Source: a virus. Taken from it: DNA of 39,383 bases. The stretch lies in the IMG/VR virus record IMGVR_UViG_3300032323_000936, positions 1-39,383 of that record, one strand, 5' to 3'. Under the pieces are notes generated by a model. It saw only the letters and a program-made list of their open reading frames with translations. It made no database searches and was not told where the DNA came from. Positions 1 through 39,383 of the stretch are shown in pieces (positions within the stretch are counted from its first letter, which is position 1; every line of letters begins with the position of its first letter). The position numbers were made by a program, and so were the translations under genes.

Positions 1-181
1 CCCATACATTCCATTGATGAGCAGTGGTGTTGTTCTTGACCCAGCAACTTTCGAACCAGTCGTATCATTTATGACACGTTATGGTTATGTTGAGTTGACA
101 AACACAGCTTCTTCTCTAGGTAACGCAGCTGATTACCTAGCTAAAGTTGATGTAACATCCGCTAATCTACGTTTTGCTTAA
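1..181 (+). CDS. gp23: Major capsid protein gp23, C-terminal end (partial)
   Basis: Open from the left edge (frame starting at base 2) to a TAA at 179-181, giving 59 residues. The segment PYIPLMSSGVVLDPATFEPV, followed by FMTRYGYVEL, resembles the C-terminal end of T4-family major capsid proteins, which carry a similar 'TFEP..GFMTRYG' stretch. In that family the protein forms the hexamers of the prolate or icosahedral head shell after cleavage by the prohead protease. The gene is followed directly by a strong hairpin terminator, as expected for a very highly expressed capsid gene at the end of its transcript. Only the tail of the gene is present, so the identification rests on a short match and on the late structural context. 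Confidence 0.75.
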   Translation, partial: PYIPLMSSGVVLDPATFEPVVSFMTRYGYVELTNTASSLGNAADYLAKVDVTSANLRFA

Positions 182-206
182 TCAGTAACACGTATAATGC
201 AACTTC

Positions 207-231
207 AAAAAGGCTCTTCGGAGCCTTTTTG
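207..231 (+). terminator. Rho-independent terminator after gp23
   Basis: The stem GGCTC (212-216) and GAGCC (221-225) closes a TTCG tetraloop. It is extended by an A run at 207-211 pairing with a T run at 226-230. The UUCG loop, GC-rich stem and U tract make a textbook intrinsic terminator 26 bases after the gp23 stop codon. Confidence 0.93.
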
Positions 232-249
232 TTTGACTTAAATATCAGG

Positions 250-516
250 ATGAGAGTAGAATCAGATCGAGATTTTCCAGAATTACGTAAACAATTTAAT
301 GTTTGGCGCAAACGATTTCCTATGTTTATACACGATGTAACAAAAATAGAACGTATAGTCGAAGAACACATTAAACAATATAGTCAAGTACTCATACAAT
401 ACAGACAAACACACAGTAAAAGACATCTAGAAAAAGCACAGGAAGAAATTGCTGCAATAAACAGAGTGATATCTACAGTTGAAAAAATAGAACTGATGGC
501 AATGCTGAGCCAATGA
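250..516 (+). CDS. Small charged helical protein downstream of gp23, function unknown
   Basis: An 88-residue protein starting MRVESDRDFPELRKQF and ending AMLSQ. It is rich in Lys, Glu, Gln and Arg with a probable amphipathic or coiled-coil C-terminal half (residues about 40-85), and has no signal peptide or membrane segment. I chose the ATG at 250. An upstream in-frame TTG at 229 lies inside the T tract of the gp23 terminator, so it is less likely to be the start. There is only a weak AGG just before the ATG. The stop codon overlaps an ATAAATA late promoter box for the next gene. I do not recognise the family. Position between gp23 and virion genes suggests a minor structural or assembly role, but that is inference. 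Confidence 0.6.
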   Translation: MRVESDRDFPELRKQFNVWRKRFPMFIHDVTKIERIVEEHIKQYSQVLIQYRQTHSKRHLEKAQEEIAAINRVISTVEKIELMAMLSQ

Positions 517-522
517 TAAATA
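515..522 (+). promoter_or_regulatory. T4-type late promoter box (GATAAATA)
   Basis: GATAAATA at 515-522 matches seven of eight positions of the T4 late consensus TATAAATA. It follows the terminator/small-gene unit and lies about 70 bases before the ATG at 591, leaving a short leader that contains a 5-bp hairpin at 542-556. Confidence 0.6.
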
Positions 523-541
523 CATTATCTAGTAAAATTAT

Positions 542-556
542 GCAGAATCCCTCTGC
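542..556 (+). other. Small hairpin in the leader of the 591 gene
   Basis: GCAGA (542-546) pairs with TCTGC (552-556) around a five-base loop. It lies between the late promoter box and an AAAAAAAAGGAG ribosome binding site. It is not followed by a U tract, so it is not a terminator. It may be chance or a 5' stabilising hairpin. Confidence 0.3.
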
Positions 557-590
557 GTAGACCTAGAACGTCAAAAAAAAGGAGAAACAA

Positions 591-974
591 ATGGGACGTC
601 CAGTTAAACGTGATGTACTTGGTACATTAGTATTTGGTGATTACACAACATCATCAGTAGGTATTAGATGTGAAGCATACATTGGTAGCAGTAACGAAAC
701 CGATGTTTTTATTGTAAAACAAAAAGGTGCTAAATCATATCTAGTTCAAGATAAATCATCAGGAACACAAGTAGCAGCAAAATTAGTCAGCGGTACTCCA
801 GCAGCAGTAGGCGAAATGAGAATCACTGGCTATCTAGCAGGTGGTCCAGATGCATCTGCAACTCCAATTGCAAAATTAATGAAAAGAACTGCAGTTGATT
901 TCAGCAGCAATAGATATACCTGGTTCTTAGATAGCGACTCATCAGGCGACCAAATTATTTTAACACCACTATAA
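591..974 (+). CDS. Small virion-associated protein, 127 aa
   Basis: Starts MGRPVKRDVLGTLVFGDY and ends DQIILTPL, preceded by a strong AAGGAG site eight bases from the ATG. The sequence is a series of short beta-strand-like segments rich in Thr, Ser, Gly and Ala, with no signal peptide or transmembrane segment, as in small head- or tail-decorating proteins. It is the first gene after the late promoter box at 515 and runs directly into the fibre-like genes. I believe similar short proteins occur near the capsid gene in marine T4-like phages, but I cannot assign a T4 gene number. The exact role is unknown. Confidence 0.65.
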   Translation: MGRPVKRDVLGTLVFGDYTTSSVGIRCEAYIGSSNETDVFIVKQKGAKSYLVQDKSSGTQVAAKLVSGTPAAVGEMRITGYLAGGPDASATPIAKLMKRTAVDFSSNRYTWFLDSDSSGDQIILTPL

Positions 975-988
975 TCTAGGAAGCAACA

Positions 989-2068
989 ATGGGACAGTTC
1001 CTCCAAATCAACGGCGACTATAATATTAAGACTGCAGAAGGTGCCAAGATTACTTTTGACACAGGCCCATCTGCCTCCGGCGGGGAAGTTCGTGTTACTG
1101 GCAATCTTGTAGTTGAAGGAGAAACTGTATCCATTGCAGCTACTAATTTAAATGTTGAAGATAATATTCTTATCATCAACTATTACGGAGAAGATCGTAC
1201 CGGTGTACCTAGCGGAGTAGTATTAGGATATGCTGGTATTGAAATTGATCGAGGAGATTTATCTCCGGCAGTATTATTATTTGATGAATCGGCAGATTCT
1301 TGGTTATTGGCCAACGGAGCATCGCCTGGACCATTTAACTACGATAATAGTAATCTAAGATTAAGAAGAATTTACACAAACCCTGCTACAGATAACGGTG
1401 ATTTAACATTAGTAGGTGCAGGCACAGGTGTAGTTAAGGTGACTGGAACTTCTGATTATGCTCAAGAAATCCTTGACAGAGCAGCAGCATCAGATCCTGA
1501 AGTTGATGATATATTGACAAATAAAAAATATGTCGACGATTCAATTTTAAATAATCCTACGTTCCAAATTGTTGCACCACAATCTCAAGATACTAAAGTT
1601 ATTATCGCAGATAAAGAAATTACTCCAAACATATCAACACAGCCAGGAAGCCTAGCATATTTTACTGCAAATACCGGTCAAGTAATTGATACGGGGGAAA
1701 GTGCTGTTTCTATTATTGTTGATAACAGTTTAATCGCACAATTTTTTACTAATAGGGTAGAAGTTGGAGATCTCGAGTTCGGGGGCGGTGTCAACAGAAA
1801 TGAAATTACTACCAAAGATAGTATTACCAATGAAAACATAGTTATTAGAACTCAAGGTACTGGTAAACTACAAACGAACTATGCACTACAATTAGAAAAA
1901 ATAGGAGTTACTCCAGCCTATGTTTCGAACAATACATTACTGTATTCTGCAGAACCTAGTATTGGAACTACAGGTTTATGGTTTGTAAATGATAGTGTAG
2001 AAACTGCAAAACAAAACGGAGAATTAATTAGTAAAAACAAAGCACTTGTTTTTAGTATGATATTTTAA
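989..2068 (+). CDS. Fibre-like virion structural protein, 359 aa
   Basis: Begins MGQFLQINGDYNIKTAEGAK and has repeated short beta motifs typical of fibrous phage proteins: 'VTGNLVVEGETVSI' near residue 36, 'DGDL'-like turns, then 'TNKKYVDDSI' near residue 178. The last ends resemble the boundary that often links a shaft to a C-terminal domain. The C-terminus (GTTGLWFVNDSV ... KNKALVFSMIF) is short and hydrophobic, compatible with a trimerising tip. An AGGA lies just upstream of the ATG. It is followed nine bases later by a small beta protein that may be its adaptor. The role as a tail- or head-attached fibre is inferred from composition and context. Confidence 0.7.
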   Translation: MGQFLQINGDYNIKTAEGAKITFDTGPSASGGEVRVTGNLVVEGETVSIAATNLNVEDNILIINYYGEDRTGVPSGVVLGYAGIEIDRGDLSPAVLLFDESADSWLLANGASPGPFNYDNSNLRLRRIYTNPATDNGDLTLVGAGTGVVKVTGTSDYAQEILDRAAASDPEVDDILTNKKYVDDSILNNPTFQIVAPQSQDTKVIIADKEITPNISTQPGSLAYFTANTGQVIDTGESAVSIIVDNSLIAQFFTNRVEVGDLEFGGGVNRNEITTKDSITNENIVIRTQGTGKLQTNYALQLEKIGVTPAYVSNNTLLYSAEPSIGTTGLWFVNDSVETAKQNGELISKNKALVFSMIF

Positions 2069-2077
2069 GAGACAACT

Positions 2078-2479
2078 ATGATTAGAAATTATGAAACTCC
2101 AGAAGGCACAATAGCATTAATTAACTCAACGTCAGTGACTGTTCCTGTTAAAGTGTTTACTAGTTCAACTACTGGCGGACCAATTGCTGGCGGAGTAACT
2201 GGAAGAACTAATGCTATTACCACTATAGCATTTTGTAATACTGCTGCACCAAGCACAGCAGATGAAACTACAAATGCCGTAATTGTAAACATTTATATTG
2301 TAAGAAGCGGTAAATCTTATGATAGTGGTAATTTAATAGTTAGTAATTTAACTGTGCCAGCAGGAGAAACTGTGTTTTTCTCTGAAGAAAGAATTGTATT
2401 AGATAGCGGTGACGAAATCTGGGTAGGAACTTCAGCAGCCAGCAGATTGTCTGTAACAGTGAGTGCATTAGCAGTATGA
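2078..2479 (+). CDS. Small beta-sandwich-like virion protein (adaptor candidate), 133 aa
   Basis: Starts MIRNYETPEGTIALINSTSV and ends SVTVSALAV. The pattern is beta strands with a conserved-looking centre 'ITTIAFCNTA' followed by 'VNIYIVRSG' and 'LTVPAGETVFFSEERIVLDSGD'. The same layout (a T-I-CN segment, a polar middle, 'hh.pg....eeh.L..G..I.v') appears in the small proteins at 5361 and 19136, also placed between fibre genes. The stop codon overlaps the next start as ATGA, indicating translational coupling with the fibre gene that follows. A collar, adaptor or fibre-attachment role is inferred. No enzymatic motif is seen. Confidence 0.6.
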   Translation: MIRNYETPEGTIALINSTSVTVPVKVFTSSTTGGPIAGGVTGRTNAITTIAFCNTAAPSTADETTNAVIVNIYIVRSGKSYDSGNLIVSNLTVPAGETVFFSEERIVLDSGDEIWVGTSAASRLSVTVSALAV

Positions 2480-3057
2480 AATTCTTAAAAACAAAAAATA
2501 TTTCAAAATTTAGCATCAATGATCGTTCATTGATAGCCTATCCTGACGGTGTAGGACCAGGTAATAGAGTTGTAATAAATGCCAAAGGCGGAATGATGCT
2601 GCCTAAAGGAACCACAGCACAACGCCCACAGTTAAGCAGTGTTCGTCAACCTACAGATGCTAACGGAACCATACGCTATAATACATCAAACTCAACAATT
2701 GAAGCTTATGTGGGAGGAACTTGGGTAGTAGTAGCCAGTCCAGTAGCTTCGGCGATTGTCAAGCAGACACTAGGACCTGGAGACGGAACTGAAACAGTAT
2801 TTGGTCCTTTAAACTCAACAGCAGCATTTGTAACAGCATATTCGGCCAGTGCAGATAATATTCTTGTACTGGTAGAAAACGTTATGCAGATTTCTACCAC
2901 TAACTTTACAGTGCAGCAGAGTGTGTCAGGAAGTCTAACTGGACCAAACGCACCTTATGCAGACGGTTGGTATGTAAAATTTACTTCAGCAGTGCCAGCA
3001 ACAGGAGGAGGCGGTAATCCAGTTTACGTAACTGTATACTACGGATACGCCAACTAA
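2476..3057 (+). CDS. Fibre-like virion protein with PKGTTAQRP/RYNT module, 193 aa
   Basis: Contains the widespread phage-fibre motif 'LPKGTTAQRP' near residue 41, followed by 'GTIRYNTSNSTIEAYVGGTW' near residues 62-81. The same module occurs at the C-termini of the 3060 and 4304 proteins (for example RPTAYAVLGMTRYNT ... WDGLTW). The C-terminal half is a distinct beta domain (LGPGDGTETVFGPL ... VYVTVYYGYAN) resembling domains found after this module in marine phage structural proteins. It starts at the overlapping ATGA with the previous gene and ends two bases before the next ATG, so the set is one transcription and translation unit. Confidence 0.7.
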   Translation: MKFLKTKNISKFSINDRSLIAYPDGVGPGNRVVINAKGGMMLPKGTTAQRPQLSSVRQPTDANGTIRYNTSNSTIEAYVGGTWVVVASPVASAIVKQTLGPGDGTETVFGPLNSTAAFVTAYSASADNILVLVENVMQISTTNFTVQQSVSGSLTGPNAPYADGWYVKFTSAVPATGGGGNPVYVTVYYGYAN

Positions 3058-3059
3058 CA

Positions 3060-4166
3060 ATGAGTCAACTGGGGCGCATAGGTGGTCAGGTATTAACAGA
3101 CAACCTGCTACGTGCCGGTGTTGATCTTGCGTTTGAAACTGACTTACTATACCTCGATGTTACTAATCAACGAATTGGTATTAATAGATCAGTACCCGTT
3201 TACGATCTTGATGTAGATTCAGAAATTGTTACAAATGATTTAACTGTAACAACACAGTTATCTATCGACAACATTGTTGTTAATTCTCCAAATACATTTA
3301 GTACATCGGTAGGCGGTATTGATATATTCATTGCAGGATCTGATATCTATCATGATAAATTGATTACTGCAAATCTAGAAGTTAATGATAATTATATTGC
3401 CAGTTATAGTAATTCAAACATAACACTAGATCCGAGCGGAACTGGTACAGTAGAGTTTCTTGCTAATACTAATATTTCCGGAGATTTAGTAGTCGGTACA
3501 ACACTGTCTCCAAGAAATATTAACATTAGCGGAGATCTTTCTAAACAAGGAAATTTAATACTTGGTGATCAAATACTCGACACAGTTACTATTAATACTG
3601 ATTTTGCTCAGAGTATTATACCTGGAGATGATCTAGTTTGGTCTCTAGGGGAAAATACCGGAGATTCAAGCCCAAGACGATGGTCCGAATTACATAGTCC
3701 TGATTGGGCAAATATTACCACCGGAGCATGGCCAGGCAGCGGTATAAGACCGCTTGCAGCAACAATTAGCGATCAACTGAAACTTGACGGTGCGGTTAAC
3801 AAAATATCTGCTATACAAAGCAACGAAGATGTATCATTAATACCAGATACAGGTATTGTTTATATTGAAAGTACTAAATGGCAAGATAGCGATATTACTA
3901 ACTTGTTAAACACTCCTTTAACTTTAGGCAGCACTGGAATAGGTTATACCTTGTTTGCAGGCGATAACGCTATGATAATTCCTTCAGGAGACAATTCTGA
4001 AAGAAGAGCTAGTCCTGAAATTGGTGAAACTAGATGGAACACCGAAGAAGCTTATTTAGAGTGTTTTGATGGCACAGTCTGGCAAGTGGCCACCGGCGGC
4101 GGCGACGAAGTTACTACAACTATTATGGAAGAATTAAGCACTGTTTATATTATTGTATTTGGATAA
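3060..4166 (+). CDS. Fibre-like virion protein, 368 aa, paralog of the 4304 gene
   Basis: The N-terminus 'GRIGGQVLTDNLLRAGVDLA' followed by 'FETDLLYLDVTNQRIGIN' is nearly the same as in the gene at 4304 (GRISGQLLKSNLLRSGVNLA ... RIGIK). It is a start seen in marine T4-like virion proteins and probably docks the fibre to the particle. The middle is a beta-rich shaft with 'GTGTVEFLANTNISGDLVVG' repeats. The C-terminus has the RRASPEIGETRWNT/LECFDGTVWQ version of the RYNT-W module and then a short tail. The start is two bases after the upstream stop. Duplication with the 4304 gene is clear in protein sequence. Confidence 0.72.
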   Translation: MSQLGRIGGQVLTDNLLRAGVDLAFETDLLYLDVTNQRIGINRSVPVYDLDVDSEIVTNDLTVTTQLSIDNIVVNSPNTFSTSVGGIDIFIAGSDIYHDKLITANLEVNDNYIASYSNSNITLDPSGTGTVEFLANTNISGDLVVGTTLSPRNINISGDLSKQGNLILGDQILDTVTINTDFAQSIIPGDDLVWSLGENTGDSSPRRWSELHSPDWANITTGAWPGSGIRPLAATISDQLKLDGAVNKISAIQSNEDVSLIPDTGIVYIESTKWQDSDITNLLNTPLTLGSTGIGYTLFAGDNAMIIPSGDNSERRASPEIGETRWNTEEAYLECFDGTVWQVATGGGDEVTTTIMEELSTVYIIVFG

Positions 4167-4175
4167 TTTTCCAAT

Positions 4176-4186
4176 CTAACTAAATA
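4176..4186 (+). promoter_or_regulatory. Late promoter box CTAACTAAATA
   Basis: The 11-mer CTAACTAAATA recurs exactly at 25040-25050. Its core ACTAAATA differs from the T4 late consensus TATAAATA at two positions. It sits in a 137-base intergenic gap before the structured leader of the 4304 gene. Confidence 0.6.
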
Positions 4187-4193
4187 CTTGTAA

Positions 4194-4291
4194 TTGCAAA
4201 AGTTGACCAAATTTTTGCAAGATCCGACTGCGGTAAACCAGCAAAGAGCGTAAGCTGAAAATTCGGTTAACGGTGAAACACCGGGGTTTAT
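4194..4291 (+). promoter_or_regulatory. Structured 5' leader RNA (candidate cis-regulatory element)
   Basis: Between the late box and the ATG at 4304 lie several complementary blocks. TTGCAAAA (4194-4201) pairs perfectly with TTTTGCAA (4213-4220). CGGTG (4271-4275) pairs with CACCG (4279-4283) around AAA. CAGC (4239-4242) can pair with GCTG (4254-4257), or alternatively AGC-GTAA-GCT (4247-4256) forms a GNRA-type hairpin. GTAAACC (4233-4239) can pair with GGTTTAT (4285-4291), and CCGA (4224-4227) with TCGG (4263-4266) in a crossing, pseudoknot-like arrangement. The last pairing ends four bases before the GGAGAG ribosome site (4295-4300). I compared it from memory with known riboswitch classes and recognised none. 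Structure is seen; function is inferred. Confidence 0.4.
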
Positions 4292-4303
4292 ATTGGAGAG
4301 CTA

Positions 4304-5356
4304 ATGGCTATTGGTCGTATTTCCGGTCAGCTCTTAAAGTCGAATTTACTTCGTAGTGGCGTAAATTTAGCTTTTGAGACTGATCTTCTCTATCTAGATG
4401 TTGTTAACTCTCGTATCGGGATAAAAACAGCATCTCCTCAATATGACCTAGAGGTCAATGGACATACTCGCTCAACTAATCTTACAGTAGACACGCAATT
4501 AAACGTCGGTGATTTTCATATTACCGGTAATACAATTACCAGCGATTCCGCTACTATAAACTTTGTAGCAGCCGCAGGTGAAGCTACAGTTTATCATTCA
4601 AGACTGCAAGTTGACGATTTACAAATTGCTGGCTCAACAATTTCTACCACAGTTTCTAATGCTAATATCGAACTAAATCCTAACGGCACAGGAACTGTTA
4701 ATATCAGCGCCAATACAAATATTACAGGAAATCTAGCAGTCACAGGGAATGTCACAGCCACAGGTAATGTAGTTATTGGTGGTAATATTACCATAGGTGA
4801 TGCACTTACTGATGTAATTGATATTCGTGCTAGTATTAAAAGCGATTTAATTCCTGAAACTGACAATACTTATGATTTAGGATCAGCCTCTTTTAGATGG
4901 CGATCTATCTATGTCGCAGATTTCTATACTACTTCTATTTCAGTTCCTGCATTAGATGTCGGAAATCTAATGTTTCGTGATAATGAAATCACTACAACTA
5001 CAGGATCAGATCTGTACATTGACGGTAATGGCTCAGGCGGTGTTAGATTAGGTAACTTCCGTATTGTTGATAATGTAATAACTAATGTGGTTGCAGGGGC
5101 TGTTTCACAGATTGTACAATCAGGAACAGGATATTTTAAAATTGCTGGAACCAATGGCTTTGTTCCTCCAGTCGGTAGCAATGCGCAACGTCCGACCGCA
5201 TATGCAGTATTGGGCATGACTCGATACAACACAAATTCTAAAGCGTTAGAGGTGTGGGACGGATTAACTTGGGCTAGCCCAGCGGGATCCGCAGGTGCGG
5301 TAAGTATTACACAAGCAGAAGATATTGCGTTAGGTCTTGCATTAAGTTTAGGATAA
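4304..5356 (+). CDS. Fibre-like virion protein, 350 aa, paralog of the 3060 gene
   Basis: The N-terminus MAIGRISGQLLKSNLLRSGV followed by FETDLLYLDVVNSRIGI is the same docking-type module as in the preceding gene. The shaft has repeated 'NLTVDTQLNVGDFHITGNTI' and 'NITGNLAVTGNVTATGNVVI' segments, a short-period beta pattern typical of trimeric fibres. The C-terminus carries the VPPVGSNAQRPTAYAVLGMTRYNT and WDGLTW module (about residues 285-325), then a short helical end. The ribosome site GGAGAG is seven bases from the ATG. Unlike its paralog it has a private promoter and a folded leader, so it may be dosed separately. Confidence 0.72.
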   Translation: MAIGRISGQLLKSNLLRSGVNLAFETDLLYLDVVNSRIGIKTASPQYDLEVNGHTRSTNLTVDTQLNVGDFHITGNTITSDSATINFVAAAGEATVYHSRLQVDDLQIAGSTISTTVSNANIELNPNGTGTVNISANTNITGNLAVTGNVTATGNVVIGGNITIGDALTDVIDIRASIKSDLIPETDNTYDLGSASFRWRSIYVADFYTTSISVPALDVGNLMFRDNEITTTTGSDLYIDGNGSGGVRLGNFRIVDNVITNVVAGAVSQIVQSGTGYFKIAGTNGFVPPVGSNAQRPTAYAVLGMTRYNTNSKALEVWDGLTWASPAGSAGAVSITQAEDIALGLALSLG

Positions 5357-5360
5357 TAAG

Positions 5361-5693
5361 ATGCCAACAGTATTCAAACACTCATTAGTTACACAGGTAG
5401 GTACTATACCAACAGATATTGTTGAAATTGGTGCAGGAGTCCGGGCCACAGTAATTGGTTGTAATCTCGCCAACGTTACAGATTTTGACACTGTAGTTGC
5501 AGATCTGCAGGTTGTCGGAGCAGATACAACAGTTAGTTATTACGTTCGCGGGTTAGTAATCCCTCCAAACACTAGCGTAAAAGTTGTTACACAAGGAGAA
5601 AAATTAATTCTTCCAGAAACTACAGGATTACGATTAGTTAGCAATACTCCTGATAGCATTGATGCTACAGTTAGCTACGTAGAGATATCATAA
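5361..5693 (+). CDS. Small beta-rich virion protein (adaptor candidate), 110 aa
   Basis: Starts MPTVFKHSLVTQVGTIPTDI and ends VSYVEIS. It has alternating hydrophobic strands with 'ATVIGCNLANVTDFDTVVAD', 'YYVRGLVIPPNTSVKVV' and 'GEKLILPETTGLRLVSN'. This matches the layout of the small proteins at 2078 and 19136: an h-x-CN segment, then a PPNTS or pgE turn, then a final strand pair. The start is four bases after the stop of the 4304 fibre and the stop is eleven bases before the next gene, so it is co-translated with fibres. There are no enzymatic motifs. Attachment or adaptor role is inferred. Confidence 0.6.
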   Translation: MPTVFKHSLVTQVGTIPTDIVEIGAGVRATVIGCNLANVTDFDTVVADLQVVGADTTVSYYVRGLVIPPNTSVKVVTQGEKLILPETTGLRLVSNTPDSIDATVSYVEIS

Positions 5694-5703
5694 GGAGAAA
5701 TTT

Positions 5704-6075
5704 ATGCCAAGCACATATTATTTAGGTACTAGCCCCGACGAATCACTAGGTGATAGTCCTCAATTTTTTTACGGAATGAGAAGAAACAGCGATGGAGAAT
5801 TATTTTTTGTAAGAAGCGATCAGCTTAGAGACATCGACGATGTAGAAATAAACACTCCGGGATCTATAAATGAAACTTTTGAAGACTTTGAAGCAGGCAT
5901 TGATTTTCTAGATGGTATCGACTCTGATCACGAATTGGTATATGAAAATTTAAAATATCCTCAATATAAATGGGATAATAGATCTATATTTTATTACATA
6001 GATTCTAACGGACAGTTGACTATGAGAATTAATAGAAATTATAGCTACCCCACAGGTATATCGTCAAACGGATAA
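5704..6075 (+). CDS. Small acidic virion-associated protein, 123 aa
   Basis: Starts MPSTYYLGTSPDESLGDSPQ, with a strong AAGGAG site seven bases upstream. The sequence is acidic, with a centre 'DDVEINTPGSINETFEDFEAGIDFL' shortened here to its start, then KYPQYKWDNRSIFYYID and a C-terminal MRINRNYSYPTGISSNG. It looks like a small soluble beta/loop protein without signal peptide or membrane segment. It lies directly before the first giant fibre and probably belongs to the same structural unit. I think proteins of this type occur before giant fibre genes in marine T4-like phages, but I cannot name a role. Confidence 0.55.
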   Translation: MPSTYYLGTSPDESLGDSPQFFYGMRRNSDGELFFVRSDQLRDIDDVEINTPGSINETFEDFEAGIDFLDGIDSDHELVYENLKYPQYKWDNRSIFYYIDSNGQLTMRINRNYSYPTGISSNG

Positions 6076-6087
6076 ACGAGATAAAAA

Positions 6088-9000
6088 ATGTCAGAATTTA
6101 AAATTAATAGATTTAGATACGTATGGAAAGGCAACTGGTCTTCAGCTACAGTATACAACAGAGATGATGTAGTTATTAGAACTGGTAATTTGTATTACTG
6201 TACGTCCCAACACACATCTACGGCAACATTTGCCACAGATCAATTAACCCGCTGGTCTGTAATGAGTGAAAGTTCTGCTTATAGAGGTGCATGGAATACT
6301 GCGATTGTTTATGCTGTAAATGATCTGGTAACGCACGGTGGTCAAATTTATAAATGTGTTACTAGTCATACCAGCCAAGCATTATTTTCTACAAATCTAG
6401 CCAACTGGCAACTGTATTTAGAATCTGTGAGATTCATTGGAGAATGGACCACCGGCACACAATATAAAGTAGGTGAAGCAGTTTCTCTATCTGGTGTAGT
6501 TTATGTGGCCAACACTGAGCACATCGCAGCAGGAACCTTAGAAGCTACTCAATCAAATTGGGACATTTATTTTTCCAACATAGAATATCGCGGAGATTTC
6601 ACTTCAAACGTTAGATACAATCTCAATGATCTTGTGAAATTTGGCGGCAGCATATGGCGCTGCAATGCATCACATCAAAGCGGTGATGACTCGACGTTAG
6701 ACTTCAACCAAGACTACTGGGATATGGAAATTCCCGGCCAAAATTTTACAGGAGTCTGGAATACCGACACTGGATATGGAACAGGCGATATTGTAAAATT
6801 TGGAGGCAGCCTGTATGTGGCTAGTCGACCAAATCAAGGATTGGCACCAAATGTAGAAACTCTTGATTGGACTCTACTAGCCAAGGGATTTGACTTTGCT
6901 GGAGATTGGTTATCTACAGCCGATTATGCAGTGGGACAAGTGGTTAGACACGGGGGTGTATTGTACGCAGCTAATACTGCTACTGTAGGTATCGATCCAG
7001 AAGTTGATACTCTAGTAGTTACAGTCACAGCTGGACAAAGCGGTGTTGAAGGCAACAGATATGCCATCGACGGAGTGCAGTATGGCCCAACACTGCAATT
7101 TTACACAGACATCACTTACCAATTTGATCAAACCAATCTCACAAACGTCTATTGGCCTAATCCTAATATCACCGGCGCTGTAAATCAACATCCTCTGCAT
7201 TTTTCCGCAGATAATCCCGACGGAGACAGTCACTCTGCTACAGGTACTGCCTATACAAGAAATGTAGTTTATCAACTAGATGGTAGAATTGTAAGCAGAG
7301 CAATTTATAATAGAGATTTTTCAATCTCGAAATCTCGTGTAGTAAGCATTACCGTTGATAGAGGTACGCCTGCAGTACTATATTACTACTGCCAAAATCA
7401 TTTGGGCATGGGCGGAACGATTAATATCAATCAAGCCACTGCAGGTATCGATCCAGCACTCAGCGCAGACTGGACAATGCTTGTTGATGGAGTAAGATAC
7501 CGAAACGGGTATCTTGATAATGTCAGTTACACTCGCGGTGATCTAGTAAGTTACAATAATAACATATACAAATGCATTGTTGCTCACGTATCTGACGCAG
7601 CAGAAACTTTCCCAGACAACGGCAATGGCACAGTGTACTGGGCTGTATATCTTGAAGGTGAACCCGACAACGCTTTAGAGCGTGTTGGTGATCTACTAAC
7701 TTTCGGACCTAAATCCGATACCAGCACACTAGGAGCTATCCCGGTGCATGTTGGTACCACAGACCAAGTTTTGGTTGTGCAGCCGGGAGAAGTGTTAAGC
7801 TACAATACTCTAGGAGAAGTTGCAAATGTACTGTATGTCAGCAACGACGGAATAGACCGTGAAGGTAGAGGTACCACTCCTGATAAACCATATGCCAGCA
7901 TAAAATTTGCGTGTATTCAAGCAGAAAAGTTAACCGGACTTAAAAAAATCCACGTATCAACCGGTTTATATAACGAAATTGGACCTATCAGTGTACCAGC
8001 AGGTACAGTGATTATAGGAGACGAATTAAGATCAACAACTATCAACGTAGATTCTGCATTGGCGGAGTATTCAAATGATGTGATCAAAATGCAAAATGCA
8101 TTGTTGAGACTGCTTGATATAATACCTAGCATTGTGTCTAACACTGTGATCGTTCCTACTGTGGGTAACACAGAACCACAGATACGATATCTACAACCTG
8201 GATCGTCAACTACAGCCACAGCCATACAGGATCGAATCAATGAAATAGCACAGTACATTGCCTTCCATGTACAGAGTAGCGGCACAGAACCTGTGATATT
8301 TGGTACTAATACCAGAGTAACCACAGCTAGTGTGCATCAGACCCTAGCTGTAATTGCAGCTAATAAACAATTTATTCTAAGCGAAATCGCAGCGTATGTT
8401 GCTGCTGCGTACCCCACCTATGTGTTTGATCCTGAAAGATACAGAAGAGATTTTGGATTAATAATTGATGCCTTGTTATACGACACTGAATATACAGGCA
8501 ACAGCAGATCACAAAGAGCAGCAAGATGGTATAGAAATTCTGTAGTGCCTGCAAAAGACGATTTGTTTTATTTTAGAAACGAAACTGGTCTTAGAAACTG
8601 TACCCTCAAGGGGATGACCGGAACGATTAATCCTCCAGGAGTATTTGAGTTATATCAACTGCCCACAGGTAAAGCATATTGTTCTCTTGATCCGGGATGG
8701 GGACCAAATGATGAGAGTGTATGGATCACTACTAGATCACCATATATCCAAGGAGTGACCAACATTGGTTCAAATTGTGTAGGACAGAAAATCGACGGTG
8801 CCTTGCACAACGGTGGCAATAGATCTATGGTGTCTAATGATTTCACACAGGTATTAAGTGATGGAATAGGAACTTGGGTTCTAAATAATGGTCGTGCTGA
8901 ATTGGTATCAGTATTCACATACTATTGTCAGATTGGTTATTTTGCAGAAGACGGCGGAAAAATTAGATCATTGAACGGCAATTGTTCCTATGGTACATTC

Positions 9001-11844
9001 GGAGCATATTCCTCAGGCAGAGACTTCACAGAAGTTCCTGGCACCGCACAGGTGTTTACAAAAACCACAGAAGCCATTATCGCTAACACCTTTGCAGGAG
9101 ATTTTGGAAGTAACATACAACTGATAGAATTTTTAAATGCTGGCATTGACTATAGTTCTGCTACATTTAATTTTGTTGGTAGCGGAATAGGAGCAGCGGC
9201 AGAAGGCAATGAAATACGTGATGGAGCAGTATATCAGGCTCGAGTAGCTGCTGCTGGAGATTCTACGAATCCAGGCGGCACCGGTTACATTGCAGTGAGA
9301 AGCAGTGCGCAACTTGGCGGCGGTTTTACTACTATTAAACTTTCTCAAACTGATTCAAACAGTATCTCAGAATATTTGGGAGTGAGAATTATCATTACTT
9401 CGGGTGTTGGTGTAGGACAATATGGATATATTACAGCATTTAATCCCACTACCAAAATAGCCAATGTGTCGAAAGAGTCTACCGGAGAACCGGGGTGGGA
9501 CCATGTTATTGAAGGCTACCCGTTAGTAGAGTCTTTTGAAAGCAATACCAATTACAGTATTGAACCAAGACCGTCTTTCACCGAACCACCTTATAATTCT
9601 AGCCCAGGCACCATGTATGCTGCATCAGCATGGCACAGTGTGACATTTGGGCCAACTGTGGAGACATATACAGTCACAGCTCCTTTAGGTTCCGGATCGT
9701 CACCAACTGCTGCTACGTTCATAGTGAATAAGAACGGCAAAAAATATACAGTGTCATTAGCAACTGCTGGTACCGGATATGTTGTCGATGATGAAATTAC
9801 TATATTAGGCACCAGTCTAGGAGGATTTGCTCCCGAAAATAATCTTGTTATTAGAGTAGACACAATAAATGGTTCTGGATCTATCGCTAATTTCAATAGC
9901 GAAGGAGTAGGCTGTAACGGTCTTTATGTCGTTACCACCAGCGACAGCGACAGAACTTCATTTAGTAAAAATGCCACTGCTTGGTCTAATGGCGGCAATC
10001 TACCAAGCAGCGGTAGTTGGAAAGTTACTGCAGGACAGAACAAGTTTGTAGCGGTAAAACTTAACAGCAGTGAAGCTGCTTATTCTACAGATTGTATAAC
10101 TTGGTCTCCTAGCAGTTTAAATTTGTCAAGAAACTGGTCGTCGGTTGTATATGGCAATGGTAGATTTGTAGCAGTAGCCACAAATCTTAATGCTGCGGCA
10201 TATTCTTTAGATGGCGTAACTTGGACGACTAGTTCGTTGCCTACAGCTGGCGATTCTACCATCAGTCAATGGACAGACATAGCCTACGGTGGCGGAAAAT
10301 TTGCGGCCATCGCAAATACCAACAATATCGTTGCTACTAGCACAGACGGTATCACGTGGGAAATTCATACCCATAACATCAACGACAGCTCACAGTTGGA
10401 TTGGGTGTCTATCGCCTACGGCAATAATAGATTTGTGGCATTGAGTAGCCAGGGTGTGGCCAGTTACAGTTTTGATGGCACTGAATGGTACGCATCAACA
10501 CTACCTACCCAAGACGGATCTACCATAATGAATTGGAAATCTATCAGCTACGGGCAAGGTGTGTTCCTTGCAGTATGCGACACTGGAGGAAACCCTATCG
10601 CCGGCGATGTTAACTCAGGCGAAACCAACTTTATAGCATCTAGTGAGGCCGGAGTCGTATGGACTGGTAGAGAGATCTTGTCAAGTAGAGTATGGAGTGA
10701 CGCTGTGTTTGGGAACAACAATCAACCTTTATGGGTGATCGTGGCTCCAAATACTTCAACAATGAATACCATACAATTAGGCGCAAGAACCAGAGGCAGG
10801 GTAGTAGTGGGTTCTGCTAGTGCCGTGCAACAGATTAGATTATGGGAACCAGGCAGTGCATATAATTCTGCGCCAACATTAACCATAGTGGATCCCACTA
10901 ATATCACTGATGTGTTTGTGATTAATAGATTAGGCAATGGTGTATTAGCTAATCCAAGTTTTGTAAATAGAGGCATAGGTTATCTTAGTGCCAGCACAGT
11001 AACTACAGTGTCTGGAGATGGATACGCAGATACCGTTCCGATTGGCACCACTGTGACCCTGACTAATATCACAGATATTCCAGGACCCGGAGCACAATTG
11101 GTGTTTGAAGGATATCCGGATATTTACAGTGTATCCACTATTACTCCTGTGTCACAGATTGCAGGAAACAACACCGTGACCTTTACCATAACCCCGTCCA
11201 TACCAGATTTTGACAGCTTTTTCGATGGGCAGGGAGTCACAATTTTTGAACGCTATAGTCAAATTCGAATTACCGGGCATGATTTTTTAGATGTCGGTAC
11301 TGGAAATTTCATAGAAACAAATTATCCCGATGTAGATCCATTGCAAGGACAGCCTTTTAATGAAGTGACTGAAACCAATGGTGGTAGAGTATTTTACACT
11401 TCTACAGACCAAGATGGTAATTTCAGAGCAGGCGATCTATTCTCAGTGCAACAGGCTACTGGTACAGTAACAGTTAATGCTCAGTTTTTTGATTTTGGAG
11501 GATTGACTGAACTTACATTGGGCGGAGTAAGTATAGGCGGATCTGGAGTTGTAATTAGAGAATTTTCAAAAGATCCAACGTTTGAGGCAAACAGCAATAA
11601 TATTGTGCCGACACAGCGTGCTATAAAATCATATCTTGCATCTAGATTAAGTGCAGGCGGTGATGAACTTGAATTACCCGGAGTACAAGCAGGATTTGTG
11701 TTGATAGAAGGATCACAAATTTCAAATATAGCAGGACAGACAATACAAGTAACGGCAAGAATGGATTTTTCAGGACCCAAAGCAAATATCAGTGGTAGCA
11801 TGTTGGCAGAGTCGTTCTTCCACAGATCTTTCAACGTTGATTAA
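6088..11844 (+). CDS. Giant fibre protein 1, 1918 aa, with inserted cupredoxin-like domain
   Basis: Domains in order: seven N-terminal repeats of about 50 residues (about 1-530) with pattern W..Y..GD.V..GG..Y.C...H, resembling carbohydrate-binding module 5/12 repeats. The sixth is split by a cupredoxin-like insertion (about 310-448) with H368/H371 and C435-x2-H438-x2-M441. A beta-helix-like region (about 580-1000) follows, opening VLYVSNDGIDREGRG and containing CSLDPGWGP and GQKIDGALHNGGN. A probable beta-propeller (about 1270-1560) has four or more YGNGRFVAV/YSLDGVTW repeats. The C-terminal domain (about 1740-1918) has GGRVFYTSTDQDGNFRAGDL and PTQRAIKSYLASR. It is most likely a tail or receptor-binding fibre. 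The ATG at 6088 gives MSEFKINRFRYVWKGNW, matching the start of giant fibre 2. Confidence 0.8.
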   Translation: MSEFKINRFRYVWKGNWSSATVYNRDDVVIRTGNLYYCTSQHTSTATFATDQLTRWSVMSESSAYRGAWNTAIVYAVNDLVTHGGQIYKCVTSHTSQALFSTNLANWQLYLESVRFIGEWTTGTQYKVGEAVSLSGVVYVANTEHIAAGTLEATQSNWDIYFSNIEYRGDFTSNVRYNLNDLVKFGGSIWRCNASHQSGDDSTLDFNQDYWDMEIPGQNFTGVWNTDTGYGTGDIVKFGGSLYVASRPNQGLAPNVETLDWTLLAKGFDFAGDWLSTADYAVGQVVRHGGVLYAANTATVGIDPEVDTLVVTVTAGQSGVEGNRYAIDGVQYGPTLQFYTDITYQFDQTNLTNVYWPNPNITGAVNQHPLHFSADNPDGDSHSATGTAYTRNVVYQLDGRIVSRAIYNRDFSISKSRVVSITVDRGTPAVLYYYCQNHLGMGGTININQATAGIDPALSADWTMLVDGVRYRNGYLDNVSYTRGDLVSYNNNIYKCIVAHVSDAAETFPDNGNGTVYWAVYLEGEPDNALERVGDLLTFGPKSDTSTLGAIPVHVGTTDQVLVVQPGEVLSYNTLGEVANVLYVSNDGIDREGRGTTPDKPYASIKFACIQAEKLTGLKKIHVSTGLYNEIGPISVPAGTVIIGDELRSTTINVDSALAEYSNDVIKMQNALLRLLDIIPSIVSNTVIVPTVGNTEPQIRYLQPGSSTTATAIQDRINEIAQYIAFHVQSSGTEPVIFGTNTRVTTASVHQTLAVIAANKQFILSEIAAYVAAAYPTYVFDPERYRRDFGLIIDALLYDTEYTGNSRSQRAARWYRNSVVPAKDDLFYFRNETGLRNCTLKGMTGTINPPGVFELYQLPTGKAYCSLDPGWGPNDESVWITTRSPYIQGVTNIGSNCVGQKIDGALHNGGNRSMVSNDFTQVLSDGIGTWVLNNGRAELVSVFTYYCQIGYFAEDGGKIRSLNGNCSYGTFGAYSSGRDFTEVPGTAQVFTKTTEAIIANTFAGDFGSNIQLIEFLNAGIDYSSATFNFVGSGIGAAAEGNEIRDGAVYQARVAAAGDSTNPGGTGYIAVRSSAQLGGGFTTIKLSQTDSNSISEYLGVRIIITSGVGVGQYGYITAFNPTTKIANVSKESTGEPGWDHVIEGYPLVESFESNTNYSIEPRPSFTEPPYNSSPGTMYAASAWHSVTFGPTVETYTVTAPLGSGSSPTAATFIVNKNGKKYTVSLATAGTGYVVDDEITILGTSLGGFAPENNLVIRVDTINGSGSIANFNSEGVGCNGLYVVTTSDSDRTSFSKNATAWSNGGNLPSSGSWKVTAGQNKFVAVKLNSSEAAYSTDCITWSPSSLNLSRNWSSVVYGNGRFVAVATNLNAAAYSLDGVTWTTSSLPTAGDSTISQWTDIAYGGGKFAAIANTNNIVATSTDGITWEIHTHNINDSSQLDWVSIAYGNNRFVALSSQGVASYSFDGTEWYASTLPTQDGSTIMNWKSISYGQGVFLAVCDTGGNPIAGDVNSGETNFIASSEAGVVWTGREILSSRVWSDAVFGNNNQPLWVIVAPNTSTMNTIQLGARTRGRVVVGSASAVQQIRLWEPGSAYNSAPTLTIVDPTNITDVFVINRLGNGVLANPSFVNRGIGYLSASTVTTVSGDGYADTVPIGTTVTLTNITDIPGPGAQLVFEGYPDIYSVSTITPVSQIAGNNTVTFTITPSIPDFDSFFDGQGVTIFERYSQIRITGHDFLDVGTGNFIETNYPDVDPLQGQPFNEVTETNGGRVFYTSTDQDGNFRAGDLFSVQQATGTVTVNAQFFDFGGLTELTLGGVSIGGSGVVIREFSKDPTFEANSNNIVPTQRAIKSYLASRLSAGGDELELPGVQAGFVLIEGSQISNIAGQTIQVTARMDFSGPKANISGSMLAESFFHRSFNVD
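6979..7456 (+). repeat. 22-nt direct repeats flanking the cupredoxin-like insertion
   Basis: The sequences at 6979-7000 (gctactgtaggtatcgatcc, then ag) and 7435-7456 (gccactgcaggtatcgatcc, then ag) differ at two of 22 bases. They encode ATVGIDP and ATAGIDP and bracket the inserted cupredoxin-like domain in the sixth N-terminal repeat. They are spaced 456 bases apart, a multiple of three. The reading frame is kept, as expected for a domain gained by in-frame recombination. Confidence 0.8.
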
Positions 11845-11851
11845 AGTATTA

Positions 11852-11859
11852 CATAAATA
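11852..11859 (+). promoter_or_regulatory. Late promoter box CATAAATA
   Basis: CATAAATA at 11852-11859 differs from the T4 late consensus only at the first base. It lies in the 32-base gap between the two giant fibre genes, 18 bases before the ATG at 11877, with a CGGAG ribosome site in between. Confidence 0.6.
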
Positions 11860-11876
11860 TACGATCGGAGCATGAA

Positions 11877-14800
11877 ATGGCAGAATTTAAACTAGGTAGA
11901 ATAAAATTTGTTTGGAAAAACACGTGGACCGCAGCCACGGTGTATTATGTTGATGACATAGTACGTGTGGGCGGAAGATCCTATGTGTGTGTGGTAGGCC
12001 ACACCGCATCGGCTGATTTCAACACAGATCTTGAAGCTGCTACCCCAAGATGGAATTTGTTCTCTAGCGGGAACAATTGGAGAGGCGAATGGACCACATC
12101 CACATTATATCAACTAGGCGATCTAGTAAAATATGGTGGCAATGTCTATAACTGCAATGACAGTCACACTTCAGCAGCCACAGCTGTGTCCGGTCTTGAA
12201 TCAGATCAAGCCAAATGGGACACTTTTGTAGCAGGATTAGAGTATAAAGGTGTTTGGACCACAAGCACCCGTTATAAAATCAATGACCTTGTACGATATG
12301 GCGGAATAACCTATGTTTGTGACACTGGTCATACATCTGCTGCAACCGCGAGTCTTGGTCTCGAAGATAATCAAGCTGCATGGACCTCCTTCAACGAAGG
12401 TATAGAATACAAGGGCACATGGAGTAGTAGCTCGGTTAGATACAAGATCAACGATGTAGTAAAATACGGCGGCGGAACATGGATATGTGTGACTCAGCAT
12501 ACTTCCGACCCAACATTTGCCACAGCTAATTTTGCACAATTTGCCGAAGGCATAGAATACGAAGCTGCATGGAGTTCAGGAACTGTTTATCAAGTAGGAG
12601 ACATTGTCAGCTTCGGTGGAAATCAATACATTGCTCTACAGATACACAGCGCACAGACTCCATCTACGGCCACTGATTATTGGAGTTTATTCTCCGAAGG
12701 CTTTGACTTCCAGGGTGATTGGAATTCAGGCACAGCCTATAAAATCGGACAGGTAGTACGTCTAAATGGCTACACCTATTTGGCCACCGCAGACAGCACA
12801 GCTCAAGAACCTCCTAATGTCACCTTTTGGCAACGTCTAAATTACGGTATTTTTTGGAGAGGCGAATGGCAAAACAGCACTGCTTATAAAGCAGGTGATG
12901 CTGTAAGATTTCAAACAAATACTTTTATCTGTATTTTGGCACACACCAGTGCAGATGATGATTCAACAACTACAGGAGATGTTGGCCGTAGCCCAGCAAC
13001 GGATACCGCCGGTATATATTGGAACGCACTCACACTAGGCAGCGAACTATCGCCATTGTCAGTGACAGGCGATCTAGTTTATTATGGCGGAGCAGGACCT
13101 ACACGTTTACCTATAGGTACAACTGGACAAGTTCTCAAAGTCAGTTCCGCCGGAATTCCTGAATGGGATCAGTTTTGGGGTACTGATCATGTATACTACG
13201 TCAAACCGACAGGTACCGATGTACCATATCCTCAAGGCGGAGGAACATTAGATACAGCTTGGAAAACCATAAGATACGCCTGCGAACAGGTAGAACGTGG
13301 ACCACGTTATCCAAATGCACGATATCTATTAGAACTAAATCGTGTGTTTATTCAACGCGAAGTCACAGAATTTATTCAGCGTCAAATCACCACAAACACA
13401 GCACCATTTACCTCTGCATTCGTCTATGATGATTTCAAATGCGAACGAGATGTGGGATTCACAGTAGATGCTGTGATCTATGATCTGTGCCATGGCGGTA
13501 ATATTAAATCACGTGGAGTTGCTAATTCATTGATTGGCGGGCTCAGCGAAGAAGAAACAGAAGCATATCCAGGATTAGCCATTGAATCAGATGAATCTGT
13601 AGCTGCCTACAATTACATGCTCACAGTTATTGGAAATGTATTAGCACAAACAGCTCCAACAATAAATTATCAGACACTGAACGGCGACAATTCTACTGCC
13701 ACAGTGGCCCAATATTTCAACAGCGATCTCACAGCAGAAACCGGGGCATTGGCTAATGTGACAGCAAGTGTTACACTGATCACAAATGCTATCACAGCTA
13801 GAGCAGCAGCGGTCACAGCATCTCAAATAGCAGCAGCTATAGCCAGTGTACCAGCAAGATATAGTCCTAGTAATCTTATAAAAATTGCCACAGGTCAATA
13901 TCGTGAAACATTACCAATCATAGTACCAGAGCAGACCTGTGTGATTGGTGATGAACTGCGTTCAACCAATGCAGGACCTGCAGGTAGTCAGACCAATAGA
14001 TCCGACGCAGGCTACAGCGTAGGCGCACTAACTAGATTGTCAGCAGTGGTTGATCAAATTGTACGAGGAGCCAACGTCACAGAAAGCTCAGGAAATACAG
14101 AAGTCCAAAGCGCATCATTCCCATATGCCAGCACTGAAGAAGCAGCAGATGCTGCACAGTTGGTCAGAGTCATGCAGCATCAGATTGATTTCAAGATCAG
14201 TTCTACATTCATGGTGAGTTCTGCAGACCCCACAGGATACAACACATCATTCTTAACGGGGTTCGGCGACGCAAGAACACTGCTACGTGAAAACAAAGAA
14301 TTTATCAAAGAAGAAATCACTGCTTTCTTGAATCAGAATTTTAGTTCATTGAAATTCAGCAGAACCAAATGCAAGAAAGATGTGGCATTTATTGTTGATG
14401 CCATGGGCTATGATTTGACGTATGGCGGAACCTGGGCTACTCTAGTAGCTGGCACCGCATATTTTGACGGTGACAACAGCACACAACTACAGATCGACAG
14501 TTCAGAAATCACAGCCACAGTAGCCGCTTATGGTAGGTTAAAGACTGTGGTGCAACAAATTATCGCCAATACCGCAGTGACAAAATCCACAGGCAATGCT
14601 GCCACTCAGTGGACCGACAGCACTAATTTAACAGGCGGTGCAGCAGCTAACGCAACAGTTGGTTCATTGGTAGATATTATCACCAATATCATACAGGGTG
14701 ATAGTACAGAAGCCATAACACCACAGATTACTATTACCACTATAACTGGTACCAACACACTTACCAGTAACAGTCATGGTTTAAGTGTAGGCGATGCTGT

Positions 14801-17800
14801 TATTCCTAGAGAAACCAGCAACGGGTTAACCAACGGTGTTAAATATTGGGTAGTAGGCACCGTTGACGCCAACACATTTCAACTTGCAGCCACATATGGT
14901 GGCAGTGTGTTGGCTACATTTACCAACGGTACCGGCATCAGCATACCGGTAGAAGTTATAGATTATCCTACTGCAACCAATGGTGTAACATCAACCACTG
15001 CGTTGATAGCTGCGGCTGTGACTCTAGATGCTGCACAAGAAACTATAGTTTCAAACGCCACAGCATTTATTGCCGCAAACTTCCCCGCATTGGTCTACAA
15101 TTCAGCTAAGTGTGAAAGAGATACTAGACTTATCTTAGAAGCAGTAATGTTTGACTTTATGTTTAACAGCAACTTTAAGACTAGAGAAGCTGCTTATTCA
15201 TATCTCCGTGCAACTGCCAACGATGTGTATTCATTAAATCAAAAGGCGGCTACTCGTGCAGCATTTACCTATGTAAAAGACCAAGCCAAGGCCAACGTCG
15301 GAGGCAATGCAACTGCTCAATCTCGTATTGAAACGTTGATGACCACCTTAGATGATATTGTCTATGGTGCTACCAACGAAGGAAGTCGCTGCGCCACAGG
15401 TAATAGAATGGTTGACTACGCTGTTCTACAATTAGAGCGAAACAGATCATACATTGTAGCAGAAATTGATGCTTACATTAACTCAACCTATACCACCACA
15501 GTCACAGCTGCCACAGCAGCAACCGACGTGTTTACCTGCACATCGACTGCTTGGATGACAAGAAACGCAGCTATTAGATTTACTGGTACAACATTTGGCG
15601 GAATAAGCACTGCTACCACATACTATGTACAGAATGTGGTCAATGCGACCACATTCAAGATAGCTGCCGCTAGAGATTCAGATATACCTTTGAATATTAC
15701 CAGTGACAGCAGTGGTTCTATGACCGTGGCTCTGTACTACAGCAGTGCTGCTTGTCTCAGAGATGTTAATACATATATTGATGCATTGAAATACGATTTG
15801 AAATATCCAGGCAACTACAAATCTAGATACGCAGCTAGATACTATGCTAATAGTGTAACAGGCAGCTTGGAAGAAGACATGTACTATCTCAGAGACTCTA
15901 CCGGAGTCAGAGATATGACTCTACAAGGATTAACTGGCGATTTACTAGCTGAAAATGAATTTGGTACTTCTAGAGTGTCAGCCGGTGCCTACTGTTCATT
16001 GGATGCAGGATGGGGTCCAGAAGATTATCGCACATGGATTATTAATCGTTCACCATATGTACAAGGTGTAACCACATTAGGTACAGCTTGCGTTGGACAA
16101 AAAATTGATGGTGCGTTACATAATGGCGGCAACGATTCTATTACATCCAACGACTTCACACAGGTACTAAGTGATGGTATCGGTGCATGGATTACCAACA
16201 ACGGTCGTGCTGAATTGGTATCTGTGTTTACATATTATAATCACATAGGATATCTTGCTGAAAACGGCGGAAGAATACGTGCTACCAACGGCAACAACTC
16301 ATACGGTGATTTTGGTGCAGTAGCTGAAGGGTTCGACGATTCAGAAACTCCAAATACTGCTGTGATAGATAATCAGAGCAGATTTGTTGCAATAGCCGAT
16401 GTGAGTGTAGACGGAACAAGTGCGGTTGGACTGGAATTCCATAATGCTGGCAGCGACTACTCAGAAGCCACAGGATCCTTTAGCGGTCAAAGCGGTATTG
16501 TTGCTGAAGCAGAATTTGATGAATTTAGAGACGATGCGGTTTTCCAAGTGCGTCTAACTACCACAGGTGACGATTCTAGCGGACAATTTGGCGGTGACGG
16601 ATTTATTACTGCTGAAGGCACAGCACAAGGTGGATCTTCTACGAGCATAACAATATCAGCTACTGACGGCAATACATCAGCAGCTTATGTAGGCATGAAG
16701 ATAGTGTTAGATGGTGGAGCAGGCCGCGGCCAATACGCTATTATACAATCTTATAACAGCGGAACCAAGATTGCCAACGTGATAAAAGAATCCGATGGCA
16801 CAGCAGGATTTGATCACTTCTTGTCAGGCAGTGCAATTACTGCTCCTAATTCTTCTACTACATACATGATAGAACCTGCAGTATCGTTTACAGCTCCTTC
16901 ATATACCAGCACAGCTAGCACACTGCCAACTTCAGGCACATGGACTGCGGTAAAATATGGTGAAACTGCTGCGGTGTATACTACACTAACAGGAACCTAT
17001 GCGGGTATAGGTGTCGGTGCAAGATTCACAGTGATACGCAATGGATGGAAATACACACCATCTCTACAAACCGCTGGCACAGGTTATACAAGATTACAAA
17101 CCATAACAATTTTAGGTACAAGCCTAGGCGGTACAACTCCTACAAATGATCTAACGATTACAATTACCGCAGTGAATTCCACCACAGGTGCTATCTTAGA
17201 CTTTGATCATGTTGGATATGGCATTGGTGGTAGATATGTGGCCTTAAGAGCAGGCAGCACAGTAGGTGCAACATCCGAAGACGGTGTGTCATGGTCCACT
17301 AGAGCCAGCTTGATGCCAAGTGGTGCAAACTGGTTAGCAATGACCGCCGGCATGTTGGATGATGGATCCTCAATTGGTAAAGTCAGTAGATTTGTGGCAG
17401 TAGCAGGAGGCAGTGCCAATACCACTGGAGCATACAGTGACGACGGTATTACTTGGTCAGCAGTCAGTATGCAAACTTCTGCAACATGGGTGGATGTAGC
17501 GTTTGGCAAACAATTATTTGTGGCAATCGCTAGTGATACTACAACGGTGAGAATCGCTGATTCAGCTAGTGATGTGATAGCCTGGAGTCTAACAGGCACA
17601 TTAACCACAACTGGATTTACAGCTATCGCCTACGGCAAAAATAGATTTGTTACTATCAAGAGTGGTACTGATGTTACTAATTATGCTACATCAGACACAG
17701 TTACAGGAACGTGGACTGCTGGTACACTGCCTGTTAGTTCAAATTGGAACAGCATTGCTTACGGTAACAACAGATTTGTTGCGATATCCGGCACCAGCGG

Positions 17801-19118
17801 AACCATTGCTGCTTACAGCTTAGACGGTGTTACATGGACAGCTAGTACACTACCAGCTACTGCATTATGGACTAAAATTACTTACGGTCAGGGAGTATTC
17901 CTTGCTGTAAGCACAACCACAGCAGCAGCAACATCACCGGATGGCATTACATGGACTCTAAGAGCAACCAGCACAGCAGCCGCTGGATTCTCAGCAGTGA
18001 CCTTTGGTAATAGAAATAGATACGGATTGTTTGTGGGTGTCGGAGCCGGTACAAGTGATGTTGCTACATATATCAGAACCGGAGCCACAGCTAAAGGCCG
18101 TGCAGCAGTAGCTGATGAAAAAATATTTGAAATTAGAATCACTGAACCAGGATCTGGTTACAGCACAGCACCAACAATGACAGTGACAGATCCCAACAAC
18201 ATCTTTGAATTACCTCACACTGTGAGAGTAGGTAAATCAGCATTGGGTATTCCAAGTTTTATAAATGGCGGCACTGGATACAGCACCGGTGATGTGGTAA
18301 TTGCAGGGGACGGATACGCAGACAATTTACAATCCGGCGGTATTATTGCAGTTAGACAGCTAACTGCTATACCTAAAAACGGCAGCAACATTGTTTTTGC
18401 TCATCTACCAGATAGAAATTTCAAACTAGTAGCTGTAACTGGATTACTAGGCGGCAACGATGGATCTCGTAGAGCATTTTTCCAAGTCAGTCCTGTGCTG
18501 CAGATTTTTGAAGCTCCAGACAATGGAACATCATTAAATACCAGAATTCGTTTCAGCCAAGCACGTATGACCGGCCATGATTTCCTTGATATAGGTACTG
18601 GAAATTTTGCTGAAACAAACTATCCAGGTACACCAACACAGGATACTAGACCAGCCAATGAAACAGTGGAAAATGGCGGCGGCAGAGTGTTCTTTACCAC
18701 AACAGATCAGGATGGTAATTTCCGAGTAGGAGATCTGTTTAATATCGAGCAGAGCACTGGTGTTGCTACTTTAAACGCAGATGCATTTAATATTTCTGGC
18801 CTGCAGGAATTAAGTCTTGGTGAATTCACATTAGGTGGCGGTTCAGCCACAATCACTGAGTTCTCTACAGATCCATTCTTCACTGCTAACAGTGATTCAG
18901 TGATACCAACACAGCGAGCTATTAAATCATATATAGCTAGCCAAATTGGAGGAGGAGGTGCCAGCCTTAACGTTAACAGCATAATCGCAGGCACCGTACA
19001 GGTATCGGGTTCAACAATTACCACTACTGGCAACGAAACGATAACTATGAATGCAAGGTTCAATTTCCGTGGTGGTATCTCGGGATTACCTTTAGCATTT
19101 AATTATTTCTTTTATTAA
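11877..19118 (+). CDS. Giant fibre protein 2, 2413 aa
   Basis: Paralog of the 6088 protein with the same ends: MAEFKLGRIKFVWKNTW at the start and PTQRAIKSYIASQ near the C-terminus. It has seven uninterrupted N-terminal W..Y..GD.V repeats (about 1-400). The linker before the beta-helix is expanded. The motif C.RDV...(D/E)A..YDL occurs four times (near residues 521, 832, 1078 and 1292), against once in giant fibre 1. The shared beta-helix core (CSLDAGWGP, GQKIDGALHNGGN; about 1340-1500) is followed by a propeller-like region (about 1780-2070; YGNNRFVAI, YSLDGVTW) and the GGRVFFTTTDQDGNFRVGDL C-terminal domain. It has its own late box and a GGAG site. It likely forms part of a long tail fibre; the precise position on the particle is unknown. 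Confidence 0.8.
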   Translation: MAEFKLGRIKFVWKNTWTAATVYYVDDIVRVGGRSYVCVVGHTASADFNTDLEAATPRWNLFSSGNNWRGEWTTSTLYQLGDLVKYGGNVYNCNDSHTSAATAVSGLESDQAKWDTFVAGLEYKGVWTTSTRYKINDLVRYGGITYVCDTGHTSAATASLGLEDNQAAWTSFNEGIEYKGTWSSSSVRYKINDVVKYGGGTWICVTQHTSDPTFATANFAQFAEGIEYEAAWSSGTVYQVGDIVSFGGNQYIALQIHSAQTPSTATDYWSLFSEGFDFQGDWNSGTAYKIGQVVRLNGYTYLATADSTAQEPPNVTFWQRLNYGIFWRGEWQNSTAYKAGDAVRFQTNTFICILAHTSADDDSTTTGDVGRSPATDTAGIYWNALTLGSELSPLSVTGDLVYYGGAGPTRLPIGTTGQVLKVSSAGIPEWDQFWGTDHVYYVKPTGTDVPYPQGGGTLDTAWKTIRYACEQVERGPRYPNARYLLELNRVFIQREVTEFIQRQITTNTAPFTSAFVYDDFKCERDVGFTVDAVIYDLCHGGNIKSRGVANSLIGGLSEEETEAYPGLAIESDESVAAYNYMLTVIGNVLAQTAPTINYQTLNGDNSTATVAQYFNSDLTAETGALANVTASVTLITNAITARAAAVTASQIAAAIASVPARYSPSNLIKIATGQYRETLPIIVPEQTCVIGDELRSTNAGPAGSQTNRSDAGYSVGALTRLSAVVDQIVRGANVTESSGNTEVQSASFPYASTEEAADAAQLVRVMQHQIDFKISSTFMVSSADPTGYNTSFLTGFGDARTLLRENKEFIKEEITAFLNQNFSSLKFSRTKCKKDVAFIVDAMGYDLTYGGTWATLVAGTAYFDGDNSTQLQIDSSEITATVAAYGRLKTVVQQIIANTAVTKSTGNAATQWTDSTNLTGGAAANATVGSLVDIITNIIQGDSTEAITPQITITTITGTNTLTSNSHGLSVGDAVIPRETSNGLTNGVKYWVVGTVDANTFQLAATYGGSVLATFTNGTGISIPVEVIDYPTATNGVTSTTALIAAAVTLDAAQETIVSNATAFIAANFPALVYNSAKCERDTRLILEAVMFDFMFNSNFKTREAAYSYLRATANDVYSLNQKAATRAAFTYVKDQAKANVGGNATAQSRIETLMTTLDDIVYGATNEGSRCATGNRMVDYAVLQLERNRSYIVAEIDAYINSTYTTTVTAATAATDVFTCTSTAWMTRNAAIRFTGTTFGGISTATTYYVQNVVNATTFKIAAARDSDIPLNITSDSSGSMTVALYYSSAACLRDVNTYIDALKYDLKYPGNYKSRYAARYYANSVTGSLEEDMYYLRDSTGVRDMTLQGLTGDLLAENEFGTSRVSAGAYCSLDAGWGPEDYRTWIINRSPYVQGVTTLGTACVGQKIDGALHNGGNDSITSNDFTQVLSDGIGAWITNNGRAELVSVFTYYNHIGYLAENGGRIRATNGNNSYGDFGAVAEGFDDSETPNTAVIDNQSRFVAIADVSVDGTSAVGLEFHNAGSDYSEATGSFSGQSGIVAEAEFDEFRDDAVFQVRLTTTGDDSSGQFGGDGFITAEGTAQGGSSTSITISATDGNTSAAYVGMKIVLDGGAGRGQYAIIQSYNSGTKIANVIKESDGTAGFDHFLSGSAITAPNSSTTYMIEPAVSFTAPSYTSTASTLPTSGTWTAVKYGETAAVYTTLTGTYAGIGVGARFTVIRNGWKYTPSLQTAGTGYTRLQTITILGTSLGGTTPTNDLTITITAVNSTTGAILDFDHVGYGIGGRYVALRAGSTVGATSEDGVSWSTRASLMPSGANWLAMTAGMLDDGSSIGKVSRFVAVAGGSANTTGAYSDDGITWSAVSMQTSATWVDVAFGKQLFVAIASDTTTVRIADSASDVIAWSLTGTLTTTGFTAIAYGKNRFVTIKSGTDVTNYATSDTVTGTWTAGTLPVSSNWNSIAYGNNRFVAISGTSGTIAAYSLDGVTWTASTLPATALWTKITYGQGVFLAVSTTTAAATSPDGITWTLRATSTAAAGFSAVTFGNRNRYGLFVGVGAGTSDVATYIRTGATAKGRAAVADEKIFEIRITEPGSGYSTAPTMTVTDPNNIFELPHTVRVGKSALGIPSFINGGTGYSTGDVVIAGDGYADNLQSGGIIAVRQLTAIPKNGSNIVFAHLPDRNFKLVAVTGLLGGNDGSRRAFFQVSPVLQIFEAPDNGTSLNTRIRFSQARMTGHDFLDIGTGNFAETNYPGTPTQDTRPANETVENGGGRVFFTTTDQDGNFRVGDLFNIEQSTGVATLNADAFNISGLQELSLGEFTLGGGSATITEFSTDPFFTANSDSVIPTQRAIKSYIASQIGGGGASLNVNSIIAGTVQVSGSTITTTGNETITMNARFNFRGGISGLPLAFNYFFY

Positions 19119-19135
19119 AATGGAGACTTTATAAC

Positions 19136-19477
19136 ATGGCAACAGGAATTTTAGGAACAAGTAATTTGTCCGCAACAACAAATACCGTAGTGTACACAGT
19201 GCCATCCAGCACGTTCGCAGTGGTCACAGTATCAATCTGTAATCGCAGTGCCAGCACAATCTCTGTGAGATTAGCTGCCCCTACCACTGCCACATTAACA
19301 GCAGGCGGCGGCGCCCCCGGTTCAGCAGACTATTTAGAATTTGGCACACAAATTTTAGCGAATGGAGTGCTGGAGAGATCAGGCATAGTTTTAGAAGCTG
19401 CGAGAAACATTGTGGCCTACAGTTCGGCTGTAGACGTCAGTGTGGTTGTAACTGGCATTGAAACTTCAACTGTATAA
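19136..19477 (+). CDS. Small beta-rich virion protein (adaptor candidate), 113 aa
   Basis: Starts MATGILGTSNLSATTNTVVY. The central 'FAVVTVSICNRSASTISVRL' and the C-terminal 'GVLERSGIVLEAARNIVAYS' then 'VVVTGIE' match the layout of the small proteins at 2078 and 5361, and it looks like a single beta-sandwich. It lies between giant fibre 2 and the first fibrinogen-like fibre with gaps of 17 and 9 bases, with a TGGAG ribosome site. I infer an attachment or collar role for the fibres that follow. No catalytic motif, signal peptide or membrane segment is present. Confidence 0.62.
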   Translation: MATGILGTSNLSATTNTVVYTVPSSTFAVVTVSICNRSASTISVRLAAPTTATLTAGGGAPGSADYLEFGTQILANGVLERSGIVLEAARNIVAYSSAVDVSVVVTGIETSTV

Positions 19478-19486
19478 GGATACATT

Positions 19487-20965
19487 GTGACTAGACGCAT
19501 AAGCACTGGATACGGGCTCGGCGGTGGGTCTTCACTGGCTAGTATATTGGTCAGTGGAGCAACACTTTCCAGCGCCGGCAACGAAAATATAACTCTACAA
19601 GGCAGCGGCACTGGAGTAGTTACTACTCCCGATGTGGTGAATGTTACAAACACCACTAACGCTACCAGCACAACCACAGGAGCTATCAAGGTAACTGGCG
19701 GAGTTGGAGTTGCTGAAAATATCAGTGTTGGTGGTACAGTGACATTGTCCTCAGGGTGGAACTCGGGGGCAATAGGTGGAGCTGGCGCCCAAGCAGCAAA
19801 TTTTACAGATTTTACCTCTCAAGATCTATTACGGATCAACAGTATTATAGAAACAACAGCAGTTAAAACTGGTGCCACAGGCACAGTGGTGCATAACTAT
19901 CTTGAATCAAACACGTTTGTTCATACCAGTATCGCAGCCAATTTTGTTGCAAACTTTACCAACGTACCTACTACCAATAACAGAGTAATTACATTTAACC
20001 TTGTACTTGTGCAAGGAGCCACTGCTTATTATCCCACAGCTATACAAATAGACGGTGTGGGTCAAACAGTGAATTGGTTGAGCAGCACCCCAGCAGGATT
20101 AGACACTGCTGTGATTAATATATCTTTGATAAGAGCTAGCAGTGCTTGGACAGTCACAGCAGGATATTCAGACTTTGGACCTTTGCTGACAGGTGCAACC
20201 TCTGCACTAGCGGCTCCGGATGCCAGAACCATAATGAACAACACTGGTACTACAACCAATGGCAACTACTGGATCAATCTTCCACAGTTAGGCCCTACAG
20301 AAATGTACTGTGACATGAGCACAGCCGGCGGCGGCTGGATGATGTTTGGTTATCTAGGTTCAGTATCTGGTATAGGCAACACACAACAGGCGGTATTTAG
20401 TACATTTGGCAATATTGGTACAGGCAGAACCAGTAATGGAACCAGTTTCTGTAGATTTGATATTGCCAAACTGATGCCCGGTGCTGCTCCAGGCACCACA
20501 CAAATGATGTGGCGTAGAACCACAGATTCTAATCCTATAGTGATTCATTCAATGGACGAATTGTTCAATCGTGCAGGTACTAATCCTGCAGTAAATAGTC
20601 CGTTGCTGAACATGGAAAACAGTCCAAACAGCACAGGCATCGGAGAGCCTATCAAAACATTTGCTATATCAAATTCAGGACCTGCTGGTTTGAAGACAGT
20701 GGGCGGAGCAAGATACGAAGGTGGTCCTAGTTATCCTGGCATCGCTTGGAATTCAGAATATCAAAGTAATTCAGATGGCGCAGGATCATACACCACATTC
20801 TTAAATCGTCGCAGTATATGGTACTGGGAAACTAACGGTGTAGAATCACAAAATCAGTGGAGCCATGCCAGTCCGTTGTTTCTTTCTCCATCAACCGGTG
20901 CAACCAACGGCACGGGGCGAAAAGACTTTGAACTGTATTTTAGAGTAAATCCTTTAGGAAATTAA
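19487..20965 (+). CDS. Fibre protein with C-terminal fibrinogen/intelectin-like domain, 492 aa (copy 1)
   Basis: Starts at GTG (19487) after an AAGGA site; no in-frame ATG lies in a better place. The N-terminal shaft (about 1-110) has 'GSGTGVVTTPDVVNVTNTTN' type repeats. A middle domain (about 120-230; GATGTVVHNYLESNTFVHTS, QIDGVGQTVNW) is shared with the next two genes. The C-terminal domain (about 240-492) shows the hallmark start of fibrinogen-related or intelectin lectins: GNYWI at 259-263, YCDM at 274-277 and GGGW at 281-284. These domains bind glycans in animals. Here the domain would sit at the fibre tip and is a strong candidate for host-surface recognition. It is the first of three tandem paralogs. 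Confidence 0.75.
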   Translation: MTRRISTGYGLGGGSSLASILVSGATLSSAGNENITLQGSGTGVVTTPDVVNVTNTTNATSTTTGAIKVTGGVGVAENISVGGTVTLSSGWNSGAIGGAGAQAANFTDFTSQDLLRINSIIETTAVKTGATGTVVHNYLESNTFVHTSIAANFVANFTNVPTTNNRVITFNLVLVQGATAYYPTAIQIDGVGQTVNWLSSTPAGLDTAVINISLIRASSAWTVTAGYSDFGPLLTGATSALAAPDARTIMNNTGTTTNGNYWINLPQLGPTEMYCDMSTAGGGWMMFGYLGSVSGIGNTQQAVFSTFGNIGTGRTSNGTSFCRFDIAKLMPGAAPGTTQMMWRRTTDSNPIVIHSMDELFNRAGTNPAVNSPLLNMENSPNSTGIGEPIKTFAISNSGPAGLKTVGGARYEGGPSYPGIAWNSEYQSNSDGAGSYTTFLNRRSIWYWETNGVESQNQWSHASPLFLSPSTGATNGTGRKDFELYFRVNPLGN

Positions 20966-20969
20966 TCAC

Positions 20970-22334
20970 ATGCCAAGAAAACTTATACAAGGCACAGCAC
21001 CATCAGGTATATCTGCTCTAGGCGGTATTGCTATTTCATCAAGTACCTTATCCACTATTAGTACCAATCAGAATATTCTACTAAGCCCAGGCGGATCGGG
21101 CAACGTAGTAGTCCCAACGCCATTTAGAACTACCAATACTACAGGATCCACAGACAAGGACTCTGGCAGCATTGTCACCGAAGGTGGAGTGGGTGTTCAA
21201 GGCAGTGTATATGCCGGCGGCCTATTGCGTAGCACAGGTGGCCTTTCAAACACTATCATAGGAAATTCGTCTCCGGTAGCAGGTACATTTACTAATATTT
21301 CGTCCACTGGCACTACAACATTGGCGGAACATTCAGAAGCTGTGGCTACCAAAACTGCCGCCACTGGCACAGTGGTGCACGACTTCACAGAAAGCAATCA
21401 ATGGTTACACACCAGCATAAGTGCTAATTTCACAGTGAATTTAACCAATGTACCTACTACAGATAATCAGCTGTATACTATAGTCTTGTATCTTAGCCAA
21501 GGAGCCACAGGTAGGTTGGCCACTGGTTTTCAAATAGATGGAGTGGCACAGACCTTGCTGTACAGCGGCAATGCTTTGCCACGTGCAGGCACTAATAGTT
21601 TTGACACGCAGACATTTACTCTGATACGTTCTAGCGGAGCATGGCGTGTGCTAGTATCACTTACTGTAAATTCTACAACATACCCAGGAACGTCGGCAGC
21701 AAACCCTGCACCGTCAGGCTACTGGCTGGCACAGAACTTAAGAACTCCGCTGAGTTTGGCTTCGGGACTGTATTGGATAAGATCTCCTCTAATGCCCAAC
21801 GCACTACAGATGTATGTGGACATGACACAGGAAGACGGCGGTTATGATTTTTACCCAATCACTGGCGGAACAAGCATTAACTTTTACGGCGAAACACACA
21901 GCGGTCTGGCACTGGGATTGGATTTGGTATATCCTAGATCTCCACAGCATTGGCAGGCCATGCGCAATTATGTAACTAACGTGTTGGGTGATTCCGGTAA
22001 TGCCTTCTTTCAAACTCCGTATGTGGTATATCGAACAACCAGCGGTAGTTCCGGATCGAGGGGTGGTAACTATACTGGAGTAATCATGCGTGATCCAAGA
22101 TTTTACGGAACAGGCACATCTGACTGGCGTACTGGAGATGGCGGTCGTTGGTGGCTGAGAAACTCAACATTTGGAGAACCCAACGGTGACTATACAGCAC
22201 GAGCTTGGTTGGGTCTTGCCTCAGGCGGCTACAGTATGATTGGATATTCAGGTGGAGATATCAGCTTCAATGACGGCACAGCGAGTTATCTAACCGGTAC
22301 CAGTTATCTAGTATCAACAAATGCAAAACCATAA
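20970..22334 (+). CDS. Fibre protein with diverged fibrinogen-like domain, 454 aa (copy 2)
   Basis: Starts MPRKLIQGTAPSGISALGGI four bases after the previous stop. The middle domain (ATGTVVHDFTESNQWLHTSI, GFQIDGVAQTLLY) is close to the same region of the 22348 gene, also at DNA level. The C-terminal domain keeps SGLYWI and a YVDM box but has lost the Cys of YCDM and the GGGW motif (EDGGYDF instead). Its disulfide and possibly its fold have therefore changed relative to copies 1 and 3. Later sequence (PRSPQHWQAMRNYV, RTGDGGRWWLRNSTFGEPNG) is private to this copy. It is likely an alternative receptor-binding fibre; the ligand is unknown. Confidence 0.7.
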   Translation: MPRKLIQGTAPSGISALGGIAISSSTLSTISTNQNILLSPGGSGNVVVPTPFRTTNTTGSTDKDSGSIVTEGGVGVQGSVYAGGLLRSTGGLSNTIIGNSSPVAGTFTNISSTGTTTLAEHSEAVATKTAATGTVVHDFTESNQWLHTSISANFTVNLTNVPTTDNQLYTIVLYLSQGATGRLATGFQIDGVAQTLLYSGNALPRAGTNSFDTQTFTLIRSSGAWRVLVSLTVNSTTYPGTSAANPAPSGYWLAQNLRTPLSLASGLYWIRSPLMPNALQMYVDMTQEDGGYDFYPITGGTSINFYGETHSGLALGLDLVYPRSPQHWQAMRNYVTNVLGDSGNAFFQTPYVVYRTTSGSSGSRGGNYTGVIMRDPRFYGTGTSDWRTGDGGRWWLRNSTFGEPNGDYTARAWLGLASGGYSMIGYSGGDISFNDGTASYLTGTSYLVSTNAKP

Positions 22335-22772
22335 CGGAGAATAATCAGTGGGAAGAAAACTCATTACAGGTGTGGTAGGCGGATCCAGCAGTACAGGAAC
22401 CCTGGCTCCTAATGGCACCACAATAACGCCGGCCACAGCCAATACCAATCTAGTCTTTGACGCCAACGGCACAGCACAAACTGTGATAACCGGACCAGCG
22501 ACTATCAGCAATTCTTCGACCAGTACCGGCGTCAGCAGCGGAGCTGTTGTGGCATCGGGCGGATTGGGAATCGAACAGAATTTACATATAGGCGGATCAG
22601 CAGTCATTGCAGGCGGAGCGACTCTGCCTGTGGGCATAAGTCCTGCTACTCCAGCAGCAGGCACTTTTACTACGGTCACTGCTAACAGATTGATTTCTAA
22701 CGCTGTGTCTGAAGTATCTGCGCAAAAAACTAGTGCCACTGGCACAGTGGTGCATGACTTCACAGAAAGCAA
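21360..22772 (+). repeat. 38-nt near-identical duplication between fibre copies 2 and 3
   Basis: Positions 21360-21397 and 22735-22772 differ at one of 38 bases, across the TGTVVHDFTESN coding stretch. Copy 1 has a more diverged version near 19872. The conservation at DNA level points to recent duplication or gene conversion within the fibre array. Confidence 0.75.
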
Positions 22773-23820
22773 CATTTGGTACCACTCTAGTATAAGTGCC
22801 AACTTCACAGTCAATCTAACCAATGTGCCTACTACCAACGGTTTCTCGACCACAGTGTCGTTGATATTAGCACAGGGCGGCACAGCAAGATATGCCACTG
22901 GTTTTCAGATAGACGGTGTGGCTCAAACTGTGAGATTCCCCGGATTTATCGGCAGCTTTACACCTACTGCCAACAGAGTTGAAGTTCAAACCTTTGTATT
23001 AACTAGAATATCTAGTGCATGGATAGTGCGTACCTATTACAGTGTATTTGGAGAAGGCCTCGGCACAAGCCCGCTCACTGCTGCTGCCAGTGCCACAGCT
23101 ATTAAACTTGCAAATCCAAATGCCGCAAGCGGACTGTATTGGCTTCAACCCGCAACCTGGACTTGGCCAGCACTGTGTTACTGCGAAATGACGCTACACG
23201 GCGGTGGCTGGGTCTACATTATGCAGAGATTGTGTGCTAACGATCAAGGTCTGCCAGGTAGTTGGCTCACTGCACAACTAGGCGCTCCTAATCACACTGT
23301 GCAGAATTTTTATGGGGTTCGAGATCTATATAACAACGCATTGACTCCACAAGCTATGTGGAATGGTCTTATAGGCTCCGGCGGTTCCACAGGAAGATTT
23401 TTTGCTAGAGAAATACAGGTACGTACAGGCACAGCGGGCGGAGGCTATAGTGAAAGTCAACGCTATACATCCGTCTCAGACGGTCCTATATGGACCTATA
23501 CCACTTTCAGCAGACTGTTTTCAGGTAACTTTGCCAATGGTGTTTTTCAGGCCAATGTCAATGTGTATTTCGATAATGGATCCTCAGTGGTCACGGGTAG
23601 GGCAGGTACCACATGGTCAGCACCAGCACTAGCTACTATCAACAACGGTAACGTGGATCAGAATCTTTATTTCTGTAACGGTGAAGACGGCGGAGATGCA
23701 AACTGGAGTTTTGCCTTGATGAAAGGTGGTACACCGTATCCAAGACTGGCTGATCCTGCTAACGGTGGCGGTCGACATAACGATATAAGCAGATGGGCCA
23801 TAATAGGTATCAAAGCATAA
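22348..23820 (+). CDS. Fibre protein with C-terminal fibrinogen/intelectin-like domain, 490 aa (copy 3)
   Basis: GTG start at 22348 with GGAG eleven bases upstream, giving MGRKLITGVVGGSSSTGTLA. The shaft is short; the middle domain (ATGTVVHDFTESNIWYHSSI, GFQIDGVAQTVRF) matches copy 2 over long stretches. The C-terminal domain opens with SGLYWL, then CYCEMTLHGGGW, matching the G.YW(I/L)...YC(D/E)M...GGGW signature of fibrinogen-related domains, and continues with IMQRLCANDQG and GRFFAREIQV. In this family the domain binds sugars, often with Ca2+. A fibre-tip lectin role is inferred. The gene ends ten bases before the next fibre-like gene. Confidence 0.75.
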   Translation: MGRKLITGVVGGSSSTGTLAPNGTTITPATANTNLVFDANGTAQTVITGPATISNSSTSTGVSSGAVVASGGLGIEQNLHIGGSAVIAGGATLPVGISPATPAAGTFTTVTANRLISNAVSEVSAQKTSATGTVVHDFTESNIWYHSSISANFTVNLTNVPTTNGFSTTVSLILAQGGTARYATGFQIDGVAQTVRFPGFIGSFTPTANRVEVQTFVLTRISSAWIVRTYYSVFGEGLGTSPLTAAASATAIKLANPNAASGLYWLQPATWTWPALCYCEMTLHGGGWVYIMQRLCANDQGLPGSWLTAQLGAPNHTVQNFYGVRDLYNNALTPQAMWNGLIGSGGSTGRFFAREIQVRTGTAGGGYSESQRYTSVSDGPIWTYTTFSRLFSGNFANGVFQANVNVYFDNGSSVVTGRAGTTWSAPALATINNGNVDQNLYFCNGEDGGDANWSFALMKGGTPYPRLADPANGGGRHNDISRWAIIGIKA

Positions 23821-23830
23821 GGAGCTAGGC

Positions 23831-25039
23831 ATGTCATTTTTTAACAAGTATTCTGCAAAATTAGCCGGAACGTTACAGGAAACAAATAGTCCTGGATTTA
23901 CCGGCACAGACGCAGACGGCAGCGCAATTGGTAATAGAACTACTACCAGCACTCTAGGAACTTTTACCCCACTACCCGATCCGTTTGGTCGTGGAAGAAC
24001 TGTGTTTAATTTGTCTGGTGAAATTCCTTCGCAAGTAACATTTAATCAATCAACAGGGGTGATCACACTAGCTGCTTCTTTCGGAGCGATCAACAGTGCG
24101 AACCGTGTGTATAATCTCACCGTGACGGCATCAGAAATCAGTCCCAATAGTGGAAGAATTCGTGCAGTGGCCCGAGCATTTAATTTTAATCTTGCTACAC
24201 CTTTTAAATTTAGACAGGTAGTAACTACCAGTTATATGGTAGGCGGTTATCAAAACAGTACTTTATGGAACAACTGTAATAGAACTGTACATGCAACAGA
24301 TGTTACTACAAATCTAGGAGACGGATGCGTACAAAACTTCCACTACAAATCTGGTTGTGTGAACAACAGCAAGGTGTTTATATGGAGTGACTCATATGTC
24401 ACAGCATTTAACATGAGAACAGAAGTTCGATCAGATTCTGGCAATATTAATTTTACTGGAGCGAATACAGGAACCATTCAAGATTCGGAATTCCGCTTTG
24501 CCTGGATCAACGGTGAGGGATGCGGGCAGGTTAGGAAATGGACCATTGCCTCCGAATCAATAACACAGAATTTGGGCAACGGATGGAACGATCACGCTGC
24601 AGCCATACAAGGTGAAACCAAAGGTATATGGTGGGGGAATTCGGGCCAAACGGCTAGAATGATCTATGCAACTGATTCCTACGCTGCTATGGGATACAGT
24701 GCCGGTGCTCACGGTCAGCAGAAAGGACTTAATTCCAAAGACGGTAAAGGGTATGGCGGCAACGAGGGCAACTACAACGGTGGTAATATTTTCCGCATAA
24801 CCAATATTGAAACCGAATCTAGCATAGGAACTGTAACTAAACCTATGACAAACATGGGCGAAGAAAATTACGTACACGGACAGGACAAAGGATATTGTCT
24901 GGGACAATATGACGGTGCTCAAAATAATAGATCGTTTATTTTAACCTATGCTACTAACACTGGATTCGAAACCGGTTCAACCACACAACCTAAAGGCAAA
25001 GGCGGATGTAGCTCAGGACATTGCGGCTTTAGAGATTAA
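23831..25039 (+). CDS. Fibre-like protein with Ig-like start and kelch-like repeats, 402 aa
   Basis: Starts MSFFNKYSAKLAGTLQETNS with a GGAG site eight bases before the ATG. Residues about 25-110 resemble a putative Ig/cadherin-like domain (GEIPSQVTFNQSTGVITLAA, then YNLTVTASE). From about residue 130 there are kelch-like segments: YMVGGYQNSTLWNNCNR, AMGYSAGAHGQQKG, GYCLGQYDGAQNNRSF. These suggest a small propeller. The extreme C-terminus is Gly- and Cys-rich (GKGGCSSGHCGFRD), unusual for a fibre and a possible metal or disulfide tip. The next gene has its own late box, so this ends the fibre unit. Function as a receptor-binding or accessory fibre is inferred. Confidence 0.6.
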   Translation: MSFFNKYSAKLAGTLQETNSPGFTGTDADGSAIGNRTTTSTLGTFTPLPDPFGRGRTVFNLSGEIPSQVTFNQSTGVITLAASFGAINSANRVYNLTVTASEISPNSGRIRAVARAFNFNLATPFKFRQVVTTSYMVGGYQNSTLWNNCNRTVHATDVTTNLGDGCVQNFHYKSGCVNNSKVFIWSDSYVTAFNMRTEVRSDSGNINFTGANTGTIQDSEFRFAWINGEGCGQVRKWTIASESITQNLGNGWNDHAAAIQGETKGIWWGNSGQTARMIYATDSYAAMGYSAGAHGQQKGLNSKDGKGYGGNEGNYNGGNIFRITNIETESSIGTVTKPMTNMGEENYVHGQDKGYCLGQYDGAQNNRSFILTYATNTGFETGSTTQPKGKGGCSSGHCGFRD

Positions 25040-25050
25040 CTAACTAAATA
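25040..25050 (+). promoter_or_regulatory. Late promoter box CTAACTAAATA
   Basis: Exact copy of the 11-mer at 4176-4186. It starts right after the stop of the 23831 gene and is followed by an AGGAG site and the ATG at 25072. Confidence 0.6.
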
Positions 25051-25071
25051 TTGTCCTTAGGAGATAACTAA

Positions 25072-25920
25072 ATGTCCACAGAAATTGAGCAACATAACGA
25101 TAACAAATTTGCCACGTATCATAAAAGCGAATTAACCACAAATGTACATACCAATACTGAATTATTGTCACAGGAACAGAAAGACATAGTGGCATTTGCA
25201 GTAAACAAAGCATGGATTAATCCAAAATTTAAAATGAAGTATTTTCAAGCTGAAGAACAGCTAACTCCATTTCATAAACTAAGACAGCTGATGTTGGAAC
25301 TGCGAGCTTCTGAAGAATCCATCGAGCAGATCGAGTATGTAGTTGAAAAACTATCTACAGAAGTTGAAATAGTCACAATTAAAATTTCAAGAGCTACCGA
25401 TGAATTAGAACAAAAAGAATGGCAACTAAAATTGGTAGAATTAAAGAAAGATCTAGCACAGGCCAAACGCAGAGTCACGCATCAATATATTGAACGACAT
25501 ATGTATCTTGATCTAATCAAAGAATATAACGACGATCCCGAAAACCGCACAGTAGATGGGCAAAGTCTAATGACTGTGTTTAATACTCCTTTAGAAGATC
25601 AATACGAAAAACAATATTGGGTAGTTAGATTTGCCAAGCAAGCAGCTATGGATATGTTATCCTATGGAAATATTAGTGCAGGAAATCTAAGTTCTATTGT
25701 AGTGTTACCACCCGAACTGCAAGATGAAATTTATAAGATTGCCCATCATTACACTGTTGAAATGAAAGCACATCAAGAAGAAATACGCGATCAAATGACT
25801 AAACAAATTGAAGCAGAAAAGAAAATGATTAACATGCCCGAAGTAAAAAAAGATCAAAATACCAAAATTAAAAAGATCACACCTCAAGATGGAGATTTAG
25901 AAAATGTATATAATTTGTGA
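25072..25920 (+). CDS. Coiled-coil protein of unknown function, 282 aa
   Basis: Starts MSTEIEQHNDNKFATYHKSE. A long helical, probably coiled-coil stretch (about residues 65-140) is dense in Glu, Lys and Leu. The C-terminal tail (about 225-282) is Lys/Glu rich and probably helical. No signal peptide, membrane segment or catalytic motif is seen. Its late box, AGGAG site and position after the fibres suggest an assembly or chaperone role for fibres, or a minor virion protein. That is inference only; I do not recognise the family. The end overlaps the next gene by 17 bases, so the two are translationally coupled. Confidence 0.6.
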   Translation: MSTEIEQHNDNKFATYHKSELTTNVHTNTELLSQEQKDIVAFAVNKAWINPKFKMKYFQAEEQLTPFHKLRQLMLELRASEESIEQIEYVVEKLSTEVEIVTIKISRATDELEQKEWQLKLVELKKDLAQAKRRVTHQYIERHMYLDLIKEYNDDPENRTVDGQSLMTVFNTPLEDQYEKQYWVVRFAKQAAMDMLSYGNISAGNLSSIVVLPPELQDEIYKIAHHYTVEMKAHQEEIRDQMTKQIEAEKKMINMPEVKKDQNTKIKKITPQDGDLENVYNL

Positions 25921-26464
25921 AACCTTAGCAGGTAACGATCCAAGATATACATCTGATCTAGAAAGAATTTATAGTCATTGGATTTACACTGCCTACTATA
26001 GTCCAACGCCGTTGGATCTCGAACTTTATGATGCAATAGAAGTGCCAGAATCAGTTGCACGATCTATGAAATTTGCCAATGTAAACAAAGGAAAAATAGG
26101 ATTGCGAACAGGCTCTTTGGCACATGAAGAAGTGTTTGGTAACAGCACAGAAGCTGACGGTACTAAAACATACTACTACATCAACGAAAGCGAAGAAGCA
26201 GAAACTGTAGAACTGCTTAAAGTTGAAATGTTGTTGCATTTGAGAAAACACTACAGAGATATTCTAAGTGAACAAAAAAGAAACGATTTAAATCCTAAAA
26301 AAATTGCAATTGAAGCGGAGATAGCTGCCTGCGATACGTTAATTAACACAAAAATTTTAATGCATAAAAAATTCGGAGTTGATTCTTTACACGGAGCACT
26401 TACGGTATATAATCTAGGACCAGCTGCATATGACTTGTCAGAACCCGGTCTTGGAAACTACTGA
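25904..26464 (+). CDS. Conserved-looking protein of unknown function, 186 aa
   Basis: Starts MYIICETLAGNDPRYTSDLE inside the end of the previous gene and ends GLGNY. The N-terminal half is mixed alpha/beta with aromatic residues (IYSHWIYTAYYSPTPLDLEL). The C-terminal half (about 105-160) is helical and charged (LLKVEMLLHLRKHYRDIL, then IEAEIAACDTLINTKI). No catalytic, metal or membrane signature is visible. It overlaps both neighbours, by 17 bases on the left and 35 on the right, which argues for one polycistronic unit of 25072, 25904 and 26430. The nature of the unit suggests virion assembly or fibre modification, but I assign no function. Confidence 0.55.
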   Translation: MYIICETLAGNDPRYTSDLERIYSHWIYTAYYSPTPLDLELYDAIEVPESVARSMKFANVNKGKIGLRTGSLAHEEVFGNSTEADGTKTYYYINESEEAETVELLKVEMLLHLRKHYRDILSEQKRNDLNPKKIAIEAEIAACDTLINTKILMHKKFGVDSLHGALTVYNLGPAAYDLSEPGLGNY

Positions 26465-27041
26465 AAAATTTTTAGAAGTAAGCGACTTCTTAGATTTACA
26501 ACAGCAACTAATTCTTGTTAAATGTTTGTTGCACCCAAGTTTTCCCTGGGCACTGACTACCAACGCGGTAAAGGGAATTACAGATAATTTTGATTTAACT
26601 TCAACTGATACCATTGGCATGTTTCACACGTTTTTATATAACGGAGAAATTTGTTCGCCGTACTATAAAGAATTAGATTGGATGTTTAACGAATTTGAAA
26701 AAATTGGGTTAAAAAAAGATCAATGCATTCGAGTAAGAGCAGGTCTCTTTTTTAAACATCCCGATCATTCTCCCCATCTGTGCCATGTAGATGCTAAACT
26801 TCCGCACACTACTGCGGTGTACTATGTCAATGACTGCGATGGCGATCTAGTAATCTACAATGAAACCTATAAATCGCACCCTTGGACAGCCCCATTGATT
26901 CCCACTGAATTATGTAGATTTAGTCCAAGCAAAGGTAAACTAGTTGTATTTGATGGTAAACATTATCATAGCAGTTCATATCCGAATTTGACTTCGTTAA
27001 GATTAGCTATCACATTTAACTTTTTGCACAACAGCGGTTAA
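26430..27041 (+). CDS. Fe(II)/2-oxoglutarate-dependent oxygenase, prolyl-hydroxylase-like, 203 aa
   Basis: The C-terminal half carries the full facial triad and the 2-oxoglutarate anchor of the double-stranded beta-helix oxygenases: H119-V-D121, H180 (in GKHYHSSS) and R191 (in TSLRLAITFNF). The segment between fits the prolyl-4-hydroxylase-like layout (TAVYYVNDCDGDLVIYNE, then SPSKGKLVVFDG). Members couple 2-oxoglutarate decarboxylation to hydroxylation of proteins or small molecules; the substrate here is unknown. The ATG at 26430 lies inside the previous gene; the only other nearby option is TTG at 26451. It ends next to the late box of the enzyme cassette and just after two unknown genes, and a fibre with collagen-like triplets lies 6.7 kb downstream. 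Confidence 0.8.
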   Translation: MTCQNPVLETTEKFLEVSDFLDLQQQLILVKCLLHPSFPWALTTNAVKGITDNFDLTSTDTIGMFHTFLYNGEICSPYYKELDWMFNEFEKIGLKKDQCIRVRAGLFFKHPDHSPHLCHVDAKLPHTTAVYYVNDCDGDLVIYNETYKSHPWTAPLIPTELCRFSPSKGKLVVFDGKHYHSSSYPNLTSLRLAITFNFLHNSG

Positions 27042-27047
27042 TAAATA
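27040..27047 (+). promoter_or_regulatory. Late promoter box AATAAATA for the enzyme cassette
   Basis: AATAAATA at 27040-27047 differs from the T4 late consensus only at the first base. It overlaps the stop codon of the oxygenase gene and lies 13 bases before the ATG at 27061, so the leader would be very short. No clear Shine-Dalgarno is present before that ATG. Confidence 0.55.
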
Positions 27048-27060
27048 TCTGTCAACTTAT

Positions 27061-27990
27061 ATGGATCATCAGTTGTACAATAATCAAAATAATTCTAACG
27101 ACATTGATAAAATAGTAGATTTTTACAATCAGTGGCCATATCCAGAATTACAGAACACGGATCTAAAAAAACTTGCAGACAACGGTTTTAGAGACAAATC
27201 AGATCCTGAGCATAATTGGAAAAAATTCTTTCAAAATAAAACACAAAAAACTTCAATAGATGTATTAGTAGCCGGCTGCGGAACGTATCAAGCCGGACTG
27301 ATTGCAATCAAAAATCCGTATGCTAATGTAATAGGATTTGATGCATCTAAAACTAGTATAGAAATGCAACAGTCAATGTGTAATCAAGCAGAATTAACAA
27401 ATGTAGAATTATGCACTTCGTCTATCTTAGAGTTTCAATCTGATAAACAATTTGATTTAATAGTGTGTAGTGGGGTACTGCATCATACAGATGATCCTTT
27501 AAATAATTTAAAAAAACTTAGAAAACTTTTAAAAAACGACGGTGTACTATCGTTATCAGTGTATAATGAAGCACTACGAACTGGCGTCTATAAAATTCAA
27601 AGTTTAATCAAACTGCTTAATTTAAACACTTCTATTGAAAGTGCAACTATGATTTCAAATCTATTGCATCAACTACAAAATCATAGCTTAGAAAAATACA
27701 TACGTAAAAATCCAGAATTGGCTCATTTAAATAATTTTATTGACACATTCTTTAATCCAAGAGAAATTAGTTATAATCCAGTGTCATTATTCAATCTAAT
27801 AAGCAAAGCAGATTTATTTTTCGTAAGCTGGCTAAACGATAACTATAATATAGAAACACAGCTATCATCGGACCATCCCCTATATACCGAAATTAGCAAA
27901 TTGTCAGAAATTGAAAAAGCATATAGTATTGATCTAATCAAAGAAAATAATGTTACTATAGATATAGTACTCGCAAAAACTGCAAGTTAA
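27061..27990 (+). CDS. SAM-dependent class I methyltransferase, 309 aa
   Basis: The Rossmann-type motifs are in order: motif I DVLVAGCGT at 67-75, the acidic residue ending beta-2 at D94 (VIGFDAS), and the 'LIVCSGVLHHTDDP' motif IV/post-region at 133-146. These are typical of methyltransferase_11/25-type enzymes. The N-terminal 'FYNQWPYPELQ' (about 21-31) is a segment seen before such domains in some sugar or small-molecule methyltransferases. The C-terminal third is helical and may form a lid. It is the first gene of the cassette and is nine bases from the next gene. The substrate cannot be told: a small molecule, glycan or protein are all possible. Confidence 0.8.
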   Translation: MDHQLYNNQNNSNDIDKIVDFYNQWPYPELQNTDLKKLADNGFRDKSDPEHNWKKFFQNKTQKTSIDVLVAGCGTYQAGLIAIKNPYANVIGFDASKTSIEMQQSMCNQAELTNVELCTSSILEFQSDKQFDLIVCSGVLHHTDDPLNNLKKLRKLLKNDGVLSLSVYNEALRTGVYKIQSLIKLLNLNTSIESATMISNLLHQLQNHSLEKYIRKNPELAHLNNFIDTFFNPREISYNPVSLFNLISKADLFFVSWLNDNYNIETQLSSDHPLYTEISKLSEIEKAYSIDLIKENNVTIDIVLAKTAS

Positions 27991-27999
27991 GAGAATAAT

Positions 28000-29670
28000 A
28001 TGAGAAAAATTTTTAGCATACCACTTAATCCAAAATTAAATGAACAACAATTCAATGAATTTTATGAATTTTGCAAACAGTATAAAGATTGGATTTATGA
28101 CATTTACTTTACAAGTCGTATCGCACCTTTTAATCAAGACGCGATGGGAGATATCTTTATCTTACAAGAAGATACTTCTAGCCTTATAGAAAATGCTTGG
28201 AATATACAACAACATTTGGGTATACCTATCAGTGCAACATTCAACAATACCACAGTACCGCCAACACAAAAAAACTTAGATACATTCATTAAGAATTTCA
28301 AACCGTTGTATGATGCAGGGATACGCAATGCAACAATTCCTCACACACATTGGATGGCTACAGGACAGCTCAAAGCTGCTTTTCCTGAGTTATTTGTTAA
28401 AAATACAATTTTAAGAGATGTTAACACAGCGGTGGAAGTGGTAAATCTAGCCAAGAGTGGATTTGATTATATAAATCTTGACAGAGATCTAATGCGGGAT
28501 AGAGATACACTGCTGAGATTGAAAGAAGCCAAGCGATGGATCAAAACAAATTTACACAAAGATATTAAATTTAGCCTACTAGCCAATGAGGGATGTTTGG
28601 GTGCCTGTCCTATGATGGTAGAACATTTTGAATACAACAACACAAGAACCGGAGATAATCCACAGTATTTCAATGATCCTATCAGTCGAGTGAGCTGCCC
28701 AAAGTGGGAAGTAGATGACCCTGCTGTGTTTTTAAAAACTGCAAATTTCAGTCCATGGAAAGAAGATTGGGATGAGTATCTAGATGTACTTGGAATAGAT
28801 GTTTTTAAGATGCATGGTAGAGAAAGCATAGATCGATTAGAAGAAACAATGACTTTGATTAAACGATATGCAGCAGATGAGAAATTTGTTTGGGGTACTT
28901 TTGAGAAATGGACCGAAGAATGTCAACTTCAAGAAAGACCAATACAAGTGTGGCGAGATAAAATACGTAACTGTAAATTTGATTGCTGGGAATGCCAGTA
29001 CTGTGATAAAATTCATGAAAAGAAAAGTCCGTATGATTACTCAGACATTATTAAACACGTGGCGCAATGTGTATTAGATTCTGGTGTGCCAAAAATAAAA
29101 AATAACATTCCTGGCCTTACCAGCATGAGAGTACAAACTTTGTTGAATTCGATCGCTAAGGGAGTGGGAACTTATCTAGAAGTTGGCAGCTATCTAGGAG
29201 CAACCGGGTGTGCAGTGCTGGAAAACAATGTGTTGAATGCCAACTTTGTGGACAATTGGAATCAAGATCTTCAGCCTAACTCTAACGATCTACAGTTGGA
29301 CGCCAATAACAAACAGAAATTTTTAGAAAATATTGAAAAACACAAAGGAATGTCTAATGTCCAGGTATTTGACTGTGATATTTTTGCAACGCCAATTGAA
29401 TTATTGCACAATCAGATTCAAATGTTTTTTTACGATGGTCCGCACGACCGACAAACAACCAAAGAAGCAGTGCAGTATTTTTGGAGTACATTCACAAACG
29501 AAGCAGTGTTGATATTCGATGACGCTAATTGGGAAGGTGTTATAGATGGAGTAAATGAGGGTATTGCAGACATGAACGGAACTATAGCTTATAAAAAAGC
29601 CATATTGAATGACGAGGAAAGCAGTTCGGAGTGGTGGAATGGTATATACATTGTCGTGGTAAAAAAATGA
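28000..29670 (+). CDS. U32-like Fe-S domain fused to a SAM methyltransferase, 556 aa
   Basis: The N-terminal part (about 1-345) resembles the peptidase-U32/UbiU-type TIM-barrel family. It has strand-like IYDIYFTSR and ISATFNNTTVPPTQ, a barrel-type 'FDYINLDRDLMRDRDTL', and the family-like NEGCLGACPM, here with C199 and C203. Further cysteines are C233 and a C-terminal cluster C325, C329, C332 and C335, enough for an Fe-S cluster. The C-terminal part (about 375-556) is a class I methyltransferase (YLEVGSYLGATG at 392-403; FYDGPHDRQTT from 477). In U32 proteins studied, such barrels take part in hydroxylation or RNA modification chemistry. The fusion is unusual and the substrate unknown. The stop overlaps the halogenase start. 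Confidence 0.55.
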   Translation: MRKIFSIPLNPKLNEQQFNEFYEFCKQYKDWIYDIYFTSRIAPFNQDAMGDIFILQEDTSSLIENAWNIQQHLGIPISATFNNTTVPPTQKNLDTFIKNFKPLYDAGIRNATIPHTHWMATGQLKAAFPELFVKNTILRDVNTAVEVVNLAKSGFDYINLDRDLMRDRDTLLRLKEAKRWIKTNLHKDIKFSLLANEGCLGACPMMVEHFEYNNTRTGDNPQYFNDPISRVSCPKWEVDDPAVFLKTANFSPWKEDWDEYLDVLGIDVFKMHGRESIDRLEETMTLIKRYAADEKFVWGTFEKWTEECQLQERPIQVWRDKIRNCKFDCWECQYCDKIHEKKSPYDYSDIIKHVAQCVLDSGVPKIKNNIPGLTSMRVQTLLNSIAKGVGTYLEVGSYLGATGCAVLENNVLNANFVDNWNQDLQPNSNDLQLDANNKQKFLENIEKHKGMSNVQVFDCDIFATPIELLHNQIQMFFYDGPHDRQTTKEAVQYFWSTFTNEAVLIFDDANWEGVIDGVNEGIADMNGTIAYKKAILNDEESSSEWWNGIYIVVVKK

Positions 29671-31181
29671 AAATTATAAAAGCAAATAGAATAACAATCT
29701 TTGGTGGCGGAACAAGCGGCTGGCTTACTGCAGCTTATCTCGTAAACAATTTAAAATTTCCATGTGAAATTACTCTGATAGAAAGTACTGTACTCGGACC
29801 CATCGGAGTTGGTGAAGGTACGCAACCCGCCACTACTAGATTCATGTATGATGCTGGTATTCCTCCAAAAACATGGATGCAACCTAGTAATGCTGTATTT
29901 AAATTTGGAGTGGAATTAGATGGGTGGACCGATGCCCCATATTTTGTAGATAATGATTTTATTGAAAATACAAAAATTACAAAAAGTTTTTACACCACGG
30001 ATTACTTTGTAAATCGTCCACCAAAAGAATTTTTTGATTGGTTACCTGCCTATGTCATGGCAAAAGCCAATAAAAGTCCTAAGCTAGGTGGATACGATAC
30101 AAACTTTGGTTTTACCGATGATAGACAGTTTGGTGCTGTGCATTTTGCAGCATTTGACATAGTAGATACTTTGAAAAAAATAATCGGAGACAAAATAAAA
30201 TATTTTGATACTAAAGTAACTGATGTAAAAGTAGATAACGAAGGTATACAAAGTTTAATTGATCAAGAAGGAAGAGTCCACACCGCAGATCTGTTCATTG
30301 ATTGCAGCGGATTTGCCAGTGTATTGTTAGAAAAAAATCTAGGAGTTGAGTTTCAATCAGTCACTGACATCTTGCCTTGCGATCGAGCAGTAGCCATGCC
30401 TACACAATATGTAGACGCAGAAAAAGAATGTCATCCGTATACCAAAGCCACCGCAATGACGGCAGGATGGCGCTGGACTATTCCAATCTTTAATCGTATA
30501 GGCAACGGATATGTTTACAGCAGTAAACATATCACACCAGAAGAAGCAGAAAAAGAATTAAGAAATTCTATTAACGAATACACTGCCGAAGCCAGACATC
30601 TTGAAATGAAATGTGGAATTCACAAAGTAGTCGCACATAAGAATGTGGTAGCAGCAGGCCTAAGTGCAGGATTTGTAGAACCATTAGAAGCTACGGGTAT
30701 CACATTCACTACAAAAGCTGTAGAAATACTCACAGGCGTTCTCAATCAGAATCAAGGCATATGGAATAACAGTGGTAAAAGTACATTAAATGATATCTAT
30801 GATAGAGCATTTTGGGAGATTGTGGCATTTATATGGATACACTATCATTTCAGCACCAAAAAAGACACAAAGTTTTGGCAGGACATTCACAGACAAAGTG
30901 CTGAAAATATTCCGCCAAGGGTTTTAGAACTAGTAAATCAATTTTTCCCATCACCGTCGAACAAGTTTTTTATATACCCCGAAAGCAATTTTCACGTGGG
31001 ACATTGGTTTAGTGTACTACATGCCGGCGGAGTATATAAAAATCACCCGCCGATACTCGACGGTGATCAAGAAAAATACGCTGAATATTTTGTAAAGAAT
31101 AACAGATTTAGATGTCAACAGGTATTGGAAACTTTTCCTAATCATTATGCATTTTTAAAATCTTGGTATGAAAATAAATGA
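29667..31181 (+). CDS. FAD-dependent halogenase, PrnA/VirX1-like, 504 aa
   Basis: The FAD-binding GGGTSGW is at 13-19. The halogenase signature W-R-W-T-I-P is at 268-273. The catalytic Lys equivalent to PrnA K79 is at residue 79 (NAVFKFG). The catalytic Glu equivalent to PrnA E346 is at 341 (EPLEATG). Known members use reduced flavin, O2 and halide to form HOX, which travels to the Lys; the cyanophage Syn10 enzyme VirX1 iodinates many substrates. The true start is the ATG at 29667, overlapping the previous stop as ATGA; an upstream in-frame ATG at 29631 would add 12 residues inside the previous gene. No separate flavin reductase is seen in the window, so host FADH2 is likely used. Substrate and halide preference are unknown. 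Confidence 0.88.
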   Translation: MKIIKANRITIFGGGTSGWLTAAYLVNNLKFPCEITLIESTVLGPIGVGEGTQPATTRFMYDAGIPPKTWMQPSNAVFKFGVELDGWTDAPYFVDNDFIENTKITKSFYTTDYFVNRPPKEFFDWLPAYVMAKANKSPKLGGYDTNFGFTDDRQFGAVHFAAFDIVDTLKKIIGDKIKYFDTKVTDVKVDNEGIQSLIDQEGRVHTADLFIDCSGFASVLLEKNLGVEFQSVTDILPCDRAVAMPTQYVDAEKECHPYTKATAMTAGWRWTIPIFNRIGNGYVYSSKHITPEEAEKELRNSINEYTAEARHLEMKCGIHKVVAHKNVVAAGLSAGFVEPLEATGITFTTKAVEILTGVLNQNQGIWNNSGKSTLNDIYDRAFWEIVAFIWIHYHFSTKKDTKFWQDIHRQSAENIPPRVLELVNQFFPSPSNKFFIYPESNFHVGHWFSVLHAGGVYKNHPPILDGDQEKYAEYFVKNNRFRCQQVLETFPNHYAFLKSWYENK

Positions 31182-31783
31182 TAGTGCAAAAAGAGATTCT
31201 TTGGCCGATTGATTTTAGAAAATACTCTGTTGAATTTACCGAGTGCAAAAAATATCTGCTTGACCTACTAGAGAATTTAAAAGAGCTTGGATTTAATAAT
31301 TCAGCTGATCTCCAAGGCAACACCACAGTCAACGGTTTTCAACCAGATATAGATATTTTGAGTATCTCCGACCCGATAATAGATAAAATAAAATCTGAAA
31401 TTATTGAACCCATAAGTGAAGAATTTTGGCAAAGTTTAAGAAAAGATAGAATTTCAGATACAGAAAACTTAAAATTAATTCACAAAGCGTGGCTAGTAGA
31501 ATATAAAGAAGGCACATATCAAAATCTTCATGTGCATAAGACAAGCCTTTTTACTTCTATATGGACTATATATTGTGATCCGCAGCAGCCCAAGGCCGCA
31601 CAACTGCATCTTCATAATCCCATAACAGAAAGTTGGGCTTTAGGTTTTTTTCAAGAAACTATAAAAATCAACCCTGAACAAGATGTCATTTACGTTTTTC
31701 CTGCTTGGATTGCACACAATGTTACACCATCGACCGCCAGACGTGTGGTATTTGTTTGGGATACCATTGCGGTTCCTGCTTGA
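31178..31783 (+). CDS. 2OG-Fe(II) oxygenase-like (Oxy_5 type), HxH motif, 201 aa
   Basis: Start overlaps the halogenase stop (ATGA). The C-terminal half has the double-stranded beta-helix layout: W105-LVEY, H118-V-H120, SIWTIYCD, LHLHNP, then EQDVIYVFPAWIAHNV with H180 and a final R188/R189. This resembles the putative 2OG-Fe(II) oxygenase family often seen in marine phages. The usual Asp/Glu of HxD/E is His here, so iron ligation or even activity is uncertain. A TTVNGFQ segment at 49-55 recurs as TTVNGWQ in the 33155 protein, showing the two are paralogs. The partner and substrate are unknown; gene order suggests it acts on the same molecule as the halogenase. Confidence 0.65.
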   Translation: MIVQKEILWPIDFRKYSVEFTECKKYLLDLLENLKELGFNNSADLQGNTTVNGFQPDIDILSISDPIIDKIKSEIIEPISEEFWQSLRKDRISDTENLKLIHKAWLVEYKEGTYQNLHVHKTSLFTSIWTIYCDPQQPKAAQLHLHNPITESWALGFFQETIKINPEQDVIYVFPAWIAHNVTPSTARRVVFVWDTIAVPA

Positions 31784-31788
31784 ATAAA

Positions 31789-32373
31789 ATGAATTCACGA
31801 GCCATCACACTGCATAGAGCAGATTTATTTCTTGATAATGTTGGCACAGTAGACCAGCGACAGCAATTAATCAAAGAAATAAAAGATATTCAAACTGAAC
31901 ATCCAGATGGCACAGCTCGAACCAACCTAGGATGTTGGAGATGGAACAGGCCTAGTGTGGATATTAGTTGGTTGATGCCGAATATAATGAAAATGTTAGA
32001 TAATGCTGTAAAGTTTTATGATTCGGAAGATGCAGTGTTTTCTAATATGCGTGAATTAGATTTAGTACAAATAGACTATTGGGCAAATATCAATCAATCG
32101 GGCAGTAGAAATACCGTACACAATCACAAAACCGCGCAATTTAGTGCCGTATACTATCTTCAAGCAGAAGATACAGGAGGATTGGTGTTTTACAATGCTG
32201 CAGATATCATGTCAGACTGTAACGCAGGTTCACCTTTTGTGAGACAATATAGAGTCAATCCAACAGACGGTGATCTACTATTATGGCCTGCATGGGTGCC
32301 GCATGAAGTAGAAACTAATTTTTCAGATAAAGAAAGAATAAACTTGGCCTTTGACATTAAAATTAAATACTGA
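31789..32373 (+). CDS. 2OG-Fe(II) oxygenase-like (Oxy_5 type), HxH motif, 194 aa
   Basis: The ATG at 31789 is chosen: an upstream in-frame ATG at 31705 gives a Cys-rich stretch that lies wholly within the previous gene. Motifs: YWANINQSGSRNTVHNH with H111 and H113, SAVYYLQAED, GGLVFYNA, then DGDLLLWPAWVPHEV with H172, and R183 before NLAFDI. This is the clearest match of the set to the putative 2OG-Fe(II) oxygenase family with H.H....SGVYYL. Again the second triad position is His rather than Asp. It is five bases after the previous stop and two before the next start. Hydroxylase, halogenase-like or non-catalytic scaffolding functions are all possible. Confidence 0.7.
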   Translation: MNSRAITLHRADLFLDNVGTVDQRQQLIKEIKDIQTEHPDGTARTNLGCWRWNRPSVDISWLMPNIMKMLDNAVKFYDSEDAVFSNMRELDLVQIDYWANINQSGSRNTVHNHKTAQFSAVYYLQAEDTGGLVFYNAADIMSDCNAGSPFVRQYRVNPTDGDLLLWPAWVPHEVETNFSDKERINLAFDIKIKY

Positions 32374-32375
32374 TC

Positions 32376-33158
32376 ATGCGTAAAATAACATTCTTCACAG
32401 TAGTTGACGGAGTAGCCGATGCTTTTCCTGTAGCACATTCACGTGAATTTAAATTTGATTGGGTAGCTGCTGTAAAAAACAGCTATAAATCAAAAATGGA
32501 AAAAAACAAACACACACGGTTTAATCATTTAGCAAGGTGCCCGGGTGTGTTTGATCTTTTGAATACTGGCTACATTATTCCTATGCCTTGGGATCTTACT
32601 ATCGAGACAGACGGCGATATGCTAAATTTTGCATGGCACATGCCCTCTAAAGATATCGAAGATTTATTTAACACTCCCCTAGTCACTGGTCACATGCCAA
32701 ACGGCATAGCTGAACACCTTCCAACAAGACCGTTTAGTCTCGAATCTATTATAAAATTAAATACCCCTTGGCATATTATAGCACCGCCCGGAGTAAAGTT
32801 CATTATGATTCCTATTCCCTATCCTGATAGTTTTGAATTTGAAAATGTCATAGGAACGTTAGATCCATCTGTGAGCAGTGAAATAAATCTACAACTAAGA
32901 TGGAACGTTACAAATGGTATACATACCATCAAAGCAGGCACGCCGATGGTTCAATTGATTCCGCTTACCGATGAAAAATTCCAATTAGAAGTTAGAAATC
33001 AAACTGAAAAAGACAAACAATGGATTTTAAAGAGAAGATATCTTAATAACTGCACTTTCTTTATGAACCGTTCATTGATATCGAAAATATATCACAAGTT
33101 TCATATGCGAACTGATATTATAAAAGTGTTTCTAAAAAAGATACTACAAACAAAATGA
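32376..33158 (+). CDS. Protein of unknown function in the halogenase cassette, 260 aa
   Basis: Starts MRKITFFTVVDGVADAFPVA. The middle is beta-rich and could be a jelly-roll: GYIIPMPWDLTIETDGDML, then PWHIIAPPGVKFIMIPIPYP and HTIKAGTPMVQLIPLT. The sequence 'C(P)G..D..NTGYIIP' at about 55-68 reminds me of uncharacterised families found beside 2OG oxygenases, but I cannot name one confidently. The C-terminal 40 residues are basic and helical (RTDIIKVFLKKILQTK). No HxD/H triad is apparent, so it is probably not an oxygenase; a binding or accessory role is possible. Its stop overlaps the next start as ATGA. Confidence 0.55.
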   Translation: MRKITFFTVVDGVADAFPVAHSREFKFDWVAAVKNSYKSKMEKNKHTRFNHLARCPGVFDLLNTGYIIPMPWDLTIETDGDMLNFAWHMPSKDIEDLFNTPLVTGHMPNGIAEHLPTRPFSLESIIKLNTPWHIIAPPGVKFIMIPIPYPDSFEFENVIGTLDPSVSSEINLQLRWNVTNGIHTIKAGTPMVQLIPLTDEKFQLEVRNQTEKDKQWILKRRYLNNCTFFMNRSLISKIYHKFHMRTDIIKVFLKKILQTK

Positions 33159-33679
33159 AATACAACATGTTTATAACTGAAGTGTTTAAAGGACAGATAT
33201 CGTTGCCTTCGAATATAACTGATAGTTACGCACAGTGGGCTACATTTGAAAAAACACTAGATCCCGTGGGTGTGTCGGCAAGCACCACTGTTAACGGATG
33301 GCAATATGCTTTCAGCACAGGTGAATCTGCGCCAGCGTGGCTAGAATCTCTGATGCCCAGTATCAGCAAAATTAAAGCAGAAATTGCCTATAACACCATA
33401 AAAAGCATGTGGACCGTTGATTACGAAGTTGGGGGGTTTCAAGATGCTCATTTTCATCAACCCGGAAACAATTTATACACAATTATTATAAATTTATCAG
33501 GACAGGGCGAATTGATTTTATTTGATCCGCGACAATTAGCCACCGCACACGGCGAAAGTATTTCTAAAATCGAAATATTAAATCCTGGAGACTGGATAGC
33601 TTTGCCCTCTTGGTTGGTACACGGCACACGTCCTAGCTTAAATCGCCGAAATATATTGGTTATGGATGTTAATAAATAG
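33155..33679 (+). CDS. 2OG-Fe(II) oxygenase/cupin-like protein, HxH motif, 174 aa
   Basis: Shorter member of the same group as 31178. TTVNGWQ is at 44-50; WTVDYEVGGFQDAHFH gives H99 and H101; then TIIINLSGQGELILFDPR, and GDWIALPSWLVHGTRP with H156 and R164/R165. The layout (H.H, a central strand pair, then P.W..H and a terminal Arg) fits a double-stranded beta-helix oxygenase, but the expected acid in HxD is missing. It closes the enzyme cassette, with two ATAAATA boxes at its end and just after it, before the next fibre gene. Substrate unknown. Confidence 0.6.
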   Translation: MKYNMFITEVFKGQISLPSNITDSYAQWATFEKTLDPVGVSASTTVNGWQYAFSTGESAPAWLESLMPSISKIKAEIAYNTIKSMWTVDYEVGGFQDAHFHQPGNNLYTIIINLSGQGELILFDPRQLATAHGESISKIEILNPGDWIALPSWLVHGTRPSLNRRNILVMDVNK

Positions 33680-33708
33680 AGTTTGCATCGGATAAATACA
33701 ATATCCGA
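33671..33708 (+). promoter_or_regulatory. Paired late promoter boxes, one inside an inverted repeat
   Basis: AATAAATA at 33671-33678 overlaps the end of the 33155 gene. GATAAATA lies at 33691-33698. The second is embedded in the perfect 7-bp inverted repeat TCGGATA (33688-33694) / TATCCGA (33702-33708) with a seven-base loop, just before the ATG at 33720. A four-codon reading frame at 33709 ends at the same place and is probably not used. Confidence 0.5.
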
Positions 33709-33719
33709 ATGAAAAAACT

Positions 33720-36137
33720 ATGACAACAAACGCTCTTTCTGTAAAAAACCTTAGACTACTACCTGCAGATACTGGATTTTTAGATAGAAAAATTGGTAGC
33801 AGCGGTGAAATTTTTTATGACCGCACAGACAATACTATTAGGTATTTTGATGGGACCACTCAGGGCGGCACCGCATTGGCCATTGACGATTTATCCAATG
33901 TATCAAAAACAGCATTTGTTAGTTTAGCAAGCACATCTGGATTGTTTGGTCCAAACATTCATATACATAATACTGTTGTAAACAGCAATTTGCCTTCGGG
34001 CGATAAAGACTATGTAACGTTTACAGTGGGTACCAATGACATCACAGCATTGTACCTAACAAAATACATAGGTGTTGACCTAAAAGCCTTCTTTGCTATC
34101 CAAGAAGGTGATGCATGGACTGCTGGTGAAAATGTCAATCAAATGTTAACCTACGGGCATCTTGGTCCATGGGACCCGTCGCTTGCCGTTGGAAGTAACA
34201 TATTAGCCGGGAACCCATTAAAACCACAAGCTGTGACATTAACAGCAAATACTACATATACCGTGTGGATTCAACAAACTGGATCAAACATTACAGAATA
34301 TGCCCTTAGCACAAATCCTTATTGGGTGCCGGCAACTGCAGATCTTCCTGCAAACTATTCAGGCGATCCTGCCAATCCAACTATACTATATCAAGACGGT
34401 GCAGGACAAGGTGGACAACTGACACTAGTGGCAGGATCAAATATAACTATTACTACTGATCCTATTACCGATGTTACTACCATAGCTGCTACCGCGGTAG
34501 CATCAAACAGTTTCACTACTATTGCTGTAGCAGGTCAATCCAACGTTGCAGCAGATTCTACCACGGATACGCTGACATTGACGGCAGGCACTGGCATTTC
34601 AATTACTACTAATGCTGGTACAGACACCATAACAATCACCAATACGGGTACCAGCCAAAATACCTTCAACACCGTGGCAGTGGCAGGACAAAGTTCGGTG
34701 GTGGCAGATTCCGCCACAGACACTCTTACGCTTGTCGCTGGGTCTGGTATTACTCTAACTACCGATGCTAGTACAGACACCATTACTATCACAGGCACAG
34801 CCAGCACAGGTAACATAACTTTTGTGGCCAACATCATAGACAGCATAGATAGTTCTGCAATTACATTTACTCCTAGTGTGGTCTTTGAAAGCGATATCAC
34901 AGTAGGAACAGACATTGTGTTTCCTGATGGATCTAGGCAAAGTACTTCTGCTGTAGGAATACCAGGACCTCAGGGTCCAGCGGGACCTGCCGGTGCTACT
35001 GGTGCAGGAACTGGTGATGTTATTAGTGCCGGGGGCGGCTATGTTGATAACGCTATCATACGATATGATGGTGTAACAGGAACTATTATACAGAACAGTT
35101 CTGCAACTATATCAGATGCTGGACTACTTACGGCTACAAATTTTAGTGGTGGCGGTGCGGCGCTTACTGCATTAAACGCTACTCAATTAACTTCTGGCAC
35201 AGTACCAGATGCAAGATTCCCAGCAACATTACCAGCGGCAAGCGGTGCTAATCTCACAGCACTGAATGCTTCAAACTTAGGCAGCGGTACTATACCAGAT
35301 TCACGGTTCCCAGCAACATTACCAGCGGCAAGCGGTGCTAATCTCACAGCACTTAACGCCACTGAATTAACTTCTGGTACCGTTCCAGATGCACGTTTTC
35401 CAGCTACATTACCTACAGCTAGTGGAGTAAATCTCACAGCACTGAATGCTTCGAACTTAGGCAGCGGCACTGTTCCAGTTTTGAGACTAGGCGCATCCGG
35501 CACTAGAGACGCTACTACGTTCTTGAGAGGTGATAATACATGGGCTACGACTGGTGGATCAGTAAATAGTTTCAGCATTATAGACGTAGCAGGACAAGCT
35601 CAAATAGAAGCCGACACTACCAACGACACATTGACATTAGTAGCAGGTGCTAATATAACAATAACCACCAGTCCTCTAAGCGATACAATTACCATTGCTG
35701 CTGCCAGCGGCGGTGTTAGCACGTTTAGTGCGTTAACTGAAGCAGTATCCGCTTCTTTAACTATAGATGAAATATATCTACAAGCCATCACTAGATTAAT
35801 AGTGACCAATAACGGCAGTTTTTCCTATCTCTTCGATCAATATTCCGGAGAAAATCCCACTATATATGCCATAGCCGGAATGACCATTGCTTTTAATTTG
35901 AATGTTCCAGGCCATCCATTTTTGATACAGGACGGCACCGGTACAAATTATAGCACTGGACTAGTACATGTCAGCACTTCTGGAGTAGTCACTACCGGAG
36001 CAGCAGCACAAGGTCAAGTGTTTGGTACACTATATTGGAAAGTACCAGCAAGTATTTCCGGCGGCTACAGATATCAATGTTCTGTTCATCCAGTGATGGT
36101 CGGTGCAATAACTGTCAAGGGTATTGTCAGTCTATAA
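33720..36137 (+). CDS. Fibre protein with collagen-like triplets and C-terminal amicyanin-like copper site, 805 aa
   Basis: The N-terminus MTTNALSVKNLRLLPADTGF followed by GEIFYDRTDNTIRYFDGT is a fibre-docking type. Two related 'VAGQS..ADS.TDTLTL' modules lie at about 265-370 and a third (VAGQAQIEADTTNDTLTL) near 623. Six G-X-Y triplets (GIPGPQGPAGPAGATGAG) sit near 414-431. A 30-residue tandem repeat with PDARFPATLPAASG and LTALNA spans about 478-588. The C-terminal domain (about 680-805) ends YRYQCSVHPVMVGAITVKG: with H732 in GHPFLIQ, the ligands C787-x2-H790-x2-M793 reproduce the spacing of the type I copper site in amicyanin. It is a late fibre; metal binding at its tip is predicted, not shown. 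Confidence 0.78.
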   Translation: MTTNALSVKNLRLLPADTGFLDRKIGSSGEIFYDRTDNTIRYFDGTTQGGTALAIDDLSNVSKTAFVSLASTSGLFGPNIHIHNTVVNSNLPSGDKDYVTFTVGTNDITALYLTKYIGVDLKAFFAIQEGDAWTAGENVNQMLTYGHLGPWDPSLAVGSNILAGNPLKPQAVTLTANTTYTVWIQQTGSNITEYALSTNPYWVPATADLPANYSGDPANPTILYQDGAGQGGQLTLVAGSNITITTDPITDVTTIAATAVASNSFTTIAVAGQSNVAADSTTDTLTLTAGTGISITTNAGTDTITITNTGTSQNTFNTVAVAGQSSVVADSATDTLTLVAGSGITLTTDASTDTITITGTASTGNITFVANIIDSIDSSAITFTPSVVFESDITVGTDIVFPDGSRQSTSAVGIPGPQGPAGPAGATGAGTGDVISAGGGYVDNAIIRYDGVTGTIIQNSSATISDAGLLTATNFSGGGAALTALNATQLTSGTVPDARFPATLPAASGANLTALNASNLGSGTIPDSRFPATLPAASGANLTALNATELTSGTVPDARFPATLPTASGVNLTALNASNLGSGTVPVLRLGASGTRDATTFLRGDNTWATTGGSVNSFSIIDVAGQAQIEADTTNDTLTLVAGANITITTSPLSDTITIAAASGGVSTFSALTEAVSASLTIDEIYLQAITRLIVTNNGSFSYLFDQYSGENPTIYAIAGMTIAFNLNVPGHPFLIQDGTGTNYSTGLVHVSTSGVVTTGAAAQGQVFGTLYWKVPASISGGYRYQCSVHPVMVGAITVKGIVSL
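35154..35485 (+). repeat. 90-bp in-frame tandem repeat in the 33720 fibre
   Basis: About 3.7 units of 90 bp (30 residues) run through this stretch. For example the block starting TTCCCAGCAACATTACCAGC at 35217 recurs exactly at 35307 and continues identically for more than 40 bases. Period and frame are kept, as in a fibre shaft that can lengthen or shorten by recombination. It is not a CRISPR: there are no unique spacers. Confidence 0.85.
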
Positions 36138-36399
36138 ACCCCGCTGCTTGTAATTCTGTTAGTTTCGAATTAATTTTCTTTCGCAACTCGATAATATTTC
36201 CTCTCGAGTCAGCATGAGAATCGGCAATTATCCCTTGACTGAGGTTCATTTGGAGTTGATCAATTTTTTTGACCTCGTTGACTAATTGTTTTAGCAATAT
36301 TTGCATTTCTTGTTTTTTTATCGTATCATTAATAGCCGAAATTTTATCATTCCAGGAATTGTACTCTTCCAAAAATCTAGTAGATTTAATTAACTCCAT
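36127..36399 (-). CDS. Small coiled-coil protein of unknown function, 90 aa
   Basis: Starts MELIKSTRFLEEYNSWNDKI with a GGAG site six bases before the ATG at 36399, on the minus strand. Nearly the whole protein is helical with heptad-like Leu/Ile/Val spacing (KKQEMQILLKQLVNEVKKID, then IIELRKKINSKLTEL), so it probably forms a coiled-coil oligomer. It is downstream of the Nudix-like gene with a 106-base gap and may have its own promoter. Its last 11 bases overlap the end of the plus-strand fibre gene tail to tail. The family is not recognised; a virion chaperone or regulatory role is conceivable but unsupported. Confidence 0.65.
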   Translation of the reverse strand: MELIKSTRFLEEYNSWNDKISAINDTIKKQEMQILLKQLVNEVKKIDQLQMNLSQGIIADSHADSRGNIIELRKKINSKLTELQAAGFID

Positions 36400-36426
36400 T
36401 GTTTACTCCAAAAAATAAAGCAAATA

Positions 36427-36434
36427 TATTTAAC
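36427..36434 (-). promoter_or_regulatory. Possible late promoter box GTTAAATA (minus strand)
   Basis: Read on the minus strand, GTTAAATA lies 27 bases before the ATG at 36399, inside the 106-base gap 36400-36505. It matches the AT-rich late box less well than the plus-strand examples. The rest of that gap is AT-rich with nothing else I can identify. Confidence 0.35.
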
Positions 36435-36505
36435 TTTGTTTTAGTAACTAAAATTTTAATAAGTTTATAGAGCAGTAACTATTACAATAACATTTAACAT
36501 AAAGT

Positions 36506-36895
36506 CTACTTCGCTAGCCTCTCTAACTCCATGACCGTTTCAATTTTAGTTCTAATAACAGCGTTATTTAATGTGATTTTTAATCCTGTGTGTAATTGTT
36601 TGGGCAAATGATTTAGTTCGGCCCAGCATATTGTAGCTGCTGCAGTGGTTAAAAATTCATTATCAACTAGGCATACATAGGTACCATACTCAAATCCACG
36701 ATCCTCTGATAGATAAAGTTCAATAGGTAAAATCCTTCCTCGACAATATCTGTCTAGCAGTATTTCAGCATCTTCTAACAAAGGACCAGATCTAGCAAAG
36801 GTAGGTACAGTCCACTTAGAATCTTCTAAGATTAGTAATATACGTCCTGTGGTTTTGGCTAAGAATAATAATCCGGCACGCTGTTGCATGCACAT
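36506..36895 (-). CDS. Degenerate Nudix-like protein, 129 aa
   Basis: The preferred start is the ATG at 36895 (MCMQQRAGLLFLAKTTGRIL), eight bases after the gp15 stop; a longer frame from 36949 would overlap gp15. The fold cues are Nudix-like: AGLLFLAKTTGRILLILED (strand, then W at SKWTVPTF), a central RILPIELYLSEDRGFEYGTYVCLVD, and the C-terminal CWAELNHLPKQLHTGLK, which mirrors the W..L..LP..LHPG segment of Nudix hydrolases. The Nudix box itself (G-x5-E-x7-REUXEE-x-G-U) is not present; the region reads SGPLLEDAEILLDRYCRG. It may be catalytically dead or a binding protein. Similar proteins have been annotated as Nudix in marine T4-like phages, as far as I recall. Confidence 0.5.
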   Translation of the reverse strand: MCMQQRAGLLFLAKTTGRILLILEDSKWTVPTFARSGPLLEDAEILLDRYCRGRILPIELYLSEDRGFEYGTYVCLVDNEFLTTAAATICWAELNHLPKQLHTGLKITLNNAVIRTKIETVMELERLAK

Positions 36896-36902
36896 ACTTA
36901 GC

Positions 36903-38423
36903 TTAAACGAGTTTGAAGTTCCAATCTCCTGGCCCGTACTCGCCTTCAAAGGCCTTGAGCCACTGTTCGCCGTTCCATTTGTATTTGATACCTGTACGGA
37001 TATTTTGGATTACTATATTAGCATCGGCTTCTGCAGGATCCCAAATAGTAGCCCATGTACCGCCAGTCCACTCGATAATAGAGTTAGCTTTGATAATAGG
37101 ATCAGTGCCATCTTGATTAACCCAAGAGCTGTCGTTGTTACTAGGATCTCGCCATGCCTGCGGTCCTCTATAAGGAACGCTGGTGCTATCTGCAGGATTG
37201 CTAGGATATTCTATAAAGCCATCACGATTTTTGCTGTTGTTTACGTCATCTAACATTAAAAATCTTAGTCCTATAGGAATGCCAGCATGACTGCCGTAGA
37301 CTTCTAAAGGGTTATACTTGTAAGGATCAATGATGGCATCTACCGTTCCTCTAGTTTCTGTGAAGCCTGTGATATCGTCGTTTCCCGGATAGGTGTCGGC
37401 ATCTAAGGTCACCGTTAATACAGTGCCATCTAACGGATTAACCACAAACGTGCCGAGAATCTCTGTGCCGTCAGCTTTTTTAAACCATATTTCACTGCCG
37501 GGAGTGTATCCGCCTTGCAATTCTAGTAGTGCCTGCCATTCAACTGGTTCGCCGTTAGCATATTCTTTTTGGTCTAGGCCGGATGCTAATATAGCATGTA
37601 CAGGATTTACCAGTGTGAGGTCGTATTGGTGGTCTGACAAATTGCCTGTATTAGATTTAAACAGTAACACTCTGTAATTATTTGTAGTTGTACTAAAATT
37701 TCCAGTAGCTCTATTAAACACAAGATCATCTAAGCCTACTATGTCTCCACTTTCTGTAAACACATTTGAAATTACTGACTGCACAATGCCTAATTTTTTA
37801 ACTTTAGCCGGCGGCGAAATCCATACAGGCATTTCAAACTCCATTGTGCAGATGTCAATCTCACTTTCTGCGCCAGCAGGTATACTTCTGCTGGTAAAAT
37901 TAGTAGAAGTTAGATACATAGTGCTGAGACTGGTCCAATCTATATAATTGTCTGTAGTTTGTAATTCAAGACTAGGTGTAAACAAAACTGCAATCTGTTC
38001 AAACAATTGTAGTTTTTGATCAGTATTTGATGTCCATAGATCTGCTTTCATGGTTAATTTGTAAGGAGTTGGCATCAGACGTTCGACGGTATAGTTGCCA
38101 CCTTGAACATTTTGATATTCTCTAGTACCACCGGCATCAGTATATCTACGTTCTCTAATATGAATTTTGCTGACAAATGTTGGATCAGATAATCGATCAG
38201 CGGCCATTTCCAATCCAGAGATATAGCAGGCTATTCTTGGCACTGACGGCATTTTATTTTCTGAGTTTTCTTTGATGATAGAAGCTACTTGTCTAGTCAT
38301 ATCGCCGTATAGTACAGGAACAGTAGATAGTGTTCCGTCTCCGGCTTTATACTGAAAACCTATGAACACACGCATAAACTGTGTAACATATCTTCTTATT
38401 TGTCCATCATAAAACCAATCCAT
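36903..38423 (-). CDS. gp15: Proximal tail sheath stabiliser / tail terminator gp15, extended, 506 aa
   Basis: The N-terminus MDWFYDGQIRRYVTQFMRVF aligns with T4 gp15 (which opens MFGYFYNSSFRRYATLMGDL). Shared later features include 'VPVLYGD', a 'PRIACYISGLEM' strand, 'MPTPYKLTMKADLWTSNTDQ' and the final 'TMEFEMPVWISPPA' core (about residue 205). T4 gp15 is about 272 residues and forms the hexameric ring that ends the contractile tail and receives the head. Here an extra C-terminal half (about 225-506) has beta-rich repeats, including a WTGGTWATIWDP-type segment, and is not in T4 gp15. The start overlaps the stop of the upstream gene as TAATG, and the stop is eight bases from the Nudix-like gene, so the three are one minus-strand operon. 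Confidence 0.82.
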   Translation of the reverse strand: MDWFYDGQIRRYVTQFMRVFIGFQYKAGDGTLSTVPVLYGDMTRQVASIIKENSENKMPSVPRIACYISGLEMAADRLSDPTFVSKIHIRERRYTDAGGTREYQNVQGGNYTVERLMPTPYKLTMKADLWTSNTDQKLQLFEQIAVLFTPSLELQTTDNYIDWTSLSTMYLTSTNFTSRSIPAGAESEIDICTMEFEMPVWISPPAKVKKLGIVQSVISNVFTESGDIVGLDDLVFNRATGNFSTTTNNYRVLLFKSNTGNLSDHQYDLTLVNPVHAILASGLDQKEYANGEPVEWQALLELQGGYTPGSEIWFKKADGTEILGTFVVNPLDGTVLTVTLDADTYPGNDDITGFTETRGTVDAIIDPYKYNPLEVYGSHAGIPIGLRFLMLDDVNNSKNRDGFIEYPSNPADSTSVPYRGPQAWRDPSNNDSSWVNQDGTDPIIKANSIIEWTGGTWATIWDPAEADANIVIQNIRTGIKYKWNGEQWLKAFEGEYGPGDWNFKLV

Positions 38424-39383
38424 TATTCATCCGCCTGTGGTCTAAGTGCCTTTGATAGGCTTTGTTTTTCTTTTGTTTCGTGTCCGTCAATTTGAGCGGT
38501 TGCAGTATTATTGATAAAGGTTGTCTTTTGTGTCTGACGAATTTCTTTACCTTCAAACAAATCTCCCTGCCCAACATTTTCACTGCCTAGATTATTCATA
38601 GTCATACGCACATTGTCCTCAAACTTAACCCAACGACTGCCGTTGAATCTAAACAGTCTGTGTGGTAGATAATCTTTGCGCAGAGCAAACTGTCCTTCTA
38701 CCGGATTAATTGGAAACGCAATGCCTGCAGTAAATGGAGCACCATTTGGAGGTATACCGTCTTCGGTGAGATACCCATCATATCCATTACCATCTGCAGT
38801 CTGCAACATAGTTGCAGCATTAATTCCAACATAAACAGGATCACCATTCTCGTCAAACAATAAATTTCCATCAACATCGGTGGCCTGTGTTTGACGATCA
38901 ACACTATATTCGGCCACTATATTGTTATCCACAGTGACTAGCTCTGCTCGACCGGTTTCGCTGTCTCTCTGCAGCGTATAGAACTTAGAAGTATCATATC
39001 CGCTCTTAGGAGCATCAGCTTCGGCTTGATTCAAAACTGCCTGAGTGATCTGCATCTCTCGATTGTACGTAGATATGATATCTCGTAGACTATCGGCCAA
39101 TTGATAGTAAGTGGTGTTAGGCGGAGCTATTCCAGTTACTTCTTGTATAACTTCGTATTTCTTACCGTCTGGTCCTGTGACAATGTCTCCAGGATAGTAT
39201 GTGATTGCAGAATTATATGTACCTTTGTCTGCGTCGCTGTTGGCAATACCATCAAGAATTTGTTTGTATTCTTGACTGTCTACTAGCGGCTTGCACTTGG
39301 CACGATATAAATGTGGATACCAAGTTACTGAGAATCCTTCTGCGGCTCTGCTGACTTCTTCTATAACATAAAATCTTTTTAGA
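38423..39383 (-). CDS. Virion structural protein, C-terminal part (runs off the right edge)
   Basis: The frame is open from the right edge of the window to a TAA at 38423-38425, giving about 319 residues; the TTG at 39100 is only an internal codon. Upstream residues include VTWYPHLYRAKCKPLVDS and YPGDIVTGPDGKKYEVIQEV. The latter is a W/Y..GD.V..G..Y module like the N-terminal repeats of the giant fibres. The C-terminal half is rich in DGNLLFDENGDPVYVGI-type beta turns and includes PHRLFRFNGSRWVKFEDNVR. It shares its stop with the gp15 start. In T4 the gene before gp15 is gp14 (neck), but I see no clear gp14 match, so I call it only a virion protein near the tail terminator. Confidence 0.6.
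   Translation of the reverse strand, partial: LKRFYVIEEVSRAAEGFSVTWYPHLYRAKCKPLVDSQEYKQILDGIANSDADKGTYNSAITYYPGDIVTGPDGKKYEVIQEVTGIAPPNTTYYQLADSLRDIISTYNREMQITQAVLNQAEADAPKSGYDTSKFYTLQRDSETGRAELVTVDNNIVAEYSVDRQTQATDVDGNLLFDENGDPVYVGINAATMLQTADGNGYDGYLTEDGIPPNGAPFTAGIAFPINPVEGQFALRKDYLPHRLFRFNGSRWVKFEDNVRMTMNNLGSENVGQGDLFEGKEIRQTQKTTFINNTATAQIDGHETKEKQSLSKALRPQADE

Follow-up and report, generated by a model that had tools for sequence, protein, structure and literature searches.

The sixth carbohydrate-binding repeat of a giant tail fibre encoded in the window, as we term the entire 39,383-nucleotide stretch of viral DNA analyzed here (IMG/VR record IMGVR_UViG_3300032323_000936), was found to be interrupted by a domain predicted to adopt the cupredoxin fold. 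Sequence comparisons indicate that this insert is a lineage-specific gain of a reusable module. Taken as a whole, our explanation, namely that a cupredoxin-fold cassette was gained by recombination within the loop of repeat 6 and forms a metal-held surface module, is considered rather probable.

Giant fibre 1 (GF1; 6088–11844, plus strand) is encoded by an intact frame of 1918 codons, and its 1918-aa product comprises seven CBM_5_12 repeats followed by a beta-helix-like body, which was identified as that of a tail fibre by its match to phrog_9851 (E 1e-160). The seven stretches were assigned to CBM family 5/12 (PF02839) with an E value of 1.9e-40 and 137 bits, where the gathering cut-off is 26.2. 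The first part of repeat 6 (6892–7005, plus strand; FDFAGDW...GGVLYAANTATVGIDP) covered positions 1–35 of the 52-position CBM profile and breaks off after GGVLYAANTATVGIDPEVD, while the missing end, ALSADWTML, resumes at 7457 in the remainder of the repeat (7457–7488, plus strand; ALSADWTMLVDG), followed by repeat 7 as located with the CBM HMM (7519–7659, plus strand). The insertion site lies in the long loop of the repeat, between the GGxxYxA strand and the conserved Trp. Giant fibre 2 (GF2; 11877–19118, plus strand), the paralog of GF1, carries seven uninterrupted CBM repeats, the sixth of which is whole with the sequence GYTYLATADSTAQEPPNVTFWQRL. An original prediction made from the DNA letters alone had claimed that about 140 residues split the sixth GF1 repeat and that its GF2 counterpart is uninterrupted, and both points were confirmed by the open reading frame, the CBM HMM stretches, the codons read directly, and the comparison of the GF2 repeats. 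An assembly chimera or a sequencing artefact might also create such an arrangement, and no near-identical contig was found among the viral contigs searched, a search that may omit such records; however, the 1918-codon frame runs open through both joins, the repeat unit is restored in register, and the insert has the same GC and GC3 as the fibre, so that an artefact appears most improbable. The same composition gives no mark of foreign origin.

The window also encodes a tail-sheath-stabiliser-like protein (36903–38423, minus strand), whose best matches were to the large-genome phages Phosso and PA5oct, and contigs related to the window reach 353 kb; the window thus probably represents part of a jumbo myovirus genome. 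Homologs of a tryptophan halogenase and a 2OG-Fe(II) oxygenase were located among its structural genes (29631–31783).

The inserted domain (residues 309–449, approximately; 7012–7434, plus strand) was delineated by a domain HMM match, an AlphaFold2 model, and comparisons by Foldseek and VIA-align. The model, built from 35 relatives, displayed a pLDDT of 88.3 and a pTM of 0.84. When it was compared with the PDB by Foldseek, the best 50 matches were all cupredoxins or cupredoxin-domain proteins, including CotA, rusticyanin, AcoP, CueO, ascorbate oxidase, and factor V, with a best E value of a modest 1e-3. VIA-align superposed 105 residues on the N-terminal cupredoxin domain of the Hyphomicrobium Cu nitrite reductase (Z 9.2, rmsd 2.5–2.7) and gave Z values of 8 to 9 with small laccases; furthermore, 55 viral matches were obtained with an E value of 1e-3 or less, and several of those with names were cyanophage structural proteins. 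The insert is accordingly modeled as a Greek-key beta-sandwich of cupredoxin topology, which places it in the cupredoxin fold superfamily, and the cupredoxin-like domain originally proposed was supported by the model and by both structural comparisons, a model lacking this fold having been the outcome that would speak against it. At the sequence level, the window domain gave no match to the Copper-bind family (Pfam PF00127) at E ≤ 1, its relatives reached a best E value of 0.0022, and the insert was not assigned to that family; a profile search of PDB sequences likewise returned matches at chance level only. In a combined model of repeats 5 to 7, the junctions were weak (pLDDT under 50).

Direct reading of the codons located the ligand pattern at H368 (7189–7191), C435 (7390–7392), H438 (7399–7401), and M441 (7408–7410). 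In the model, H368 (model residue 72) stands before the strand 74–77, C435 (139) closes the strand 134–139, and H438 and M441 (142 and 145) are situated in the loop preceding the strand 147–152, a predicted arrangement that reproduces the cupredoxin layout of an ordered, type-1-like His ... Cys-x(n)-His-x(n)-Met ligand set. The C-x2-H-x2-M spacing is that of amicyanin. These His, Cys, His, and Met residues occupied some of the best conserved columns of alignments having 32–36% mean column identity, and H..C-x2-H-x2-M was kept in all nine of the gp9-type domains of isolates, which were sampled down the ranking and not chosen by the motif. The four residues were also kept in 41 of 46 dereplicated domains, a biased set in which many rows had been fetched with the pattern LYYYCQNH. 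Metal binding is supported because the ligands are conserved, and the sequence evidence makes copper binding by the inserted domain likely. The insert might instead be a beta-sandwich spacer only, whose ligand residues are relics holding no metal. Indeed, the ligands were lost in two of the six insertion classes described below, namely in L062/L072 (N,S,N,M) and in L178 (first His gone, second His replaced by Asn), as well as in the PSS2 domain and partly in the P-RSM6 domain; the fold thus survives without them, and the metal is dispensable in the L062/L072 and L178 copies. Nevertheless, against the conservation of the four columns and their retention in the domains not selected by motif, the spacer explanation seems rather unlikely.

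The original prediction had raised a possible copper site on a phage fibre; that such a site is singular was not supported, because another copy of the domain lies in the window itself and many baseplate proteins of cyanophages carry it. This second cupredoxin-like domain (GHPF...C-x2-H-x2-M; 35799–36125, plus strand) is divergent and occupies the C-terminus of an 805-aa, gp9-connector-like structural protein belonging to phrog_677 (baseplate wedge / tail fibre connector), and a search with it recovered at least 190 cyanophage records carrying the domain on the baseplate connector. By sequence, the GF1 insert matched 28 phage records, which were cyanophage structural proteins and mostly of the baseplate. 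It was also assigned to PHROG 708 (baseplate wedge subunit; E 3.9e-10 over query residues 11–146), a match limited to the domain part of the 1383-position profile. A scan of genome contigs, the pattern of which demanded C-x2-H-x2-M, further revealed related domains at 31 loci in marine bacteria and archaea with best-segment identities of 25–53%. Given the second copy and the cyanophage records, a cupredoxin-type domain is not unusual for phages.

To delineate the distribution within the fibre family, 372 CBM-repeat fibre ORFs from viral contigs were reduced to 171 distinct fibres, 11 of which carried the domain at six positions: inside repeat 6 in the window only, between repeats 6 and 7 in L069, L030, and L041, where repeat 6 begins in L062 and L072, within the second repeat of the GF2-type paralog in L070, L077, and near-copies, at the beta-helix start in L042, L045, and L057, and, in L178, within the linker that follows repeat 7. 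The CBM-repeat fibres of the isolates P-SSM2, Mosig, and S-CAM1, having five or six repeats, lacked it, and when the N-terminal 605 residues of GF1 served as the query against viral contigs, no relative was returned. Relatives both with and without the insertion were therefore found, most lacking the domain and others carrying it elsewhere. The situation in which all relatives would share the domain at the same place without a repeat did not occur, and the claim that it is an insertion and not an ancient fixed part was upheld. The fibre tree contains five changes that would be compatible with losses, as expected if the domain were ancestral in the family and had undergone many losses with an apparent drift in position; however, its absence from 160 of the 171 distinct fibres, together with the six positions in different repeats, paralogs, and fibre parts, which loss alone cannot produce, has already largely refuted this scenario, leaving it very improbable. 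Rather, the domain looks like a mobile building block scattered over the fibres and baseplates of many aquatic phages. Other small domains were observed within CBM repeats 5 and 6 of the GF2-type fibres L009, L031, and L058 and the GF1-type fibre L047, those of L009 and L031 being similar to residues 1217–1286 of the window GF2 (36–41%); from these inserts, CBM loops look like a general site of insertion.

The insert was shown to be bracketed by a 22-nt direct repeat, whose left copy (6979–7000, plus strand; ATVGIDP codons) and right copy (7435–7456, plus strand; ATAGIDP codons) are identical at 20 of 22 positions. Their starts are spaced by 456 nt, equal to 152 codons, and both copies hence lie in the same frame, in accord with the near-identical, in-frame repeats originally described. 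The extent of 7015–7456 first given for the insert needed partial revision: 7015 stood as the domain start, but the left repeat fell just outside, the bracketed unit being 6979–7456. This repeat was the sole pair of 22-mers in GF1 with two or fewer mismatches, and no such pair was found in GF2; in a codon-shuffle control, a comparable pair within 600 nt arose in 1% of 200 shuffles of GF1. Cutting out one repeat copy together with the domain produced a 49-aa repeat that covered all 52 positions of the CBM profile, which was built without the window sequences, and scored 42.9 bits, compared with 37.8 bits for the first part alone, while excision registers 4 to 12 codons further right scored nearly equally (40.1 to 43.5 bits). 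The excised repeat would fit a short loop duplication around the insert, short of proving it. The 14 other insertions compared, all in related fibres, lacked flanking repeats above the shuffled expectation, and the repeat was unique to the window; since a later local duplication gives the same sequence, the original interpretation of the repeat as the scar of the domain gain was not supported, although an insertion fossil is still plausible. As for a transposable element, the insert has no terminal inverted repeats and codes for the domain alone, and this candidate was rejected. No Rfam element was found near the insert.

The history of the gain was assessed with a fibre-body tree (53 rows, 1234 columns) built on the C-terminal 1300 residues of the fibres, a region that does not contain the insert. 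In this tree, the window was separated by a well supported split from L069, L030, and L041, and forcing them into a single clade was rejected (AU p=0.0011), arguing against a single shared origin with the nearest similar architecture; such trees are to be read with the caveat that fibres recombine. The domain tree lacked resolution and neither supported nor rejected the grouping (AU p=0.44). The GF1 of the sister contig L169 (1851–7385), nearest by the upstream gene, has seven ordinary repeats and no insert and is 43% identical, and the upstream protein is 90% identical, a disparity pointing to a fibre gene that has been exchanged or is fast diverging. It may be argued that an earlier gain placed the cupredoxin between repeats 6 and 7, its position in L069, L030, and L041, and that a later local duplication with trimming of the repeat-6 tail made both the window arrangement and the direct repeat. 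Consistent with this, the N-terminal 560 aa of GF1 match those three fibres straight through the insert, the domains of the window, L069, and L030 have in common an additional NxYxPNxN segment preceding the first His, BLAST within the initial set of loci matched the insert best to L069 (43.6%) and L030 (42.1%), repeat 6 of GF1 is without the DGSSLDYLD tail seen in other sixth repeats, and the other insertions have no flanking repeat. Set against the rejection by the fibre-body tree, the neutrality of the domain tree, and the ordinary length of the excised repeat, we judge this earlier gain unlikely as the full account. Because fibres recombine, and given the N-terminal match and the extra segment, the module may have been transferred laterally, or the fibres may share an older gain that was afterwards remodelled locally. 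The closest sampled relative domain was approximately 45% identical to the insert; no sampled domain was close to that of the window, and neither these domains nor the domain tree pointed to a donor.

On the preferred explanation, a gain within the repeat-6 loop itself, the fibre lineage would have acquired a compact cupredoxin-fold beta-sandwich as an in-frame cassette, most likely through recombination with another phage structural gene bearing the module; baseplates of aquatic myoviruses commonly have this module, and it occurs on fibres too. The 22-nt repeat would then represent a short loop duplication that was retained or arose at the junction. Accommodated in a surface loop, the sandwich would allow the fibre still to assemble and to acquire an extra lateral knob, most likely an add-on surface or binding module, and one metal ion, probably copper, at H368/C435/H438/M441 would stabilize or tune the fold of this knob. 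We infer the recombination route, the metal binding, and the surface role alike. A broader proposal is put forward as a speculative one that we hold doubtful. In it, a copper-binding cupredoxin would be a regular mobile part of the machinery with which aquatic T4-like and jumbo myoviruses adsorb, present on fibres and gp9-type baseplate connectors; in-frame insertion into tolerant loops would have carried it from one CBM-repeat fibre to another, and its metal would act in adsorption or triggering.

Phage fibres help determine which bacteria get infected, and GF1 presents a fibre gaining a whole folded domain within one of its repeats, and numerous relatives without the interruption can be set beside it. 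It also highlights a metal-site domain that lacks this annotation and that occurs in baseplate proteins from at least 190 cyanophage records. Should copper be bound, whether it influences how stable phages are and how they adsorb becomes a testable question.

Domain shuffling in fibres is already known, and no description of a cupredoxin module on phage virions was found in the literature, which is weak evidence as most subscription journals and preprints were outside the scope; in the literature searched, cupredoxin and cyanophage occurred together only in a work on Borg elements. The Ig-like domains of tailed phages are reportedly optional, laterally spread beta-sandwiches found in various proteins and positions, whereas the GF1 insert is of the cupredoxin type, has a conserved set of metal ligands, and resides inside a carbohydrate-binding repeat. 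The shuffling resembles the recent domain shuffling described in receptor-binding, fibre, and baseplate proteins, a study in which cupredoxin is unmentioned (PMC10684548). In the Ferrojan Horse hypothesis, iron-binding motifs have been proposed on the tail fibres of marine phages (PMC11705849); the metal in question there is iron, in contrast to the copper-type fold and ligands predicted for the GF1 insert. The cyanophage baseplate wedge/gp9 connector proteins of PHROG 708 and 677 carry the same domain as the insert (E 4e-10), but they belong to the baseplate and not to a CBM-repeat fibre, and their PHROGs annotation does not include cupredoxin. Finally, although the insert differs from the plastocyanin/amicyanin-type cupredoxins in its extra helix, its long segment before the first His, its lack of a significant PF00127 match, and in that its copper is predicted, it is like them and the N-terminal domain of Cu nitrite reductase in fold, ligand order, and spacing.

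Follow-up and report, generated by a model that had tools for sequence, protein, structure and literature searches.

Gene content of the window

The sequence analyzed here (the window, 39,383 nucleotides [nt]) spans all of IMG/VR record IMGVR_UViG_3300032323_000936, a linear fragment of 39.4 kb. It contains a run of co-directional tail genes, the phage operon in which an earlier note, made without database searches, had placed a halogenase. On the plus strand, three tandem tail-tip-like proteins (19487..23820) are candidate substrates of the neighboring enzymes; one matches a virion structural PHROG, and two have weak fibrinogen-C similarity (PF00147, 9e-4 and 1.5e-3, below the cutoff). Another candidate substrate, the tail-tip-like protein phrog_1417 (23831..25039, plus strand), is also present in halogenase-free relatives. 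Two conserved unknowns, phrog_1409 and an unnamed protein (25072..26464, plus strand), separate the tip genes from the enzymes.

The genes that follow are likewise on the plus strand. They comprise a 2OG-Fe(II) oxygenase-like gene (26430..27041; phrog_274, 3e-32; PF13640, 1.7e-4, below the cutoff), which PHROG doubtfully labels "DNA endonuclease V," a class I SAM methyltransferase (27061..27990; PF13847, 1e-17), and a backbone protein, phrog_1458 (28000..29670; 4e-162), the stop of which overlaps the start of the flavin-dependent halogenase gene (29667..31181). The phrog_1458 protein combines a Cys-rich N-terminal part with a Methyltransf_24 domain; judged by its cysteines alone, the N-terminal part is possibly U32-like, and it had no U32 match in Pfam and PDB profile searches. 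The halogenase stop is overlapped in turn by the start of a 2OG-Fe(II) oxygenase-like gene (31178..31783; PF13759, 6e-8; phrog_81, 4e-18), followed by a second (31789..32373; PF13759, 1.2e-17; phrog_81, 3e-30), for which the open reading frame (ORF) opens at TTG 31705 and the first ATG is at 31789. Next are a phrog_7084/DUF6065-like protein with a predicted dUTPase-like fold (32376..33158; DUF6065 in 5 of 30 homologues), a weak 2OG-Fe(II) oxygenase-like gene (33155..33679; phrog_81, 2e-5), and a baseplate/tail-fiber connector-like structural protein (33720..36137; phrog_677, 1e-31). A gp3-like tail sheath stabilizer on the minus strand (36903..38423; phrog_11196, 2e-69; phrog_227) lies at the far boundary of the halogenase cassette.

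The best matches to the gp3-like protein are in jumbo phages (Phosso, PA5oct, and Atu_ph07), and relatives of the window occur on contigs of up to 245 kb (L013, halogenase positive) and 331 kb (L148, halogenase free). The window is a fragment of a large aquatic bacterial virus. A cyanophage identity was rejected because the gp3-like protein is nearest to those of jumbo phages and psbA is absent from the seven relatives searched.

A variant-A halogenase and its clade

The ORF at 29667-31181 on the plus strand, exactly as the earlier note had placed it, encodes a 504-amino-acid flavin-dependent halogenase of the tryptophan-halogenase type (variant-A). Translation starts at ATG 29667, where homologue alignments begin, and a GTG upstream (29631) merely lengthens the ORF. 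Matches to PF04820 (Pfam Trp_halogenase; E = 4.1e-96, 323 bits against a cutoff of 21, residues 8 to 460), to phrog_2928 (E = 3.3e-99), and to about 30 PDB halogenases (E < 1e-35) show that the family match is not due to chance. The diagnostic elements named in the note are present: GGGTSGW at 13 to 19 (the GxGxxG FAD-binding motif), F78-K79, WRWTIP at 268 to 273, and E341 in EPLEATG align with G12-W18, K79, W272-P277, and E346 of PrnA (reference sequence 2apg, identical over all 538 residues). The gene product is a real and complete variant-A flavin-dependent halogenase, with profile, motifs, fold, and tree in agreement; it is predicted to be catalytically competent and to place chlorine, bromine, or iodine on aromatic rings.

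An AlphaFold2 model built from 30 homologues (pLDDT 92, pTM 0.91) resembles PyrH (Z = 44.7), PrnA (42.8), RebH (40.8), and VirX1 (39.0). The top 48 structural matches are all variant-A enzymes (PF04820 type, Z = 44.7 to 37.5), the next being CndH at 25.2, and as modeled, the protein folds as a full variant-A halogenase. The note had proposed looking for an FAD site in a model, and the FAD-type halogenase fold found there leaves the halogenase reading standing. The C-terminal stretch, which forms the lid of the Trp pocket in PrnA, has 71 residues, compared with 83 in PrnA and 75 in VirX1, consistent with the open pocket that PMC7948982 describes for VirX1.

Among 49 halogenases adjoining the same backbone gene (phrog_1458), the equivalents of Lys79 and Glu346 (PrnA numbering) are invariant. 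Other positions differ: PrnA Ser347 is Ala in all 49 (Ala342 in the window, a change that the earlier note omitted), PrnA Ala50 is Gly in all 49, and PrnA His101 has no counterpart, the region reading YFVDND or similar, with Phe103 also replaced. In 25 of the 49, Phe replaces the second Trp of WxWxIP (WRFTIP type); the window retains Trp. Since Ala occupies the Ser347 site in 42 of 118 phage rows, including those of HTVC008M and P-SSM2, Ser347 is accessory rather than family defining. Thus, the substrate side has been remodeled, whereas the residues for catalysis were retained. No flavin reductase (PF01613) was found in 8 phage records, and the host may supply one.

At least 589 stretches in IMG/VR are related to the window halogenase. 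In a quick tree of 195 rows (SH-aLRT support, no bootstrap, with bacterial rows being the best 80 matches only), 114 phage rows and 1 bacterial row form a group with SH-aLRT of 97, within which the window clade is a separate branch of 20 rows (SH-aLRT, 97) and VirX1 belongs to its own 20-row clade (SH-aLRT, 98). By its sequence, then, the window enzyme remains among the halogenases, as the note's proposed tree was meant to establish, and is placed, together with VirX1 but on a branch of its own, in a clade made up almost entirely of phage enzymes. Within an enzyme family already known, it forms a new subfamily with good support. Values of dN/dS within the clade are approximately 0.05 to 0.22 (approximately 0.06 for the closest pairs), the neighboring backbone gene being similar, and halogenase distances track those of the backbone gene (r = 0.88, n = 49). 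The halogenase is under purifying selection, and its gene is retained and coinherited with the tail region.

The note had regarded the enzyme as a relative of VirX1 (cyanophage Syn10, PDB 6QGM), which is correct in that both fall in the same, mostly phage, clade; the kinship is nonetheless distant, at 31% identity over 431 aligned columns and on separate branches. Both are phage variant-A halogenases with Lys79 and Glu, a shortened lid region, and DUF6065 and 2OG genes following, but they differ at the Ser347 site (Ser in VirX1, Ala in the window), in a segment that reads YPF in VirX1 and YFVDND in the window, and in the genes upstream, a glycine-rich adhesin for VirX1 and tip genes of other kinds for the window. 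The bacterial tryptophan halogenases PyrH, PrnA, and RebH share the fold, FAD motif, Lys79, Glu346, and WxWxIP at approximately 28% identity; unlike them, the window lacks His101/Phe103, Ser347, and a biosynthetic cluster. The halogenases of Pelagibacter phage HTVC008M and Prochlorococcus phage P-SSM2 have the same Glu-Ala-Thr motif and nearby 2OG genes but are only 27 to 29% identical and reside in different gene contexts.

Companions of phage halogenases

The gene order in the window clade is tip genes, phrog_1409, an unknown, sometimes a 2OG gene, phrog_1458, halogenase, 2OG, DUF6065-like, 2OG, and, farther on, the gp3 operon. In halogenase-free relatives, phrog_1458 is followed directly by the gp3 operon, which marks the halogenase/2OG/DUF6065 block as accessory, a cassette at a single site. 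Genes for 2OG or DUF6065 proteins are present in 47 of 47 halogenase-positive relatives versus 5 of 25 halogenase-negative relatives (P = 1.7e-13, which is nominal because the loci are related). Over all halogenase loci, adjacency to 2OG genes (62 observed versus 41 expected) and to DUF6065-like genes (21 versus 7.4) exceeded every permutation. In Syn10, the DUF6065-like gene is directly 3' of VirX1 and the two genes overlap; the DUF6065-like protein is thus a recurrent companion of phage halogenases, VirX1 included. Its AF2 model (pLDDT 90) has a dUTPase-like fold (Z = 10.6, a remote match at approximately 10 to 20% identity), and its candidacy as the flavin reductase was rejected when the fold search returned dUTPase-like folds. 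Seven loci have an additional JmjC_2 protein in the halogenase neighborhood, JmjC_2 being a family of known protein hydroxylases.

The several oxygenases that the note had seen are of the 2OG-Fe(II) type and are conserved companions. Methyltransferases were rejected as cassette partners: the gene at 27061 occurs in no other locus searched, and that at 28000 is the phrog_1458 backbone gene, which also occurs without a halogenase. Nor is the gene order distinctive, since the same order recurs in dozens of environmental phage contigs. What stands of the earlier interpretation is the halogenase, its catalytic residues, the 2OG companions, and the tail-gene setting; the kinship to VirX1 stands only as a distant one, and a methyltransferase partner and a distinctive order do not stand.

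Among the commonest neighbors of other phage halogenases are tandem glycine-rich tail-fiber proteins (Gly_rich_2, PHROG 863), which resemble gp38-type adhesins and carry Tyr, His, Trp, and Asn within glycine loops. In VirX1-type phages, the halogenase lies directly 3' of such glycine-rich, gp38-like adhesin genes, and annotated cyanophages have the order fiber, two or three adhesins, a small protein, one or two halogenases, sometimes DUF6065, 2OG, and cupin/JmjC. Two five-halogenase arrays (L062 and L072) abut three glycine-rich paralogues. In 9 of the 13 complete genomes with Gly_rich_2, a halogenase lies no more than 1.5 kb from such a gene (random mean of 0.63 and maximum of 4 in 5,000 shifts). 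A stronger test starts from the adhesin: scans with three glycine-rich adhesin families, counting loci in which 4 kb or more of sequence follows the adhesin, found a halogenase downstream in 9/9, 11/11, and 43/43 metagenomic loci, although these 63 of 63 loci are related rather than independent and each scan returned only close relatives of its query.

Named phages give the same picture, in counts that are not independent events because many of the phages are closely related. Of 50,697 phage records, 14 contain the Syn10-type adhesin and 6 the S-RIM44-type adhesin, and all 14 and all 6 are halogenase positive. For the third adhesin family, the two strong matches, Sf-CH11 and Sf-CH1a, are both halogenase positive; S-RSM4, which matches in part and at 30%, is absent from the halogenase records listed. 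As a control, the fiber gene situated a few genes upstream was present in 225 records, at most 66 of which are halogenase positive. This control was used in place of a metagenomic scan with the fiber gene, which offered no contrast because only close, halogenase-positive relatives were returned (24/24 full-length and 35/35 N-terminal). VirX1-type halogenases and glycine-rich adhesins form a near-obligate pair, and no paper reporting a phage halogenase-adhesin link was found in the open-access literature searched.

Within the window clade, no glycine-rich adhesin was found beside the halogenase. The tip genes there are of other families, are fast diverging, and include no family confined to relatives with a halogenase; a fibrinogen-like adhesin was rejected as an exclusive partner for the same reason. 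Halogenases elsewhere occupy other settings: with carbamoyltransferases, a heptose kinase, and sugar genes in S-SSM7, in photosynthesis/hli regions in S-MbCM6, Syn1, and S-PM2, and beside replication/recombination genes in S-B64.

Possible substrates of the cassette

The pairing of adhesin with halogenase suggests posttranslational tailoring of receptor-binding tips. We tentatively favor, at somewhat less than an even chance, the reading that the cassette chemically modifies the adhesin (tail-tip) proteins of the phage itself, with the enzyme acting as a variant-A halogenase. The fuller proposal, that the halogenase/2OG/DUF6065 cassette places halogens and hydroxyls on receptor-binding tips as its native role in both VirX1-type phages and the window clade, is possible but more doubtful. 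Reduced FAD from a host reductase would react with O2 and halide to yield hypohalous acid; Lys79 would hold the active halogen, and Glu341 would help to activate the aromatic ring. With the halogenase as its core, the cassette, flanked by tip genes on one side and by the gp3 operon on the other, would halogenate tip proteins on Tyr, Trp, or His and hydroxylate other side chains. In the Syn10 adhesin, the conserved residues that are candidate sites are Y149, Y164, H179, H222-H235, W70, and W91. We infer a protein substrate from the adhesin linkage, and genomic linkage is not biochemistry. Some phage halogenases are sited elsewhere, a nucleotide is hinted at by the dUTPase-like fold of the DUF6065-like protein, and the 8 phage records offer no flavin reductase. 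For the window clade, with tip genes of other families and no exclusive pairing, the case for tip tailoring is weaker, and the extension from VirX1-type phages would be by analogy.

It is unlikely that what the halogenase and oxygenases build or decorate is instead a surface glycan or small molecule, such as a halogenated amino acid or sugar metabolite. Iyer et al. (2021; PMC7824862) proposed metabolite or capsule decoration for a halogenase/2OG cluster in the jumbo cyanophage S-SSM6a, and the S-SSM7 neighborhood would suit it. Those clusters resemble the window in joining a halogenase to 2OG oxygenases in a large phage, but their sugar and carbamoyl-transfer genes are missing from the window and were not recognized among the recurrent neighbors examined. 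Pfam and PHROG searches recognized no glycosyltransferase or NRPS/PKS-type gene beside the window halogenase, and the VirX1-type order of adhesin, halogenase, DUF6065, and 2OG is likewise devoid of assembly enzymes. An auxiliary metabolic role in halogenating free host tryptophan or indole, for pyrrolnitrin-like protection or signaling, accords with the family name and with the free-tryptophan halogenation or cell protection assigned in cyanophage papers (PMC9964418, PMC9146016). It is improbable given the preference of VirX1 for bulky, diverse substrates and its lack of a helical lid, as described in PMC8407142 and PMC7948982, the short C-terminal stretch, the loss of His101/Phe103, and the conserved position beside tail genes. 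Cyanophage 2OG enzymes have themselves been tied to nitrogen status and DNA repair (Sullivan et al. 2010; PMC3037559).

Loss of halogenation, with conversion to a monooxygenase or to an accessory protein devoid of activity, would account for the clade-fixed Ser347-to-Ala change, the YFVDND segment, and the Trp-to-Phe change in half of the clade. The retention of Lys79 and Glu346 in all 49 members, the strong purifying selection, and the recurrence of Ala at this site in other phage lineages make such a loss quite improbable. Modification of nucleobases or nucleotides, with the DUF6065 protein handling the nucleotide, is very improbable: the dUTPase-like fold, one homologue annotated as a triphosphate nucleotidohydrolase, and the acceptance of azaindoles by VirX1 point toward it, but the dUTPase match is remote and the genes sit with tail genes rather than with DNA metabolism.

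The cyanophage genomes and VirX1 brought viral halogenases to notice, but what they act on in nature is unsettled, with proposed roles ranging from chlorination of free tryptophan to capsule decoration. The most valuable result of this analysis is a testable substrate hypothesis: the adhesin pairing points to a concrete, though unproven, candidate substrate for viral halogenases in general, a proposal that can be tested on virion proteomes, which have been reported for S-CREM1 and S-SZBM1. If it is true, enzymes able to halogenate folded protein would find use in protein labeling, halogenation and hydroxylation of tips would constitute an unreported class of posttranslational virion modification, and phages would diversify their host-binding tips chemically, beyond the genetic code.

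Halogenase relatives and arrays

Phages sampled from human faeces (MT835646.1, MT837902.1) carry relatives of the halogenase, as do four Campylobacter phage records. The phage loci L062 and L072, on contigs of 39.1 kb and 76.6 kb, carry arrays of five halogenase genes together with 2OG-Fe(II) oxygenase-like (2OG) and DUF6065-like genes, and these arrays directly adjoin three glycine-rich, adhesin-like paralogues. Three or four halogenases each occur at L057, L064, L037, and L078.

Companion and backbone proteins

DUF6065-like proteins (window 32376-33158; L006:10586-11374), whose Syn10 member is encoded directly after VirX1, contain an invariant Cys55 and are predicted, from modeling, to adopt a dUTPase-like fold. 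JmjC_2 (PF08007) proteins, which belong to a protein hydroxylase family, recur near phage halogenases, both at L040 (14848-15531) and at six other halogenase loci. The protein encoded at 26430-27041 matches PHROG 274, is found in many cyanophage records, and has weak similarity to 2OG oxygenases; PHROG 274 and the record labels name it "DNA endonuclease V," which is probably a misannotation both here and in its cyanophage counterparts. The backbone protein at 28000-29670, whose invariant cysteine-rich N-terminal region is fused to a methyltransferase domain, is common to many phages (123 cyanophage records; best identity, about 43%).

Fibres and structural proteins

The window encodes a tail fibre of 1918 amino acids (6088-11844) with six CBM_5/12 carbohydrate-binding modules (PF02839, 2e-40). 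The baseplate/fibre connector protein (33720-36137) has a short collagen-like stretch, GIPGPQGPAGPAGATGAG, a possible target of a prolyl hydroxylase. In the Syn10 gp35-like fibre (L006:2917-3834), the N-terminal 139 residues match 225 phage records, and the full-length and long matches among those listed come from halogenase-positive phages, suggesting that the distal half of this fibre is exchanged jointly with the adhesin and the halogenase.
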